Shown: in pieces, positions 1 through 45,859 of the stretch
How positions within the stretch are numbered: the first letter of the stretch is position 1
Layout of the letters: every line of letters starts with the position of its first letter
Notes under the pieces: model-generated
Seen by the model: only the letters and a program-made list of their open reading frames with translations
Told to the model about the DNA's origin: nothing
Databases searched by the model: none
Virus record (IMG/VR): IMGVR_UViG_3300042549_003496
Location: 1 to 45,859 of that record
Source of the DNA: a virus
DNA: 45,859 nt
Reading direction: 5' to 3' (one strand)
Made by a program: the position numbers and the translations under genes

Positions 1-158
1 CACCAACCACCAACCCACCAAACCATGAATAACAAGTCCAACATCGCAACCATGATTCAAGCGTTGCAAATCCCCGAGACCATCACCCCCGCCGAATACC
101 CAAGCATCCGACTTGTCGGTGCCGATGGTAATGTCTTCAACCTGATGGGCATTGCGGC
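1..158. repeat. Left copy of the contig-end redundancy
   Basis: These bases recur at 45702-45859 with two substitutions (C19 against A45720, A32 against C45733). The simplest reading is that the contig is a closed circle with a trimming overlap, giving a unit of about 45,701 bp. A genuine direct terminal repeat is less likely, because the overlap stops inside a gene. The second mismatch changes codon 3 of the first gene from Asn to Thr. Confidence 0.85.
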
Positions 159-324
159 GAAGGCTTGGCGACCCGTTGACCGAGGCGTTTCCGAGCGTCT
201 GTTCAGCGTCATCAACAACCACGCCGAAGGCTACGATGAAGTGCTGGGGCTCCTGCTTTCCATCTCCTCCTCCGCCAGCAACAATGATTTCTCCGAAGAA
301 AACGAGGAGGACACCTATGAGTAA
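25..324 (+). CDS. Hypothetical protein, first gene after the circle junction (99 aa)
   Basis: No family is recognised. The product is a small soluble acidic protein with no membrane segment and a Ser/Asn/Glu-rich tail. The start is the ATG that follows a C/A-rich leader. The promoter-like element for this gene lies across the circle junction at 45656-45685, 40 nt upstream of the second copy of this ATG. The stop overlaps the next gene in an ATGAGTAA arrangement, so the two are probably translationally coupled. It belongs to the plus-strand cassette array; function unknown. Confidence 0.75.
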   Translation: MNNKSNIATMIQALQIPETITPAEYPSIRLVGADGNVFNLMGIAAKAWRPVDRGVSERLFSVINNHAEGYDEVLGLLLSISSSASNNDFSEENEEDTYE

Positions 325-547
325 CATGGGCTATTGCAGGTTCGCCAACACTGTGTCCGACCTGCGGGAATGCTACGAGAAATTTAATGATGTCGAGTCG
401 CAAAGTGAAGCGAAAGCCCGACTGCGACTGTTCAATCTCTGTAAGGAGATTATCAATAGGTACGGAGACGATGCTGGCGAAGTCCCCGAGTACCTCGAAA
501 AAGAAGCCACGATGTCCGATGATGACCTCTACGACCTTAATGGCTGA
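317..547 (+). CDS. Hypothetical protein (76 aa)
   Basis: The ATG at 317 overlaps the end of the preceding gene by 8 nt. The frame is open further upstream, but that part is a shadow of gene 25-324. A GAGGAG sequence 7 nt before the ATG is one of the few Shine-Dalgarno-like sites in the window and supports this start (ATG 326 is the alternative). The product is a helical acidic protein (RECYEKFNDVES, DDDLYDLNG end) with no recognised domain. It shares the transcript of gene 25-324. Confidence 0.7.
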   Translation: MSNMGYCRFANTVSDLRECYEKFNDVESQSEAKARLRLFNLCKEIINRYGDDAGEVPEYLEKEATMSDDDLYDLNG

Positions 548-718
548 AGAGTAACTGCGGTAACCCCGCCACTTGTTTGTGTGTTTGAAACAAACGCTCA
601 CGGATTGTATCTAGCAGTCCGTACTAGATTGGAGACTACCTGTTGCAACGGGTGTTATAAAGACGAGTCAAGTTGTTCGCTGATAATTTGGTGTAACGAC
701 ATTGCCCCTCCAACCCAC
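548..718. other. Non-coding stretch with several small hairpins
   Basis: No convincing gene lies here. Visible inverted repeats are ACGGA...TCCGT (600-622), TCTAG...CTAGA (609-627) and ACCTG-TTGCAA-CGGGT (639-654) nested inside GACT...AGTC. A possible promoter, TTGAAA, 17 nt, TATCTA, would start an RNA near 620. It may be a structured untranslated region or small RNA; no known family is recognised. Confidence 0.35.
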
Positions 719-748
719 TTTTCTACCACCCCCCCTACCGAGTAAAAG
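719..748 (+). promoter_or_regulatory. Repeated promoter-like element, copy 1
   Basis: -35-like TTTTCT (719-724), 18-nt spacer beginning ACCA plus 7 C, -10-like TAAAAG (743-748). The gene ATG follows 20 nt later, leaving a predicted leader of about 14 nt. Confidence 0.65.
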
Positions 749-768
749 GGAAGAGTAACACCGAACCA

Positions 769-1122
769 ATGACCACCCCCCGATACATCACCTGCTACGA
801 AGTCACCCGACTTTGCTACTCCCCCGCTGAGGGCGGTTGCTACTACGACCACCACCGCTTTGTCGGTTCCATGTCCGTAAAGGATATCCCGCTGGGTAAT
901 GAGTGGTGGCAAAATGCCTCCAACAAAACCCTCGAAGAGGCTGGTGAGAGTCTGTTTCGTGACCAGTGCGGTGCGGTATTTGAGGATGATACCATCGAAC
1001 AATGGGGCAACACCCGAAAAGTGCGTGGCATATCATCCGCAAGCCCCGAGGCTACCCACCGTATCTACCTCGAAGAGGTGCTAGGCGAAAACACCACCAT
1101 TAAAGTGCCTGTTTACGAATAG
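769..1122 (+). CDS. Hypothetical cassette protein (117 aa)
   Basis: A small soluble protein starting M-T-T-P-R-Y-I-T-C-Y-E-V, with aromatic and Cys residues early (CYSPAEGGCYYD). This N-terminus resembles small phage proteins of unknown function that I know only from memory. No catalytic motif is visible. The next promoter copy starts 7 nt after its TAG stop, so it is probably a single-gene transcript. Function unknown. Confidence 0.75.
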   Translation: MTTPRYITCYEVTRLCYSPAEGGCYYDHHRFVGSMSVKDIPLGNEWWQNASNKTLEEAGESLFRDQCGAVFEDDTIEQWGNTRKVRGISSASPEATHRIYLEEVLGENTTIKVPVYE

Positions 1123-1129
1123 CCACCGC

Positions 1130-1159
1130 TTTTCTACCACCCCCCCTAACCAATAAAAC
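1130..1159 (+). promoter_or_regulatory. Repeated promoter-like element, copy 2 (leaderless type)
   Basis: -35-like TTTTCT, ACCA plus 7 C, -10-like TAAAAC ending at 1159. The ATG begins 6 nt later at 1166, where a normal start point would fall, so the mRNA is predicted to be leaderless. Confidence 0.7.
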
Positions 1160-1165
1160 GAAAGT

Positions 1166-1390
1166 ATGAAACAACCCCCTGTCACTGTCCAGTGTTCGGC
1201 ACCCACCCAAATCGGCTATGATGAGTACATCCTCATCGGCTTCGACCAGAATGAGTGTGCCATCATTAATGAAGGCGATTCTATTGGCATGCTTGATTTG
1301 AAGTGCTATTGCCCTAGGGCTGACCGCCCCGCTGGCTACTCGTTCAAGCACGATGGTGTGTGGTATGAATTCACCCACTCGGTAAAGTGA
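1166..1390 (+). CDS. Hypothetical cassette protein (74 aa)
   Basis: A compact soluble protein whose alternating hydrophobic pattern (YDEYILIGFDQNECAIINEGD, read as two short strands) suggests beta structure. No family is recognised. The start is fixed by the promoter copy whose -10 ends 6 nt upstream; no Shine-Dalgarno can exist in so short a leader. A minus-strand open frame of 92 codons over the same bases is rejected as a shadow. Confidence 0.75.
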   Translation: MKQPPVTVQCSAPTQIGYDEYILIGFDQNECAIINEGDSIGMLDLKCYCPRADRPAGYSFKHDGVWYEFTHSVK

Positions 1391-1392
1391 GG

Positions 1393-1422
1393 TTTCCTAC
1401 CACCCCCCCTAATCCATAGATT
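1393..1422 (+). promoter_or_regulatory. Repeated promoter-like element, copy 3
   Basis: -35-like TTTCCT, ACCA plus 7 C, 18-nt spacing, -10-like TAGATT (1417-1422). The preceding gene stops at 1390, 2 nt before the element. The ATG is 20 nt downstream, after a short ACCAAC-type leader. Confidence 0.65.
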
Positions 1423-1442
1423 GAAATAGTACCAACAAACAA

Positions 1443-1640
1443 ATGCGAAACAACTTCTATATCGGCTCTGAACCAGTCAAGCGTAAGAATGTGTGGATTG
1501 TGACCATATATCTGCACACCTCCGAGAATCCCAAGGGATTGATTGATAGCGAAAATTCCTTCAAGACAAAGCGTGATGCGAAACTATTCATCGCTGGCTG
1601 GCTTGAATTCCTTGAATGCTACAAGCGTATCGGAAACTGA
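1443..1640 (+). CDS. Hypothetical cassette protein (65 aa)
   Basis: A basic small protein (VKRKNVWIVTIYL, SFKTKRDAKLFIAGW) with a pattern of strands then a helix, reminiscent of small nucleic-acid-binding folds but without a diagnostic motif. The leader is C/A-rich with no Shine-Dalgarno. It is followed 5 nt later by a second gene with no promoter copy of its own, so the two form a two-gene transcript. Confidence 0.7.
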   Translation: MRNNFYIGSEPVKRKNVWIVTIYLHTSENPKGLIDSENSFKTKRDAKLFIAGWLEFLECYKRIGN

Positions 1641-1645
1641 TTGAT

Positions 1646-1840
1646 ATGAAAGTTGCTCAATACAATAAATACCTGAACCAATACTGGAATTACAGGGACA
1701 TGGAATGGGTGGGCGATATTAACGATGCTACACATATTGATTTTGAACATGTATGCCTGCATTATACGCTATTGGAACCGCCGCTGATGTGGCAGAAGGT
1801 TCCCGATGCTGGATTGGCTACCACCCCCCCTAACCAATAA
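1646..1840 (+). CDS. Hypothetical protein ending inside the next promoter element (64 aa)
   Basis: ATG 1646 (MKVAQYNKYLNQYW) is preferred over an upstream in-frame start at 1616 that would overlap the preceding gene. The product is aromatic-rich with no recognised family. Its last codons are translated from the next promoter-like element: the spacer encodes the tail ATTPPNQ and the TAA stop is the first half of the -10 hexamer TAAAAC. This is one of three genes whose stop codon comes from a -10. Confidence 0.7.
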   Translation: MKVAQYNKYLNQYWNYRDMEWVGDINDATHIDFEHVCLHYTLLEPPLMWQKVPDAGLATTPPNQ

Positions 1841-1843
1841 AAC
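1814..1843 (+). promoter_or_regulatory. Repeated promoter-like element, copy 4 (leaderless; contains upstream stop codon)
   Basis: -35-like TTGGCT, ACCA plus 7 C, -10-like TAAAAC (1838-1843). The TAA of the -10 ends the upstream gene, and the next ATG starts 6 nt after the -10 at 1850. Confidence 0.7.
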
Positions 1844-1849
1844 GATTGT

Positions 1850-2152
1850 ATGGAAACCACCAACGACACCCCCGACATCACCGCCTCCCGTTACTGCGTC
1901 ATGGGGCCGAGCATCTCCTTCAACGCCGACTACATCACCCGTAGCGGTCACTACCGCCTCATCCCCCACCCCCACCGCTACCGAAATGAGGGCGAATCTA
2001 ATGAAGAATTCGATGCGTACATCGACAGCATCACTCTCATGCACCTCCCCGATACCTCCGAGGGCTTGGACAAGGCCGTAGAGGTGATGCGGATGTGGAA
2101 CACTGTGGGTGCCACTTGGGACGACTCGACTACCACCCCCCCTACCGAGTAA
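1850..2152 (+). CDS. Hypothetical cassette protein (100 aa)
   Basis: Predicted to be translated from a leaderless mRNA (-10 ends 6 nt before the ATG). The sequence has a beta-like N-terminal half and an acidic helical middle (NEGESNEEFDAYIDS, then GLDKAVEVMRMW). Its tail STTTPPTE is encoded by the next promoter spacer, and the TAA stop is the start of that element's -10. No family recognised. Open frames on both other strands here are shadows of the C-rich composition. Confidence 0.75.
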   Translation: METTNDTPDITASRYCVMGPSISFNADYITRSGHYRLIPHPHRYRNEGESNEEFDAYIDSITLMHLPDTSEGLDKAVEVMRMWNTVGATWDDSTTTPPTE

Positions 2153-2155
2153 AAG
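2126..2155 (+). promoter_or_regulatory. Repeated promoter-like element, copy 5 (contains upstream stop codon)
   Basis: -35-like TCGACT, ACCA plus 7 C, 18-nt spacing, -10-like TAAAAG (2150-2155). The TAA ends gene 1850-2152. A 35-nt C/A-rich leader (AGTACCAACAACCCACC...) precedes the next ATG. Confidence 0.65.
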
Positions 2156-2190
2156 GGAAGAGTACCAACAACCCACCACCCATAACCGCC

Positions 2191-2376
2191 ATGCCCTACG
2201 AAGTCCGCCCCATCACCTCCTTCCCCCAAACCGACCCCATCTGGGCGAATCCCAATGCAGGTGCATGGGTCATCTACGAGACCACTGACGGCTACATTGC
2301 CGATTCCTGCAAGTCCCTGACCGCCGCCGAGGCCAAGTGCAACCGCTGGAATGAGGACACCTCCGAAAACGAGTGA
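2191..2376 (+). CDS. Hypothetical cassette protein (61 aa)
   Basis: The frame opens upstream, but ATG 2191 (MPYEVRPITSFPQ) is the only start downstream of the promoter copy at 2126-2155, so it is preferred. The short protein reads as two strands and a helix (GAWVIYETTDGYIADSCKSL, then TAAEAKCNRW). That pattern is common in small phage proteins; no family is assigned. The leader lacks G-rich ribosome-binding sequence. Confidence 0.65.
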   Translation: MPYEVRPITSFPQTDPIWANPNAGAWVIYETTDGYIADSCKSLTAAEAKCNRWNEDTSENE

Positions 2377-2406
2377 TTCCCTACCACCCCCCCCATCCCT
2401 TAATCT
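2377..2406 (+). promoter_or_regulatory. Repeated promoter-like element, copy 6
   Basis: -35-like TTCCCT directly abuts the upstream TGA stop (2374-2376). ACCA plus 8 C, 18-nt spacing, -10-like TAATCT (2401-2406). The ATG lies 34 nt downstream. Confidence 0.65.
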
Positions 2407-2440
2407 AATCTTATCACCAACCGCTTCACCCCCAACACAT

Positions 2441-2740
2441 ATGAGCAACACCCCCAAGCCTGACATCGTCAAGTACCACCACATCAGCCACTACAACTAC
2501 TCGAAATCCTTCTTCGTGGGCATCGACTGGGACTCCGCCGCCGCCTTTCTCGCCGCCTACCCCGCCAAGGAGTTGACCTCGGATGAGGGCCGCTCCCGAG
2601 CCATCGTTCAGACCACGACCACGCCCCACGGCTATGTGAGCCGCAAGGTCATGGACATCAAGGATGTCGTGGAAATCGCCCAGCAGGAAATCGCCAATTA
2701 CCTGCCCAAGGCCGACCCCCTGCCCACGAAGGCCGAGTAG
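2441..2740 (+). CDS. Hypothetical cassette protein (99 aa)
   Basis: ATG 2441 (MSNTPKPDIVKYHH) is chosen because it lies downstream of the promoter copy; the in-frame extension to 2351 would be read from within the previous gene. The product carries many aromatic residues early (HISHYNYSKSFFVGIDWDS) and a helical C-terminal half (DIKDVVEIAQQEIANYL). No known domain is recognised. The stop abuts promoter copy 7. Confidence 0.7.
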   Translation: MSNTPKPDIVKYHHISHYNYSKSFFVGIDWDSAAAFLAAYPAKELTSDEGRSRAIVQTTTTPHGYVSRKVMDIKDVVEIAQQEIANYLPKADPLPTKAE

Positions 2741-2770
2741 TTGGCTACCACCCCCCCCACTGGGTAATGT
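2741..2770 (+). promoter_or_regulatory. Repeated promoter-like element, copy 7 (drives a non-coding stretch)
   Basis: -35-like TTGGCT, ACCA plus 8 C, 18-nt spacing, -10-like TAATGT (2765-2770). It is the only copy not followed closely by a convincing gene. The next 165 nt are a structured sequence. Confidence 0.65.
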
Positions 2771-2776
2771 GGGGAT

Positions 2777-2934
2777 GTTGATTGAAAGTTGATTGCATGA
2801 CGGGATGCCTGACCAGTACGGAAGGCAGGCATCCCACCCCCTTTCCCTTTGGGATAGGAGCGTAACCTCCCCCTCGCCTATTCATCCGAGTCTCGGGAAC
2901 ACCGCTCACAAAGCACCGCTCCTATCCCATCCCC
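2777..2934 (+). ncRNA. Candidate structured non-coding RNA
   Basis: A transcript from copy 7 would start near 2777. Two strong stems follow: GGGATGCCTG (2802-2811) pairs perfectly with CAGGCATCCC (2826-2835), and GGGATAGGAGCG (2851-2862) pairs perfectly with CGCTCCTATCCC (2917-2928) around a 54-nt loop that contains CCGA-GTC-TCGG. A 22-codon frame from ATG 2797 exists but is crossed by the first stem and shows no protein-like pattern. No U-rich terminator is seen, so it could also be a long 5' leader of gene 2999-3283. No known RNA family is recognised. Confidence 0.5.
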
Positions 2935-2964
2935 TTTCCTACCACCCCCCTCCCTCGGTAAAAC
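2935..2964 (+). promoter_or_regulatory. Repeated promoter-like element, copy 8
   Basis: -35-like TTTCCT, ACCA plus 6 C, 18-nt spacing, -10-like TAAAAC (2959-2964). The ATG is 34 nt downstream after an AGTACCAACAACCCATCACC-type leader. Confidence 0.65.
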
Positions 2965-2998
2965 GAAGGAGTACCAACAACCCATCACCCACCACATC

Positions 2999-3283
2999 AT
3001 GCCCCCCGCCACCCGCTACGCCATCACTGTGCCCGTCACCCTCGCCGCTGGACAAGTCGTCCGCTTCCTGCCCAACACCCCCGACACCTGCACCTTTGAC
3101 ACCCACGATGCGGCCCGCAAAGCCCTCGAAAATGTATACGATGCCCTCATTGCCATGGGTGAACCCCACTCCGCCATGGCGATGCAAATCACCCCGTATA
3201 ATGTCATGCTTACGGGTTCCGATGGGCAACACCTGCCCATGCTCCTCCCCGCCAATCACATCCGCTTCTCCTCGGTGGGCTAG
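2999..3283 (+). CDS. Hypothetical cassette protein (94 aa)
   Basis: A small soluble protein with a beta-rich start (YAITVPVTLAAGQVVRF), a central helix (DAARKALENVYDAL) and a beta-rich end. No family is recognised. A 228-codon minus-strand frame over this locus is rejected as composition-driven. The TAG stop at 3281-3283 is the first half of the next element's -35-like hexamer TAGACT. Confidence 0.75.
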   Translation: MPPATRYAITVPVTLAAGQVVRFLPNTPDTCTFDTHDAARKALENVYDALIAMGEPHSAMAMQITPYNVMLTGSDGQHLPMLLPANHIRFSSVG

Positions 3284-3310
3284 ACTACCACCCCCCCCAC
3301 CCCGTAGATT
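3281..3310 (+). promoter_or_regulatory. Repeated promoter-like element, copy 9 (-35 holds upstream stop)
   Basis: -35-like TAGACT (its TAG ends gene 2999-3283), ACCA plus 8 C, 18-nt spacing, -10-like TAGATT (3305-3310). A 39-nt C/A-rich leader made of repeated CCACCCA units precedes the ATG. Confidence 0.65.
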
Positions 3311-3349
3311 GGAAGAGTACCAACAACCCACCACCCACCACCCACCCAT

Positions 3350-3643
3350 ATGGCCCGCCTCAACACCCCCATCGCCTTCACCGCCTATCAGGCTTTCCCC
3401 GCCACTGACTCTCCCGAGTTGCACCACCGCCAGTTGCCCAAGGGCATCACTGACAGCGTGAAGCGGGAGTGGTACCGAACCGAGGGTGCCCGACTCCAAG
3501 CCCTCGCCATCGATGCGGGGAAGCAGGCCGAGGCCACTGGGTCTGCGTACTTCGCCTCCCTCGAAAGCACCCTTATCCACGAAGCGAAGCAGTGCGTACT
3601 TGCCTCCAAGCGGAAGAATGGGCATGTGGAGCGGGCTTCCTGA
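3350..3643 (+). CDS. Hypothetical cassette protein (97 aa)
   Basis: Starts MARLNTPIAFTAYQ; the second half is a long helical stretch rich in Arg, Ala and Glu (VKREWYRTEGARLQALAID and on). No family is recognised. The TGA stop (3641-3643) lies inside the next promoter element. Overlapping frames of 60-73 codons on either strand are shadows. Confidence 0.75.
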   Translation: MARLNTPIAFTAYQAFPATDSPELHHRQLPKGITDSVKREWYRTEGARLQALAIDAGKQAEATGSAYFASLESTLIHEAKQCVLASKRKNGHVERAS

Positions 3644-3666
3644 CCACCCCCCCCACCCAGTAGATT
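3637..3666 (+). promoter_or_regulatory. Repeated promoter-like element, copy 10 (leaderless type)
   Basis: -35-like TTCCTG, ACCA plus 8 C, 18-nt spacing, -10-like TAGATT (3661-3666). The upstream TGA stop overlaps the element, and the next ATG is 6 nt after the -10. Confidence 0.65.
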
Positions 3667-3672
3667 GAATCC

Positions 3673-3744
3673 ATGCTCCTATCCCTCCTGACCACCGCCC
3701 TGTTGTTCACATGCATCGTCACCCTCATCTACACTACCCGTTGA
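3673..3744 (+). CDS. Leaderless 23-residue hydrophobic peptide
   Basis: This very short frame encodes a peptide that is almost entirely one membrane-spanning segment (MLLSLLTTALLFTCIVTLIY, then TTR). Support comes from position: its ATG lies exactly 6 nt after a -10 hexamer of the repeated promoter, as for other leaderless genes here, and nothing else is encoded before the next copy. It may insert in the inner membrane; function unknown. Confidence 0.55.
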   Translation: MLLSLLTTALLFTCIVTLIYTTR

Positions 3745-3887
3745 GCGGAAACGATTGAGGCGAAACCTAGCCACCCCGCCCCGCTCCCTCCCGTAGGCAC
3801 CTACCCACCCCCGCCGCTCCGCCCCTCTCGTAGGCACCCACCCCCTCCTCATCAGGAGGTGCCGACCACCCCACCGCCGACCACCCC
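3745..3887. other. C-rich non-coding stretch with a compound hairpin
   Basis: No gene is supported. A short repeat GTAGGCACC occurs near 3793 and 3831. The second copy starts a hairpin: GGCAC (3833-3837) pairs with GTGCC (3859-3863) around an inner stem CTCCT-CATC-AGGAG (3845-3858). It could act as an mRNA 3' end or as part of a small RNA. No U-run follows. Confidence 0.35.
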
Positions 3888-3917
3888 TCGACCACCACCC
3901 CCCCTATCCCGTAGATT
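3888..3917 (+). promoter_or_regulatory. Repeated promoter-like element, copy 11
   Basis: -35-like TCGACC, ACCA plus 7 C, 18-nt spacing, -10-like TAGATT (3912-3917). The ATG is 47 nt downstream after a leader consisting almost wholly of C and A. Confidence 0.65.
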
Positions 3918-3964
3918 GGAGGTGTCACCACGACACCAACCCACCCACCACCCACCCACCCACC

Positions 3965-4186
3965 ATGACCCCCACCACCCGAACCCTGAACCGAGTCCGC
4001 CACCGCATCACTCAGGCCCGCAAGGCAACCGAGGCCGCCAAGACGGCCCTCTTCAACGGCGACATCGACACCGCCATCCGCCGCCGCAACCTCGCCTCCC
4101 GCCTCGCTGGCACCGCCAAGCGGCTCCTGAGGGCCGAAGCCGCCAAAGCCCTCGAATGGGTCGAGGAGCAGCAGTTCAACGGCTGA
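3965..4186 (+). CDS. Small basic helical protein (73 aa)
   Basis: An Arg/Ala-rich protein (LNRVRHRITQARKATEAAK, then RRRNLASRLAGTAKRLL) with two long predicted helices, possibly a helical hairpin that binds nucleic acid or a partner. No family is recognised. It is the last gene of the cassette array; hairpins beginning at 4188 follow its stop. A longer overlapping frame from 3859 is rejected because its protein is a composition artefact of Pro, His and Arg. Confidence 0.7.
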   Translation: MTPTTRTLNRVRHRITQARKATEAAKTALFNGDIDTAIRRRNLASRLAGTAKRLLRAEAAKALEWVEEQQFNG

Positions 4187-4193
4187 ACCCCAA

Positions 4194-4209
4194 GGGGTCA
4201 GGTGACCCC
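4194..4209 (+). terminator. Stem-loop after the cassette array, possible terminator
   Basis: GGGGTCA and TGACCCC can pair 8 nt after the last cassette stop codon. No U-run follows, so intrinsic termination is uncertain. Confidence 0.35.
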
Positions 4210-4250
4210 TCCTCCCTACCCTGTACCCTGTCTAAAAAGAGACACGATGG

Positions 4251-4284
4251 TAACAGTGGATGGGGAGGGGGGGGTTCACTGTTA
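4251..4284. other. 8-bp stem with a G-quadruplex-capable loop
   Basis: TAACAGTG (4251-4258) is the exact reverse complement of CACTGTTA (4277-4284). The 18-nt loop contains GGGG, A, then eight G, enough for a four-stranded G structure on the plus strand. It sits between the early and late regions. Confidence 0.55.
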
Positions 4285-4388
4285 ACATTTCCCCCCAATG
4301 AGGGGAGACATTCAACCAGACACAATTTTTTGCAAATAGACTAAACCTAAACCTATATGCCTCTTAAACCAGAGGGGATTACTAAGGG

Positions 4389-4411
4389 GGTTTACTAAAT
4401 TTAGTCAAACC
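4389..4411. promoter_or_regulatory. Inverted repeat, possible operator upstream of the late operon
   Basis: The perfect palindrome ACTAAATTTAGT (4394-4405) is extended by GGTTT on the left and AAACC on the right with one extra C. This two-fold symmetry is typical of a dimeric regulator site. It lies 85 bases before the first late gene. Confidence 0.4.
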
Positions 4412-4495
4412 GAAAAGGCAGATATATGAAAGATTTATTTCTAAATAAGTGTAGATTCCGTTTGACTTATTGTTTTATATGGTTTTCATGGTCGA

Positions 4496-4915
4496 ATGAT
4501 TAAGGAATCTGAATTAAGGGAGCGTCTTGGCTTTGGAAAGCCAGAGATGAAGGCATTGAGAGATAAGGCTCCTGAGGGTTCTTGGATTAGAGATGTGTCT
4601 AAAAAGCCTGAGAAGTTGTGGGGTTGGCTTTGGAGTGAGGAGGGCGTTAAGTGGATAGAATCCGAGATTGGCGTTAAGCCTGACGCTATTGTTGACAAGC
4701 CTACGGCTGTCGAGGGTAAGGTTATTAGGAGCGGTTTCCAGAATAAGCGTCTAGTTGAGGTTGAGATTGCTGGTGTCAAGCACATGGCTATCTGCAAGGA
4801 CAATAAGGAATATAAGCCTAAGATGGTAGTCAATATTAGATTTACAGGAGGAAACGCTTGCGTTACTTCTGCAACCAGAAAGCATATGAACTCTTTTTTA
4901 AAATCAAATGTCTAA
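4496..4915 (+). CDS. First gene of the late block; possible small terminase or other DNA-binding protein (139 aa)
   Basis: The N-terminal 60 residues look like a helix-turn-helix module (ESELRERLGFGKPEMKALRD; Trp-rich GWLWSEEGVKW). The C-terminal half has strands typical of a small barrel (KRLVEVEIAGVKHMAIC, MVVNIRF). Being the first gene before the large terminase makes it the positional candidate for the small terminase subunit, which binds the packaging site, but no family match is recognised. The stop overlaps the next small gene (ATGTCTAA). Confidence 0.65.
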   Translation: MIKESELRERLGFGKPEMKALRDKAPEGSWIRDVSKKPEKLWGWLWSEEGVKWIESEIGVKPDAIVDKPTAVEGKVIRSGFQNKRLVEVEIAGVKHMAICKDNKEYKPKMVVNIRFTGGNACVTSATRKHMNSFLKSNV

Positions 4916-5015
4916 ATATAAAGAAAATCACAAGGAATCCAAGAAGCACGAAAAAAGCGAATCTAAAAAGAAGGAAATGTCCGAGAAGGCTTCCTACAAG
5001 AAGGGTAAGTGCTAA
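4908..5015 (+). CDS. Tiny lysine-rich protein (35 aa)
   Basis: A short frame that exactly fills the gap between two genes: its ATG overlaps the previous stop, and its TAA overlaps the next ATG as TAATG. The peptide is highly charged (KENHKESKKHEKSESKKKE) with no hydrophobic segment. Coupling on both sides supports translation. Function unknown; a nucleic-acid-binding role would be a guess from charge alone. Confidence 0.55.
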   Translation: MSKYKENHKESKKHEKSESKKKEMSEKASYKKGKC

Positions 5016-5950
5016 TGGCCCAAAAGCCTCAAGAGCCGAAGCCTGCATTGGTTGACCCAATGATTAGGAATGCCATGTTTATGAATCCGAATGGCATAAG
5101 GTCTGGTGATGCCATCAGAAGCATGCAACAGAACGCATTTCAGACAAACATTGGCAATCCAGTGTTTAGTCCATCTCTTCCTAACGACTTTGACAGTAAG
5201 GCTTTAATGGAAGTCATTAAGTTTGGCGGAGACCGTCAAGGTATTGCTAATACCGCTGACGATGTGTATGCGGCGGGTGAGCATGATGAGGCTATGCGTT
5301 TTGCTGTTGCTGATGGGCTTATTTCCCAAAGCAAAATGGACGAAAGAGTCAAGGGTCGTGACATTGCCACAACATACTGGCTTGAAGAGGTAAAGCGTGA
5401 TAAGGCTCTAAAAGCATCTACAGACAAATACAAGCAAGACCTTGAACTTGCTGAACTTAAGGGCAAAAGTCAAGACAGAGACATGAACATTGACGACCCT
5501 AGAAAGGTTGGTTGGAAACTTGCAAAGAATAAGATTAGAAAGAAATTCTTTGGACTTCCAACAAGCGTTGACGATGCGGCAAAAGACGCACTTAGAGTTG
5601 TTGGCGTTTCTGGTAAGTTACTTTCTGGATTTGGCAACCTTACGGACTTGACAGTTACTGCTGGCAACGCTGAAATAGGAGGCCCAGCATGGAGGGAATC
5701 CCAAGCACGAATGCAGGCAGAAGAAGCGGCAAGACCAGAATGGGAAAAGGGATTGTCTAGGTCTGGCACTAGAGGTCCGCTAATTAGTTCTTTTATTGAC
5801 AGAATTGCTAAGGATTCTACTCCATTGTCAAACGCCGAGTGGATTTCTACGCAAAGCAATCCTGAACTTAAGAAAGAATACCAAACTAAGGCACAGGCAA
5901 CTACCAAGGCTATTAATTACGACCCCAAGAGAAGAGTGCCTATTGCTTAA
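5015..5950 (+). CDS. Unknown late protein upstream of the large terminase (311 aa)
   Basis: ATG 5015 (MAQKPQEPKP) is preferred over a GTG two codons upstream, because it gives the TAATG overlap common in this genome. The product is soluble, with a Pro-rich N-terminus, a charged helical centre (TDKYKQDLELAELKGKSQD) and an Ala/Glu-rich third quarter. No family is recognised. Its place before the terminase suggests a packaging or minor virion role. It ends in TAATG shared with the terminase start. Confidence 0.7.
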   Translation: MAQKPQEPKPALVDPMIRNAMFMNPNGIRSGDAIRSMQQNAFQTNIGNPVFSPSLPNDFDSKALMEVIKFGGDRQGIANTADDVYAAGEHDEAMRFAVADGLISQSKMDERVKGRDIATTYWLEEVKRDKALKASTDKYKQDLELAELKGKSQDRDMNIDDPRKVGWKLAKNKIRKKFFGLPTSVDDAAKDALRVVGVSGKLLSGFGNLTDLTVTAGNAEIGGPAWRESQARMQAEEAARPEWEKGLSRSGTRGPLISSFIDRIAKDSTPLSNAEWISTQSNPELKKEYQTKAQATTKAINYDPKRRVPIA

Positions 5951-7569
5951 TGGATATTAACAAGATTGAGTTGACTCCTCATCCAGTCATTGTTGCTCCG
6001 TCAATAGAGGAGATTAAAGGTCTTGTTGAAAGAAATGGCGTTGATGCGGTTGCGGAACTTTTGCAACTCCGTGAAGATAAGATACTTGCGGAAAAAATGG
6101 ACCCATATAGGCATGGGTACGAACCTCAACATTGGAAGGATGCTGATGCAATTCTTTCAAGAAAAAACGAAGTTCTAATCCTTGGTGGAAACAGAGCGGG
6201 AAAAACAGAGTGGGCCGCAAAAAGAGTAATTCAAACTTTAGTAAATACCCCAGACGCAAGAGTCTGGTGCCTGCATACAACCAATTCTTCGTCAATTCAG
6301 ATGCAACAGAATGTGCTTTGGAAGTACATGCCACCTGAATTAAAGAACGCAAAGAAGACAAAGATTACAAACATATCCTATAGCCAGAAGAATGGCTTTT
6401 CGGATAACACATTCATTTTGCCTAATCGTTCCCAGTGCTTCTTTATGAATTACGCACAGGACAAAAAGGTCATTGAAGGTGGTGAGGTTGACCTTATCTG
6501 GTGCGATGAACTTGTCCCTCTTGACTGGGTTGAGACTTTACGCTATCGTGTTATCACAAGACGAGGTAAATTGGTTATTACATTTACGCCAGTTCTAGGC
6601 TACAGCCAAGTCGTCAAAGATTATGTTGCTGGTTGCTCGTTCAAAAAGACCTTAAAAGCGTCACTTCTTGACGAAAAGCGTGTTCATGTCAGCGGATGCC
6701 CCGCTGGTCACATGCCTTATTTGGCTGAATCCTTTAATTCCAACTCTGGAGTCGTCTGGTTTCACTCCCAACTCAATCCTTACAACCCATTTGACCAGTT
6801 GGCGGCAACACTTGAGGGCAAAACCTCAAATGAAGTCAAAATCCGAGCATATGGATGGGCAGAAAACACGGTTGGCTCGCAATTCCCGTCTTTTACAGAC
6901 CAAAACATTGTAAAAGAAGACCAAATCCCGACAGAAGGCACAAATTACATGGTTGTTGACCCCGCTGGAGCCAGAAATTGGTTTATGTTGTGGCTTAGAG
7001 CGGCAAAAGATGGAAATCTCTATGTTTATAGAGAATGGCCCGACATTTCTAATGGAGAATGGGCTGTTGTTGGCGAAAAGAGCGATGGCAAGCAGGGCTC
7101 TGCTCAAAGAAACGGTGCTGGTCGTGGTATTGACGATTATAAGGAGTTAATTCTCGAACTTGAGGCTGGCGAACAAATAGCCGAGCGTTACATTGACCCT
7201 CGGGCAGGCGGTACGGAGTCAATTGGCAGAGATGGAGGCACAAGCCTCATAGAACTTCTTGACGGCGGAGATAAGCCTATGTACTTTGCACCAGCCGCTG
7301 GCGTTCACATCGAACAAGGTGTTGCAATTATAAATGACCTGCTCTTTTATAACCACGGAGAACCTTTGACATCAATCAATCATCCAAAACTTTATGTATC
7401 AGAAGCCTGCAAAAACCTCATATTCTCACTCAGAGAATGGACAAACGCCGATGGGGAAAAAGGTGCATGCAAAGACCCAATCGACTGCCTCCGATACCTT
7501 TCAGTTATGGAGCCCGTCTATGAAGGAGGCGGTATTTTCAAAGCCCGTGGAAAATCGCATTCTTATTGA
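5950..7569 (+). CDS. terL: Terminase large subunit
   Basis: The packaging motor that cuts and pumps DNA into the prohead. The N-terminal ATPase has a Walker A GGNRAGKT (residues 79-86) and a Walker B-type VDLIWCDE (180-187). The C-terminal RNase H-like nuclease shows Asp in VVDPAG (about 335-340), a second acidic site in YIDPRAGG (about 414) and a late Asp in KDPIDCLRY. The length of 539 aa is normal for the family. It starts by TAATG overlap with the preceding gene, and a small HTH gene overlaps its 3' end. It is expected to dock on the portal encoded next. Confidence 0.93.
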   Translation: MDINKIELTPHPVIVAPSIEEIKGLVERNGVDAVAELLQLREDKILAEKMDPYRHGYEPQHWKDADAILSRKNEVLILGGNRAGKTEWAAKRVIQTLVNTPDARVWCLHTTNSSSIQMQQNVLWKYMPPELKNAKKTKITNISYSQKNGFSDNTFILPNRSQCFFMNYAQDKKVIEGGEVDLIWCDELVPLDWVETLRYRVITRRGKLVITFTPVLGYSQVVKDYVAGCSFKKTLKASLLDEKRVHVSGCPAGHMPYLAESFNSNSGVVWFHSQLNPYNPFDQLAATLEGKTSNEVKIRAYGWAENTVGSQFPSFTDQNIVKEDQIPTEGTNYMVVDPAGARNWFMLWLRAAKDGNLYVYREWPDISNGEWAVVGEKSDGKQGSAQRNGAGRGIDDYKELILELEAGEQIAERYIDPRAGGTESIGRDGGTSLIELLDGGDKPMYFAPAAGVHIEQGVAIINDLLFYNHGEPLTSINHPKLYVSEACKNLIFSLREWTNADGEKGACKDPIDCLRYLSVMEPVYEGGGIFKARGKSHSY

Positions 7570-7759
7570 TGCCAAGTATCCTTTGCTCTTGACTCGCAGT
7601 ATGGCGGAGGCTATGACTGGCCTAGAAGGTCAGTATCTAGACATGCTCAGAAAAAAGGGCCATATTAAGATATACAAAACTTTCGGCGGACATTTTCGTT
7701 TTCACAGAGACTCTCTTATCAATCACATAAACAATAACCTTTTCGTCAATGGAATCTAA
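7520..7759 (+). CDS. Excisionase/MerR-like helix-turn-helix protein (79 aa)
   Basis: The segment from LLLTRSMAEAMTGL through LDMLRKKGHIKIYKTFGGH and FRFHRDSL follows the pattern of helix-turn-helix 17 (excisionase-type) domains: scaffold helix, recognition helix, GHI-K turn, G-GH-R wing. ATG 7520 lies inside the terminase gene (50-bp overlap) and is the first plausible start; the frame is open further upstream only as terminase shadow. It overlaps the portal start by 11 bp. With no integrase seen, it is more likely a late regulator than an excisionase. Confidence 0.65.
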   Translation: MKEAVFSKPVENRILIDAKYPLLLTRSMAEAMTGLEGQYLDMLRKKGHIKIYKTFGGHFRFHRDSLINHINNNLFVNGI

Positions 7760-9905
7760 GTATAATCTCAAGCGGGACAAACTCGCACACGCATCGGAAC
7801 TTCCTGATGTTCAGGAACTGGTGTCCGAATTTAGACGCTCGCTGTATAACGGCGGCAATACGGTTGAGATGGTCGAGTCCGACAATCTCAGATACTGCAA
7901 GTGGGATGGTCAGACCAATGACGGCAAGAAGCACTCCGAGAATAGAAAGCATAACGACCCCGCAATGCCTTTCGAGGGTGCATCCGATGTTCGCATGCGA
8001 CTCATCGACAGGGTTATCAACGAGCAGGTCGCCATGTGGGTCAATTCTTGGAAAAACTCGAAGTTGAGAGTCTCTGGACTCACTGTCGATGATGCCGCCA
8101 ATGCGGCGGCGATGTCCACGCTCCTTACGCATGTCGTGTCTAGCAGACTGCGTATGGAAGCCAGAAGAGAGGCTGAACTGTATGCCCAATACGCAAACCA
8201 CTATGGTTGGTCTGCGATGCACATCTGCTGGGAGCAGGAGATTGGACTACAGCCCCAGAAGATTAGAATGTCCGAGTTGGTTGAGATGGCTCAGGCACTT
8301 GCTCAGGATGAGCCTGAAAACCCCGTCACAAGACTTCCTGAGGCTATTCAGAGCGGTCAGGATGACGAGATGGCTAGAGCCATGTTCCAGTCCGTCATGC
8401 CCAATGCTACTGACGAAGAAATTCTAAAGATGATTGGTGAACTTCGTGAACTTGGAGAGTCCACTATCTTTGTTCAGACCATCACAAAGAATCTGCCTAG
8501 GCTTACGGCACTTAAGCCGTATGACGAAATATCCTTCCCGCCTGAGACCATTGAACTGCAAAAGGCCAGAGTTGTGTTTAAGCGTCTTTACATGACTGAG
8601 GTTGAAATCCTTAGCATGGTGAAGTCTGACAAGTGGGATATGGAGGCTGTTGATGATGCCGTTTCCACATCTGGAAATATTTCTTGGTACACAGACCCCA
8701 ATGTCACATCTGTGGCTACCCTTATGGGTGGTCAAGAATATCGTTCCAGAAACCTCATTGAGATAATTTACGCTTACACCAAGCAGATTGATGAAAACGG
8801 AAACCTGTGCATTTACAACACGGTGTTCTGTCCCAACGGCAAGAAGAATGTACACTTTAAGCATGAGAAGTTGGCTTATGCACACGGAAATTATCCGTTT
8901 GTTGAACTGAGAAGAGAACACATCAGGAAGTCCATCATGGAATCCCGTGGTATTCCCGAGATTCTTATGACCGAGCAGGCTGAACTTAAGGCTCAGCATG
9001 ATGCTCTTCGTGATAGAACTGCATTTGAAACACTTCCTCCTATTCTTGTTAAGAGACGGATTCAGGGAATAAATAGAGTTGGGCCAGGAATTCAACTTCC
9101 CGTCACAGCACCTGATGACTACGGATTCTTGTCTCCTCCCAATGGTTCTCCGAACCTTGCGATGAATCTCATCCAGCAGGTTGAAAAGAATGTTAGCAAC
9201 TACTTTGGCCTTACCAACGAACTTGTTGCACCTACAAAGACGCAGATGCTACAGCAGATGTCTGTTGATGGCTGGCTCAACAGTTGGGGTGAAATCTACA
9301 CTCAACTCTTGCAGTTGTGCGTCCAGTATATGCCGCCCGAAGAACTGGAGCGTATCACTGGGGCTCAGGTTAATGTTTCCGTCACAGACATTGCACACCA
9401 GTTTGACTTTGATGTCAAGTTTGATGTTCGTGATATGGACAATGAGTATGTGATGAAGAAACTCCAAGCCATCAGCCAGTTTGTCCTTCCGCTGGATAGC
9501 GGAGGCATTGTTGATAAAAACAAGTTGGTGGCTAAGTTGGTTGAGGCCATCAGCCCTGACTTTGCCAAGGAAATCATTCTTGACCAGACATCTGCCTCCC
9601 AGCGAATGTATAACGATGTCCAAAACGACATTGTTAAGATGCTTGCTGGAATTGAACCTCAATATGTTGAAAACGACCCCAGTGCTGGAACTAAGATGCA
9701 GTATCTTCAGGAAATCGCTGGCAAGTCCCCGAAGGTTCAGCAGGCAATGCAGGGAGACCAAATGACATCGGCTCTGATGCAAAACTACCAAAAGAACCTC
9801 CAGATGTCAATTATGCAACAGCAGAATAAGCAGATTGGAAGAACTGGCGTTACGCCCGTGTCTGATAAGATGCAACAGGAGGCCCAACAGGAGCAACAGC
9901 AGTGA
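7749..9905 (+). CDS. Portal protein (P22-like, 718 aa)
   Basis: The dodecameric ring at the capsid vertex through which DNA enters and leaves. The length is close to P22 portal (about 725 aa). The N-terminal region carries the basic and aromatic portal core (NDPAMPFEGASDVRMRLIDR), the middle is alpha/beta, and the C-terminus is a Gln-rich helical tail like P22-type barrels (QQQNKQIG, EAQQEQQQ). Position between terminase and scaffold supports the call. The start overlaps the HTH gene; the stop overlaps the next gene as GTGA. Confidence 0.9.
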   Translation: MESKYNLKRDKLAHASELPDVQELVSEFRRSLYNGGNTVEMVESDNLRYCKWDGQTNDGKKHSENRKHNDPAMPFEGASDVRMRLIDRVINEQVAMWVNSWKNSKLRVSGLTVDDAANAAAMSTLLTHVVSSRLRMEARREAELYAQYANHYGWSAMHICWEQEIGLQPQKIRMSELVEMAQALAQDEPENPVTRLPEAIQSGQDDEMARAMFQSVMPNATDEEILKMIGELRELGESTIFVQTITKNLPRLTALKPYDEISFPPETIELQKARVVFKRLYMTEVEILSMVKSDKWDMEAVDDAVSTSGNISWYTDPNVTSVATLMGGQEYRSRNLIEIIYAYTKQIDENGNLCIYNTVFCPNGKKNVHFKHEKLAYAHGNYPFVELRREHIRKSIMESRGIPEILMTEQAELKAQHDALRDRTAFETLPPILVKRRIQGINRVGPGIQLPVTAPDDYGFLSPPNGSPNLAMNLIQQVEKNVSNYFGLTNELVAPTKTQMLQQMSVDGWLNSWGEIYTQLLQLCVQYMPPEELERITGAQVNVSVTDIAHQFDFDVKFDVRDMDNEYVMKKLQAISQFVLPLDSGGIVDKNKLVAKLVEAISPDFAKEIILDQTSASQRMYNDVQNDIVKMLAGIEPQYVENDPSAGTKMQYLQEIAGKSPKVQQAMQGDQMTSALMQNYQKNLQMSIMQQQNKQIGRTGVTPVSDKMQQEAQQEQQQ

Positions 9906-10144
9906 GTTTTAAGTACGACAATAATGTCTTTGCGTTCACAGAGGAGAATCGCCTCTGGGATACAATTCTCTTCATAATCAAGGAGAATATTGACGCTGAA
10001 ACCTCTGTGGCAATTTCCCACACCAGCACAGGTGAGTCAAGAATCCATTCCTGTGGACGGGCTGAATCCATGAAGGATTTGTATGAGGCTCTTGTTGTAG
10101 AAAGACAAAACGCACTTGAGCGAATTAGGCCAGAAGTCAGTTAA
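9902..10144 (+). CDS. Hypothetical protein after the portal (80 aa)
   Basis: GTG start overlapping the portal stop (GTGA). The sequence looks globular (VFAFTEENRLWDTILFIIKE), with a helical C-terminus (SMKDLYEALVVERQNAL). No family is recognised. It is the last gene before a 129-base AT-rich gap, so it ends the packaging sub-operon. Confidence 0.65.
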   Translation: MSFKYDNNVFAFTEENRLWDTILFIIKENIDAETSVAISHTSTGESRIHSCGRAESMKDLYEALVVERQNALERIRPEVS

Positions 10145-10153
10145 TAGCAAGAA

Positions 10154-10250
10154 TGCTATAAAATACATTTTGCTTAATATTGTTGTTGTAATATTAAAAT
10201 AAGCAATCAAATTAACAACAAGTTTCTGCGAACTTTAAACGCTGTATAAA
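10154..10250 (+). promoter_or_regulatory. AT-rich control region before scaffold and capsid genes
   Basis: An extended -10-like TGCTATAAA lies at 10154-10162 and a second TATAAA at 10245-10250; neither has a good -35. Between them an inverted repeat pairs TTGCTTA (10170-10176) with TAAGCAA (10200-10206), with AATATT on each inner side. This looks like a late promoter or processing region that raises capsid expression. Exact promoter choice is uncertain. Confidence 0.4.
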
Positions 10251-10273
10251 AACAAAGCCTTGCTCTTACTAGC

Positions 10274-11281
10274 ATGAATACAAACCAAACGGGTGAAAAC
10301 GGTTCTGCCCAGCCTAATAGCGAAAGAGTCGTAGAAAGAACTGAGTCTAGTCAGTTTAATGAACAAGACCTTGCGAGCATCCTACGCAGGGATTTCGGAG
10401 CCCTAGATGGCGAAGAAGCGGGCGTTGAGTCTCCCAGTAACCATGACTCTGAAGACCAGTTGGTAGATACGAGTGATAACAGGGATTTCTCGGACTCTAT
10501 TGATAATGGCGAAGAAGTTCATTCACAGGAAGAAGAGGCTAATGAGGGCGAAAATAGCGAGTTCCAGACTAAGGGTGTCCAGAAGCGAATCGACAAGTTG
10601 ACAGCACTGCGTAAGCAGGCTGAAGAACAGGCCGAAAAACTTCAGGCAGAGGTTGAAAGCCTCAAATCTAAGGTCGAGTCGTCTAAGTCCACGGAAATTG
10701 TCGTCAAGTCTGACGAGGAAGTTCCTTACGCTAACCTAAACACACTGGCAGAAATCGAAGCAGAACATGCTCAGGCCAAGTCTGTTAGGAGATGGTGCGA
10801 GGAAAACTCGAACGGAGTTGTCGTGCAGAATGCCGATGGTTCGGAGACGGAATACACATCGGAAGATGTTAAGCGTATTAAACTTAATGCTATGGACGCT
10901 CTGGAAGAACACCTACCCAAGCGGCTGAATTATGTTCAGACAAAGGCTAAGGTCGATTCCCTTGCATACAAAGAATATCCGTGGCTTAAGGATAAAACAT
11001 CTAAGGAACGACAAATTGCAGAATCGTTCATTAAGGCGTTTCCCCAAGTCACCCGTTTCCCTGACTACCAGTTAGTCATCGGAGACTATATCAATGGCAT
11101 GCGAGCAAGAGAAAACGCTAATCGGGGTAGAAATATCCAGAAAGCACCTATCCAGCCTACATCATCTTATGCTACACCCAGTCGCTCCCGTGAGGCGAGA
11201 GACCCTGAAGCAACAAGACGATATATTAAGTCTAATTCCCAGAACGACCTTGCGGCAATCATAGCCTCTAAGTTCATCTAA
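10274..11281 (+). CDS. Scaffolding-type protein (335 aa)
   Basis: Called from composition and position. The first 110 residues are disordered and very acidic (EEVHSQEEEANEGENSE), followed by a coiled coil (LTALRKQAEEQAEKLQAEVE) and a basic C-terminus, the usual layout of phage scaffolds that hold capsid subunits during assembly and then leave. It lies directly before the major capsid gene. No Shine-Dalgarno is visible before the ATG. Confidence 0.8.
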   Translation: MNTNQTGENGSAQPNSERVVERTESSQFNEQDLASILRRDFGALDGEEAGVESPSNHDSEDQLVDTSDNRDFSDSIDNGEEVHSQEEEANEGENSEFQTKGVQKRIDKLTALRKQAEEQAEKLQAEVESLKSKVESSKSTEIVVKSDEEVPYANLNTLAEIEAEHAQAKSVRRWCEENSNGVVVQNADGSETEYTSEDVKRIKLNAMDALEEHLPKRLNYVQTKAKVDSLAYKEYPWLKDKTSKERQIAESFIKAFPQVTRFPDYQLVIGDYINGMRARENANRGRNIQKAPIQPTSSYATPSRSREARDPEATRRYIKSNSQNDLAAIIASKFI

Positions 11282-11303
11282 CTACTACAAAACCCATACT
11301 AAC

Positions 11304-12377
11304 ATGGCAAAACTCACAGAACCTAATATCGTCTCTGGTAAGCGGGAAGACCTCGCTGACCTCATCGCACTTGTCGATGCAAAGGACACCCCGTTCACAT
11401 CTATGGCCCCGAAGGGCTCCAAGCCCGGAAATACAAAGTTCCGCTGGCAGGTTGACCGTCTTCCCACTGCTGTCTCTGACCAGACTGGCATCGTTGACGG
11501 CACTGATGTTGACCCGAATGGTGCTACCATTCAGAACTTCGTTAACGATGGCGGCACTCAGTATCGCTACGAAATCGAAAACCACATTCAGGAATTCCGC
11601 AAGGCCGTCCGTGTGTCCCCGCTTACCCTCGACATCGCTGTCGTTGCTGGCGTTAAGGACGAACTGGCGAACAATGTTGCTAAGGGCATTACAATGCTCA
11701 AGCGTGACATGGAAAAGACCTTCTGCTCGAACAACCTCCCGAAGGCTGACAACGGCTCGACACAGGGTTTTGCTACCCGTGGTCTCGACTCTTGGACTCG
11801 CTCGGTTCGTTGCACTGGCGGTGTTTTTGCCGCTGACTCCTACCTGAATTTCAACGATGCCTTCCGCACCCCTGCTACCTCGGTGGCTGGTAATGCGACT
11901 GCTACCGTTGAATCCACGGCGGCTGTTTCCACTCTGACTGAAATCACGGTTCAGGACATCCTGACCTCGATTTACAACCAGACTGGTCAGTTCCGCTCGT
12001 ATGACGGCCTTGTCGGCCCGAACCTGAAGAGAGCGTTCACAAACCTCGTCTACACTAACCGTACTGACACAGCCGCTTCCCAGCAGGCTATCAGAACCTT
12101 CAACCGTGATGCCACGGACTCCACATACATCTCCTCGATTGATGTCTTCGAGGGCGATTTCGGCCAGATTCGTCTGCACCCTTCGCTCTTCCTGAAGAAT
12201 AACTTCTGCGGTTATGTTCTCCCGATGGAGCAGACTGAAATTCGCTACGGCGGTTCGGTTGCTGGGGTGAAGGAACTGACTGACAATGGTGGTGGTCCTG
12301 CTCGAATGATTAACGCTATTGCGTCCGTCATCGTGAAGAACCCGCTCGCCTTCGGTAAGTTCGACTATGTAAGTTAA
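11304..12377 (+). CDS. Major capsid protein, SU10/DUF5309-like (357 aa)
   Basis: Forms the icosahedral shell. The N-terminus (GKREDLADLIALVDAKDTPF, then a KFRWQVDRL stretch) matches my knowledge of the SU10 major capsid family (DUF5309, HK97 fold), and 357 aa is its usual size. It is followed by a beta-rich body. Codons here are richer in C than in neighbouring late genes, as expected for a highly expressed protein. The 22-base leader is C/A-rich with no Shine-Dalgarno. A 377-codon antisense frame is rejected. Confidence 0.9.
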   Translation: MAKLTEPNIVSGKREDLADLIALVDAKDTPFTSMAPKGSKPGNTKFRWQVDRLPTAVSDQTGIVDGTDVDPNGATIQNFVNDGGTQYRYEIENHIQEFRKAVRVSPLTLDIAVVAGVKDELANNVAKGITMLKRDMEKTFCSNNLPKADNGSTQGFATRGLDSWTRSVRCTGGVFAADSYLNFNDAFRTPATSVAGNATATVESTAAVSTLTEITVQDILTSIYNQTGQFRSYDGLVGPNLKRAFTNLVYTNRTDTAASQQAIRTFNRDATDSTYISSIDVFEGDFGQIRLHPSLFLKNNFCGYVLPMEQTEIRYGGSVAGVKELTDNGGGPARMINAIASVIVKNPLAFGKFDYVS

Positions 12378-12381
12378 TCCC

Positions 12382-12744
12382 ATGTCTGGTCTCATTGCTT
12401 CCATCACTGATGTAATTCCTGACCATCTCCGAGCGGAGGTGGAACGGGAGTTCCGTCAGGGGTGGGCAATGAATCAGGTTAGGGCTAAGGCTGACGCTAA
12501 GCAGATTGCCAAGTTCGGGCATTCTAACGAAGCAAAGGACATTGACGGCGTTGGGAGGCTGGTTGCGAAAATCCCTCCTGACGCTTTTTATTACTGGGGG
12601 CATGTACTTGGTTTTGCCTGCTGGGAGGACAAGCAGTTTCTAAGAGAGTTTCTTCGGGACAATCCCGAGGTTGCTGTCAGGAACTACACCAAGAAGACCG
12701 TTGTTAACGGCACAATTTTTGATTCTACTGGACATATTGCTTAA
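12382..12744 (+). CDS. Small protein after the capsid gene (120 aa)
   Basis: A helical, charged protein (PDHLRAEVEREFRQGWAMNQ; KFGHSNEAKDIDGVGRLV; ACWEDKQFLREFL) that starts 4 bases after the capsid stop. No family is recognised. The position suits a head completion or minor capsid protein. The end joins the connector gene by TAATG overlap. Confidence 0.7.
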   Translation: MSGLIASITDVIPDHLRAEVEREFRQGWAMNQVRAKADAKQIAKFGHSNEAKDIDGVGRLVAKIPPDAFYYWGHVLGFACWEDKQFLREFLRDNPEVAVRNYTKKTVVNGTIFDSTGHIA

Positions 12745-13502
12745 TGAAAACTGTTGATTTTAGCAAGATACTGGTAGACACTATTCAACTTTGCGGACTT
12801 GACAGGAATGAGATAACTGATTCCACCTTCTGTCAACTTAGGGATTTTGCTTCTAACCGCATAACTATGGCTTGGGAACACGATAGGTGGCCCGACCTTA
12901 TTAGGTATCAGAATGTTTCTGTCGTTCAAGATGGAGATGTCAATTACTGTCTAAAGCCTGCTGGTGCTGGAGAGGTAATTGGTATTTGGGATTTGAATCC
13001 CGTTCATGCAACAAGGGCTAGAAATCTTAATGTTCTTATTCAGCATACTGACACTCAGGAGCGACTTGTTTTAAACATGGCACATACGGACGGAGTGTGG
13101 ATTGAGTATAGAATAGAGCCAGTTGTTTTTAATGGCGATAAATGGTCTAGCACAATTGCTTACAGTGTCGGGGCTCAGACTTACTTTGACAGTGGTTCTA
13201 ACTCTGGCACTTATCAGCCTGTTGCTGGAAAAACTTTTAAAGGCAATTTTTACACATGCTTGACCGCTAACACCAATACAAACCCAGCCACATCGCCAAA
13301 CTGGTCATTGGTCAAGGTTCCGTATATTTTTGGACAATATATTGCAAGAGGTGTATTTGCCGACTACCTTAGGTCAGAAAGCCAGTTCGATTCCGCACAG
13401 GTTGCGGAAGCAGAGGCAAAGCACTTCCTTGATGTCGAAATCGATAAGATTGTCAGACAGCAGGGGCAGGTTCAAAAAATAAACTTTATACAACCATACT
13501 GA
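12744..13502 (+). CDS. Head-to-tail connector with a carbohydrate-binding-like insert (252 aa)
   Basis: The first 70 and last 60 residues are helical and resemble adaptor (gp4/gp11-type) proteins that join the portal to the tail. Between them residues about 138-191 (AYSVGAQTYFD; GNFYTCLTANTNTN; SPNWSLV) look like a carbohydrate-binding module of type 5/12: paired aromatics, 'Y-C' strand and a terminal Pro-Asn-Trp. The adaptor call rests mainly on gene order between capsid and nozzle; the insert is inferred from pattern. Confidence 0.7.
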   Translation: MKTVDFSKILVDTIQLCGLDRNEITDSTFCQLRDFASNRITMAWEHDRWPDLIRYQNVSVVQDGDVNYCLKPAGAGEVIGIWDLNPVHATRARNLNVLIQHTDTQERLVLNMAHTDGVWIEYRIEPVVFNGDKWSSTIAYSVGAQTYFDSGSNSGTYQPVAGKTFKGNFYTCLTANTNTNPATSPNWSLVKVPYIFGQYIARGVFADYLRSESQFDSAQVAEAEAKHFLDVEIDKIVRQQGQVQKINFIQPY

Positions 13503-13503
13503 C

Positions 13504-13803
13504 ATGTCTTATATTAATCTTTCTTCTCCGATTCTAAAATCGTTTGTTCATGCCGATGTTACTGTCGGTACTGCGGCAAGCACAATTCTTGACCATAATG
13601 CTACATCATCCAGACGCATCATTGTCATTATCCAGAATAAGTCTGCAACTGCCACTATTGAGGTAAGATTTGCAGAAACTGGTTCTGCTGGACTTCTTGT
13701 TCCGCCCCTTTCTAATATTTCTTTGGATAACTACAACGGTCATGTTAGGGCGTTTTCTACTGCCTCTAGCACTCCTGTTCATGTTGCTTTTTCCGCAATC
13801 TAA
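13504..13803 (+). CDS. Small beta-rich virion protein (99 aa)
   Basis: Predominantly beta sequence (RRIIVIIQNKSATATIEVRF, then PVHVAFSAI) of the kind seen in capsid decoration or fibre-attachment proteins. No family is recognised with certainty. It is coupled to the fibre-like gene by TAATG overlap, so a small tail or attachment role is the best guess. Confidence 0.65.
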   Translation: MSYINLSSPILKSFVHADVTVGTAASTILDHNATSSRRIIVIIQNKSATATIEVRFAETGSAGLLVPPLSNISLDNYNGHVRAFSTASSTPVHVAFSAI

Positions 13804-14711
13804 TGAGTATTAATCTGTCTGTTTCGGTTCAGATTCCTACCAATGTTGTCGAAGTTGGTAATGAAATAAGTACCCAGCAACTTGGTGCTATCACAAGCGG
13901 TTCTAGCCCTACAACGGCTAATCCGTTTATGACAAGTAGTGCTGTGTCCACTACTTATGCCGCAAAAGCCAGCCCTACCTTTACAGGAGTTGTGACCATT
14001 CCTGCTGGTGCTTCTATTAGCGGTTATTTAACTACGGCAACTGCCTCAAGCACCTACCAGACGCTTTCTGGTATGACTTCGTATTTGACTACCTCTGCGG
14101 CTAGTAGCACATATCAGCCCATTGGTTCTTATCTGGTTGATGCTCCTTCTGACGGCTCTGAGTATGTTCGTAAGAATGCGGCTTGGGCTGTTGTAACTGG
14201 CGGCGGTGGCATTTCAGATGCTCCTAGCGATGGAAGCCTTTATGCCAGACAGAATGCGGCTTGGACTGCATTTACAGTTCCTACCCTGTCAGTAACCAAC
14301 ATTGACCTTACTGGTAATTTTAATGGTTACTCGATGGGGTCTGGATACTATTCGTTTAAGTACGACTCTACAGCAAACACCCTGCGTATGCAAAATGGTT
14401 CTGGAGTTGGAACAACTCTAAGTTCCCGTGGACTTGTTGGCGATGTTTACACCCATGGCTCAAGTGGTCCATTGAGCAGTGGTACTGCTCCTATTATTTA
14501 TTTTGCTGGAACATATACTTTGGGCGTTCCAGATGACGGAACATATGATTTCCCAATTGGGACTAAGTTTTTTATTTGTGCCCCATCTGGGAGTACCATA
14601 GATAACAATATGAGTGGGTCTACAATCAATGGAGGTTCTTCATATACAACTGCGTCTTCTGGAGTTAGTGTTTTAATTAAGGTTGCCGCAAATACTTGGT
14701 TTATTTCCTAA
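13803..14711 (+). CDS. Tail-fibre-like protein (302 aa)
   Basis: Ser/Thr/Ala/Gly-rich, with the fibre motif APSDGSEYVRKNAAW near residue 115 and a second copy APSDGSLYARQNAAW near residue 140, plus shorter Ala-Ser-Ser-Thr-Tyr-Gln repeats (TASSTYQ, AASSTYQ). Such motifs are common in phage fibre shafts. The C-terminal third is a Gly/Ser-rich beta domain that may contact the host surface. Fibre function is inferred from composition and repeats. Confidence 0.75.
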   Translation: MSINLSVSVQIPTNVVEVGNEISTQQLGAITSGSSPTTANPFMTSSAVSTTYAAKASPTFTGVVTIPAGASISGYLTTATASSTYQTLSGMTSYLTTSAASSTYQPIGSYLVDAPSDGSEYVRKNAAWAVVTGGGGISDAPSDGSLYARQNAAWTAFTVPTLSVTNIDLTGNFNGYSMGSGYYSFKYDSTANTLRMQNGSGVGTTLSSRGLVGDVYTHGSSGPLSSGTAPIIYFAGTYTLGVPDDGTYDFPIGTKFFICAPSGSTIDNNMSGSTINGGSSYTTASSGVSVLIKVAANTWFIS

Positions 14712-14712
14712 T

Positions 14713-14850
14713 ATGTTTGAACTTCTTATCTATCTCATTGCTACTGTTATCCTGTTTGTTGCTGGCTTCTATTCTGGCGTCAAGAATGCTAACTCCAAGA
14801 AGGTGCAATGGGGCAAGGAAGTCCTGCGAAAACTTAAATCTAAAGATTAA
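14713..14850 (+). CDS. Small single-pass membrane protein (45 aa)
   Basis: MFELLIYLIATVILFVAGFY forms one membrane segment, followed by a basic tail (KKVQWGKEVLRKLKSKD). It exactly fills the gap between two tail genes and overlaps the next ATG as TAATG, which supports translation. An inner-membrane protein with the basic tail in the cytoplasm is expected. A holin or spanin subunit is possible but not shown. Confidence 0.6.
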   Translation: MFELLIYLIATVILFVAGFYSGVKNANSKKVQWGKEVLRKLKSKD

Positions 14851-16808
14851 TGGCTAATACACAGCGTCAAGTCGATGGAGACGCTGGATTTATTGGAATA
14901 GATACACGGGCCAATCCAGCAACTTTAAAGTCAGGAATACTTCAAGACGGGAGAAATATCCGACTTGACCTTCAAACCTTGCAGGTTCGCAAGGGGCTTG
15001 AACGCCTTCTAGACCAAGCCAATGCTGATTATATTGGAACTGTCATTGGTGCTGGCATCTATGTTCAAAGCGATGGCTCCGAAAAAATAGCCCTCATTTC
15101 ATACAATTATGGTACATCGACAAATTACTTGACGCTCTTTGACCCTATTACTGAAACAATAGGAACTAGATATCCATTCCCGAATGGAAGAAGAAACATA
15201 ACTGGACCTATACAAATCATTCAAGCGGTAAATAAACTTTATATTCTTAGAGGTGAAGCAACTAGGTATATTGTTTGCGACTCTCCTAGTCCTACTCAAA
15301 AGGCTGAAAACAATGGAAGTTCATCGTCTATAAGGGTTACTACCATACTTCCTCATGGACTTGTTGTTGGAGATGAGTTTGTTATTGAAACACATCACGC
15401 TCAATGGAACGGACCAACGGCTACAAATAACTTTGTAGTTGCTTCCGTTCCCACAACTACAACATTTACATACAATCTTACAGTGCCTCACTCTGGGGGA
15501 CAATCTGGATATACAATTCAAGTTGCCAAGCCAGTTCTTGTGTTTAATGGAACTGCCGTAGATGTTGTAAGGCAAGGAACGATTGACGGAACTCAACTTG
15601 GTGGCACAACTCCTACCTCCTGTGATTTTCCTCCAACCAGCACAGCAATATATCATAAAAACAGAATATATTGTAAATACAGCAAGGACGAAATAGCCGT
15701 CTCTGACTACCTTACTGACGCAACTGGGAATTGGATATTTGACCTTACGATACAAGCATTGACGGTCAATCAGGGCGATGAGCAGGACATTGTGGGGTTT
15801 CATCCTTGGACAAGAGACGAGATTCTTGTTTTTAAAAACAATAGTATATACACTGCAAAATTTGCTGACAACACATCTGGCCCTGATGTTATTTTGGCAG
15901 AGTCGTATGTAAGAACGCTGACATTTGACATTGGCTGTATAGCCAAGCGTAGTATTGCCAATGTGTCTGGATATGTATTTTTCCTATCTAAGCGTGGAGT
16001 TTACAGGCTTGAGCCTCAGTTGGATACTAACCTGCTGGCTAACACGGCTCCTATGTCTACTCAGATACAGAAGTACATAGACAGAATTAACCAAAGGTAT
16101 GTTCAAAACTCGGTTGCTACAGTTTACAACGGTAGGTACTACCTTGCTGTCCCACTTGATAATAGTTCATACAACAGTCATGTACTTGTTTACAACCTGA
16201 CTAATCAAATGTGGGAATCTGTTGACACATACCCCGCTAATTTTAACGCAGACGGAATAGTAATTGCTAAAAGCGGTTCTAGCGGTGTTGTTAATAGAAT
16301 GATGTTTTGGACTAGAAACAATGGCATTTACCTTACGGAAGAGATGGAAAACGATGAATTTGGTAATGTTACATCGGCTCCTTCGTTTGAAAGATTTCCA
16401 TATATAGCCGCAACGCTTGACAGTCCTGAAATCCCTGAAGGCATACCTTTGTCGTTCTACCTTGAGCCTATTGTGTACGAATATGCTACAATTAGAGGGT
16501 ACGCACTTACCAGAAGGTTTACATTTAATACACTTCACAAGAAGCGATTCACAGCAATACACACAGACCTTGACTTTGGTAGCAATGGAACTGTTCAAAC
16601 ATCTGTCATAACATACAATCCAGATACAAGTACGGTTCTTGACATAGTGACAACTCAGTCTTCTGAAGATAAGACTAGAATGTTTCCAGTTAGGAAAGTT
16701 TCTGTAGGTGTTGATGTTGAATTATCTTGTCTTGCTGGAAGACCTACTATTAAATCTGTCGTTGTAGAGGCTCATCAAATTGGCAGAACAATCAAAAACG
16801 AAGACTAA
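14850..16808 (+). CDS. Tail nozzle-like protein (652 aa)
   Basis: Resembles the P22 gp10 / T7 gp12 class of tail hub and nozzle proteins. It has an early conserved motif (GILQDGRNIRLDLQTLQVRK), long beta-rich repeats suggestive of a propeller, and segments such as DEILVFKNNSIYTAK and GCIAKRSIANVSGYVFFLSK typical of this group. It would close the tail tube below the connector and carry fibres. The start is by TAATG overlap. Confidence 0.75.
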   Translation: MANTQRQVDGDAGFIGIDTRANPATLKSGILQDGRNIRLDLQTLQVRKGLERLLDQANADYIGTVIGAGIYVQSDGSEKIALISYNYGTSTNYLTLFDPITETIGTRYPFPNGRRNITGPIQIIQAVNKLYILRGEATRYIVCDSPSPTQKAENNGSSSSIRVTTILPHGLVVGDEFVIETHHAQWNGPTATNNFVVASVPTTTTFTYNLTVPHSGGQSGYTIQVAKPVLVFNGTAVDVVRQGTIDGTQLGGTTPTSCDFPPTSTAIYHKNRIYCKYSKDEIAVSDYLTDATGNWIFDLTIQALTVNQGDEQDIVGFHPWTRDEILVFKNNSIYTAKFADNTSGPDVILAESYVRTLTFDIGCIAKRSIANVSGYVFFLSKRGVYRLEPQLDTNLLANTAPMSTQIQKYIDRINQRYVQNSVATVYNGRYYLAVPLDNSSYNSHVLVYNLTNQMWESVDTYPANFNADGIVIAKSGSSGVVNRMMFWTRNNGIYLTEEMENDEFGNVTSAPSFERFPYIAATLDSPEIPEGIPLSFYLEPIVYEYATIRGYALTRRFTFNTLHKKRFTAIHTDLDFGSNGTVQTSVITYNPDTSTVLDIVTTQSSEDKTRMFPVRKVSVGVDVELSCLAGRPTIKSVVVEAHQIGRTIKNED

Positions 16809-16810
16809 TC

Positions 16811-17740
16811 ATGGCACAAATTCAAGCAGGTCACACTTACACATCTACTGGGGCAAACTCCCTCGTAACTGCTAGTAACCTAAATCAACATGTCAACAAT
16901 GCACAACTTTCTAGTGGTGCTATTGCAGAACAAACAGCAAATTCGGCAACAGCAGACACAGACCTATTGCTTATCGGTAAGGCTGGTAGTTTGTTTAAGC
17001 AGACTAAACTTCAGTTTACTGACACAATCAACTCTCAAACAATTAATGTAAATGGACTTTCCGTTGATTCAGCAGATATAGATACATTGGCAATATCCTC
17101 GACACTTGACGGACCAAATGCAAGGCTTTTTGATGTAGGATATGCAATAATTCACAGCAATGAATCAGATGGTGTTAGAATTGGGTATAATGGTGCATAC
17201 TTCACCTCTAGACCCGCTGGTGTCGTTGACCTTAATCAATTTTCGGTTACTGCAAAAAACTTTACATTTGCTAATACCAATCTTTCTGGCGTTGCTCTAG
17301 CAAAAATAGATGCAGGTGATTTGCATGTTAATGAACTTGGAGGGGTTGGTGGAAATATCGATGTTGATGGAAATGCAACAATACATGGCAATGTTGTTAT
17401 TGATGGAACTCTTACTGTCGCTGGAGGAGGTCCAACATTAAAGGCAAGCGGTTCTTGGAGGTTTGATGGCACTAACCTTGTCCCAAGAAGAGCCCCATTT
17501 AACTGCTCTGCTACTAGGATTGCAACTGGTTATTACAGAATTGATTTCACAACTCCAATGTCATCGCCAGACTATGTTATTTCTGCGGTTTCAACACAAT
17601 GGGATGGAAATGCTAGTGTTTCTATGGGTGAATATGGAACAAGAACATCATCTTTATTTTATGTTCTAGCACAGTACAGAATTTTCAGTAGTTCTGGTGG
17701 TCCAACCGATGTCGATTTCGATGTCCTAGTTTTTGATTAA
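16811..17740 (+). CDS. Tail fibre or tailspike-like protein (309 aa)
   Basis: The N-terminus (MAQIQAGHTYTSTGANSLVT, then ASNLNQHVNNA) is of the type used to attach fibres to the tail. The centre has repeated Val/Ile/Asp/Gly strands (GGNIDVDGNATIHGNVVIDG) that read as a beta-helix or fibre shaft. The C-terminal 90 residues form a separate beta domain (YYRIDFTTPMSSPDYVISAV), the likely receptor-binding tip. Function inferred from composition and position. Confidence 0.75.
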   Translation: MAQIQAGHTYTSTGANSLVTASNLNQHVNNAQLSSGAIAEQTANSATADTDLLLIGKAGSLFKQTKLQFTDTINSQTINVNGLSVDSADIDTLAISSTLDGPNARLFDVGYAIIHSNESDGVRIGYNGAYFTSRPAGVVDLNQFSVTAKNFTFANTNLSGVALAKIDAGDLHVNELGGVGGNIDVDGNATIHGNVVIDGTLTVAGGGPTLKASGSWRFDGTNLVPRRAPFNCSATRIATGYYRIDFTTPMSSPDYVISAVSTQWDGNASVSMGEYGTRTSSLFYVLAQYRIFSSSGGPTDVDFDVLVFD

Positions 17741-17743
17741 TTT

Positions 17744-18853
17744 ATGTCTGATTACGATACAGTTGGTGGTGGAGCAAGCGGAGCCGCATCTGGTGCCATG
17801 TCTGGTGCCATGGCTGGTGCCGCCCTTGGGCCTATTGGCATGGGGGTTGGTGCTATCATTGGTGGCCTATTTGGCTCTAAGAAAACCAAGGTTCCCAAGC
17901 CTCCTACTTATGGACAGTTGATGAATAACAATCTTACTGCCCAAGAAGGTATACAGGGTAGATTGCTAGACCTAGAAAGCAAGTTTAGACCTAGATATCA
18001 AGGATTGCAAGAACAGACGCTTAATAGACAACTTTACGGAGGAGATGGTACATCTGGTTATATTTCCATGCTTGATAGGTCAAACGAAGCACTTATGGGA
18101 GTTCAAGACAGGGCCGCAACTGGATACATGACAACTCTTGGTGGTCTCACTGGTCAGGCTAGAGGAATGCTTCAAAGTGCAGAAGCGGCAACAATGCATA
18201 GTCAATTGATGCGTCAGGCCCAAGAGGGTCTTGCCGCTGGCACAGGACTTACATCGGCAGACATGAGGCAGGCCAATCAATCTGCGGCTATGGGGATGGC
18301 GGCTAGAGGACTTACTGGACGGCAGGGAGTTGCCGCAGGAGTTCTTAGCAACTACGGCCTTGGCCTACAGCGTCAACAGCAGGCTAGACAGTTTGCTGGC
18401 ACTATGGCTGGTGCCGACCAAAGCCTTCAGACTGCCGCACTTGGCATGGCTGGCGGTGCCATGTCGCAGTATGGTGCGGGCGGTCAATTCATGGGTCAGG
18501 CAAACACGATGCTTGGTCAGTACCAGCCTCAGATATTCCAGCCTGAATCTCAGATGGGTACGCAGGCTCAGGGTATGCAGTATCAGCATGGAATGGGTAT
18601 TGCTAGGTCCAAGATGCAACAGCAACAGCAACTCATGCAGACTATGGGTTCGTTTGGTGCGTTTGCCGCTGGTGGTGGGTTTGGTAATTTTGGTGGTTCT
18701 GCGGCTTCTGCACCTGCTGTTGCAAATCCCAATCAATATTCTTCACCTATCGGACCTGTTGCACCTTCATATTCTGGTTCTGGTGGAGGTTTCTCTCCTT
18801 CTGGATACTCATTTGATAATGCGGCTCCCTATAACTGGAGAACTGGAATCTAA
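17744..18853 (+). CDS. Ejection (internal virion) protein 1 (369 aa)
   Basis: N-terminal residues about 8-48 form a Gly/Ala zipper (ASGAASGAMSGAMAGAALG, GAIIGGLFG), typical of small internal virion proteins that enter the host envelope first, such as T7 gp14 or P22 gp7. The remainder is Gln/Met/Gly-rich and helical. It is the first of three consecutive ejection-type genes. The family assignment is by composition and order only. Confidence 0.75.
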   Translation: MSDYDTVGGGASGAASGAMSGAMAGAALGPIGMGVGAIIGGLFGSKKTKVPKPPTYGQLMNNNLTAQEGIQGRLLDLESKFRPRYQGLQEQTLNRQLYGGDGTSGYISMLDRSNEALMGVQDRAATGYMTTLGGLTGQARGMLQSAEAATMHSQLMRQAQEGLAAGTGLTSADMRQANQSAAMGMAARGLTGRQGVAAGVLSNYGLGLQRQQQARQFAGTMAGADQSLQTAALGMAGGAMSQYGAGGQFMGQANTMLGQYQPQIFQPESQMGTQAQGMQYQHGMGIARSKMQQQQQLMQTMGSFGAFAAGGGFGNFGGSAASAPAVANPNQYSSPIGPVAPSYSGSGGGFSPSGYSFDNAAPYNWRTGI

Positions 18854-18860
18854 TTAATTT

Positions 18861-21107
18861 ATGGCAATCTTTGGACAATATCAAGGAGGAGACGCTTTCA
18901 ATGTCTCTGGCAACATGGATGCTGTGCTTAAGCAACAGCAGGCCACACATCAGTCGATGCTTGATGCCGTTGCAAAGTACAACGGAGCAAGAGAAGAGAT
19001 GGCAACGCTTCAGGCAACAACAGGGTCTGTTCTATCCCAGTATGGTGTTGATGAAAAGGGTAAGCCTGCTGATGACGCTCCTAAATATGTACATGACCTT
19101 TATAAGGCTGTAAACAAGGAAGGCGGAGTCGCCAACATGTCTAAGAGCCAGATGATGGCTGGACTACAGGCTTTCCAAACTGGTCAAGGTCTTGAGGGAC
19201 AACAGCAACAGCGTGAAGCCCAGCGGCTAAACATGGAGTCCGCCAAGCAGACTAATGCTATCAATGCCTTTAAGTTGGCTGAGATGAAGAAGTCTATTGA
19301 AGAAAGAGACCGAATTGAAGCGGCTAAGAAGGCAACGGCGGCGGCAGTCAAGGGAATCACAAAGACAAAGACTGTAAAGGAAGAAAAAACCGAAATGGTG
19401 TTGTCTGAAGGAAGGACAATTAAAATTTCCACAGAAGAGGCAAAGCCGCTTATTGCTAAGATTAACAGTGCGGATTCGACACCTGAAGAAAAACTACAGG
19501 CAAGAAAAGACCTTGAAGCACTTGCTTATAAGAGCGACCCTGATAATGCACCTATTGCAGAAGGAGATACATCTGAAGGAGACCCGAATCCTCAGTTTTC
19601 AGCAAACCCCAACATGAGGCCGCTTGTAAGTGCTTACTCCAAGCCTAAACGGCTCAAGGATGGAGAAGCATTTAATCCTACCTTTGATGTTAATGCACTT
19701 GAGGGATTCATTTCTAGAGAGTCTGAAAAGTTCAAGAAATCTGCTGATAATCCTGAAAACGCAAGGCTTGAAAAACTAAGAAAGGCAGAAGAAGAAATAG
19801 CCCTAGAACAAATAGGTAGCAAAACAACTACTGAAAGTTCTCCTATAAAAGGAACATATAGTGTAACAAAGTTTAACGACCCTGAGTCTGAGCGTCTATT
19901 CCAAGAAATGACAGCCGCTGAAGGTGCGGCTAAAACAGCACAACTTCAGATGCAAGGTAAGGCTGGAAAACCCGTAAAAACTGCTTATAACCCTATGGGA
20001 CTTGGTCAACAGTTCAGGGCATCCGAATTTGAAAGCGTTCCGTTGACCGCCGAAGAAAGAAAGCAGGCACAAATAGTTTATAGAAATGCAAAAGTAAAAG
20101 CAGAGCAATCAAAAGCAAAACTTGAAGCAAGACAAGAAAGTCTTATTTCAAAAGTTAAAGAAACTCAAACCGCACTTACTCCTTATTCCGCTAGTGAAAT
20201 TAAAGTTCGTGCCGCAAATGCCGACCAGTTTGGATATGTTCCTGAAAAGACTACAGTTGAAAAGCAGGTTGAAAGAACGCTTGCGGAACAGACTGACGAT
20301 GAGTATGCAATTATGTCGGCTTACCTTGACGCTAATGGTGGAAAGCCTGCTACATTTACTAAGGAATCCTTTTATCGTTCTAAGGGCATTCTAGCCCCGC
20401 AGGTCTATAACCTTACTGGAACTGGACACTCCATGGTGACTCTTCCTGACGGCGAGACTAAAATAATTGAAAACAAGGGTCAGGCATCTCAAATGTCTAT
20501 TCGTGACCAGAAGACTATTGACGATGCTAGGAAGTTTGCAGAAGTAAGAAACATGAGCGGAGTTACAATGAATGGCTTTTCCTTCTCTGGGGAGGTTCGT
20601 GTTGGCGACATTGACCAAGCCCAAAAGGTTAAGATTGGTATCGGTCATTCAACTAAGGCTGTTGAGAATGTTGAGCGTCTGATTGAAATAGCAGAAAATG
20701 AGGGTCTTTACAGCAAGTTGGTGCCTGCCCAGATATCTGGTATCGCTACAGCATTGACAAACTCTGCTCAGGCCGCTAACAGAACTGAGATTGGTGGGTC
20801 TGGTGCTTGGTCTAATCAGGACCAAGAGTACATGAACAAGGTCGTTAGAGACCCTACGATGTTTATGAATGCAATATTCAGAGAGCAAACCATAGCATCT
20901 CTAAAGGAGTACAAGGCAAGACTTGAGGGCGGCCTTATTGACAGCGGTAAGGTATATGGTTTTTCCTATGAAAGAACTAGTAAAGATGGAGTTGACGGGA
21001 AGATGGATAGGGCAAGAATGACCTACAATACACTTCGAGCAAGAGGTTACAGCGTTGAAGAGGCTGAAGCCGAATCCAGAAAAGTGTACGAATCCAATTC
21101 CTACTAA
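18861..21107 (+). CDS. Ejection (internal virion) protein 2 (748 aa)
   Basis: A largely helical, Gln/Lys/Glu-rich protein with coiled-coil stretches (GLEGQQQQREAQRLNMESAK; RIEAAKKATAAAVKG; KAEQSKAKLEARQE) and no membrane segment. Size and place between a glycine-zipper protein and the giant protein match the middle member of the three-protein ejection sets of podoviruses (T7 gp15, P22 gp20). No enzymatic motif is seen. Confidence 0.75.
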   Translation: MAIFGQYQGGDAFNVSGNMDAVLKQQQATHQSMLDAVAKYNGAREEMATLQATTGSVLSQYGVDEKGKPADDAPKYVHDLYKAVNKEGGVANMSKSQMMAGLQAFQTGQGLEGQQQQREAQRLNMESAKQTNAINAFKLAEMKKSIEERDRIEAAKKATAAAVKGITKTKTVKEEKTEMVLSEGRTIKISTEEAKPLIAKINSADSTPEEKLQARKDLEALAYKSDPDNAPIAEGDTSEGDPNPQFSANPNMRPLVSAYSKPKRLKDGEAFNPTFDVNALEGFISRESEKFKKSADNPENARLEKLRKAEEEIALEQIGSKTTTESSPIKGTYSVTKFNDPESERLFQEMTAAEGAAKTAQLQMQGKAGKPVKTAYNPMGLGQQFRASEFESVPLTAEERKQAQIVYRNAKVKAEQSKAKLEARQESLISKVKETQTALTPYSASEIKVRAANADQFGYVPEKTTVEKQVERTLAEQTDDEYAIMSAYLDANGGKPATFTKESFYRSKGILAPQVYNLTGTGHSMVTLPDGETKIIENKGQASQMSIRDQKTIDDARKFAEVRNMSGVTMNGFSFSGEVRVGDIDQAQKVKIGIGHSTKAVENVERLIEIAENEGLYSKLVPAQISGIATALTNSAQAANRTEIGGSGAWSNQDQEYMNKVVRDPTMFMNAIFREQTIASLKEYKARLEGGLIDSGKVYGFSYERTSKDGVDGKMDRARMTYNTLRARGYSVEEAEAESRKVYESNSY

Positions 21108-21109
21108 AA

Positions 21110-24100
21110 ATGCCCCAAGCAGAAGACTCCTCTTACGAAGAGGTCGCACCCCAGACTGAGAATAGCGGTGGTGCCAAGATAAATACAGGCGAGTATGCCT
21201 CCGCCGCAAGCGTCTCTAATGTTCCTTCTCGGACAAGCAAGGCTCAGCGTGGCCCAATGTCTGAAGAGTCATTTAGAGCCGCACTGCTTAAACCTCTTAG
21301 TGGGGAAGAAGTCGCCGTTAAGATGTCTGAACTTAACAAGAATGAAATTGAGATTAATAGTTCTACGATTTCGCTTGAGGAATTTCAGGTTTACGATGAA
21401 TGGCGTAAGAAACAGCATTTTAATTTCATGGGTGCTGTTGGTGATGGCGTTATTCAAACAGTTAAGGATGTCGGCGGTGGGCTTATTTCTGCCGCTACAG
21501 ACTGGAAGAAGTTGGCACTAGGCACTGGCATCTCGCTTGCTACTGGCAATCCTCTTCTCGGCTTTGGCATTGCCTATGGTTCGTCTCTTGCAGAAGGCTT
21601 TGCCAGAGGAACCAGAGACCTTGGTGGTCTTGCCGTAATGGCGGCTAATCATCCTGACAGCCCTATCTATAGAATGTTCGTTAATCCGAGCAATGATGTT
21701 AATCAGTCCTATGAAGACTTCCTTACGCTTGCTAGATGGAATGCTAGGTCTGAACAGATTTTAAACGGCAAAGCCAATGCGTTTATGCCTGAGCGTGAGA
21801 CTTACGAAAAACTTTTCGGAAAGGCTTTCGGAGGACAGATTGACGATTTTATTGGTGTTAACAGAGAACTGGCAACAGCATCCTCTTATATTCTTGACCC
21901 TACATTGTTTCTTACGATGGGCGGGAGTTCGGCTGGAAAGGCTGGAGCCAAGGCTATTGCAGATGCTACTGCCGCCGCCGCTCTCAAGACTGGCAATGCT
22001 GGAAGTGCCGTTGCTACAGCCGTAGCCGCAAGAGCATCAAGAAATGCCGTCAAGTCCAGATTCCTTGAGTCTGTTGGCCTGAATATGTCTAAGTTTAGCG
22101 ATGCAATTACTAAGCCCATGGAGGCTGGTTACAACAAGGTTGAGCAAATGCTTTCTAACGCCATTGGCGGACCTGTTAATATCAGAGGCAAGAGTGCAAG
22201 AACGACAAGACCTGCGGTTGGTCATGCTCCCACTAGCCTTACACACGCTGTCATCGGGTCCATCGGTGCCTATTCCCTGTTTTCTATTCCATATGCTATC
22301 CCGATTGCTAGTGTTTATGCTGGTCTAAAGGGCATTGGCATTGTTGGCGAGAAACTTGCGGCTCATGGAGGCATGAAAGTTGGTGCCGCCGCAGGAGACG
22401 CAATTGGAAAGCGACTTGCCAACTCTGGAGCATTGAGCATCTACATGAAGGATGTCAGTAAGACAATGTTGCATGGCTCTCTTTACGGAGGTGTGATTGG
22501 TGGCATTGCTGGTGGCGAAGAAGGAGCGGCTGGCGGTATTGGTACTGGTATTGCCCTAGGTGCGATTGGTCATAATGCCGCATTACTGGAGGGAACTGTG
22601 TCTGGAAAGTTTGCTAAGATTAGTACAATGAAGGAATGGGAGGCTCATCATAAGGACTTAAAGGATGCAAATCACATTCTCAAGAGCCAGAGAATGAATG
22701 AGTTCATTAAGGACATCCAGCGTGACCATGGTGAGGATGCTGGACTCAGATTGATGAGCCAAATGCTTACGCTTGAGAAATCTGAGAATACAGCAGTGAC
22801 CTACATGACATATGAGGACATTGTTAAGTTGCTACATACAGACACCAAGTTTTTCACTGTTGACCCTGCTACTGGCAAGAAAACTTACAACGCAAACGGA
22901 ATTGAATTTGAAAAGGCAATCACAGCCAAGGAGGCTGGTGGTCAGGGATGGAATGGAATGTTTGTTAAGCACGATGCCGAAGGCAAGGAACATGCACATG
23001 GCTTCCACATGTTTACTGATGGAGAAAGCAAACAGACTCATGTTATCATAAACATCGATAACTACAGAATGTTGAAGGACGACATGGGTAATCTCGTCAA
23101 GCGTAAGAAGATGGGCTTTCTTCGTGATGAAAACGGAAACCTAATTACGCATCAGGTAACAGAAGAGTTTGAAACATCTAGAACTGTCATGGAAACAATT
23201 GACATTCCTAGGTTTGAAACAATTGAAACGAAGGTCGAGGGCGAGCGTACTAATGTTAATGTGTTTCCCGCTGAAATTGCCAAGGGCACATCTGAGACAA
23301 CTCAATACGGCATTCCGCTTAAGGGCAGACTTGCAAGAGAGGTTGCCCAGCCGAAGGTAAGCCAGCCTATGATTGGGCCTATGCCACCTGTCAGCAAGTT
23401 TGAAGGCAGACGAGTAGTTGACAAATTGCCATATCCCAAGAAGGAAACCGTCACAGGCACAAGACCTGTTACAAAGCCTCTTGTTGGTGAGGTTATGGCT
23501 CCCATTGCAATTAGGTCTGAAACCGCCCCCCTCGGAGAACTGTATCATGCTATGAACTATATTCAGCGTAAGGCTGGATACGGTCAGGACATTGTTTCCA
23601 ATGTTAAGAACTGGCTTACTGGCAAGGTTGAAAGCGGTGGTGCATTCGTAGACCGAGCCGCAACTGTTAAATTTATGAATCAGGCTTACGACAAACTTGT
23701 CGGAGTCAGAAGAAATACCCAGACCGCACTTGACTGGAAGCAGGCAATTGACGGGTATGAAAAGACTGGTGAAATAACCCCCGAAGTGTCTAGTGCCTTT
23801 GATGTTTTTGCCGAGGAACTCGGTGAGGCAATGTTCTTAGGTTGGGAAAGTGGAAAGCCCTTTGACTACATTCTTAGAGGTGGAGACCTTGGATTTGTCA
23901 GAAATCTTGTTGAAGGAATCAAGGACGAGTTTGCCAAGCGGTCTCTGACTACTGCTACCAATTACGGAGCAGATGTTAACACCAAGGAGTCGTTCTTGGC
24001 TTGGTTTAAAAAGAACAAGGATGGCGGCAAGTTTAGGTTTGACAAGGGAATGGAGCAGGCGTTTACCGACCTTGTTAGAGTCTACAGCCAAGAAGGCATG

Positions 24101-27100
24101 AAGGATGCCAACCACAGACGAGTTGACATCAGTGCGTTGCAGGGTGCGTCTCTCCTTGCTCATGCTAGACAGTACGGATACGAAGACAGACTGAATGTTT
24201 CTGATGACGGTCAGACTGTTACCATTAAGCCTGACGAACAGTACAACAAGGAGATGGCGACAAAAGGTAATGCCTTGGTCCTTGAACTTGCAGAAATGGC
24301 TGACCGAAATGCGGCTGACGCTAACGGCCTAGACTTCTATGTCACAGATAAGGAACCTGCTCCGTATGACGGAATCAGAACTCACGATGACGGAACCCTT
24401 GACTCCATTGCTGGACGAAACGCCAATGCCGCTGGCAATGCTGGAGGTTTCCTTTTCCAGAGCCCCGACTTCCAAGACATGGGCGTTGGTCTTGATGACA
24501 TTGTTGCAAACCAAATAGCCAAAGCAAAGCGTGATGGTCTATACGGAAATCGTACCTCTAACTTCTTTGGTGCTAGAGGCCGTCCTAGAACTACCCCTTC
24601 TGGTAAGTTGGGGGTCCAGATGCGTGAAGCCATGCAGAATGGTCACACGCTTATATTCAGAGGCATCCCTACAGAAGCCGCTTTTAAGATTATCGAGAAG
24701 CACATTCCCAAGCATGTCGCCCAGAATGTCAGAAGACTTGCTCCTATCATTGTTGACGGAGGCATCTCTCAGCCCAATGTACTTAAGGCTTACTACCACG
24801 GCTTCGAGCATCACGACATTGATGGCACCAAGTTGACGAGAGGTAAGCATCACTTTGAGCCGAGACTTCTGAGTTTCGTGCCTTATGACATGGAGTTCAG
24901 AATCACTCTCAAGAATGGCAAGCATCCTGAGAAGCCTTACACCAAGGAACACTTTACATTCAATGTGAACGGTGCGGATGTTGACGCTCTGAATCGCCGC
25001 ATGCATAAGATTTGGAACAACAGCCCTGAACTCCAGAAGCAGTATGACCATATCCAGCAGTTCATGGAGCATGTTTTTGAAACTGTTGACCATTACAGCG
25101 GCACTGGAACGATACCTGCAACCAAGTTCTTTGGCGATACGGCTGAAGCAAGAACTCGCAGAAAGTATGTTTGTGCGGCTATTGGTGCAGTTCCTAACAA
25201 GGAGGTTAAAGGCAAGTACTCTGTTCCCAGCGTTGAATGGCATGATGCACAATTCAGAGATAGAGGAGCAGAGCAGGATAGTGTCTGGGGCAAGTTCTCC
25301 CTAGCCAACCTTTCCAGTGTTGAGGCTCATTCAGGCGAGCGTATGCGTATGCGTCTTAATGAAAAGACCTACCGCAGAGCAATGGTTCCTACGCCTGTCT
25401 CTGATACTGCCAGAGAAAGAAGCGGTGCCAGCATGTTCAGAGAGCGTGATGGCTCCGAGCGTATGTATCAGGCTCCTGACTATGAAGGCAGAGATGACTA
25501 CTGGCGTGGGCAGACACAGAAAGACCCGTTTGTTAGCCTAGACGAAAGCGGCCTTAAGATTAGAAAGGCTTCAGCCATAATTGACGGAGAGGCCAGATTC
25601 TTGCCTCAAGAACAGGGAGCAATAACTTGGTCTCAGATAGGTCATGGATGGGGCTTCACTGATACAATTACTGGAAATGAAATGCCTAGCGAAAGACCCT
25701 CAAATAAAAAGCAGGGTCTTTGGTACGCTTCCGCCGACTCCTTTAACGAGCCTGCTGGTAAGGTGATTAAGGGTGATGTTGAGAACTACGATACACATGA
25801 AGACTGGTTTAGCGAACTGATTAAGTCCAGAAAGTATACACCGTATTCGTTTAAGGGAAGAATTGACCTTCCGCTTTACAGAAACGGAGAACTTATTCAT
25901 AGGGGCAGAATGAGCATTGCTGACAATGTTGAGGGTGGTGTTGGAGAAGACGCTTACCACAGAAACATCAACATCAATGATGTTAAGAAGATGAAGGAAA
26001 AGGTAGCCAGTCAATACGGCATTAAGGTCGAGGACATTGATGCCTATTATTTTGGCAGAAAGGATGATGTTAGAAACCAGTTTGGTTACAGCAACAAGGA
26101 CAGGCTTCCTATCATGTTCCAGAATCCTGAGGATGGAATGATGCATCCTGACGATGAGATTCCTGTCGCTATGAACGACATCAGAACTCACCATAGGCTT
26201 ACATCTTCTGACGAATTTAAGGGCGAAAAAGCCAAGCGTGATATTAACAATACATCCGCACTTCTTAAGAAACTTGACGGAATGGTTGAGTTTCAGCAGA
26301 AGCGTAAGAACGAAGTGTTTTTCCAGCCCGCTGAAACATATGGTGCCAAGAATCAGGCCGAGGCTGAATTCCTTAAGAGCAATTACAAGTGGGCTATTGA
26401 GCAGGGAGATGTTTATCTTTCCGAGGCACTTATAAGGTTTGAAAGATTCCTTGAGCGTAACTCTGGAAAGACAGTAACAAATGTTCGGTATTCCCTAGAT
26501 GAGTTCATGGCGGCTGGCGGAAGCATGGACCAGTACAACACAAGATTTAAGACTGGAGAACCTGTAATGGTTGTTGGTACACACGGAACTCCAAGCATAG
26601 AGTTGCTTAGAACCAGAACATACTCTACCGAAAAACTTGGTGGAAATACTAGTGCTGAATCGGCTGGAAGAGGTACATTCCATTCTGGCAGACAATCAAC
26701 ATCTCATACATATGGTCTAGACCCAGTTAAGGAAAAGAACGACTTACTGATGGCTCTTGCTGGCGTTCCTATGGCTGAGTTCTTTGACCCAACATTTAAG
26801 GAATATTGGCCCAAGGATAGAGATGGTAGAATGAGATTGGTTCTTAATTCTATACAGGCTATAAAATCTACTCCAGAAACAAATATTTTAAAGCAAAAAG
26901 CATACGATTTGGTCAAGAAGATGTTCTTGGATGTTGAGAGAGTTGGCTCTGTTACTGAAAAATGGAGCAACGCTTTGACCAACAACCTTGAACGAAATAG
27001 ATACTTCTTTGATTATCTTGAAAAGACATTCCCCAGATACGATGAGGTAGTGCTTCAAAATCTTCAGGGCGAATATAAGACAAAGATTCAATCTAATGTT

Positions 27101-30100
27101 AGCAGAGCCATTGTGGCTCTTAAACAACAAACTCAAAACAAGCCAATTAAGCAGGTAGCGGCACAGTTGCAAACAATGATTGAAGTTAACGACATACCCA
27201 AGGATGTTGGCAGAAAACTCCAAGTTGAAGTGAACAAGGAAATTGAAAGACAGGCTCAAGGGTTTGACTTGGAAACCCTACAAGAGGAATACCGCATGAG
27301 CATGCAAGACCAACTGGAACTTACAAACAAAATCAAAGACAGTAAGAGCAAGATTAGGGCTTTATTTGAAGACACATTTAAGCAGATGCAACTGTCTAGC
27401 ACTAGACAGATGAGAACTATTGTTGGTTTTGCCAATCCTCTTGTTTATGACTTTAAGGGGGAAATGTACAGAGAGCAAACTTATGCTTCTATAATGAAGC
27501 AAGCGAAGGAGGCTGGTCACGATGGCGTTATACTGTTGAACACATTTGACGGAGGCATTATAGTTGATAACATATATGCAACATTGAGAGGAACAGAGCA
27601 GACGCACCTTGCAAATATTGATACGACCATAAGCGGAGAGTCTGTTCCTCGTAATTCTGGTATCAAGGAAGGTTCTACCTTCTTCCAGTCTCCAGATGAT
27701 GTGTTGCCTGTTGGTGCATTTGGACCTAACAATCCCCATACGGTTGAAATTTCCAGAGGACTAAAATCTAAACTTGGAATGACAACTGGCGATGGCAGGT
27801 TTATCTTGAAGTTGAATAAGGACAAGTCTTTCAAGATTGGTATGGCTTATGATGAAATGAAGCATGAGCCCGAGAACCCTAAGGTCAGAGCGGCGTTTAA
27901 GGCTTTTGCCGATGAGACGCTTGAGCAATATAATGCTATCATCGAGGCTGGGTATAAGCCTGAAATGCACTACTCCAGCGAAGAGCCCTACGGCTCCAGC
28001 AGAGAGGTTATAAAGGCTATCAGAGAGACCAAGAGCCTCAAAGTTCTTGCAACTGATTTCAATTACGGGGACAGAAAGGTTACGCCTGAAGACATCAAGA
28101 CCAATAATCTTTTGGCGATGTCTGGCTTTAAGGATGTCAATGGCAAGGAGATGCGTATTAACGACATCTTTAGATTTGTACATGACTTCTTTGGTCACAG
28201 CGAAAGAGGAAACTCCTTTGGAGAACTCGGAGAAGAAAACGCATGGGATGTTCACGCTAGAATGTATAGCCCTCTTGCAAGACGGGCCATGACATCTGGA
28301 ACCAGAGGCCAGAACTCTTGGGTCAATTTTGTTTACGAACCCAACATCCAACTGAACAAGCAACGGGCTATTGTCAGAAAACTCCGTGAGGCTGGTCAAA
28401 AGGAACAGGCAGATGCTCTTGCGGCTACTCTTGGTCAGACCAGATTTGCCGACCAAAAGATTGGTCTCCTTCCTGAATGGGCATCTAAGTTGGATGAAGA
28501 GATGAGCCCAATGGAAAAGCAGATTTACGGTCAGCACATTACCTCTGATGGTAAGTTTGGTCTTTACCAGAACCCAGAAACTGGTGCCGAAAGCATTGGC
28601 ATGCCTACCCCTGAGCAGTTTGTCGAGTGGGCAAAGGCGGCTAGAGCCTCCACGCCGTGGGGTTCTTCGGTGGAAGTTAAGGATGTCAATGGCTACAACG
28701 GATACGAATTATATGCGGCTGGAGATGGCAGAGCGGTTCTTTCTATCTCTCCCGATGGCGAACTTGGAAGCGTTGTAAAGGGCAAGCATGGCAACTCGCA
28801 CGATGTGGATGCCCTTGTTCGCATGGCTCTTGCCACTGGCAAGGTAAAGTGGCTTAACGCCTTTGACACAAGACTGCCCGATATGTATCAGGCTTACGGC
28901 TTCGAGGCTGTTGCTAGATTGCCGTTTGTCGATGACTTCAGACCCTTTGACTGGGACTACGAACAGTATAGCAAGTTCAACAATGGTCGTCCAGATGTTG
29001 TTTTCATGGCCTATGTTGGAGACAAGGCTAGACCCTATCAGGAAATTAAGAATCTGATTCCTACGGTTGCTGAATATGATGATGCGGTAGCAATGACCAA
29101 GCAAAGAAACAAGGCCAGCGGTGGAGCCCTGTTCCAGAATCCTGACGACATCAGCCTTGATACAATTGACTTTAGCATCTTTGACGAAAAAACACAGAAG
29201 GATGTTGATTATATGCGTAGAATCTTGGACTACGCTAACCATGTTAGAGAAATTGACGCTCAGGTTAAGGCTGGAAACTTACAGCCGCACCAAAAGTCTG
29301 TAATGCTTACCAAGTGGTTTGACAAGCATTTTAATGAAACTAGAGTTAGAGAGTCTGCGTATTCTTGGGGTGAATGGTACGATGCAGAAAGTAAGCAGAA
29401 GATTAAGATTGCTGATTTTACACAACAACATCTTGACAATAAGGTTCGTGCAAGAATCAAGGATGAGGTTATTAAACTTCGCAGGTTTACAAACGATGAG
29501 CCTGCTAATATTGGCAAGGTTAAAAGCCTTCAGAAGACAAGACAAAGACTTCTCTTTAGCGAAAAATCTAAGGGTCGTACTTGGTTTGAAAGTCTATCTA
29601 CAAAGGAACAACAGGCTCTTCTGAATGTATTTGAAAGAGAGCAAGAAAGAAGACAGGGAGTTGAACAGAAAGAACTCGAATCTATGCAGGCTGTTGAAAT
29701 AGATACTACAAGTGAATTTATCCCTGAGTCTGAAGGTTCTAGAAAAATGATTAAGAATCCCTACCTTGATATGACTCAGGAGGAAGCAATGAAAGCCAAG
29801 TTCCCTAAGTTGACAAAGGAACAGGCTATCGCTGAAGCCGCAATTAGAGCAAAGTTGATAAATGATGAAATTTACATCATGGGCATTACGGATAAGCCTA
29901 TAAACTGGGAAGTTGAAGACATTGATGTAATCAAAAAGAGCCTAAAAGAGCGTTTTGCAGACAAAGAATTTTCTCTTTCTGACGATGAAATTGAATTAAT
30001 GGCTATCGAGGAACAGCAATCTCAAGTTCGTCTTAAGGAAACAACTGCGGCATATGAAAGCAAGCGTCAACCTAAGGCTGACAAAATTGTTGCACATGTT

Positions 30101-33034
30101 AATGTTACAACGGAGTTTGAAGGTCTAATCGAAGGCAAGGGTCCGTCTGTTGGTAAGTTAACCGAGATGGCTAAGAAGCATGTTTCCACTGGATGGTTTG
30201 ACGATAATGGTCCGCCTAACGATAAGTACCGTCCTCTCAGATGGACATACGATGGCAAGGAATACACTGGCACTAGAGCAAGCCTTCCTGACGGCCCCAA
30301 GGGCAAGAAAGAACTTATCAGAACCGAAGCGGTTCCTGTGTATCCTCCCGAGATGCAGGCAATAGTTGACGATGTTAACCAGAAACTACAAAGCCTCAGA
30401 GACAATCTTAACCTTGAGTATAACGACAGAGGCGTAAATGTCCTCCTTGGCTTGTTCCAGTTGTGGGGCTGGAAACTTAATAGCGACATTGGAGACATGT
30501 CATTCCAAGAGAGTTTCAATCCTGACATTGAAGGCCAAATTTTTGAGAGCAAGAAACTTGAGAACATTCTTCGTTCTAGAGGAGACCTTGTTGTTGGCAT
30601 GGAAGCCCAGTCTTCTTGGACTAGAAACCTAGACGCTCTTCCCAACTTCCTAGAAACAGTCGAAGAGGTGCTTAACTCTGCCATGCGTGGTGTTGAGTTT
30701 GTTCATCCTAAGACTGGAAAGGTTTATGACCTTAAGATTGGAGAAGGAGTCAAGGACAATTGGGCTGTTGAGTTTGCTCAGGCTCACCCTGAGTTCACGG
30801 AGTATTTGTTTTACGCAAATGCGGAAGACTATGTTCGTGACAAGATGACAACATGGAAGAGCAACTACAAGGAGAAGACATACAAGCCTACCCCTGAACA
30901 GGAACCTCTTGTTGGTGTTCTTACTAGAAAGCAGTTATTTGAAGCCGCAAAGAAAGAAGCAGAAGCAAGGTATCATGCTGAGTTTGCTCCCAACATGAAG
31001 GCTATTAACTCGTTCTTCAGGCCGCTAATTGATGGCAAGATGGACTTGGACTCTAATACCTACTCGGTTGAAAAGAACATCTTTAAGATTCTTGACGCAA
31101 AGAACTCGCTTGTGGAAAACAAGGCACAGAGACTCATAAAAGAGCAGATGCATCAAGCGGCTCGGTCTACGGCAAGAGAAATTAGAAGAAGATTTGCCGA
31201 GCATATCTTTGAACTTTCCAAGGAAGTCATCAACGATGCCGCCGAGAAAAATGAATTGGAGATTGGTGCTACCAGAAAATCTCCTGAAGTTATTCAGGCC
31301 GAAAGAATCAAGAAGAGAAGAAAGGCTCTTGATAGAGCGATTGGTATAGACGAGGCTGGCAACGACATTACTCCTGAGCCAGTTAAGCCTACGCCTGCTC
31401 CTAAGCCTATTGCTGAAACTCCTCAGGCCAAGCCTGCTCAAACTCCAGAGCCTCCCAAGGTTGCCGCTCAAGAAGTTCCTGCCGCAGTCACGGAATACAA
31501 GGTCAATCCCAAGGCGTACAAGAAGCCTATTGGTCCTGAACTTCCGCCTCCTGCGTCTGGTCAGACCCAGTATAAGAAGCCTATTGGTCCCGAACAGCCT
31601 AAGCCTGTTGCTAGTGAGAAGTTTGAGAATGTCTTCCGTGAAAGAGCCGACAAGAAGAACTTCTTCTATCTTAAAGACAAGTCTGGAATGGTTGTTAAGG
31701 AGTCCGATGGTTCCTATAGCCTTTACAGAGGATTTGAACCTCTCCAGCAGAACAAACTGTGGCAATATAGCAATGCCGATGAGTTGATGGCTGGTTATAA
31801 GCAGAAACTCTCTACTGGATTGAATGCCGAAGTAACCACAGGAACTAATAAGCCTAAGGTTACGGCTCAAACAGCACTTAATGTTGCTATCCTAAAGGAA
31901 AAGCAAGTTGAAGAAAACATTGTTAAGACACCTGCCCAAGTTGCCACAGCCGAAGTTGTAGTAAGAGATGCTGGCCTAGTTGCCTCCGTCGCCTCCGTCA
32001 ATCAGGATGCCGTTGCCACTGTGCTTGCGATTAAGGATAACCTTACTCTGGTTAATGTCGGCAAGGAGAAGAACAGAACAATCGTGTCTTCTGACAGAAG
32101 ATACATCGTCAACAGAAAGGGCAACGCATTCGAGGTTGCTCTTCAGCCGCATATTAGTCCTTACCATGGTCAGCCTGTTGAAGGCAGAACTGTTGCTATA
32201 GTTACTTCTCTTGAGCATGCCCAGTTGGCAATCAGAGACCACGACTTCCTCGTCAGAAGATTGACCGAAATGGAGGGAATCAATACATCCCAGAGCCTTC
32301 AGGCTACCGCTCCGCCTATGAATCCGATTCAGATTCAGCAGACGGTTCAGGCTGTCGTTGCTCAGGCACAGCAGAATCCCGCACCCAAGGTTACTAAGCC
32401 TCAGGTTGTGGCTGAAACGCATTCGTCTTATGCCGATGCCGTCATGGCCTTGGTCAAGATGAAGGTTAGTCACGCCGATGCTAAGCGTATTGTGAAGGAA
32501 TTTATCGACCAGAAAGGCATGCAAGTTACCCTTGCCGAAATTCTTACTGGAGGTCTCACCAAGTTGCAGGAAATCTCTGCGGCTATAGCAGAAGCGAATA
32601 CGAGATTTGCGGCGGCTCTTCAGGCCACCCAAACGCAGGCCAACCCCCTTGATGGTGCTAATGTGACAATCATGCCGTCCATTGGTGCGGTTGAAGCGGT
32701 TGCAGGCCAGCCCATCGGAAGACTTCCCAGCATTGGACTTAACGGAAACTCTGACATTACAGCATTCCCCAAGCCTAATATCTGGAGACCTTCCCTTGAC
32801 CAGTTGCAGGCATTCAATACGCTCTGTCAATTCAAGCAGTCCACCAGCAGGTTTGCAATTGGCAATGGTAGCCTGCAAAACGGCAAGACATATACAAACT
32901 CTCTTGGTGACATGATTGTCCAGAGCGGATACGGTAAGTACCGAGTGTTTGCCGCAGGGTCTATTCTTATCGGAATCGTGCAAAGCGAACAGGAGGCCGT
33001 TGACATGCTTGTCAGACGGAGATTCAAGCGATGA
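21110..33034 (+). CDS. Giant multidomain ejection/polyvalent protein (3,974 aa)
   Basis: A single uninterrupted frame taking a quarter of the genome. Residues 110-510 contain Gly/Ala-rich hydrophobic stretches that could cross membranes (KLALGTGISLATGNPLLGFG; GGVIGGIAGGEEGAAGGIG). A Pro-rich linker lies near 740-790. About 1815-2165 resembles the ART-PolyVal ADP-ribosyltransferase-like domain (GTHGTP near 1824, NPLVYDFKGEMY near 2109, AGHDGVILLNTFDGG near 2136). About 2200-2480 holds an uncharacterised domain with VHDFFGHSERG and GEENAWDVHARMYSPLARR. About 2500-2640 looks GNAT-like (FDTRLPDMYQAYGFEAVARL). The motif F/L-F/Y-Q-x-P recurs at domain boundaries. A repeated YKKPIGPE linker lies near 3465-3500. 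It is probably injected with DNA, acting in the envelope or cytoplasm. No transglycosylase signature was recognised. Confidence 0.8.
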   Translation: MPQAEDSSYEEVAPQTENSGGAKINTGEYASAASVSNVPSRTSKAQRGPMSEESFRAALLKPLSGEEVAVKMSELNKNEIEINSSTISLEEFQVYDEWRKKQHFNFMGAVGDGVIQTVKDVGGGLISAATDWKKLALGTGISLATGNPLLGFGIAYGSSLAEGFARGTRDLGGLAVMAANHPDSPIYRMFVNPSNDVNQSYEDFLTLARWNARSEQILNGKANAFMPERETYEKLFGKAFGGQIDDFIGVNRELATASSYILDPTLFLTMGGSSAGKAGAKAIADATAAAALKTGNAGSAVATAVAARASRNAVKSRFLESVGLNMSKFSDAITKPMEAGYNKVEQMLSNAIGGPVNIRGKSARTTRPAVGHAPTSLTHAVIGSIGAYSLFSIPYAIPIASVYAGLKGIGIVGEKLAAHGGMKVGAAAGDAIGKRLANSGALSIYMKDVSKTMLHGSLYGGVIGGIAGGEEGAAGGIGTGIALGAIGHNAALLEGTVSGKFAKISTMKEWEAHHKDLKDANHILKSQRMNEFIKDIQRDHGEDAGLRLMSQMLTLEKSENTAVTYMTYEDIVKLLHTDTKFFTVDPATGKKTYNANGIEFEKAITAKEAGGQGWNGMFVKHDAEGKEHAHGFHMFTDGESKQTHVIINIDNYRMLKDDMGNLVKRKKMGFLRDENGNLITHQVTEEFETSRTVMETIDIPRFETIETKVEGERTNVNVFPAEIAKGTSETTQYGIPLKGRLAREVAQPKVSQPMIGPMPPVSKFEGRRVVDKLPYPKKETVTGTRPVTKPLVGEVMAPIAIRSETAPLGELYHAMNYIQRKAGYGQDIVSNVKNWLTGKVESGGAFVDRAATVKFMNQAYDKLVGVRRNTQTALDWKQAIDGYEKTGEITPEVSSAFDVFAEELGEAMFLGWESGKPFDYILRGGDLGFVRNLVEGIKDEFAKRSLTTATNYGADVNTKESFLAWFKKNKDGGKFRFDKGMEQAFTDLVRVYSQEGMKDANHRRVDISALQGASLLAHARQYGYEDRLNVSDDGQTVTIKPDEQYNKEMATKGNALVLELAEMADRNAADANGLDFYVTDKEPAPYDGIRTHDDGTLDSIAGRNANAAGNAGGFLFQSPDFQDMGVGLDDIVANQIAKAKRDGLYGNRTSNFFGARGRPRTTPSGKLGVQMREAMQNGHTLIFRGIPTEAAFKIIEKHIPKHVAQNVRRLAPIIVDGGISQPNVLKAYYHGFEHHDIDGTKLTRGKHHFEPRLLSFVPYDMEFRITLKNGKHPEKPYTKEHFTFNVNGADVDALNRRMHKIWNNSPELQKQYDHIQQFMEHVFETVDHYSGTGTIPATKFFGDTAEARTRRKYVCAAIGAVPNKEVKGKYSVPSVEWHDAQFRDRGAEQDSVWGKFSLANLSSVEAHSGERMRMRLNEKTYRRAMVPTPVSDTARERSGASMFRERDGSERMYQAPDYEGRDDYWRGQTQKDPFVSLDESGLKIRKASAIIDGEARFLPQEQGAITWSQIGHGWGFTDTITGNEMPSERPSNKKQGLWYASADSFNEPAGKVIKGDVENYDTHEDWFSELIKSRKYTPYSFKGRIDLPLYRNGELIHRGRMSIADNVEGGVGEDAYHRNININDVKKMKEKVASQYGIKVEDIDAYYFGRKDDVRNQFGYSNKDRLPIMFQNPEDGMMHPDDEIPVAMNDIRTHHRLTSSDEFKGEKAKRDINNTSALLKKLDGMVEFQQKRKNEVFFQPAETYGAKNQAEAEFLKSNYKWAIEQGDVYLSEALIRFERFLERNSGKTVTNVRYSLDEFMAAGGSMDQYNTRFKTGEPVMVVGTHGTPSIELLRTRTYSTEKLGGNTSAESAGRGTFHSGRQSTSHTYGLDPVKEKNDLLMALAGVPMAEFFDPTFKEYWPKDRDGRMRLVLNSIQAIKSTPETNILKQKAYDLVKKMFLDVERVGSVTEKWSNALTNNLERNRYFFDYLEKTFPRYDEVVLQNLQGEYKTKIQSNVSRAIVALKQQTQNKPIKQVAAQLQTMIEVNDIPKDVGRKLQVEVNKEIERQAQGFDLETLQEEYRMSMQDQLELTNKIKDSKSKIRALFEDTFKQMQLSSTRQMRTIVGFANPLVYDFKGEMYREQTYASIMKQAKEAGHDGVILLNTFDGGIIVDNIYATLRGTEQTHLANIDTTISGESVPRNSGIKEGSTFFQSPDDVLPVGAFGPNNPHTVEISRGLKSKLGMTTGDGRFILKLNKDKSFKIGMAYDEMKHEPENPKVRAAFKAFADETLEQYNAIIEAGYKPEMHYSSEEPYGSSREVIKAIRETKSLKVLATDFNYGDRKVTPEDIKTNNLLAMSGFKDVNGKEMRINDIFRFVHDFFGHSERGNSFGELGEENAWDVHARMYSPLARRAMTSGTRGQNSWVNFVYEPNIQLNKQRAIVRKLREAGQKEQADALAATLGQTRFADQKIGLLPEWASKLDEEMSPMEKQIYGQHITSDGKFGLYQNPETGAESIGMPTPEQFVEWAKAARASTPWGSSVEVKDVNGYNGYELYAAGDGRAVLSISPDGELGSVVKGKHGNSHDVDALVRMALATGKVKWLNAFDTRLPDMYQAYGFEAVARLPFVDDFRPFDWDYEQYSKFNNGRPDVVFMAYVGDKARPYQEIKNLIPTVAEYDDAVAMTKQRNKASGGALFQNPDDISLDTIDFSIFDEKTQKDVDYMRRILDYANHVREIDAQVKAGNLQPHQKSVMLTKWFDKHFNETRVRESAYSWGEWYDAESKQKIKIADFTQQHLDNKVRARIKDEVIKLRRFTNDEPANIGKVKSLQKTRQRLLFSEKSKGRTWFESLSTKEQQALLNVFEREQERRQGVEQKELESMQAVEIDTTSEFIPESEGSRKMIKNPYLDMTQEEAMKAKFPKLTKEQAIAEAAIRAKLINDEIYIMGITDKPINWEVEDIDVIKKSLKERFADKEFSLSDDEIELMAIEEQQSQVRLKETTAAYESKRQPKADKIVAHVNVTTEFEGLIEGKGPSVGKLTEMAKKHVSTGWFDDNGPPNDKYRPLRWTYDGKEYTGTRASLPDGPKGKKELIRTEAVPVYPPEMQAIVDDVNQKLQSLRDNLNLEYNDRGVNVLLGLFQLWGWKLNSDIGDMSFQESFNPDIEGQIFESKKLENILRSRGDLVVGMEAQSSWTRNLDALPNFLETVEEVLNSAMRGVEFVHPKTGKVYDLKIGEGVKDNWAVEFAQAHPEFTEYLFYANAEDYVRDKMTTWKSNYKEKTYKPTPEQEPLVGVLTRKQLFEAAKKEAEARYHAEFAPNMKAINSFFRPLIDGKMDLDSNTYSVEKNIFKILDAKNSLVENKAQRLIKEQMHQAARSTAREIRRRFAEHIFELSKEVINDAAEKNELEIGATRKSPEVIQAERIKKRRKALDRAIGIDEAGNDITPEPVKPTPAPKPIAETPQAKPAQTPEPPKVAAQEVPAAVTEYKVNPKAYKKPIGPELPPPASGQTQYKKPIGPEQPKPVASEKFENVFRERADKKNFFYLKDKSGMVVKESDGSYSLYRGFEPLQQNKLWQYSNADELMAGYKQKLSTGLNAEVTTGTNKPKVTAQTALNVAILKEKQVEENIVKTPAQVATAEVVVRDAGLVASVASVNQDAVATVLAIKDNLTLVNVGKEKNRTIVSSDRRYIVNRKGNAFEVALQPHISPYHGQPVEGRTVAIVTSLEHAQLAIRDHDFLVRRLTEMEGINTSQSLQATAPPMNPIQIQQTVQAVVAQAQQNPAPKVTKPQVVAETHSSYADAVMALVKMKVSHADAKRIVKEFIDQKGMQVTLAEILTGGLTKLQEISAAIAEANTRFAAALQATQTQANPLDGANVTIMPSIGAVEAVAGQPIGRLPSIGLNGNSDITAFPKPNIWRPSLDQLQAFNTLCQFKQSTSRFAIGNGSLQNGKTYTNSLGDMIVQSGYGKYRVFAAGSILIGIVQSEQEAVDMLVRRRFKR

Positions 33035-33339
33035 GCCCTGACCCTGACTTCGGGGCGGCGGCGGCTGACTTCAAGCGTGGGGGCTGGATTGTAGCCCTTT
33101 TAGGGGCGGCGGGTATGGTGGCTAGGATGATACTCACAAACGAGGACCAGCCAGCCGTTGTGTGGGTTAAACGCATAGTTGCTGGCGGCATCGTTGGTGT
33201 TATCATGTACTTTGCCCTACACGGCACCAGCATTGACCCTTTGTATAAGTCTATCATACTGTCAACAAGCGGAGCCATTGCCCCCGAGTTGTTCGAGAAA
33301 GCCGTATACAGAAGAATAAAGGGTTTATGGAAAAAGTAA
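33031..33339 (+). CDS. Holin-like membrane protein (102 aa)
   Basis: Two clear membrane segments (WIVALLGAAGMVARMI about 19-34; IVAGGIVGVIMYFAL about 47-61) and a weaker third (YKSIILSTSGAIAPELF), with a basic C-terminus (RRIKGLWKK). This is the size and layout of small phage holins that open the inner membrane. The ATGA overlap with the giant gene and the spanin-like gene after it place it in a lysis pair. The endolysin is elsewhere, on the minus strand. Confidence 0.75.
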   Translation: MSPDPDFGAAAADFKRGGWIVALLGAAGMVARMILTNEDQPAVVWVKRIVAGGIVGVIMYFALHGTSIDPLYKSIILSTSGAIAPELFEKAVYRRIKGLWKK

Positions 33340-34073
33340 TGGTGTTAATACTGTTGGTGCTTACTGGATGTGCTACAGTGCAACCCGAGGCTCCCATTAG
33401 TGTCAAGGTTGTAGACAATGAAGAAAAGAACTCGTACATCGAAATCCTCGAAACGGAAGCGGCGGAAGCCTCTGCCGCCCTCATCTCCATTTCTAAAACT
33501 CTTCCTCGCCCTCAAAGCGATATTGTTGGTCTTACCATCAATCGGCTTTCTGGCATCAGACAGCCAACAGAAGAACAAGTCGAAAGATACAGACAGGCAG
33601 GAGTAAACAGTGGACTGTTAGCAATTGAGGTCGAGTCTGCCAAAAAGGTCAAGGAAGAGACCGATACCGCTTGGGCTATAGTCGAGGAAGTTGACGCTGA
33701 AAACAAAAGCCTCAAGGAGCAGGTTAAACTCATTGAGGCTCAGAGGCAGTCAGACATTCGTGCCAAGGCTTATGACGATATACGGGCTACATGCCTATGG
33801 CTTGGGTCCATCCTTAGCCTTGTCGGGGTCGGCCTTGGGGTCGCCAGCATGTGGCTTGGACGGGGGCTTAAGGCCAGTGTATTCGTTGTTGCCATAGGAC
33901 TGTCGGTTATATTCCTGCCACTCGTCATGCAGGATGTTGTCGAAGCCGTCTGGTTCAAACTTACCATTGGTTTTTCCTTTGGATTTGTTGTTGCGTTTGG
34001 AATTTGGAAACTTTTCCATATAAACAAAGAAATGAAGGTTAGGGCTTTATCCGATAGTGCGGCACAGAACTAA
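33327..34073 (+). CDS. Lipobox protein with C-terminal membrane segments, spanin-like (248 aa)
   Basis: A lipoprotein signal (VLILLVLTGC; Cys15 after Leu-Thr-Gly) is followed by a charged coiled coil (about 98-150, VESAKKVKEETD, AENKSLKEQVKLIEAQRQ) and three C-terminal membrane segments (about 156-178, 183-201, 211-231). An outer-membrane lipid anchor plus a C-terminal inner-membrane anchor is the design of unimolecular spanins such as T1 gp11, which join the two membranes at lysis. This one is longer and has extra membrane segments. The start could also be ATG 33339 (TAATG). The role is inferred from layout and the adjacent holin. Confidence 0.6.
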   Translation: MEKVMVLILLVLTGCATVQPEAPISVKVVDNEEKNSYIEILETEAAEASAALISISKTLPRPQSDIVGLTINRLSGIRQPTEEQVERYRQAGVNSGLLAIEVESAKKVKEETDTAWAIVEEVDAENKSLKEQVKLIEAQRQSDIRAKAYDDIRATCLWLGSILSLVGVGLGVASMWLGRGLKASVFVVAIGLSVIFLPLVMQDVVEAVWFKLTIGFSFGFVVAFGIWKLFHINKEMKVRALSDSAAQN

Positions 34074-34305
34074 AAGTTCCCATTATGTTTTTAACATAAA
34101 ACCTTTTAATGCTTAACATGCCCTTAGTAAGCATAGACTTAAGTTCTCTACATGCTTTGTCCTTGCTTATGCCTCTGGCTATGGCATATTCTTCTCTGGA
34201 TTTCCACGCTTTATCTGGAAAAATAATCTGGGGTTTGTTACGCTTAGCCCTTTCAAACGCTAGGGCTAGAGTTTTTAGATGAGATTTCTTTTTCTTTGTG
34301 TTCAT
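34039..34305 (-). CDS. Small basic protein, HTH-like (88 aa)
   Basis: A Lys/Arg-rich protein with a probable helix-turn-helix (EEYAIARGISKDKACRELKSM) and a basic N-terminus (MNTKKKKSHLKTLALAFERA). It is the last gene of the minus-strand early block, and its end overlaps the end of the convergent late operon by 35 bases. It overlaps the previous gene by 53 bases. Regulatory function is possible but unproven. Confidence 0.6.
   Translation of the reverse strand: MNTKKKKSHLKTLALAFERAKRNKPQIIFPDKAWKSREEYAIARGISKDKACRELKSMLTKGMLSIKRFYVKNIMGTFSSVPHYRIKP
34083..34099. terminator. Weak stem-loop at the convergent junction
   Basis: TTATGTT and AACATAA form a perfect 7-bp stem with a TTT loop, 10 bases past the late operon stop codon and inside the minus-strand gene. 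The stem is AT-rich and no clean U-run follows, so it is a weak terminator candidate for either direction. Confidence 0.35.
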
Positions 34306-34531
34306 TGGTTAGTTTAAGTAGTTCTGGAAGCATCTTAAGCAGGACATCGGGATGGACTCCAATGGCTATGCCAGCGGCTACGATAGATGAATTGTGTTTT
34401 GTTTTGTGTTCGCTCATAAGTTTATATTGGTCAACCTCAGACTTTAAATCTGCCAGTTCTTCTTCAAGTCTTTTGCTGTAGCAGACAAGTTGATTCCTTG
34501 TCATAAAGAAAGGGTTTGTTGGTTCGCTCAT
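34253..34531 (-). CDS. Small coiled-coil protein (92 aa)
   Basis: One long predicted coiled coil (CYSKRLEEELADLKSEVDQY) followed by a helical segment (GVHPDVLLKMLPELLKLTNE) and a charged tail. It starts by ATGA overlap with the preceding gene. No family is recognised. Confidence 0.65.
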   Translation of the reverse strand: MSEPTNPFFMTRNQLVCYSKRLEEELADLKSEVDQYKLMSEHKTKHNSSIVAAGIAIGVHPDVLLKMLPELLKLTNEHKEKEISSKNSSPSV

Positions 34532-34761
34532 TTAATTTTTATGTTTTGCTCAAGTGTTTGCCAACCTTCATCTTCGACATAAGCACGAACAGTTATGTCT
34601 AGACATTGGTCCTTCCAGACAGCATTGACTGTATACTCGTCCCTTTCTGTGAACAAGTTGCCATCGGTTACAAGCATGGTCTCTCTCCAGTCTTCAATAA
34701 AATTGACGACTTTGTTTTCTGCCCAAGCACCAAATCCGAGTCTATTGATTAGTTCTTTCAT
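34528..34761 (-). CDS. Hypothetical protein (77 aa)
   Basis: Alternating strands (DEYTVNAVWKDQCLDITVRA) after a helix containing Trp and Asn (LGFGAWAENKVVNFIEDW). No family is recognised. It is coupled on both sides by ATGA overlaps with the metallophosphoesterase and the coiled-coil gene, so it is part of the same transcript. Confidence 0.65.
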   Translation of the reverse strand: MKELINRLGFGAWAENKVVNFIEDWRETMLVTDGNLFTERDEYTVNAVWKDQCLDITVRAYVEDEGWQTLEQNIKIK

Positions 34762-35528
34762 GTGAGTTTAAGGTCTGTAGGTGCAAGCCAATGGCCTCCG
34801 ACTTTGTGGGCTTGGAGTATCTTCCAATCCTTGCCTTTGACCCATCCATAAATCCAGCCGTTACCCCACTTTGAGGTACCTAGGTTATTCTTGGCGTATG
34901 TCATCTTGTCTTTTTGACAGAAGCATCCTCCGCAGAACCCTACGGCACCGCCATGCTTCTTTGCGTTTACCTGCTGGATAGAATGTAGATGACCGATGAC
35001 GCAGGCTCCGCCTACGGGGGCATAGTGAATGGCATGCTCCTCAACGCTTCTGGTGTTGGCTGTGTAGCCATGTACAAACGCTATTGGGCCCAGCCTATAT
35101 ACACCGCTTTCAGCGTGGTACTCCTTGATGACCTTACAGCCATTAGATTTTAATTCATTGACAATCAGGTTAATCTTGTCATCACAGTAATCTCTAACAA
35201 TGCCATTGCCAGCGGACGACCTCATTCTATATAGTCTGTCTTCATGGTTGCCCATGAGGAATACATCTGGCTTGAATCTAGCAATGAATTTTAATCCACT
35301 GTTTAAGTCATCTTCAAGGGACATATACTCGTCCCTTCCAGCGGCACCCTTGCGTAGTGCCACCATGTCAAAACAGTCGCCACCATGTATCTTGACATCA
35401 GGTTTAAATTGAATCAAGAAATGTGCAAACGCATCAGAGACCGATGTATTTTCAAGGTCTCCATGGTTATCGGAGAAGAAGACAAACTTTGTCCACTTAC
35501 TGTTTTTCTTTTTTATTCTTTTTGACAT
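34758..35528 (-). CDS. Calcineurin-like metallophosphoesterase (256 aa)
   Basis: All hallmark motifs of the two-metal phosphoesterase fold are present in order: SDNHGD (19-24), GGDCFD (49-54), GNHED (93-97), VHGY (152-155) and GHLH (179-182). A Cys-rich segment (FCGGCFC) follows GHLH. The substrate cannot be told; related phage enzymes act on nucleic-acid or nucleotide phosphoesters. It lies in the early minus-strand block near the exonuclease, suggesting DNA processing or host takeover. It overlaps the previous gene by 32 bases. Confidence 0.85.
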   Translation of the reverse strand: MSKRIKKKNSKWTKFVFFSDNHGDLENTSVSDAFAHFLIQFKPDVKIHGGDCFDMVALRKGAAGRDEYMSLEDDLNSGLKFIARFKPDVFLMGNHEDRLYRMRSSAGNGIVRDYCDDKINLIVNELKSNGCKVIKEYHAESGVYRLGPIAFVHGYTANTRSVEEHAIHYAPVGGACVIGHLHSIQQVNAKKHGGAVGFCGGCFCQKDKMTYAKNNLGTSKWGNGWIYGWVKGKDWKILQAHKVGGHWLAPTDLKLT

Positions 35529-35685
35529 GGAATGGTTCTGTTCTGTGAGTTCTGGGAAATACTTTATCTAGTTCTATCAAGATTTGTTCAAGTTCTTCTG
35601 GGGTAAAGTAAGCCATTTTCTTCCTAGAGATAGACTTACCAGCAACAATTCTCAGCATTTCTAGACCTTGGGTTTTTCTAGCCAT
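35497..35685 (-). CDS. Small basic protein (62 aa)
   Basis: A short, charged protein (SISRKKMAYFTPEELEQILI; HRTEPFHVKKNKKEKQ) with a single helix and a basic tail. No family is recognised. The start follows 3 bases after the stop of a 37-residue frame, and the end overlaps the phosphoesterase start; a small accessory protein in the same transcript. Confidence 0.6.
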   Translation of the reverse strand: MARKTQGLEMLRIVAGKSISRKKMAYFTPEELEQILIELDKVFPRTHRTEPFHVKKNKKEKQ

Positions 35686-35688
35686 GCT

Positions 35689-35802
35689 TTATAGTGTTTC
35701 AGGCTCATACATAGGAGCCTGTTCAAGTTTAAGCAAAGCATAGTCAAGTTGATATATGTTTATACCAAGCAACCATGCGGCGATTTTCTTTTTTATAGCC
35801 AT
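35689..35802 (-). CDS. Very small protein (37 aa)
   Basis: MAIKKKIAAWLLGINIYQ then LDYALLKLEQAPMYEPETL: a basic amphipathic start and an acidic end. It fills a gap in the minus-strand operon and lies 3 bases before the next gene. Small size limits confidence; no family is recognised. Confidence 0.45.
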   Translation of the reverse strand: MAIKKKIAAWLLGINIYQLDYALLKLEQAPMYEPETL

Positions 35803-35924
35803 ATTAGTTCTTCAAAGGATAGTTCTTCTTCTTCTTCTGCTTCTGGGTCTTCAAGAGACAACAGGGTTAGCCCTGCTGATTTGAATGGCCTTGACGACTT
35901 CAAGTTCTTTTTGTAGAGATTCAC
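35793..35924 (-). CDS. Possible small acidic protein with GTG start (43 aa)
   Basis: A frame ending EDPEAEEEEELSFEELIWL would fill the 48-base gap between two genes. It needs a GTG start within the preceding gene and overlaps the next ATG by 10 bases. The run of Glu could also be a GAA repeat artefact. Listed as a weak possibility. Confidence 0.25.
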   Translation of the reverse strand: MNLYKKNLKSSRPFKSAGLTLLSLEDPEAEEEEELSFEELIWL

Positions 35925-36141
35925 GGTAGTTTACCAATCTCTCTTGGGACATCTGAGCATAAACGGCCTCCCTCTTCTGGCTCCAAGTACTGGGCAAGGG
36001 GGGGAGGCAATGGCGATTCCCAGCAGTCCAGAGGGAGTGGTACTTAACATTGTATTTCCATGCGGCCTCCTTGCCACTTAGCCCTTCAGCCAATGCAAGT
36101 TTGTAAATATCTACCATGCTTAACTTTGTGGAATTACTCAT
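35851..36141 (-). CDS. Small helical protein, possible HTH (96 aa)
   Basis: The frame is open further upstream, but ATG 36141 (MSNSTKLSMVDIYKLALAEG) is preferred because the extension is antisense to the exonuclease gene. LSGKEAAWKYNVKYHSLW resembles a helix-turn-helix of the psq or resolvase type. The C-terminal half is a charged helix (QERLVNYRESLQKELEVV). It starts 5 bases after the exonuclease stop. Confidence 0.65.
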   Translation of the reverse strand: MSNSTKLSMVDIYKLALAEGLSGKEAAWKYNVKYHSLWTAGNRHCLPPLPSTWSQKREAVYAQMSQERLVNYRESLQKELEVVKAIQISRANPVVS

Positions 36142-36145
36142 AGGA

Positions 36146-36964
36146 TTAGAACAAGTCAATTGTATTGACGGTGGCGGGATAACTGGGGTAAATGCCAGAC
36201 TTCTGGCAAAGAGAAAGAGTCTTAAGACACTCCTGAAGGACTGGCATAGTCTTAAAAGCAATGTCGGAAGGGTTGATTTCAACGATACGAACACCGTGAG
36301 GGGTTTCCTTTTCAACAAAGATAAACAGGAATCGGAAGTTAATCTGAGGGGTAGCACTCTTCATCAACTCAAGATAATGACATGCTTGCAAATCGTACTT
36401 AAATTTGCTAATCACCTTTCTGATATTAAACGAGTCTGCAATATCGTTTGTGGTTTTAAGGTCTGCAATAATTCCAGCCTCATAATTAACCCAATCAAGA
36501 CGACCTTTGACTGCCACATCTCCGTCTACAGTGGTACCAAACACGGACACCTCAGGCTCTCCCTTGTTAATTATGTCCATAACGACAGGATGAAGCCGAA
36601 CCTGCTCTGCCATACTGATACAACGGTCATAGTCAAGTTGAGGTAGGCAAATCTTGCCAGCGTTTTCAGCCTCGAATTTAAGAGCCCCAGACTTTCCTTC
36701 AGTAGTTCGTCTGTCGAACTTGGGTGCCATGACGACTTCGTTATTAAAAACGGTTGGTTGAAATACGGCAAGATGAGTAGCAGTTCCCAGTCGCATTGCT
36801 TCGGTTTCTTCGGAGGGGGAGTCCAAGTATGCTCGGAAGTGGGCGGGGGATTTTGCGAGGTGCTTGAGTGCGGATTGGGAGACGGCATTGACTTCACGGT
36901 ATTCTGCGTCAGGCATTGCGGGAAGATGCTGAGCGTTCTTATTATAGAGACAGGTAGGCTTCAT
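36146..36964 (-). CDS. PD-(D/E)XK exonuclease, RecE-like (272 aa)
   Basis: A 5'-3' DNA exonuclease of the RecE C-terminal/DUF3799 type, inferred from the catalytic core: Glu in GEPEVS (about 138), Asp157 in GRLDW, Asp168-x-Lys170 in IADLKTT, then the Gln motif YDLQACHYLEL. The N-terminal SQSALKHLAKSPAHFRAYL is also typical of the family. It probably makes the single strands used by the ERF annealing protein encoded upstream. Promoter copy 20 lies directly before it with an 8-nt gap from -10 to ATG. Confidence 0.87.
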   Translation of the reverse strand: MKPTCLYNKNAQHLPAMPDAEYREVNAVSQSALKHLAKSPAHFRAYLDSPSEETEAMRLGTATHLAVFQPTVFNNEVVMAPKFDRRTTEGKSGALKFEAENAGKICLPQLDYDRCISMAEQVRLHPVVMDIINKGEPEVSVFGTTVDGDVAVKGRLDWVNYEAGIIADLKTTNDIADSFNIRKVISKFKYDLQACHYLELMKSATPQINFRFLFIFVEKETPHGVRIVEINPSDIAFKTMPVLQECLKTLSLCQKSGIYPSYPATVNTIDLF

Positions 36965-36972
36965 AGGTATAT

Positions 36973-37002
36973 AGTATATGTTGGTGGGGGGGTAGTAGAA
37001 AA
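36973..37002 (-). promoter_or_regulatory. Repeated promoter-like element, copy 20 (minus strand)
   Basis: Minus-strand -35-like TTTTCT (37002-36997), ACTA plus 7 C, 18-nt spacing, -10 TATACT (36978-36973). The exonuclease ATG follows 8 nt later, giving a leaderless or almost leaderless mRNA. Confidence 0.65.
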
Positions 37003-37005
37003 GGG

Positions 37006-37521
37006 TTAAAGGGACATGATTCTATGGGCTTTTTCTAGGATTTTCGTCCTGTAGTTTGAGAGCCTGATGCTTTTGTAGTTAAAACCGTACATCTTAGCGT
37101 TGGCATAGCCCATGTTATAGCACATGTAAATGGTGATGGCTGTTGCTTGGATGTCGTCCTTCTTAAGTCTTGCCACGATTAGTTCGCAGTATGCCTTGGC
37201 TACAAGCCTAGACAGGTCGGCGTTCATGCAGACGGTGTTCCATGCGTTGATAGGTTCGCTGGAAGACATCTTGATAATTAGAAGATTTCTTTCGTCGGTC
37301 TTGTCATAAAACCCAAGTTTCATGTAGCGGAGTGCATCACGATATGCGGAATAAGAAATCTGGTACATGCCTAGGCTATGACCACAATCTCCTACGGCGT
37401 TTTCTCGCTTGCCAGATTCGATGATAGCAAGTCTGTCTAGGAACTTGGTGTCAATCGCCTGTTCGGCATGGCATGCAAAAGGACTAAGCCAAAGTAAAGC
37501 AGCCTTAATAGAGAAATTCAT
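37006..37521 (-). CDS. Secreted lysozyme/transglycosylase-like enzyme, probable endolysin (171 aa)
   Basis: A Sec-type signal (MNFSIKAALLWLSPFACHA, about residues 1-19) is followed by a lysozyme-superfamily core: LAIIESGKRENAVGD with probable catalytic Glu35, then SLGMYQISYSAY, and YMCYNMGYANA near the end, as in SLT-type enzymes. It would cut peptidoglycan in the periplasm and could leave the cell through the host Sec system. It is on the early strand, 3 kb from the holin gene. Its own promoter is not evident; readthrough from the ERF gene is possible. Confidence 0.75.
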   Translation of the reverse strand: MNFSIKAALLWLSPFACHAEQAIDTKFLDRLAIIESGKRENAVGDCGHSLGMYQISYSAYRDALRYMKLGFYDKTDERNLLIIKMSSSEPINAWNTVCMNADLSRLVAKAYCELIVARLKKDDIQATAITIYMCYNMGYANAKMYGFNYKSIRLSNYRTKILEKAHRIMSL

Positions 37522-37540
37522 AAATTATTAGTTAATGTAT

Positions 37541-37579
37541 TTAAAGATAAAGAAGGGCAGGGGTGTTACCCCCCGCCCT
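37541..37579 (-). terminator. Intrinsic terminator after the ERF gene
   Basis: On the minus strand GGGCGGGGG and CCCCTGCCC pair around a short loop, followed by a U-rich tail (TTCTTTATCTTT), directly downstream of the ERF stop codon. One G-T pair interrupts the stem. Confidence 0.6.
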
Positions 37580-37589
37580 CCAGTCGGGA

Positions 37590-38366
37590 TTAGAACGGAA
37601 CTCCGTCTTCTTCGGCGGCAGGCTCCTGCTCGCCTGTGGCATTCTGGTAGAGAGCGACTGCTGTGGCCTTAAGGTTGGTGTCCTTCTGAGAGACACGGCC
37701 CGTCTTTTCATACGGACGGGGTTCCCAGACCGTAGCCCAGTACTTAAGGTCATCAACTCCAAGGTCTCCGATTGCCATGCCCTTGCTTTTGCCAAATGGC
37801 AGGGTCATGGTAGGGTCAATCGAGCCATTAGACTGCACTGGTGCCTGCTGAGGGGCCGTTTGAGCGGCAATAGGTGCCGAGGGCTTGGGAACCCATGCCG
37901 CCGCACTCTTGGGCTTAACGGTAGCCTGTGCATCATCATCATCCGTAGCCACGCCTGAACAAGCCGCCAATCCGTAGCGTCTAAGATAAGTTATAAGAGA
38001 GCCAACATCCTGTCCGTTAGTTTCGTTGTCACAAGGAATCAGACATTCGTTGCCGATGTATGTACCGTTCTCATGGATGATAATGGTGTTAACGCCAATC
38101 GCCCAGCCATCCTTTTCGCCAATGCCGCTTCGGCTCACGGGGAATTGAAGAATGCCTAACTTATGCTTAGCAAAAATCGGTTTAAGTGCCGACAAATGTG
38201 CCGATAGGCTGGCGTACTTGGACTTATGAAAAGGATTGTTGCTGTCAGCAAGGATGTCCTTGGTTTCGGCAATAGCCTTAATGATGGCGGAAAAGAGAAC
38301 GCTCTTATCCTGATTGGTGTTGTCTTCTTGGTTCATAGGAAAAAGTAATCGGTTTAGTCGGCTCAT
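37590..38366 (-). CDS. erf: ERF-family single-strand annealing protein (258 aa)
   Basis: A recombination mediator that anneals complementary single strands. Family signs are NPFHKSKYASLSAHLSALKP (about 43-62) and LITYLRRYGLAACSGVATDD followed by DDA (about 123-145). The C-terminal part (LPFGKSKGMAIGDLGVDDLK) resembles the DUF3820/exodeoxyribonuclease X C-terminal domain often fused to such proteins. ATG 38366 fits the promoter copy 21, whose -10 TATAGT ends 8 nt upstream; ATG 38336 is the alternative. It is bounded downstream by a terminator. Confidence 0.87.
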   Translation of the reverse strand: MSRLNRLLFPMNQEDNTNQDKSVLFSAIIKAIAETKDILADSNNPFHKSKYASLSAHLSALKPIFAKHKLGILQFPVSRSGIGEKDGWAIGVNTIIIHENGTYIGNECLIPCDNETNGQDVGSLITYLRRYGLAACSGVATDDDDAQATVKPKSAAAWVPKPSAPIAAQTAPQQAPVQSNGSIDPTMTLPFGKSKGMAIGDLGVDDLKYWATVWEPRPYEKTGRVSQKDTNLKATAVALYQNATGEQEPAAEEDGVPF

Positions 38367-38374
38367 TGGTGTAC

Positions 38375-38402
38375 ACTATATGAGAAGGGGGGTAGTAGTC
38401 AA
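38375..38402 (-). promoter_or_regulatory. Repeated promoter-like element, copy 21 (minus strand)
   Basis: Minus-strand TTGACT (38402-38397), ACTA plus 6 C, 16-nt spacing, -10 TATAGT (38380-38375). The ERF ATG is 8 nt after the -10; counted at 18 nt the hexamer would be TAGTGT with a 6-nt gap. Near leaderless either way. Confidence 0.7.
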
Positions 38403-38410
38403 GCGGAACT

Positions 38411-38455
38411 GAAAGAAAAAAACTGGCGTACCCAGCACCACCTGTAATACGCCAG
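38411..38455 (-). terminator. Intrinsic terminator between helicase-loader gene and ERF promoter
   Basis: On the minus strand CTGGCGTA and TACGCCAG pair perfectly (8 bp) and are followed by seven T. It lies after the helicase-loader stop (38532) and just before promoter copy 21, isolating the two transcripts. Confidence 0.8.
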
Positions 38456-38531
38456 AACCACTCGGTTTTTGTTATGAGCCAACCTTGTCCCTTAGAACAA
38501 GACTGACACATTAGCCTATTCGAGGAAATAA

Positions 38532-39215
38532 TCAAGCGGATATTGCGTTAAAGTAATCACGAAGTCTTCTCACAAATGCAACGCCCGTCTCCTTGTTCTG
38601 AAAACGCTCAACAAGTCTGTCGCCAGTATAATTCGTGGTGATAATTGTAGTACGCAGGTTAGAGGTTCTATCGTCAATTACTGCAAATAGGTCTGCTTCC
38701 AGTCTGGCTGTAAGGCGTTCCTTGCCTAGGTCATCCAGTACCAGCACTGGAGCGGTTGCAAGAATGTCAAGAGCCTTGCTGTGAGACCTGTCATCAAACC
38801 CCTTCTCGATAATTCCCTCAAACTTTCTCATCTGCAAGAACATGGTACGCTTAGGGTACTCCTCAAGCCACAGCCTATTATAGACCAACCAAGCGGCTCG
38901 GCTCTTGCCAGTGCCAGTTTCTCCATGCAGGATAAGGCCGCACTTGCCCTCAGGCTTAACCCATACATTCGCCTTTGCAAGCATGTCATTAAACTTCACA
39001 TCTGTATTGTAAAACGCAAGAGGGTAGTCTGGGTGTGTGCTTACATGCTTAAGGTTATTACGCATAAAAACCTTATCGTAAGCAAACGGGTGTTGCCAGT
39101 GCGTCTCCCTTGTAAAGCATGTGGTGCAAACACGAATGTTTGTGTCGAACACGCCCTTGTCCTCATTCCATGCTGGGGTAGCATTATTTTCGCAGTGTGT
39201 GCATTTAGAAGCCAT
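38532..39215 (-). CDS. DnaC/IstB-like helicase loader ATPase (227 aa)
   Basis: An N-terminal zinc site (CTHC at 5-8 and CTTC at 30-33) precedes an AAA+ domain with Walker A GETGTGKS (98-105), Walker B VLVLDDLG (157-164) and sensor TTIITTNYT. This matches DnaC-type loaders that place the host replicative helicase at an origin. It is co-directional with and overlaps the initiator gene, the O-P arrangement known from lambda-like phages. No phage helicase is present, so host helicase use is inferred. Confidence 0.9.
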   Translation of the reverse strand: MASKCTHCENNATPAWNEDKGVFDTNIRVCTTCFTRETHWQHPFAYDKVFMRNNLKHVSTHPDYPLAFYNTDVKFNDMLAKANVWVKPEGKCGLILHGETGTGKSRAAWLVYNRLWLEEYPKRTMFLQMRKFEGIIEKGFDDRSHSKALDILATAPVLVLDDLGKERLTARLEADLFAVIDDRTSNLRTTIITTNYTGDRLVERFQNKETGVAFVRRLRDYFNAISA

Positions 39216-39879
39216 TACGGTGGTCTTGTTTGGTGATTATAGGTTTGTTGGTAAATTTATTTTCGGTTACTGCAAAAAGGCCAGCCCATCCCTTTTCAAT
39301 AGACTGGTTAATTGACTGGATTGCCCTAGCCTCGTCTTTCATCGACTTGAGGAAGTCGAATTGCTTGACAACAGTGGAGTTAACAAGTTTCTTCTTGGTT
39401 TCCTTTCTGTAGGCTATCCATGCCATCCATGCATCAGAAAACGCCTTTGAGTCATAAGGCATAACAGGTGTAGCCTCCATGCCCTTCACGGGCTGTATCT
39501 TTGTATCTATATCTTCTTTATTATCTTCTTTATTATATGGGTGCAATTCATTGCACTGGGGGGGTGCAATAGGATGCACTGGGGGGGTGCAGTGGAGTGC
39601 ATCCCTTAGTGCATTAGAATGCACCGTCCTAAGGATGCGGCGACCAATGGGAGTGTAAGTCCTAATAACCAACTTACGCTCAATCAACTTATTGAGAATG
39701 TTCTGCAACTGTCTCTTCTCTATGTTCGCCATGTTTGCAATGTAAATATTAGACGCAAAGCATCCGTCATCGCCATCAAGCGAATCGATAAGCGACAGGC
39801 ACAGTTTCTCTGTTAGTGATAGAGTGGAGTTCTCTAGCACTTCCTTGGGAATCCATATCCCAGTGAATTGGAGGTTCAT
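39205..39879 (-). CDS. Replication initiator with winged helix (lambda O-like, 224 aa)
   Basis: Residues about 10-86 form an HTH_36-type winged helix (LSLTEKLCLSLIDSLDGDDG; KRQLQNILNKLIERKLVIR). A Pro/His-rich linker (about 87-130) is encoded by a repeat array that looks like an origin. The C-terminal region (AWMAWIAYRKETKKKL) resembles replisome-organiser or DnaD-like parts that recruit the helicase. It overlaps the helicase-loader start by 11 bases. Promoter copy 22 lies 11 nt upstream. Confidence 0.83.
   Translation of the reverse strand: MNLQFTGIWIPKEVLENSTLSLTEKLCLSLIDSLDGDDGCFASNIYIANMANIEKRQLQNILNKLIERKLVIRTYTPIGRRILRTVHSNALRDALHCTPPVHPIAPPQCNELHPYNKEDNKEDIDTKIQPVKGMEATPVMPYDSKAFSDAWMAWIAYRKETKKKLVNSTVVKQFDFLKSMKDEARAIQSINQSIEKGWAGLFAVTENKFTNKPIITKQDHRNGF
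39500..39624. other. Candidate replication origin inside the initiator gene
   Basis: Four 16-nt elements of form GTGCA-N6-TGCAC begin at 39541, 39564, 39587 and 39609, a 22-23-nt period of about two helical turns. The first and last are nearly perfect inverted repeats with 7-bp arms; the middle two have 5-bp arms, and in element 3 one end is imperfect. Runs of seven G separate the first three. Next to them, at about 39500-39540, is an AT-rich stretch (TATCTATATC, TTATTATCTTC, TTATTATATGG) suitable for unwinding. Iterons plus an AT-rich region within an initiator gene is the layout of the lambda origin. Confidence 0.7.
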
Positions 39880-39890
39880 AACTACCTCAT

Positions 39891-39918
39891 ACTATACGAG
39901 GAAGGGGGTAGTAGTCAA
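39891..39918 (-). promoter_or_regulatory. Repeated promoter-like element, copy 22 (minus strand; contains upstream stop)
   Basis: Minus-strand TTGACT (39918-39913), ACTA plus 5 C, 16-nt spacing, -10 TATAGT (39896-39891). The TGA of the -35 is the stop codon of the upstream gene. The initiator ATG is 11 nt after the -10. Confidence 0.7.
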
Positions 39919-40385
39919 CTGGTCTTGTCGTCTTTTATTGGCGTAATGTCGATTATGTCCTTCTGGCCCTTTAACATACGATTGATGTCATCCTGCGAAA
40001 TACGCTGTATTCTATGCTCAACAACCGCTGTCGGTTGGTCTTGAAGAATTGCAATCTTGTCGATGATAATGCCTAATGCTGTAGGCAGAAAATTAGGGTG
40101 AATATTTTCTATTTCATCCGCCAACCTGCCTGCACCCTTGAGGCCAGCCGTCTTCATTAGTTTAGCCATATTAACCTTCCAGTCCTTGTCTGACACGCCT
40201 TCAGTGTCTTGCTTGATAGCGGAGATGCTTTGTGTAGCAAGGCCCGTCACCTCACGGATTTCATCACGGGTCTTGCCTTCCTTAAGCATACGCTCGCATA
40301 TTTCCCTACGCTCGGGCTCTATGTTCTTGGCGTTGCTGTGGTTCTGATTATTTCTAATCCGTTCTTTCTTCGACTCGTATTCCAT
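39915..40385 (-). CDS. Helix-turn-helix DNA-binding protein (156 aa)
   Basis: ATG 40385 (MEYESKKERIRNN) is preferred to an upstream start at 40589 that would run through the divergent promoter and the start of the resolvase gene. EICERMLKEGKTRDEIREVT and GLATQSISAIKQD form a clear resolvase-type helix-turn-helix. The C-terminal part (FLPTALGIIIDKIAILQDQP) is conserved in small phage DNA-binding proteins near replication genes. Candidate regulator of the repeated promoter element or small-terminase-like protein. Its own promoter is not evident. Confidence 0.75.
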   Translation of the reverse strand: MEYESKKERIRNNQNHSNAKNIEPERREICERMLKEGKTRDEIREVTGLATQSISAIKQDTEGVSDKDWKVNMAKLMKTAGLKGAGRLADEIENIHPNFLPTALGIIIDKIAILQDQPTAVVEHRIQRISQDDINRMLKGQKDIIDITPIKDDKTS

Positions 40386-40409
40386 GAAACGACAATAACA
40401 CACTGCCGC

Positions 40410-40437
40410 TTGACTACCACCCCCTTCTTTGTATAAT
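40410..40437 (+). promoter_or_regulatory. Repeated promoter-like element, copy 18 (best -10 match)
   Basis: TTGACT (40410-40415), ACCA plus 5 C, 16-nt spacing, perfect TATAAT (40432-40437). The ATG of the small membrane protein is 9 nt downstream. It sits at the divergence point of the two transcription directions. Confidence 0.75.
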
Positions 40438-40446
40438 GTAAGACCT

Positions 40447-40548
40447 ATGAGTTTTACCCCCATCACATTTATTGTAGGTACCCTATTTGCAGTCGGATAT
40501 ACAGCCGCATCGTCAATTGTTGACATTATTAAGGGGGAAGACAAGTGA
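40447..40548 (+). CDS. Small membrane protein upstream of RusA (33 aa)
   Basis: MSFTPITFIVGTLFAVGYTA forms one membrane segment, followed by a short charged tail (SSIVDIIKGEDK). The ATG lies 9 nt after a perfect TATAAT, and the stop overlaps the RusA start as GTGA, supporting expression. Function unknown. Confidence 0.6.
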   Translation: MSFTPITFIVGTLFAVGYTAASSIVDIIKGEDK

Positions 40549-41015
40549 TTGTCAATATACGGGTGCCTATTGCACCTCCACCTACGCATCAGGCGGCACT
40601 GCGTGTTCTAAAGAATAAGCATGGCAAAATGTTTATAGGCAAGATGTCCACCAGTAAAGCGTCTAAATGGGCTCTTAATTTTAGCGTACTAATTAACCAG
40701 TGGAAGCCTAAGCAACCTATGGAAGGGGCTATTCGTGCAAGCATTCATTTTGCTTATCCGTTGCTTGCAAGACATAAGAACAGGATGCTTGTAGAGGCCA
40801 AAATGACTAGGCCAGACTGCGACAACTTGGTTAAGTCCGTGTTAGACTGTTTGGTTAAAAGCGGATATATGATTGATGACGCAAATATAGCACACCTGTC
40901 GGTAACAAAAAGTTACCACTGGAAGGCACCTTTTGTTGATGTAATTATCACGGAAGAAAAGAACAACCCGTTTACAGACCCCACGCTGTGGAAGGAAGAT
41001 GAAGAAACCGTTTGA
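40545..41015 (+). CDS. rusA: RusA-family Holliday junction resolvase (156 aa)
   Basis: Cuts four-way DNA junctions to free branched intermediates before packaging. Family signs are TRPDCDNLVKSVLDCL (residues about 88-103, with Asp91 and Asp93) and DDANIAHL (about 111-118), the acidic residues that bind metal, plus an N-terminal PIAPPPTHQ. The GTG start overlaps the small membrane gene. The TGA stop lies in the -35-like hexamer of the next promoter copy. It completes a recombination set with the exonuclease and ERF protein. Confidence 0.9.
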   Translation: MIVNIRVPIAPPPTHQAALRVLKNKHGKMFIGKMSTSKASKWALNFSVLINQWKPKQPMEGAIRASIHFAYPLLARHKNRMLVEAKMTRPDCDNLVKSVLDCLVKSGYMIDDANIAHLSVTKSYHWKAPFVDVIITEEKNNPFTDPTLWKEDEETV

Positions 41016-41034
41016 CTACTACCCCCTGTATAAT
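41012..41034 (+). promoter_or_regulatory. Repeated promoter-like element, copy 19 (shortened)
   Basis: TTGACT (41012-41017), ACTA plus 5 C, then TATAAT (41029-41034), only 11 nt between hexamers against 16-18 elsewhere. The -35 contains the RusA stop codon. It may be a damaged copy, or the conserved part may serve as a regulator site. Confidence 0.45.
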
Positions 41035-41047
41035 GAAGAATGACAAC

Positions 41048-41497
41048 ATGAAGTCGGAAAGGATAACAGACAGGACGATTTACAGCATGTTTGTTGTATA
41101 TAACTGTTCTTATTATTTAAACGGCGGGCCTTTGTCTGACAGAACATGCACAATGCGAATCAATCGTGCATATAGAAAGTTGTTTGAGCAATCCCTTACA
41201 TTGCAGTGCCCTTGGACTCTTGCTGGCATAAAGAAAACAATGTCAAGAGTGTACTCAACCAATAGCAACGAAACAATTGTTGATTGCACACACGCTATTC
41301 AGATAGAGGTCGAAGACCCTAACAACGCTCCAGAAAAACTAGGCATGGGATTTATCTCACTTGTGCTTGACAATATAAACAATGACCATAATAATGGCAT
41401 CAATCAAGCCAACATAACTTCTCCTATTGCCGTAGAAGATATAATAAGAGGCTACCTTCAAATCGATAACACCATCTATTTCCCCCCACAACTATGA
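41048..41497 (+). CDS. Hypothetical protein (149 aa)
   Basis: ATG 41048 (MKSERITDRTIYSMFVVYNC) is preferred because the earlier in-frame ATG 41033 lies inside the -10 hexamer. A soluble alpha/beta protein with a conserved-looking core (RINRAYRKLFEQSLTLQCPW; TIVDCTHAIQIEVEDP). No family is recognised. ATGA overlap with the next gene. Confidence 0.65.
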   Translation: MKSERITDRTIYSMFVVYNCSYYLNGGPLSDRTCTMRINRAYRKLFEQSLTLQCPWTLAGIKKTMSRVYSTNSNETIVDCTHAIQIEVEDPNNAPEKLGMGFISLVLDNINNDHNNGINQANITSPIAVEDIIRGYLQIDNTIYFPPQL

Positions 41498-41709
41498 ACC
41501 AACGAGAAAAAACCCGTGTAGAAAACTACCTTTTGGCTTACCCGCTGATTGCACAAAACGCCGAAGCGAAGAAGGCTCTGGAACTTCTTTGCGTTGACCC
41601 CAAGATTGGATTCCCTGCTGGTGCAGATAACCAGCGTAAGTTCCGCATGGCTAGACGCAATCGAGACCTTGCGGTTGAAGCACTCAACGCTTCTGTCGCC
41701 AAGGGCTAA
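41494..41709 (+). CDS. Small helical protein (71 aa)
   Basis: Helical and basic (REKTRVENYLLAYPLIAQNA; RKFRMARRNRDLAVEALN). Coupled to the preceding gene by ATGA. It ends 5 bases before the tRNA cluster. No family is recognised. Confidence 0.65.
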   Translation: MNQREKTRVENYLLAYPLIAQNAEAKKALELLCVDPKIGFPAGADNQRKFRMARRNRDLAVEALNASVAKG

Positions 41710-41714
41710 TTTGA

Positions 41715-41786
41715 GTTCCCTTCGTTCAACGGATAGGACTTTGGTTTTCTACACCAATAATAGAGGTTCGAGTCCTCTAGGGAACA
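41715..41786 (+). tRNA. tRNA-Arg (anticodon TCT)
   Basis: Acceptor GTTCCCT/AGGGAAC, anticodon arm TTGGT-TTTCTAC-ACCAA, T arm AGAGG-TTCGAGT-CCTCT. It reads AGA, an Arg codon frequent in the late genes. CCA is not encoded. Confidence 0.92.
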
Positions 41787-41789
41787 CAT

Positions 41790-41861
41790 GCCCTGTTAGC
41801 ACAGTGGTAGTGCGACTGTTTTGTAAACAGTAGGTCGTTGGTTCAATCCCAACACAGGGCT
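41790..41861 (+). tRNA. tRNA-Thr (anticodon TGT)
   Basis: Acceptor GCCCTGT/ACAGGGC, anticodon arm ACTGT-TTTGTAA-ACAGT, T arm with GGTTCAATC. It reads ACA. CCA is not encoded. Confidence 0.92.
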
Positions 41862-41867
41862 CTCTTT

Positions 41868-41938
41868 GGGGACTTCTTTCAATGGTAGGAAACTCGGTTT
41901 GCATCCGAGCAATGGGGGTTCGATTCCCCCCGTCTCCA
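41868..41938 (+). tRNA. tRNA-Cys (anticodon GCA)
   Basis: Acceptor pairs GGGGAC with GTCTCC (one G-T pair), anticodon arm CTCGG-TTTGCAT-CCGAG, T arm GGGGG-TTCGATT-CCCCC. The exact first base may be 41867. Confidence 0.88.
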
Positions 41939-41945
41939 TTCTTTC

Positions 41946-42017
41946 GCATCAGTAACTCAATGGTAGAGTGTCAGTTTTCCAAACTGGTTGTTGCAGGTTC
42001 AAGCCCTGTCTGATGCA
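41946..42017 (+). tRNA. tRNA-Gly (anticodon TCC)
   Basis: Acceptor GCATCAG/CTGATGC, anticodon arm TCAGT-TTTCCAA-ACTGG, T arm containing GGTTCAAGC. It reads GGA, abundant in the late genes. Confidence 0.9.
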
Positions 42018-42022
42018 TTTTA

Positions 42023-42095
42023 TGGCGTGTAACTCAGCGGTTAGAGTGGGCTCTTTATAAGGGCTAAGTCGAGGGTTCGACTCCCTCCACGCCAA
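42023..42095 (+). tRNA. tRNA-Ile (anticodon TAT)
   Basis: Acceptor TGGCGTG/CACGCCA, anticodon loop TTTATAA giving TAT, T arm GAGGG-TTCGACT-CCCTC. It reads ATA. The anticodon stem has two G-T pairs. Promoter copy 12 starts 5 bases after its end. Confidence 0.85.
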
Positions 42096-42099
42096 CCAT

Positions 42100-42129
42100 T
42101 TCCCTACCACCCCCCTTTCCAAGTAAAAC
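42100..42129 (+). promoter_or_regulatory. Repeated promoter-like element, copy 12 (leaderless type)
   Basis: -35-like TTCCCT, ACCA plus 6 C, 18-nt spacing, -10-like TAAAAC (42124-42129). The ATG starts 6 nt later at 42136. Confidence 0.7.
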
Positions 42130-42135
42130 CAAACC

Positions 42136-42492
42136 ATGAATTACGAATTTGAAGACCTCGAAATTAAACACGGCTCATCCACCATCATTGTCTCTGGTAG
42201 GGCCGAGTATGAAATAGAAGACGAAGGCATTGGTGGCTACGAGTACTGGGGTGCTAAAGGCACCGACCACCAGTATGTTGCACGATTCGTTGACGCTACC
42301 ATTACGAATTACGAACTTGAAGTAACTCAAAAATCCTCGCCTATCCAAGGTGTTACCGAAACAGACCTACATGCATTTGAAAACATTGTCGTAGATATGC
42401 TTAACGACAATCAAGACCTATGCCTTGAACTTTCTGAAGACGGTGCCGCCGATGAAGATGAACCGCCCTGCGACCCTGATTATCTCGACTAA
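42136..42492 (+). CDS. Hypothetical acidic cassette protein (118 aa)
   Basis: Strongly acidic, beta-rich at the start (HGSSTIIVSGRAEYEIEDEG) with an acidic tail (EDGAADEDEPPCDPDYLD). Predicted leaderless start from the -10 6 nt upstream. It begins a four-gene transcript coupled by TAATG overlaps. No family is recognised; high acidity is seen in DNA-mimic proteins, but that is only a possibility. Confidence 0.7.
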   Translation: MNYEFEDLEIKHGSSTIIVSGRAEYEIEDEGIGGYEYWGAKGTDHQYVARFVDATITNYELEVTQKSSPIQGVTETDLHAFENIVVDMLNDNQDLCLELSEDGAADEDEPPCDPDYLD

Positions 42493-42725
42493 TGAAAAAG
42501 CAAACCTACACCCTACACCCTGTTCGTTTCTACTGGAACGACACTCCAGACGAAATCCTTGACGGCATCATTGCTGTTAATATGTTTGTCCCCGCTCAAG
42601 ATGGGGATGATGACAACCTTACTTTGTATAAGTTTTCTCAAGACGAGTGGACTAAAATCCAAAACGCCGTTGCCAATAGGCACGAATACGAAACCGACAC
42701 TTTTACTATTACCTTCCGAGAATAA
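42492..42725 (+). CDS. Hypothetical cassette protein (77 aa)
   Basis: Acidic small protein with an aromatic beta-rich start (TYTLHPVRFYWNDTPDEIL) and a helical segment (FSQDEWTKIQNAVANR). Starts by TAATG overlap and ends by TAATG with the next gene. No family is recognised. Confidence 0.7.
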   Translation: MKKQTYTLHPVRFYWNDTPDEILDGIIAVNMFVPAQDGDDDNLTLYKFSQDEWTKIQNAVANRHEYETDTFTITFRE

Positions 42726-42976
42726 TGCCCTATAATCCAATGTATGAAATCCTTCTTGGCAAAAGCCTCGATGCACTTGCACAATGCGACAAGGTAATCG
42801 CAGAAAAAATCTTCACTCTTGAACTTACCAACAAGCGTCTAGCCGAAGGGGTAAGCGTTACTTCTAGCAACAAGGTCGGCGGTATCGACCAGTTGGTAAC
42901 GCAAATCAGCGAACTTACTAAACTTAAGCGAGAGATTGAAGTAATCCTTAAACAAGGCAACAGCCTAGATATTTAA
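42725..42976 (+). CDS. Small helical protein (83 aa)
   Basis: Almost wholly helical with a coiled-coil pattern (EIKL-like heptads in VTQISELTKLKREIEVILKQ). TAATG-coupled to its neighbour. No family is recognised. Confidence 0.7.
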   Translation: MPYNPMYEILLGKSLDALAQCDKVIAEKIFTLELTNKRLAEGVSVTSSNKVGGIDQLVTQISELTKLKREIEVILKQGNSLDI

Positions 42977-42977
42977 C

Positions 42978-43256
42978 ATGTCCCTAATCCAATACAAAAA
43001 AGACGGCACCCCTGACTTCGTACTGCTTGCCTGTATGAATTTCCTATCTTCTTACCCCGACTGTTGGGATGGTGAGCAAATCCTTGACCACATTGAGTCC
43101 GAAGGATTCTGCCCTTCTACTGACAAGCGTGTTGCAGTGTGGGCCGCTGTTGAAAACAGCAATGCAGAAGAAATCCTAGAATCAATTTTGGCCTTGGCAG
43201 ATTGCTTTGAGTCTGCATACAACGCTGGTCGGGATTCTGCAAAAACCTCGGCTTGA
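42978..43256 (+). CDS. Hypothetical cassette protein (92 aa)
   Basis: A Cys-containing alpha-helical protein (FVLLACMNFLSSYPDCWDGE; ESILALADCFESAYNAGRDS). It starts 1 base after the preceding stop. The TGA stop lies in the -35-like TTGACC of promoter copy 13. No family is recognised. Confidence 0.7.
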   Translation: MSLIQYKKDGTPDFVLLACMNFLSSYPDCWDGEQILDHIESEGFCPSTDKRVAVWAAVENSNAEEILESILALADCFESAYNAGRDSAKTSA

Positions 43257-43282
43257 CCACTACCCCCCCTAACCCTTAAAAC
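43253..43282 (+). promoter_or_regulatory. Repeated promoter-like element, copy 13 (-35 holds upstream stop)
   Basis: TTGACC (its TGA ends gene 42978-43256), ACTA plus 7 C, 18-nt spacing, -10-like TAAAAC (43277-43282). The ATG is 8 nt downstream, so the mRNA is nearly leaderless. Confidence 0.72.
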
Positions 43283-43290
43283 GAAATCCT

Positions 43291-43797
43291 ATGACCAACC
43301 CAGAACAAACCCCCCCAGAAAACCTGCCTGCTGTTACCCACACTGTTAAGGTTCTCACCCGTAAGCATCACCTCAACTGCATCGAAAAGCCCATCACCAA
43401 GGAATACGCACAACAACTCTGGTACATCGTTTCTGCGGCCTGCGAAGGCGGTCTCGGTGGCGAATCTTGGGGCTGGTCTACCAACCGCAAGTCTGGTATC
43501 GGCGGCTGGAAGGCGTATAACGAAGCCGACCAGAATAATAACCACGACACCATCTATGTTGACCTCAAGTTCGTCAACCATGAAGATGATGAAGACCTGA
43601 CGGGCTACATCCGTGTTAATGCGGAATTCCTGCACAACAAGATGATTAAGTTCGTCAACGATGAAGACCAGCCCGCTTGGCTCCGCAAGCACTACGCCGA
43701 GTTCCTCGTCACCCGTGAAACCCCCGACAACGCCGATGCCGTCACTGCCGATGCCCTTATGCAGTATGCATTCGTTGACGAAATCGTCTTCGGTTGA
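43291..43797 (+). CDS. Hypothetical cassette protein (168 aa)
   Basis: One of the larger cassette products. A Pro-rich start (TNPEQTPPENLP), a Gly/Trp-rich centre (GGLGGESWGWSTNRKSGIGG) and an acidic beta/alpha second half (TIYVDLKFVNHEDDEDLTGY). No family is recognised. Its TGA stop lies inside the next promoter's TTGACC. Confidence 0.75.
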   Translation: MTNPEQTPPENLPAVTHTVKVLTRKHHLNCIEKPITKEYAQQLWYIVSAACEGGLGGESWGWSTNRKSGIGGWKAYNEADQNNNHDTIYVDLKFVNHEDDEDLTGYIRVNAEFLHNKMIKFVNDEDQPAWLRKHYAEFLVTRETPDNADAVTADALMQYAFVDEIVFG

Positions 43798-43823
43798 CCA
43801 CCACCCCCCCTACCCAGTAAAAC
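43794..43823 (+). promoter_or_regulatory. Repeated promoter-like element, copy 14 (leaderless; -35 holds upstream stop)
   Basis: TTGACC with the upstream TGA, ACCA plus 7 C, 18-nt spacing, -10-like TAAAAC (43818-43823). The ATG is 6 nt after the -10, a full example of stop, promoter and start in 39 bases. Confidence 0.75.
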
Positions 43824-43829
43824 ACAAAT

Positions 43830-44273
43830 ATGAAAAACCTAATCGCCAAATGGCTCCTCGGTATCACCAAAGAGCAACTCGTTCAAGTGCTTGTGGATAA
43901 CATTGAACTCAAGACCAAAATTGAGACGCTCGAGTCCGAAGAGGACGAAAAGTATATCCTGCGGTCTGACTTCGACCCTGATGATTACGACTTCGACCCG
44001 CTCCGTGATTACGACTTCAGCGAATTCCTCACCAGCGAAAACATGGGTGATGTGCTTGTCGATAACGAGGTTGTTCAGTCTGGAGACCTAGACCAAGCGT
44101 TGGACGGCTACGCCACGACTGAATATGTTGACGGCGAAATCACCAGCCTGAAGAATCGCCTCGATGCCCTTGAGGAAAAGGCGAAGCCCAAGCGTAAGAA
44201 GCCCTTGACTGATGCGGAGCAGATGGTCAAAGACCACATCGAACGCATTAGGGGCAAGAAAAAGGACAAGTAA
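43830..44273 (+). CDS. Hypothetical cassette protein, coiled-coil and acidic (147 aa)
   Basis: Helical start (KNLIAKWLLGITKEQLVQVL), a coiled coil (LKTKIETLESEEDEK), a Tyr/Asp/Phe-rich acidic repeat (DFDPDDYDFDPLRDYDFSEF), then a second helical segment (EITSLKNRLDALEEKAKPKR) with a basic tail (RGKKKDK). Predicted leaderless start. Possibly a scaffolding or DNA-binding accessory protein; unassigned. A terminator follows. Confidence 0.75.
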   Translation: MKNLIAKWLLGITKEQLVQVLVDNIELKTKIETLESEEDEKYILRSDFDPDDYDFDPLRDYDFSEFLTSENMGDVLVDNEVVQSGDLDQALDGYATTEYVDGEITSLKNRLDALEEKAKPKRKKPLTDAEQMVKDHIERIRGKKKDK

Positions 44274-44314
44274 TTTGCTGGTATTGGTTGCGTGTAAAAC
44301 CTTAAAAGGTTTAT

Positions 44315-44350
44315 GGGGACGATTGCCGTGGTGGTGGTCGTCCCCTTTTT
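44315..44350 (+). terminator. Intrinsic terminator whose U-tract overlaps the next -35
   Basis: GGGGACGA (44315-44322) and TCGTCCCC (44338-44345) pair perfectly (8 bp) and are followed by five T. The last two T begin the TTGACT of promoter copy 15, so end and start signals share bases. Confidence 0.85.
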
Positions 44351-44378
44351 GACTACCACCCCCCAACTTCCGTAAAAC
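44349..44378 (+). promoter_or_regulatory. Repeated promoter-like element, copy 15 (leaderless type)
   Basis: TTGACT, ACCA plus 6 C, 18-nt spacing, -10-like TAAAAC (44373-44378). The ATG begins 6 nt later at 44385. Confidence 0.75.
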
Positions 44379-44384
44379 CCAAAT

Positions 44385-44663
44385 ATGAAAACACCAAATT
44401 GCCGAGCCCGACAGAAAGTGATGAACCGCACCGAGTTCACTGGCAACAACACTTTCGGCATCTGGACAAAAGGCAATTATGTGGTATACTCCTACGGTCT
44501 GCACTTTCCGTTGCTTGCATATATCTATGCTGAAGAAAAGTGGTATCACAATAGCGACAAGTACAGCACAACCACCAGCAAACACCTGACTCAACTCCGC
44601 CCTCTTGGCGAAACCTTTCCCCTAAACACACAAGCCCTCCAATCCCTAATCCACCATGCCTAA
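44385..44663 (+). CDS. Hypothetical cassette protein (92 aa)
   Basis: Basic start (KTPNCRARQKVMNRTEF), then a pattern of short strands with Trp/Tyr (GIWTKGNYVVYSYGLHFPLL) and a Thr-rich C-terminus. Predicted leaderless start. It overlaps the next gene by 8 bases. No family is recognised. Confidence 0.72.
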   Translation: MKTPNCRARQKVMNRTEFTGNNTFGIWTKGNYVVYSYGLHFPLLAYIYAEEKWYHNSDKYSTTTSKHLTQLRPLGETFPLNTQALQSLIHHA

Positions 44664-44865
44664 ATACCGAGTAGCCGAAACCCTGCGTGTCGAATTCATC
44701 ACCGAAGGAGACACCCCTGACCACGCCGTTAAAAATTACCTTAAAGAATTCCGTGGTAACTTTGGTGCCAACGACAGCATTGAAGTTGTCCAAGGCGTTG
44801 ACCTCGAAATCAACTTCGTAAAGGAAGACGGCACCCTTGGCGATGAAGTCTTCACTGAAGAATAA
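44656..44865 (+). CDS. Small acidic protein (69 aa)
   Basis: Starts within the end of the previous gene. Sequence AETLRVEFITEGDTPDHAVK and FVKEDGTLGDEVFTEE: a short beta-alpha-beta acidic protein. No family is recognised. Co-transcribed with its neighbours. Confidence 0.7.
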   Translation: MPKYRVAETLRVEFITEGDTPDHAVKNYLKEFRGNFGANDSIEVVQGVDLEINFVKEDGTLGDEVFTEE

Positions 44866-44869
44866 TCCC

Positions 44870-45112
44870 ATGCCCAAGTTAAACAATAAAGGCGAAAAGA
44901 CCTTCGACCACATCGACTCCGATGTATCCAAGAATATGACCAAAAGCCTCACGGAATGCGTGTTAATTTGTGAGGGCAGGATGGAGGCTGATGAGGAAAC
45001 CATAATCCAGTGCTGGCAGGAGTTGATTGACACTGGCGTTGTGTGGACTCTGCAAGGCTCCTTCGGCAGGATGGCTAGGTCGTTAATCGATAGCGGCGAT
45101 TGCCATCGATAG
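44870..45112 (+). CDS. Hypothetical cassette protein (80 aa)
   Basis: ATG 44870 (MPKLNNKGEKTFDHIDSDVS) is preferred over ATG 44837, which lies inside the preceding gene. Helical, mildly acidic, ending SLIDSGDCHR. The C-terminal half (EETIIQCWQELIDTGVVWTL) is a helix-turn-strand pattern common in small phage regulators. TAG stop lies in the next -35-like TAGACT. Confidence 0.7.
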   Translation: MPKLNNKGEKTFDHIDSDVSKNMTKSLTECVLICEGRMEADEETIIQCWQELIDTGVVWTLQGSFGRMARSLIDSGDCHR

Positions 45113-45139
45113 ACTACCACCCCCCCTTACCGATAAAAC
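45110..45139 (+). promoter_or_regulatory. Repeated promoter-like element, copy 16 (-35 holds upstream stop)
   Basis: TAGACT (its TAG ends gene 44870-45112), ACCA plus 7 C, 18-nt spacing, -10-like TAAAAC (45134-45139). The ATG is 30 nt downstream after a C/A-rich leader. Confidence 0.7.
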
Positions 45140-45169
45140 GAAATCTCACCACTAACCAAATAACTACCC

Positions 45170-45682
45170 ATGTCCCTCAACTGGAAAATGCCCGAAGACT
45201 TCAATAAGAAACTCATTTGGAATGACGCTAACGATGGCGAAATCCACACGGAGTTGCACTGCCTCATCTTCACTTGCATGCATCTTTTGCACAACATCGA
45301 TGGCGAAATGACTGACGATAAGTTGTGCGAAATTGACCGCCGCCTGCGTCTTCTTGTTGGCTTAGACTGCGTAATGAAGTGGAGCGTTGGCGATGAAGGC
45401 GACTACCGCATGCACACTGTCAATCTGGAGACCGTCATCCGCTACTGGGGCTTGTCCACGAATTGCGGACATTACTCCGCCTCCAAGTGGAATACCCGAC
45501 TGATGAAAATCAGCAAGTCCTCCCAGTGGGATATTAAATATGCCAAGGAGCAGGCGTTGAAGAACATTGCCGCTTTCCCTGACCTGACCCAGCCCTATCG
45601 TCAGTACAATGAACTCATGGACTACAATAAGTCCAAGGCCAAAGAAGCCACCGACTTGGCTACCACCCCCCCCACCCCGTAA
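45170..45682 (+). CDS. Hypothetical cassette protein ending in a promoter element (170 aa)
   Basis: The largest cassette product: helical, with Cys/His pairs (HTELHCLIFTCMHLLHNIDG), a segment LCEIDRRLRLLVGLDCVMKW and an aromatic C-terminal part. Its tail ATTPPTP is encoded by the spacer of promoter copy 17, and the stop TAA is that element's -10 TAATCT. The Cys/His pattern might bind metal, but no family is recognised. Confidence 0.75.
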   Translation: MSLNWKMPEDFNKKLIWNDANDGEIHTELHCLIFTCMHLLHNIDGEMTDDKLCEIDRRLRLLVGLDCVMKWSVGDEGDYRMHTVNLETVIRYWGLSTNCGHYSASKWNTRLMKISKSSQWDIKYAKEQALKNIAAFPDLTQPYRQYNELMDYNKSKAKEATDLATTPPTP

Positions 45683-45685
45683 TCT
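45656..45685 (+). promoter_or_regulatory. Repeated promoter-like element, copy 17 (contains upstream stop; drives first gene)
   Basis: TTGGCT, ACCA plus 8 C, 18-nt spacing, -10-like TAATCT (45680-45685). It ends the gene before the circle junction and, 40 nt later, starts the gene that crosses it (25-324). Confidence 0.7.
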
Positions 45686-45701
45686 AACATCGTCACTTCG
45701 A

Positions 45702-45859
45702 CACCAACCACCAACCCACAAAACCATGAATACCAAGTCCAACATCGCAACCATGATTCAAGCGTTGCAAATCCCCGAGACCATCACCCCCGCCGAATAC
45801 CCAAGCATCCGACTTGTCGGTGCCGATGGTAATGTCTTCAACCTGATGGGCATTGCGGC
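45702..45859. repeat. Right copy of the contig-end redundancy
   Basis: A second reading of bases 1-158 with two substitutions. It carries the first 45 codons (134 bases) of the gene at 25-324, with Thr in place of Asn at codon 3. Not a separate gene. Confidence 0.85.

Follow-up and report, generated by a model that had tools for sequence, protein, structure and literature searches.

Is the C-rich spacer repeated in the promoter-like elements between positions 719 and 3917 of this phage genome the recognition site of one regulator that controls the early genes together? The window, i.e. the whole 45,859-nt stretch analysed, is the IMG/VR phage genome IMGVR_UViG_3300042549_003496, which has an SU10-type capsid, and the interval 719-3917 is just one cluster of the element. 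These C-rich elements are carried by a set of uncultured bacterial viruses, in which almost every early gene has one in its predicted promoter. Their capsid protein is shared with annotated phage records to about 30% at most. In bacterial genomes, it has only two distant matches, in a delta-proteobacterium bin (38%) and in Pyramidobacter (26%), and these are uninformative as to host identity.

All 22 copies counted in a sequence-only reading of the window were recovered: 18 with exactly 18 nt between the hexamers, three that can be read in two ways and one with an 11-nt spacer. In each of the 18, the TA of the second hexamer lies exactly 18 nt past the first. The left cluster, on the plus strand, begins with copy 1 (719-748; TTTTCT-ACCACCCCCCCTACCGAG-TAAAAG), located before an ORF at 769-1122. 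Copies 2 (1130-1159; TTTTCT and TAAAAC) and 4 (1814-1843; TTGGCT and TAAAAC) precede ORFs 1166-1390 and 1850-2152, each with 6 nt between the -10 hexamer and the ATG. Copies 3 (1393-1422; TTTCCT and TAGATT), 8 (2935-2964; TTTCCT and TAAAAC), 9 (3281-3310; TAGACT and TAGATT) and 11 (3888-3917; TCGACC and TAGATT) are found before ORFs 1443-1640, 2999-3283, 3350-3643 and 3965-4186, respectively. The cluster also includes copies 5 (2126-2155; TCGACT and TAAAAG), 6 (2377-2406; TTCCCT and TAATCT), 7 (2741-2770; TTGGCT and TAATGT) and 10 (3637-3666; TTCCTG and TAGATT). The copies at 719 and 2126 have 46 nt in common at 91%, so local duplication does occur.

At the right end, again on the plus strand, one copy lies directly 3' of the tRNA cluster (42100-42129, before ORF 42136-42492). 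Three others have an intact first hexamer: 43253-43282 (TTGACC, before ORF 43291-43797), 43794-43823 (TTGACC, before ORF 43830-44273) and 44349-44378 (TTGACT, before ORF 44385-44663). They are followed by 45110-45139 (TAGACT and TAAAAC, before ORF 45170-45682) and 45656-45685 (TTGGCT and TAATCT), the latter before a gene seen again as the left-end ORF 25-324. The record's two ends share a 158-nt overlap with 2 mismatches, and the copies from 42100 to 45656 and from 719 to 3888 therefore form a single continuous rightward early array. The copy listed at 36973 is on the minus strand (37002-36973, the listed position being its low end), before an exonuclease VIII-like gene (36146-36964, minus). 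Two more minus-strand copies, at 38373-38402 and 39889-39918, precede an Erf-like gene (37590-38366, minus) and an O-like replication gene (39205-39879, minus), and a plus-strand copy at 40410-40439 precedes a 33-aa ORF and a RusA-like gene. These three (38402, 39918 and 40410) can alternatively be read as TTGACT-16-TATAxT, with TATAGT in the first two and TATAAT in the third. The variant copy with the 11-nt spacer is at 41012-41034 on the plus strand (TTGACT-ACTACCCCCTG-TATAAT).

A weight matrix built from 17 plus-strand copies, and thus partly scored on its own training sites, detected 21 sites in the window. With the same matrix, no site (maximum 0) was detected when the sequence was dinucleotide-shuffled 40 times within 500-nt blocks, a procedure that preserves local C-richness. 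The late block (5009-34100, 29 kb) contains no copy. An equal frequency of the motif in the late genes or in shuffled sequence, named beforehand as an outcome that would count against it, is thus not seen. The C run varies from 5 to 8 C with the TA remaining at 18 nt, in agreement with the earlier view that the variation arises by substitution, not insertion. The early array has 17 plus-strand copies, all with an invariant six-C run at columns 11-16, and only 3 of them (43253, 43794 and 44349) keep TTGAC[TC] at a strict -35.

Sister phages, with virion proteins about 75-85% identical to those of the window phage, possess their own element families with an identical layout and a different C-rich core. 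We distinguished type A (TTGACA-CCCCCCTCCCTC), type B (TTGACC-ACCCCACCCC) and type C, that of the window (TTGNCT-ACCACCCCCCC). The 18-nt layout is constant across the three, and the A or T interruptions of the C-rich core fall at positions that differ by lineage. The -35 box of types A and B is conserved about as well as the core. The statement that the spacer is better conserved than the hexamers consequently holds in the window but, as regards the -35 box, not in types A and B.

Using a finder that demanded a C-rich spacer and hence undercounts promoters lacking one, we obtained 87 strict matches to TTGAC plus core in 8 genomes. An ATG ORF of at least 35 aa starts within 45 nt downstream of 82 of them, against a background of 887 out of 3200 for random positions. 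Downstream of four others, the corresponding map position holds a smaller ORF, so that 86 of the 87 precede a start codon. A core-only search recovered the same copies. Nearly all sites lie just upstream of a start codon, often close enough for a predicted leaderless mRNA. The hexamers, 16-18 nt apart and placed before genes, have the spacing of sigma-70 promoters. TTGAC is present in 42 out of 47 distinct type A sites and 12 out of 13 distinct type B sites, with a TA hexamer at 18 nt; the window copies satisfy this spacing as well, with a poor -35 in most. Position and layout thus give good support to the elements being promoters, their activity and start points being predicted from sequence.

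We then compared the cores of orthologous promoters. Thirteen ortholog groups span the types, and the core is always that of its own genome, never that of the orthologue of another type. For instance, the genes orthologous to that behind copy 2 (1130) in G004 and to that behind copy 3 (1393) in G012 have a type B and a type A core, respectively. The gene following copy 9 has orthologues in types A and B, and the orthologues of that following copy 43794 in both types have their own cores. All 100 copies out of 100 are closest to their own type. Over core columns 6-17, copies within one genome differ by 1.16 mismatches on average (569 pairs), orthologous promoters across types by 4.77 (56 pairs) and unrelated promoters across types by 4.51. 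Conversely, filler columns 18-24 show 4.02 mismatches within a genome versus 1.89 between same-type orthologues. Homogenisation therefore affects the core only, and since the text outside it tracks descent, whole promoters were not copied. That the core, and nothing else, has changed in concert argues for a trans-acting factor reading it. This suggests that one protein reads the core and switches the early genes jointly. The part of the sequence-only reading that made the C-rich spacer one regulator's recognition site is strengthened by the concerted differences at orthologous genes, the remainder of the promoter following descent. The existence of the factor, its binding, its phage or host origin and its sign (activation or repression) are what we infer from these patterns.

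The core types track clades, which implies few independent core switches. An origin of type B inside type A is hinted at by the replication genes, with 78% bootstrap only, and is not seen with the virion genes, in which type A is one clade. Pattern scans of IMG/VR, prophages included, revealed no repeated copies outside this phage clade and no other record with the exact window-type pattern with TAAAAC. A search with the DnaC-like protein retrieved relatives without the core; outside the clade, relatives have no core at all. A P0001-based search for further right arms yielded no new phages.

The best explanation, to which we give about even confidence, is that the elements are sigma-70-type promoters of the host polymerase with a C-rich core read by one trans-acting activator, most likely encoded by the phage. 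Each copy would serve as a promoter at which host RNA polymerase, as a sigma-70-type holoenzyme, recognises a TTGAC-type -35 box and a TA(A/T)AAC- or TATAAT-type -10 box. Transcription would start at or slightly before the start codon, so that the mRNAs would have a short leader or none. The core, which adjoins the -35 box on its inner side and covers about -31 to -20, would be a separate asymmetric site. Its reader would most likely be an early phage protein that activates these promoters through contact with the polymerase, and core and factor would evolve together, leaving a lineage-specific core in every copy. An activator is favoured by the decay of the -35 box in most window copies with the core intact; this decay beside an invariant C run fits a factor taking over from -35 recognition. 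Against the need for an activator, types A and B keep the -35 box, and a plain sigma-70 promoter could work unaided there.

A host protein, either a regulator or a sigma factor favouring the spacer, could also read the core, the three types then reflecting three host species. The copies resemble host-type promoters, and no sigma factor or RNA polymerase of the phage's own was recognised among the scanned proteins, nor was an RNA polymerase in the 3974-aa protein, for which neither Pfam nor PDB gave a match. Moreover, the -10 form ending in C also occurs in the core-less relatives, so the grammar is probably in part host-set. This alternative is nevertheless unlikely, as those relatives manage without any core and the repeated copies are confined to this clade.

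Slightly less probable still is an operator bound by a phage repressor or elongation-blocking protein that would silence the early genes in the prophage state or at a late stage of infection. Polymerase would be blocked by a protein sitting in the spacer of a promoter, and Cluster A mycobacteriophages (L5, Bxb1) provide a precedent in their stoperators. Each of their genomes has 20-30 of these short asymmetric sites, which follow the direction of transcription and whose consensus varies from subgroup to subgroup, all copies shifting at once (PMC6550527). The roughly 20 elements per genome described here share these features. However, stoperators lie mostly away from promoters and block elongation in lysogens (PMC6550527), whereas nearly every copy here is in a promoter spacer, at a fixed distance and before a start codon. 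The sites covary. No repressor, integrase or lysogeny gene was recognised among the scanned proteins, which include part of the small ORFs, and repression leaves the -35 decay in the window unexplained. It is quite improbable that the core has no reader and owes its uniformity to recombination among the copies (the phage has genes for an exonuclease and an Erf-like annealing protein, and local duplication occurs) or only sets DNA shape through its C tract, because the homogenised part is only the core of about 12 nt, the adjoining filler retaining descent, and DNA shape would not place the A or T interruptions differently per lineage.

Returning to the activator, two proteins of the window are weak candidate regulators. 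P0001 (39918-40385, minus; 156 aa) has a helix-turn-helix, with a recognition-helix text identical in types A and B, and therefore does not track the core change; its model is also poor (pLDDT 62), and we rejected it as the specificity factor. The basic 71-aa p71 (41494-41709, plus) has a confident all-helical model without a fold match and occurs only in phages with the element.

The closest precedents are the stoperators and the T4 MotA boxes, neither being a full fit. In T4 middle promoters, the -35 box is replaced by the MotA box, which spans roughly -35 to -26 and keeps a distance of 12 +/- 1 bp to the -10 (PMC2988021, PMC6755090). The likeness is a phage-specific element at or overlapping the -35, beside a sigma-70 -10 and repeated before many genes. 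Unlike the MotA box, the core described here ends 7 nt from the -10, two of its three types retain the -35 box, and no MotA or AsiA relative was found among the scanned proteins (Pfam, PHROGs). The early promoters of T4 match the elements of the host (UP, -35, TGn, -10) excellently (PMC2988021); they too are many similar sigma-70 promoters with a consensus extending past the hexamers, but in the present phages that additional consensus consists of a C-rich core differing between close relatives.

The literature searched contained no match to repeated C-rich spacer promoters. We tentatively propose, with somewhat less than even confidence, an undescribed early-gene control in which a phage activator reads the core at about 20 often leaderless promoters, replaces -35 recognition in one lineage and shifts its specificity by lineage together with all its sites. 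It would point to an unrecognised route of commanding host RNA polymerase via the promoter spacer. Few well-studied phage systems are known in which a regulator co-evolves genome-wide with about 20 sites of its own, and three lineages with distinct cores, common orthologous promoters and a fixed layout offer a natural experiment on the specificity change of a global regulator.

Finally, the start-associated sequences (SAS) of Cluster K mycobacteriophages are likewise repeated, asymmetric and confined to non-structural genes, where they stand 3-7 nt upstream of the start codon and contain a Shine-Dalgarno core (PMC3203893). The core described here is farther upstream, inside the promoter, and the elements contain no Shine-Dalgarno text. 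The host of these phages seems largely to do without Shine-Dalgarno sequences.

All 18 copies listed by the sequence-only reading carry the motif, with exactly 18 nt from the first hexamer to the TA hexamer. Its total of 22 is reached with three copies that can also be read as TTGACT-16-TATAxT (38402 and 39918 on the minus strand, 40410 on the plus strand) and one with an 11-nt spacer (41012, plus strand). No copy lies within the late block (5009-34100), and a weight matrix, scored in part on its own training copies, found 21 sites in the window and none in 40 block shuffles. The spacer, as had been claimed, is better conserved than the -35 hexamer in the window: the C-rich core hardly varies from copy to copy (IC 1.9-2.1 at columns 7, 8 and 10-16 of the 30-mer), whereas TTGAC is kept in 3 out of 17 copies of the rightward array (43253, 43794, 44349). 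Over 46 nt, which take in the leader GGGAAGAGTA, the copies at 719-768 and 2126-2175 are 91% identical, and this suggests local duplication of a promoter-leader unit.

A capsid search gave 172 related viral contigs, several of them fragments. Most of the relatives closest to the window, among those whose contig covers the early region, have their own repeated promoters. Type A (TTGACA CCCCCCTCCCTC... TA(A/T)AAC) was found in contigs G002, G012, G005, G031, G032 and G033, and type B (TTGACC ACCCCACCCC...) in G004, G026, G034 and G035; the window has type C (TTGNCT ACCACCCCCCC...). Long relatives that fall outside the group, namely G011, L194-L196 and others further removed, have no repeated core, and their few readable promoters are ordinary in look. 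Several have CATGG immediately 5' of the -10 box (L194 1919, L195 2113, L196 388 and 2690, G011 5254), possibly another conserved promoter element. When IMG/VR was scanned with the type A and B patterns, repeated copies were confined to this clade; the remaining matches were single and, with few exceptions, did not keep the 18-nt spacing. Our element finder made the C-rich spacer obligatory. A core-only search recovered all of these copies and, at unchanged spacing, a few more that have GATAAC, CATAAG or CAATAT, so the TA of the -10 hexamer is not absolute.

Eight genomes together have 87 strict matches to TTGAC plus core. For 82 of them an ATG ORF with at least 35 aa starts no more than 45 nt further on; another four stand ahead of a smaller ORF, at one map position common to all four. 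Behind the 40410 copy, the window has a 33-aa ORF, apparently membrane-spanning (40449-40550); types A and B also have a small ORF behind the promoter at this place (G002 20972, minus; G032 8016, minus; G034 13608, plus). The start codon most often lies 6-9 nt after the -10 hexamer, which, with start points placed at the usual distance, would mean leaderless mRNA at those copies. In a bacterial survey, a TA signal about 12 bp 5' of the start codon was taken as the sign of leaderless genes (PMC3160421). At other copies the leader would be 14-47 nt long and rich in CA (ACCAACAACCCACC), and Shine-Dalgarno text is absent from most other phage genes too (hardly any at 25-45682 of the window). A final C is frequent in the -10 box (TAAAAC, TATAAC). 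As this ending also occurs in a few promoters of core-less relatives (TAGACC, TATACC), it may reflect the host and not the element.

Orthologous promoters were defined by clustering of the downstream proteins. Promoters of two or three types occur together in thirteen ortholog groups, and every one of them carries its own genome's core. In core columns 6-17 (100 copies), the mean number of mismatches was 1.16 within one genome and 1.36 between orthologues of one type. Across types, orthologues are no more alike in the core than unrelated promoters (4.77 vs. 4.51). In filler columns 18-24 the order is reversed, with 4.02 within a genome vs. 1.89 between orthologues of one type. Within a genome, therefore, the core is held uniform but its neighbouring bases vary, which argues against whole-promoter copying, since the filler would have become uniform too. 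The simplest reading is that the core would be under selection by something reading it in trans. In a virion-gene tree, types follow clades, so switches were few and promoter pairs are not independent events; the number of core-type switches is small, perhaps two, with many loci in each.

The core would span about -31 to -20, with the -10 placed at -12 to -7. A factor replacing -35 recognition would suit the array, because the -35 is decayed in most of its copies and the core is intact. MotA likewise replaces -35 recognition at T4 middle promoters (PMC2988021), but its box sits farther upstream than the C-rich core here. In being genome-specific, oriented and asymmetric, and in shifting together, the sites resemble stoperators (PMC6550527), although most stoperators lie outside promoters. 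We favour a phage-encoded activator, at chances close to even, over a host factor, a repressor or the absence of any factor.

Two window proteins were weighed as candidates for the factor. P0001 (39918-40385, minus strand) is a helix-turn-helix protein with weak KorA and TrpR-like matches, whose model places helices at 24-61. It is conserved across types at 76-79%, vs. 57-67% for the neighbouring O-like and DnaC-like proteins. Core-less relatives have P0001 too, however, and its recognition helix does not differ between types A and B. The candidate p71 (41494-41709) is shared by the window and six sister records that bear the core, and is absent from the other records searched. Its model is confident and all-helical, and a fold search with it gave no match. 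Its presence in the clade would be a weak pointer to a regulator, as other accessory genes have the same distribution.

The ends of the 45,859-base virus record (1-158 and 45702-45859) share a 158-nt overlap with two mismatches. The right-hand early genes thus continue into the left-hand ones, and the record is probably a complete genome, circularly permuted or terminally repeated, with slight population variation. It encodes a capsid protein of the SU10 family and a terminase of the T4-like family. The leftward block holds exonuclease VIII-like, Erf-like, DnaC-like and O-like genes; a RusA-like gene has the opposite orientation, and five tRNA genes lie at 41715-42098. A 3974-aa protein (21110-33034) takes up a quarter of the genome; it has no match in Pfam or PDB and only two in PHROG, of unknown function. 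The early array is separated from the terminase side by a C-rich stretch (about 4190-4320) that contains short inverted repeats, is oriented against the array and may be a terminator, an origin or a packaging site. The sisters have such a stretch too (G002 11700, G012 5060, G004 about 2998), with inverted repeats TTACACCCCCCC...TATACAGGGTGCAGGG.

Follow-up and report, generated by a model that had tools for sequence, protein, structure and literature searches.

The gene-free stretch at positions 2,741 to 2,964 has, in our judgement, about an even chance of being a derived copy of a structured RNA that related phages carry in the same slot of their early gene cluster (hereafter the slot RNA), furnished here with its own putative sigma70-type promoter and giving rise to an early RNA. 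The window, that is, the whole stretch of DNA analysed, comprises 45,859 bases and is identical with the entire IMG/VR virus record. Its first 158 bases (1-158) repeat its last 158 (45702-45859) with two mismatches, which makes it probable that the genome is nearly complete and circularly permuted; the linear label of the record would then be a consequence of these two mismatches. As the terminal overlap implies circular permutation, the cluster of small genes would run from 42.1 kb across the end to 4.2 kb. The cluster is closed by a long C-rich/G-rich inverted region (4198-4281), and like regions in relatives L014 and L016 precede a T-run, so that a cluster-end terminator is likely there. 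Relatives of the terminase (window 5950-7569) were found among species genomes on two contigs in Verrucomicrobiota bins (Pedosphaera 52%; Opitutae 36%), which suggests that phylum as a lead to the host, virus contigs being sometimes mis-binned. The window also contains a single open frame of 3974 residues (21110-33034), which takes up more than a quarter of the genome.

A first-pass annotation had proposed in this stretch a phage non-coding RNA, which might act as a decoy, antisense or regulatory RNA, driven by its own copy of a repeated promoter element (copy 7), with two long perfect stems and no gene. The pairing of the 10-bp stem is exact as described, and the second stem, given as 12 bp (2851-2862 with 2917-2928), is perfect and in place but is really 13 bp long (Table 1). 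Such stems are indeed unlikely to arise by chance: among 5000 dinucleotide-preserving shuffles of 2741-2964 (224 bases), none gave two stems with one of at least 12 bp, while 75 held a stem of at least 10 bp and 7 a stem of at least 12 bp. Moreover, only five perfect stems of at least 10 bp with a loop no longer than 80 nt occur in the whole 45.9 kb, both of these included, and stem 2 is the longest of the five. The RNA fold of 2763-2945 reaches -67.1 kcal/mol (z -3.96), and stem 2 on its own gives z -5.63. The reverse strand folds as strongly (z -4.45), and the fold energy is therefore silent on the strand; since a coding control window of similar length (one such window) reached z -3.16, more weight goes to the perfect stems than to the energy. 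Neither scanning IMG/VR for the exact pattern of stem 2 nor a blastn search against phage records found a homologue of the stems, so that the two stems offer no covariation of their own. An intrinsic terminator was considered and rejected, as the scan found none at the stems and the tails after the two hairpins, ACCCCCTTTCCC and TCCCCTTTCC, have no T-run.

Table 1. Positions of the features discussed (window coordinates unless a relative is named)
Feature	Position	Strand	Remarks
Upstream gene g2441	2441-2740	+	best match to profile of genes upstream of the relatives' RNA
Promoter copy 7	2741-2770	+	-35 TTGGCT 2741-2746, 18-bp C-rich spacer, -10 TAATGT 2765-2770
Inverted repeat	2755-2774		CCCCAC-TGGGTAAT-GTGGGG across the -10 of copy 7
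Stem 1	2802-2811 with 2826-2835	+	GGGATGCCTG with CAGGCATCCC; perfect 10 bp, 14-nt loop
3' tag 1	2832-2845	+	TCCCACCCCCTTTC, common to the relatives' slot RNAs
Stem 2	2850-2862 with 2917-2929	+	TGGGATAGGAGCG with CGCTCCTATCCCA; perfect 13 bp, 54 nt enclosed
3' tag 2	2925-2938	+	TCCCATCCCCTTTC, loose tag form, runs into the next -35
Next promoter copy (copy 8)	2935-2964	+	TTTCCT-N18-TAAAAC, before gene 2999-3283
Downstream gene g2999	2999-3283	+	best match to profile of genes downstream of the relatives' RNA
Slot A, A-type sequence, probable family member	628-721	+	P1 628-634/708-714; UUAUAAAGA 655-663; P3 ~670-677/695-703; tag 709-721
A-type sequence of L091	10798-10912		
Slot RNA of L012	5980-6105		
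Slot RNA of L014	2802-2930		
Slot RNA of L016	937-1064		
Slot RNA of L091	12795-12946		
Second promoter form	38402-38373, 39918-39889, 37002-36973	-	
Second promoter form	40410, 41012	+	
Phage tRNA-Ile(UAU)	42023-42098		just upstream of early cluster; complementary segment 42051-42060

The absence of a gene behind copy 7 was borne out as far as it is testable, the approximately 165 bases after the element containing no credible gene. A long ORF (2793-3461) crosses the next promoter and overlaps g2999 and g3350, two genes for which relatives have counterparts; nothing matches the upstream portion of the ORF. A small protein gene was likewise rejected, as neither a 22-aa ORF (2797-2865) nor the 2793-3461 frame has a convincing homologue in the relatives. 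The ATG 4 nt from the copy 7 -10 opens a frame of only five codons. A third gene-free gap in the early region (3745-3888) shows repeats of the motif GTAGGCACC along with a GGCACC/GGTGCC hairpin, and its overall fold is not unusual (z -0.5).

Among 80 relatives, which were gathered via the terminase, a non-coding gap of 130-170 nt follows a gene of one family in four independent phages (L012/L013, L014, L016 and L091). The order within this slot is CATAAG..GGGAT, a hairpin, TTATAAAGAG, a helix, CACAGATAG, the partner strand of the helix, GTCCC and a C-rich tag. The family folds as a three-way junction, P1-P2-UUAUAAAGA-P3, closed by P1' and followed by a 3' tag TCC..CCCMCTTTY, where UUAUAAAGA is a conserved single-stranded segment between P2 and P3, and P3 of the relatives carries an internal GACACAGAUAG segment. 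L091 has a second copy of the RNA in another slot; the corresponding slot of the window (548-722, slot A) contains TTATAAAGA, and a probable family member was located there. Six sequences allow both P1 and P3 to be drawn, with 12 of the 15 pairs changed on both sides; 95.6% of the cells were paired, against 58.8% in shuffles and 31-44% in slid controls, and none of 500 shuffles was as good. This test was based on a skeleton alignment in which the helices were placed by hand beside the conserved segments, one per sequence, with one bulged base omitted in L012 and one in the window copy; both choices favour pairing, and the true covariation support is therefore somewhat less than these figures. 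Hand placement was used instead of a covariance model because MAFFT alignments left P1 and P3 out of register. The slot A copy is the weakest of the six, its own fold giving a z of only -1.32 (616-711).

The pattern TTATAAAGAG..CACAGATAG, searched in all of IMG/VR, recovered four independent true members, and the remaining matches were attributable to chance; a near-identical pattern had no match among 84,980 species genomes of bacteria and archaea. The L091 RNA had no Rfam match even at E up to 5, and the comparisons with Rfam 15 as a whole (gathering threshold; E up to 5) gave five tRNAs and noise only, the matches in the early region of the window being chance ones. No earlier description was found in the literature searched, which included few subscription papers. 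The slot RNA is apparently a structured phage RNA family that has not been described.

Several features connect the stem region with this family. In three relatives, the covarying RNA lies between counterparts of g2441 and g2999, the same two genes which enclose the stems; in L016, the upstream gene is the counterpart of g2441, with a counterpart of g1166 downstream instead. Among the 22 window proteins, g2441 was the best match to the upstream-gene profile (E 0.0023, 30 columns only) and g2999 to the downstream-gene profile (E 1e-4, 31 columns), these synteny matches coming from short alignments. In addition, the relatives' P1' plus tag, written strictly as TCC-N(2-5)-CCC[AC]CTTT[CT], occurs at only two places when both strands of the 45.9 kb are counted, and each of the two gene-free slots has one of them, compared with chance expectations of 0.04 for the early cluster and 0.003 for the stem slot. 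In L014, L016 and L091, the RNA is marked on the plus strand by the full tag; the L012 RNA has a loose form. Both hairpins of the window start with GGGAT and end with ATCCCA(C/T)CCCC(C)TTTC. The stem region thus shares with the slot RNAs the gene slot, a closing helix of GGGAY/RUCCC type, the 3' tag and the coding strand, but it lacks UUAUAAAGA, CACAGAUAG and the P2/P3 junction, in place of which stand two tandem hairpins and a promoter. No sequences of the family are more strongly conserved than UUAUAAAGA and CACAGAUAG, the latter inside P3; the former is not in 2741-2964 and is found in slot A, and the latter is missing from the two A-type sequences as well.

Ordinary membership by sequence was rejected: only 20 of 2000 local-alignment shuffles scored as well as the stem region, but so did control windows taken from this early region (112 for the stem region, 111-117 for the controls), and the profile HMM of the family does not find the stem region (E 34). 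With slot and tag shared, the overall similarity not significant and the core missing, the stem region is read as a derivative of the slot RNA rather than as a member.

Copy 7 is one of 17 copies of an element which score 34-44 bits with a position matrix built from 16 of them, and which all lie in the early cluster (719-3917 and 42100-45685), on the coding strand, with -35 and -10 exactly 18 bp apart. The -35 has drifted in the window (TTGGCT, TTTCCT, TAGACT), and the spacer ACCACCCCCC is nearly constant; relatives have at the same places TTGACA-CCCCCCTCCC...-TAAAAC or TATAAC with N18 spacing, and L016 has TTGACC-ACCCCACCCC...-TAAATT. The element reads as a sigma70-type promoter, with hexamers that stand before genes at a fixed spacing and are canonical in the relatives. 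It differs from that type in that the C-rich spacer of the window is conserved more strongly than the hexamers, which suggests an extra recognition factor, perhaps encoded by the phage. Copy 7 fits the set in spacing and spacer and has a usable -35, but its -10 is weak (three of six bases of TATAAT) and among the weaker of the 17 copies, and a generic promoter scan misses copy 7; the predicted start lies at about 2776-2778. In six copies (1130, 1814, 3637, 42100, 43794 and 44349), the ATG of a gene lies 6 nt after the -10, an arrangement which is also found in L012 and L014, and this short distance suggests that many early messages are leaderless. Variants on the minus strand, TTGACTACTACCCCC..TATAGT, stand directly before minus-strand genes, and a second promoter form, TTGACTACYACCCCC..TATA(G/A)T, occurs a few bases before recombination and replication genes. 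A frame for a 23-residue hydrophobic peptide (MLLSLLTTALLFTCIVTLIYTTR, 3673-3744), which might be a tiny membrane protein, begins 6 nt after another promoter copy.

The proposal of a non-coding RNA with its own promoter holds up in part, in that a promoter-type element and a gene-free, folded stretch lie in the relatives' RNA slot, while the promoter itself is peculiar to the window genome. Both the relatives' RNA and that of slot A of the window directly follow the preceding gene with no promoter between, and read-through plus processing is therefore as likely a source of the RNA as the copy 7 promoter. The same arrangement bears on a possible but rather unlikely reading in which the hairpins are a cis-acting operon element in a read-through mRNA, where they would shield the g2441 message at its 3' end, cut it there or set it apart from the g2999 promoter, with no independent RNA. 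Stem 2 with its tag abuts the next -35, and the want of a terminator-like site at the stems makes read-through likely, which both fit a cis element; however, the copy 7 promoter sits between g2441 and the hairpins, and the conserved single-stranded core of the relatives exceeds what a stability hairpin needs. An RNA function of either kind has to be weighed against the inverted repeats acting as DNA, whether as protein sites or a cruciform controlling copies 7 and 8 or as a replication or recombination site. The equal folding of the minus strand agrees with a DNA function, as does a third inverted repeat that overlaps the -10 of copy 7, but the stem arms are absent from the other promoters. 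Since the relatives keep their helices paired despite changes in sequence and, moreover, conserve a single-stranded core, the RNA reading is favoured and a function as DNA appears improbable.

It is also quite improbable that the region is a functionless remnant, in which the slot RNA was lost and decayed sequence or a recent palindromic insertion (stem 2) was left behind. The conserved core is missing, as a remnant would predict, and one copy of CCCCTTTCC flanks stem 2 on each side, as an insertion might. Long stems would soon break under decay, however, and the 13 perfect pairs, a promoter element that is almost complete and the two retained copies of the tag point to maintenance.

According to the preferred reading of a derived slot RNA, the copy in the window genome would have lost its junction core and become two tandem perfect hairpins, each ending in P1' plus tag, behind a sigma70-type early promoter. 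An early transcript would start near 2776 and be processed or end near 2940, yielding a stable RNA of approximately 165 nt, or would read through into gene 2999. As a stable RNA of the early phase, it would most likely use its folded ends to bind a partner, either a protein or another RNA. The sequence analysis itself shows the stems, the promoter-type element, the synteny, the shared tag and the covariation in the relatives; transcription, a stable product and common descent with the slot RNA are what we infer.

A more specific role for the relatives' RNAs is conceivable. UUAUAAAGA(G) is exactly complementary to the phage tRNA-Ile(UAU) over the whole 7-nt anticodon loop and two to three bases of its stem; slot A aside, this tRNA is the only place in the window with the complementary 9-mer. 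The same tRNA sequence is present in the L012, L090 and L091 records, and in L012 and L091 the 10-nt form also fits the phage's own tRNA; in more distant relatives, the tRNA is present and the slot RNA was not detected. A chance match of nine bases is not rare (approximately 0.35 expected in 92 kb of two strands), but this one falls exactly on the anticodon loop and is therefore worth testing. It would be a long shot, suggested by complementarity, that the slot RNAs form a new class of phage RNA that senses or ties up the phage's own tRNA-Ile(UAU) by pairing through the 9-10 nt UUAUAAAGA(G), with the stem region a variant that has dropped out of this partnership.

The slot RNA is of interest as a candidate for an undescribed family, with a covarying architecture, a fixed address among early genes and a remodelled form in the window genome, and metatranscriptomes offer a means of testing it. 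A further link is to a promoter system in which the spacer is more conserved than the hexamers and messages are seemingly leaderless. Phages carry several folded, non-coding RNAs, such as GOLLD, ROOL, the pRNA of phi29 and the RNAs of the T4 tRNA cluster. As the present phage encodes a large terminase of the ordinary kind, a packaging RNA of the phi29 type is not expected. Compared with GOLLD and ROOL, the stem region is far shorter, and it matches nothing in Rfam at a useful score.

Follow-up and report, generated by a model that had tools for sequence, protein, structure and literature searches.

Lineage-specific promoter-like elements and the exchange of small-gene units in the accessory region of a phage

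In an uncultured phage with a 45.7 kb circle, most of about 23 small genes in one region have a copy of a shared, promoter-like element in front of them, and comparison with related phages shows that whole gene units differ in presence and order, with several junctions of rearranged units falling inside this element. The reading that we favor, and to which we assign a probability of about 0.72, combines phage-specific promoter copies, recombination among these copies, and a lineage-wide factor. The window referred to below is the whole stretch of DNA analysed, 45,859 nt.

Results

The element consists of a -35-like hexamer, 18 nt starting ACCACCCCC, and a -10-like TA hexamer. The circle carries 18 plus-strand elements in this one fixed format, 17 of them in the array; counted by the 18-nt spacing, the plus strand of the array has 18 and its minus strand 0, and dinucleotide shuffles used as a control gave a mean of 0.05 and a maximum of 1. 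The element is asymmetric, its array sites are co-oriented with the genes (18/18), and each site has, at a fixed distance, a -10-like hexamer and is directed toward a gene; none of the sites lies in the late genes of the window phage. Six elements accompany ten genes of 69-170 aa in 42100-45685, and eleven more follow past the circle junction with about 13 further genes. Outside the array, additional copies precede RusA-region genes on the plus strand and the O-like, Erf and exonuclease genes on the minus strand. In the following list the -35 hexamer starts at the first coordinate of a plus-strand element and at the second coordinate of a minus-strand one.

42100..42129, plus: element TTCCCT-18-TAAAAC, ATG 6 nt past the -10; genes 42136-42492, 42492-42725, 42725-42976, 42978-43256
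43253..43282, plus: element TTGACC-18-TAAAAC, before gene 43291-43797 (phrog_2355, family F09)
43794..43823, plus: element TTGACC-18-TAAAAC, before gene 43830-44273 (F10)
44315..44345, plus: terminator-like hairpin (z -5.2 for 44270-44345), directly upstream of the next element
44349..44378, plus: element TTGACT-18-TAAAAC, before genes 44385-44663 (F04), 44656-44865 (F05), 44870-45112 (F06, phrog_3908)
45110..45139, plus: element TAGACT-18-TAAAAC, 30-nt gap, then gene 45170-45682 (F01)
45656..45685, plus: element TTGGCT-18-TAATCT, overlapping the 3' end of gene 45170-45682 and encoding its TTPPTP tail
1..158, no strand: terminal direct repeat at the circle junction, equal to 45702-45859 with 2 mismatches
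719..748, plus: element TTTTCT-18-TAAAAG, before gene 769-1122
1130..1159, plus: element TTTTCT-18-TAAAAC, ATG 6 nt past the -10; gene 1166-1390
1393..1422, plus: element TTTCCT-18-TAGATT, before genes 1443-1640 (F28), 1646-1840
1814..1843, plus: element TTGGCT-18-TAAAAC, overlapping the end of gene 1646-1840; then gene 1850-2152
2126..2155, plus: element TCGACT-18-TAAAAG, overlapping the end of gene 1850-2152; then gene 2191-2376
2377..2406, plus: element TTCCCT-18-TAATCT, before gene 2441-2740
2741..2770, plus: element TTGGCT-18-TAATGT, without a clear ORF behind it
2935..2964, plus: element TTTCCT-18-TAAAAC, before gene 2999-3283
3281..3310, plus: element TAGACT-18-TAGATT, before gene 3350-3643 (F22)
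3637..3666, plus: element TTCCTG-18-TAGATT; ATG 3673 starts a 23-residue hydrophobic ORF, 3673-3744, read from the sequence
3888..3917, plus: element TCGACC-18-TAGATT, before gene 3965-4186
36973..37002, minus: element TTTTCT-18-TATACT, before exonuclease VIII-like gene 36146-36964
38375..38402, minus: element TTGACT-16-TATAGT, before Erf-like annealing protein gene 37590-38366
39891..39918, minus: element TTGACT-16-TATAGT, before replication initiator O-like gene 39205-39879
39915..40385, minus: HTH protein of 156 aa, candidate trans-acting factor; conserved well across all the relatives
40410..40437, plus: element of the array's class with a 16-nt spacer and TATAAT, before a 33-aa ORF and RusA (40545-41015)
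41012..41034, plus: shortened copy TTGACTACTACCCCCTGTATAAT, before gene 41042-41497

The arrangement across the circle junction that a first-pass annotation had described is confirmed, with small genes of unknown function behind fixed-format elements. The junction itself is biologically continuous, as the genes at 45170 and 25 are adjacent in relatives G004 and G019 as well, and the element at 45656..45685 is predicted to drive gene 25-324 (F11) across it. Units hold one to four genes: most fit the earlier description of genes alone or in pairs behind their own element, with the exceptions of one four-gene unit (42136-43256), one three-gene unit (44385-45112), and the element at 2741, behind which 2776-2925 folds weakly as two hairpins (z -1.7). 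The same annotation was correct that there are nearly no spare bases, since many upstream genes have their stop codon inside the element; those reading into it gain D-T-P-P or T-T-P-P tails, and the C-terminal end of F05 varies with which promoter follows.

About 40% of units have 6-9 nt between -10 and ATG, the distance in the others being mostly 14-47 nt, and no Shine-Dalgarno site was found at the elements. Terminator-like sites occur at chance level, the sole convincing hairpin abutting an element being that at 44315-44345, for which G004 has an equivalent hairpin region at the matching place; Rfam returned only five tRNAs. At the corresponding sites of the relatives, TTGACA-18-TATAAC/TAAAAC is a clear sigma-70 format, and the information from -35 to -10 totals 36-40 bits in each genome. 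The elements at window positions 1-4500 match sigma-70 poorly and none was called by a promoter scan, which makes a plain sigma-70 promoter doubtful there.

Copies in the window phage are not identical, contrary to what had been supposed: their spacers are 75% alike and only an ACC/TACC-C-run core is near-invariant. Conservation is patchy, with a near-invariant C block, 4-5 variable nucleotides before the -10, a conserved TA, and a sharp drop upstream of the -35. That it peaks over the -35-proximal 11-13 nt and not over the whole promoter, leaving the last 4-5 spacer bases free, and that the -35 hexamer of the window phage decays while ACCACCCCCC persists, would also be expected if the conserved block were a site for a phage repressor or silencer, comparable to a stoperator or CIR, with recombination merely incidental; the conserved HTH protein encoded between two elements points the same way. 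Among the proteins scanned, however, there was no integrase or known repressor family, and the -10-like hexamer at a fixed distance and the downstream gene are promoter-like traits; the sites are also absent from late genes. We regard an operator array as a serious but doubtful alternative.

Spacer type is specific to the lineage. The window phage has CTACCACCCCCCC, its relatives TTGACA-CCCCCCTCCC, and an outgroup TTGACA-..CCCTGCACAT; in the tree the window phage is sister to the TTGACA-CCCCCC clade. Between window and G004, spacer identity is 0.51 for orthologous and 0.52 for non-orthologous promoters, as against 0.75 within the window phage. On these comparisons the whole regulon was altered together, and a trans-acting factor probably changed along with it. 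Copies could also be alike solely through recombinational copying, with a spacer read by no factor, and such gene conversion would fit both the demonstrable recombination between copies (below) and the greater similarity of copies within a genome than of orthologues in the sister lineage. It is nonetheless an unlikely explanation: conversion tracts should not respect the sharp limits of the patchy conservation, and close relatives retain promoter-specific spacer variants (orthologue identity 0.84-0.97). A genome-wide, co-oriented, lineage-specific consensus that changed in concert between sister phages is likewise reminiscent of promoters for a phage-encoded or phage-modified RNA polymerase, whose specificity the lineage types would mirror, and the phage does encode a 3974-aa protein without assigned function. 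Yet no scanned protein, this one included, matched an RNA polymerase family (Pfam, PHROGs; a very divergent polymerase may escape such scans), the relatives' elements contain textbook sigma-70 hexamers, and the sites lie in the early and not the late region, so that we consider a T7-like system highly improbable.

Arrays related to that of the window phage were compared in G004/L127, G033, G019 and G034, making five independent arrays in all; several contigs are fragments. The four related arrays share a backbone of orthologous genes, and whole units and their order differ, so that order and content are not fully conserved among relatives. The F20 block, F28 and F29 are present in some and absent from others, F30/F24/F25 are permuted between G004 and G019, and F06/F01/F11/F15 are permuted in G034, the latter in one contig only. 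Local alignments of G004 with G019 stop and restart at elements. Because an element lies at most gene boundaries, breakpoints there are weak proof by themselves, and only hybrid elements are telling. Four of 14 elements in G019 have upstream and downstream flanks matching different G004 elements, against 0/9 in G033; in the clearest case, G019 element 481 equals G004 4378 as far as TTAGATTGATT and G004 4741 from GATTCCATGAGC onward.

These alignments largely favor cassette exchange. Gain and loss by recombination at the element, as the first-pass annotation envisaged, describes the absent, present and permuted units with junctions inside elements; an F19 indel lies elsewhere. The array is a largely conserved backbone to which units have been added, from which others have dropped out, and in which some have now and then been permuted; since backbone order is largely conserved from the window phage to its relatives, with losses and gains both found, the notion of a growing array is not supported. 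Wrong joining of contigs at short repeats, suggested by several contigs that start or stop within the array and by G033, which ceases to match the other arrays once F11 has begun and is possibly chimaeric from there, is scarcely credible as the source of the unit differences, given that the shared stretches of about 20-40 nt are below typical read length and that each key G004/G019 arrangement recurs in at least two contigs (L127 repeats G004 at 99.99%, the F20 insertion is in G004 and G033, the F30-F18 neighbourhood in G019 and G007, and the F05-F06 adjacency in G019 and the window phage) and is therefore no single-assembly artefact.

Presence and absence between relatives makes the array genes accessory. 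Their proposed standing as morons or anti-host genes is unproven because, searched against PHROGs, Pfam and PADLOC, the small proteins matched only families without known function or fell below threshold; a host-directed function may be surmised. Profile matches of F29 with the gene at 1850, F17 with 2999, F23 with 3965, F30 with 2191 and F16 with 2441 stood at the top of the background and were too weak to claim, and for two proteins of the array the AlphaFold models stayed under pLDDT 50. When 33000-45859 was compared with annotated phages, no near-identical match emerged. Two longer exact patterns found the window-type element in no other viral contig, and a 15-mer gave single chance-like matches only. 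As baits, the exonuclease retrieved no relatives and the protein at 45170 only L127; an F09 profile returned only arrays already known, and no array promoters were seen in distant relatives (MCP about 62%). A scan of bacterial genomes for the host gave one uninformative 26% match, in Pyramidobacter.

Discussion

We propose that this is an accessory early region whose small genes would be transcribed in units of one to four. At the head of most units would stand a copy of a single promoter specific to the phage, comprising a -35 region, a C-rich block that spans roughly -30 to -20, a fixed 18-nt spacing, and a -10. As predicted from the spacing, the start codon would often coincide with the transcription start, giving leaderless transcripts, and would otherwise follow a short leader that is rich in A and C and lacks a Shine-Dalgarno site. 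Promoter copies could double as short patches of homology, a crossover between two of them fusing one copy's upstream half with the other's downstream half; whole units would be deleted, inserted or moved, and every gene would still have a working promoter. The recombinase is most likely the phage's own Erf/exonuclease VIII/RusA set, each gene of which is present behind an element of the array's class. Erf-type recombinases are efficient on diverged DNA, and Red-beta needs about 30 bp (PMC3945230). Within a lineage all copies would retain a single spacer type and vary in step; the simplest reason would be that the C-rich block is read by a trans-acting DNA-binding factor.

Phage genomes are said usually to lack repeats (PMC3945230), and although phage accessory genes turn over fast, natural traces that show directly where crossovers fell are uncommon. 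The hybrid promoters place exchanges within a regulatory element of 30-40 nt in a phage encoding Erf and an exonuclease, and sister lineages with different genome-wide promoter types offer a natural series for a change of regulon specificity without gene loss. We speculate, tentatively, that some 20 dispersed promoters were re-specified in concert between the window phage and its sister clade, on an unchanged gene backbone, by co-evolution with a phage factor that reads the spacer and largely supplants the -35 hexamer. With the repeats also acting as built-in exchange points, private gene pools might result, in which units are traded freely within a lineage and carry the wrong promoter for others.

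T7/T3-type promoters, the CIR of phiC31 and the stoperators of L5 are many near-identical sites that vary with a phage protein between related phages. Unlike these, the sites described here are confined to the early/accessory region, and the protein scans identified neither a phage RNA polymerase nor a repressor. The systems that come nearest are the repeats of Cluster O mycobacteriophages and the PeSL cassettes of T4-type phages. Cluster O mycobacteriophages have more than 30 copies of a 17-bp repeat, to which indels by inter-repeat recombination are attributed, and some leaderless sigma-70-like promoters; the repeats are perfect dyads without fixed orientation, partly inside genes (PMC4351075). 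Indels by recombination between repeats are a shared feature (here the F20 block, F28 and F29), but our element is asymmetric, always oriented with its gene, and contains the -35 and -10. The start-associated sequences (SAS/ESAS) of Cluster K mycobacteriophages are gene-oriented repeats just upstream of many small genes, with subcluster-specific consensus positions and a proposed role as recombination targets; they lie at the ribosome-binding site and can pair with 16S rRNA (PMC3203893). The present element resembles them in its position close upstream of small genes, its orientation and its group-specific consensus, and differs in spanning -35 to -10 without a Shine-Dalgarno site. T4-type phages have promoter early stem-loops (PeSLs; Arbiol et al. 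2010, Comeau et al. 2014), which PMC4503421 describes as short repeats in the gaps between small accessory genes, with an early promoter of the sigma-70 type; they are reported to mediate gene shuffling between relatives. Shuffling between relatives at repeats is common to both systems, and the clear sigma-70-type TTGACA-18-TATAAC of the relatives may be set beside the PeSL promoter, in contrast to the degenerate -35 of the window phage. The element described here has no stem-loop terminator as a part; it belongs to a small, non-T4 phage, and its conserved portion, a C-rich spacer, varies from one sister lineage to another.

Results

A promoter-like element heads the units of the array

The small-gene array runs through the circle junction, and the features in and beside it are as follows.

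42100-45685, + strand: 6 elements and 10 genes
1-4200, + strand: 11 elements and about 13 genes
41715-42098: five tRNA genes (Arg-TCT, Thr-TGT, Ala-TGC, Gly-TCC, Ile-TAT) adjoining the first array element; tRNA-like genes occupy the same place in the related contig G004
3673-3744 and 40447-40548: very short hydrophobic ORFs (23 residues, the one at 3673 read directly from the sequence, and 33 residues), each placed immediately behind an element; relatives have 33-35-residue ORFs at the position matching the second
547-718 and 2776-2925: noncoding stretches that may fold into hairpins (z -2.1 and -1.7), weak candidates for small RNAs; G004 and a second relative, G019, have noncoding stretches with weak fold signals between gene families F16 and F17
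4258-4275: run of G residues where the array ends downstream, resembling an inverted C-rich site and placed likewise in G004, G019 and G007

The array copies of the element are all built alike: a -35-like hexamer is followed by 18 nt starting ACCACCCCC or ACTACCCCC and then by a TA-hexamer (TAAAAC, TAAAAG, TAGATT, TAATCT or TAATGT). Over the array and its upstream flank, this layout was counted 18 times on the + strand and 0 times on the opposite strand; in 300 dinucleotide shuffles the count averaged 0.05 and never exceeded 1. Beyond the array, the element class lies solely upstream of replication-block genes, directed toward the gene every time, and the layout scan found zero elements in the late region of the window. 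Spacing is 16 nt in the three copies whose -10 is near-perfect (40410, 39918 and 38402). The best-kept stretch of the spacer is its -35-proximal 11-13 nt, bases just before the -10 vary freely, and the -35 hexamer is decayed in about half of the copies, with the C-rich block (C block) retained. A sigma-70 scan of 1-4500 called none of the element copies there. We infer that the elements act as promoters, and that a factor acting in trans may read the C block, in logic like an activator standing in for the -35 contact; the HTH protein encoded at 39915-40385 is a candidate only.

In about 7 of the 18 copies the -10 hexamer lies 6-8 nt from the ATG, so that transcription would be expected to begin at the start codon itself, and transcripts of these units are probably leaderless; the remaining gaps are 20-47 nt, with A/C-rich leaders. 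Shine-Dalgarno sites were not seen in the array, and hardly any late gene in the window has one, a scarcity suggesting that the host initiates translation independently of SD sites. Many upstream genes end within the element and, where a stop codon is absent, the element is translated as a T-T-P-P tail (D-T-P-P in relatives).

The element differs between lineages

The window is an IMG/VR virus record of 45859 bases, complete or nearly so, with a terminal repeat of 158 bp (two mismatches) shared by its ends. It encodes a terminase, a major head protein, an SU10-like portal (scoring below the Pfam cut-off) and a replication-recombination block of O-like initiator, DnaC-like loader, Erf-like annealing protein, exonuclease VIII-like nuclease and RusA. 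One ORF of 3974 residues (21110-33034), a quarter of the genome, has PHROG matches of unknown function only and no match in a Pfam search. No close annotated phage was found, top identities being about 27-30% for the major head protein and 32% for the terminase. Head-protein relatives comprise 80 viral contigs, the closest at 82-87%. Trees of early and of late proteins agree in making the window phage sister to the clade of array-bearing relatives, with G015 outside, these nodes being supported at 100%.

Orthologous arrays are present in G004 (with a second assembly, L127, 99.99% identical), G033, G019 and G034, and G007 covers the two ends of its array. In these relatives the element reads TTGACA-CCCCCCTCCC(TCC)-TATAAC/TAAAAC, with spacing of exactly 18 nt as in the window; G015 carries a third type, TTGACA-n-CCCTGCACAT-n-TATAAC/GATACT, at 17 nt. 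Spacer identity is 0.75 among window copies and, over five units shared with G004, 0.51 for orthologous and 0.52 for non-orthologous pairs; orthologues of close pairs within the sister clade reach 0.84-0.97. Between the window phage and G004, orthology thus brings no extra likeness, and the element has changed in concert.

Units turn over on a stable backbone

The first-pass annotation had proposed interchangeable promoter-gene cassettes, gained and lost by recombination between shared promoters. Whole units do come and go: G004 and G019, whose late proteins are 99% identical, differ in the F20 block, the F28 and F29 units and the F19 gene, and in order (F30-F24-F25 versus F25-F24-F30; the G019 copy of F30 was read from sequence). 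One contig, G034, has F11-F15-F01-F06 where other arrays have F06-F01-F11-F15. The order F03-F08-F09-F10-F04-F05-F06-F01-F11, then F28 and F22, is the same in the window phage, G004 and G019, with proteins about 40-60% identical; the array is thus a stable backbone on which units are added, lost and sometimes moved. The F20 insertion is seen independently in G033, F05-F06 adjacency in the window and G019, and F30 beside F18 in G007 and G019, so these arrangements are not errors of a single assembly. The G033 contig (L146 1-2274) departs from other arrays shortly past the F11 start into element-free sequence of 40% GC, and may be chimaeric or record a real exchange.

Local alignments break off and resume at elements, but location alone is weak evidence because an element is present at nearly all gene boundaries. 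We scored the upstream and downstream flanks of every element separately against G004 elements. Four of 14 elements in G019 are hybrids, their flanks matching two different G004 elements (0 of 9 in G033). The clearest, G019 481, equals G004 4378 up to TTAGATTGATT and G004 4741 from GATTCCATGAGC onward, placing the crossover within GATT, directly downstream of the -10. Breakpoints in the shared element are borne out in part; F19 was gained or lost without an element.

Discussion

Exchange of units would be carried out by the phage's own Erf, exonuclease and RusA; recombinases of this kind tolerate divergence between DNA partners (PMC3945230). The array itself may have an early and host-directed function. 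T4 PeSL cassettes and Cluster O repeats work similarly, but the window element has neither the stem-loop that is a defining feature of the former nor the dyad symmetry that is one of the latter, and for this reason we place the system beside these two classes, in neither of them.
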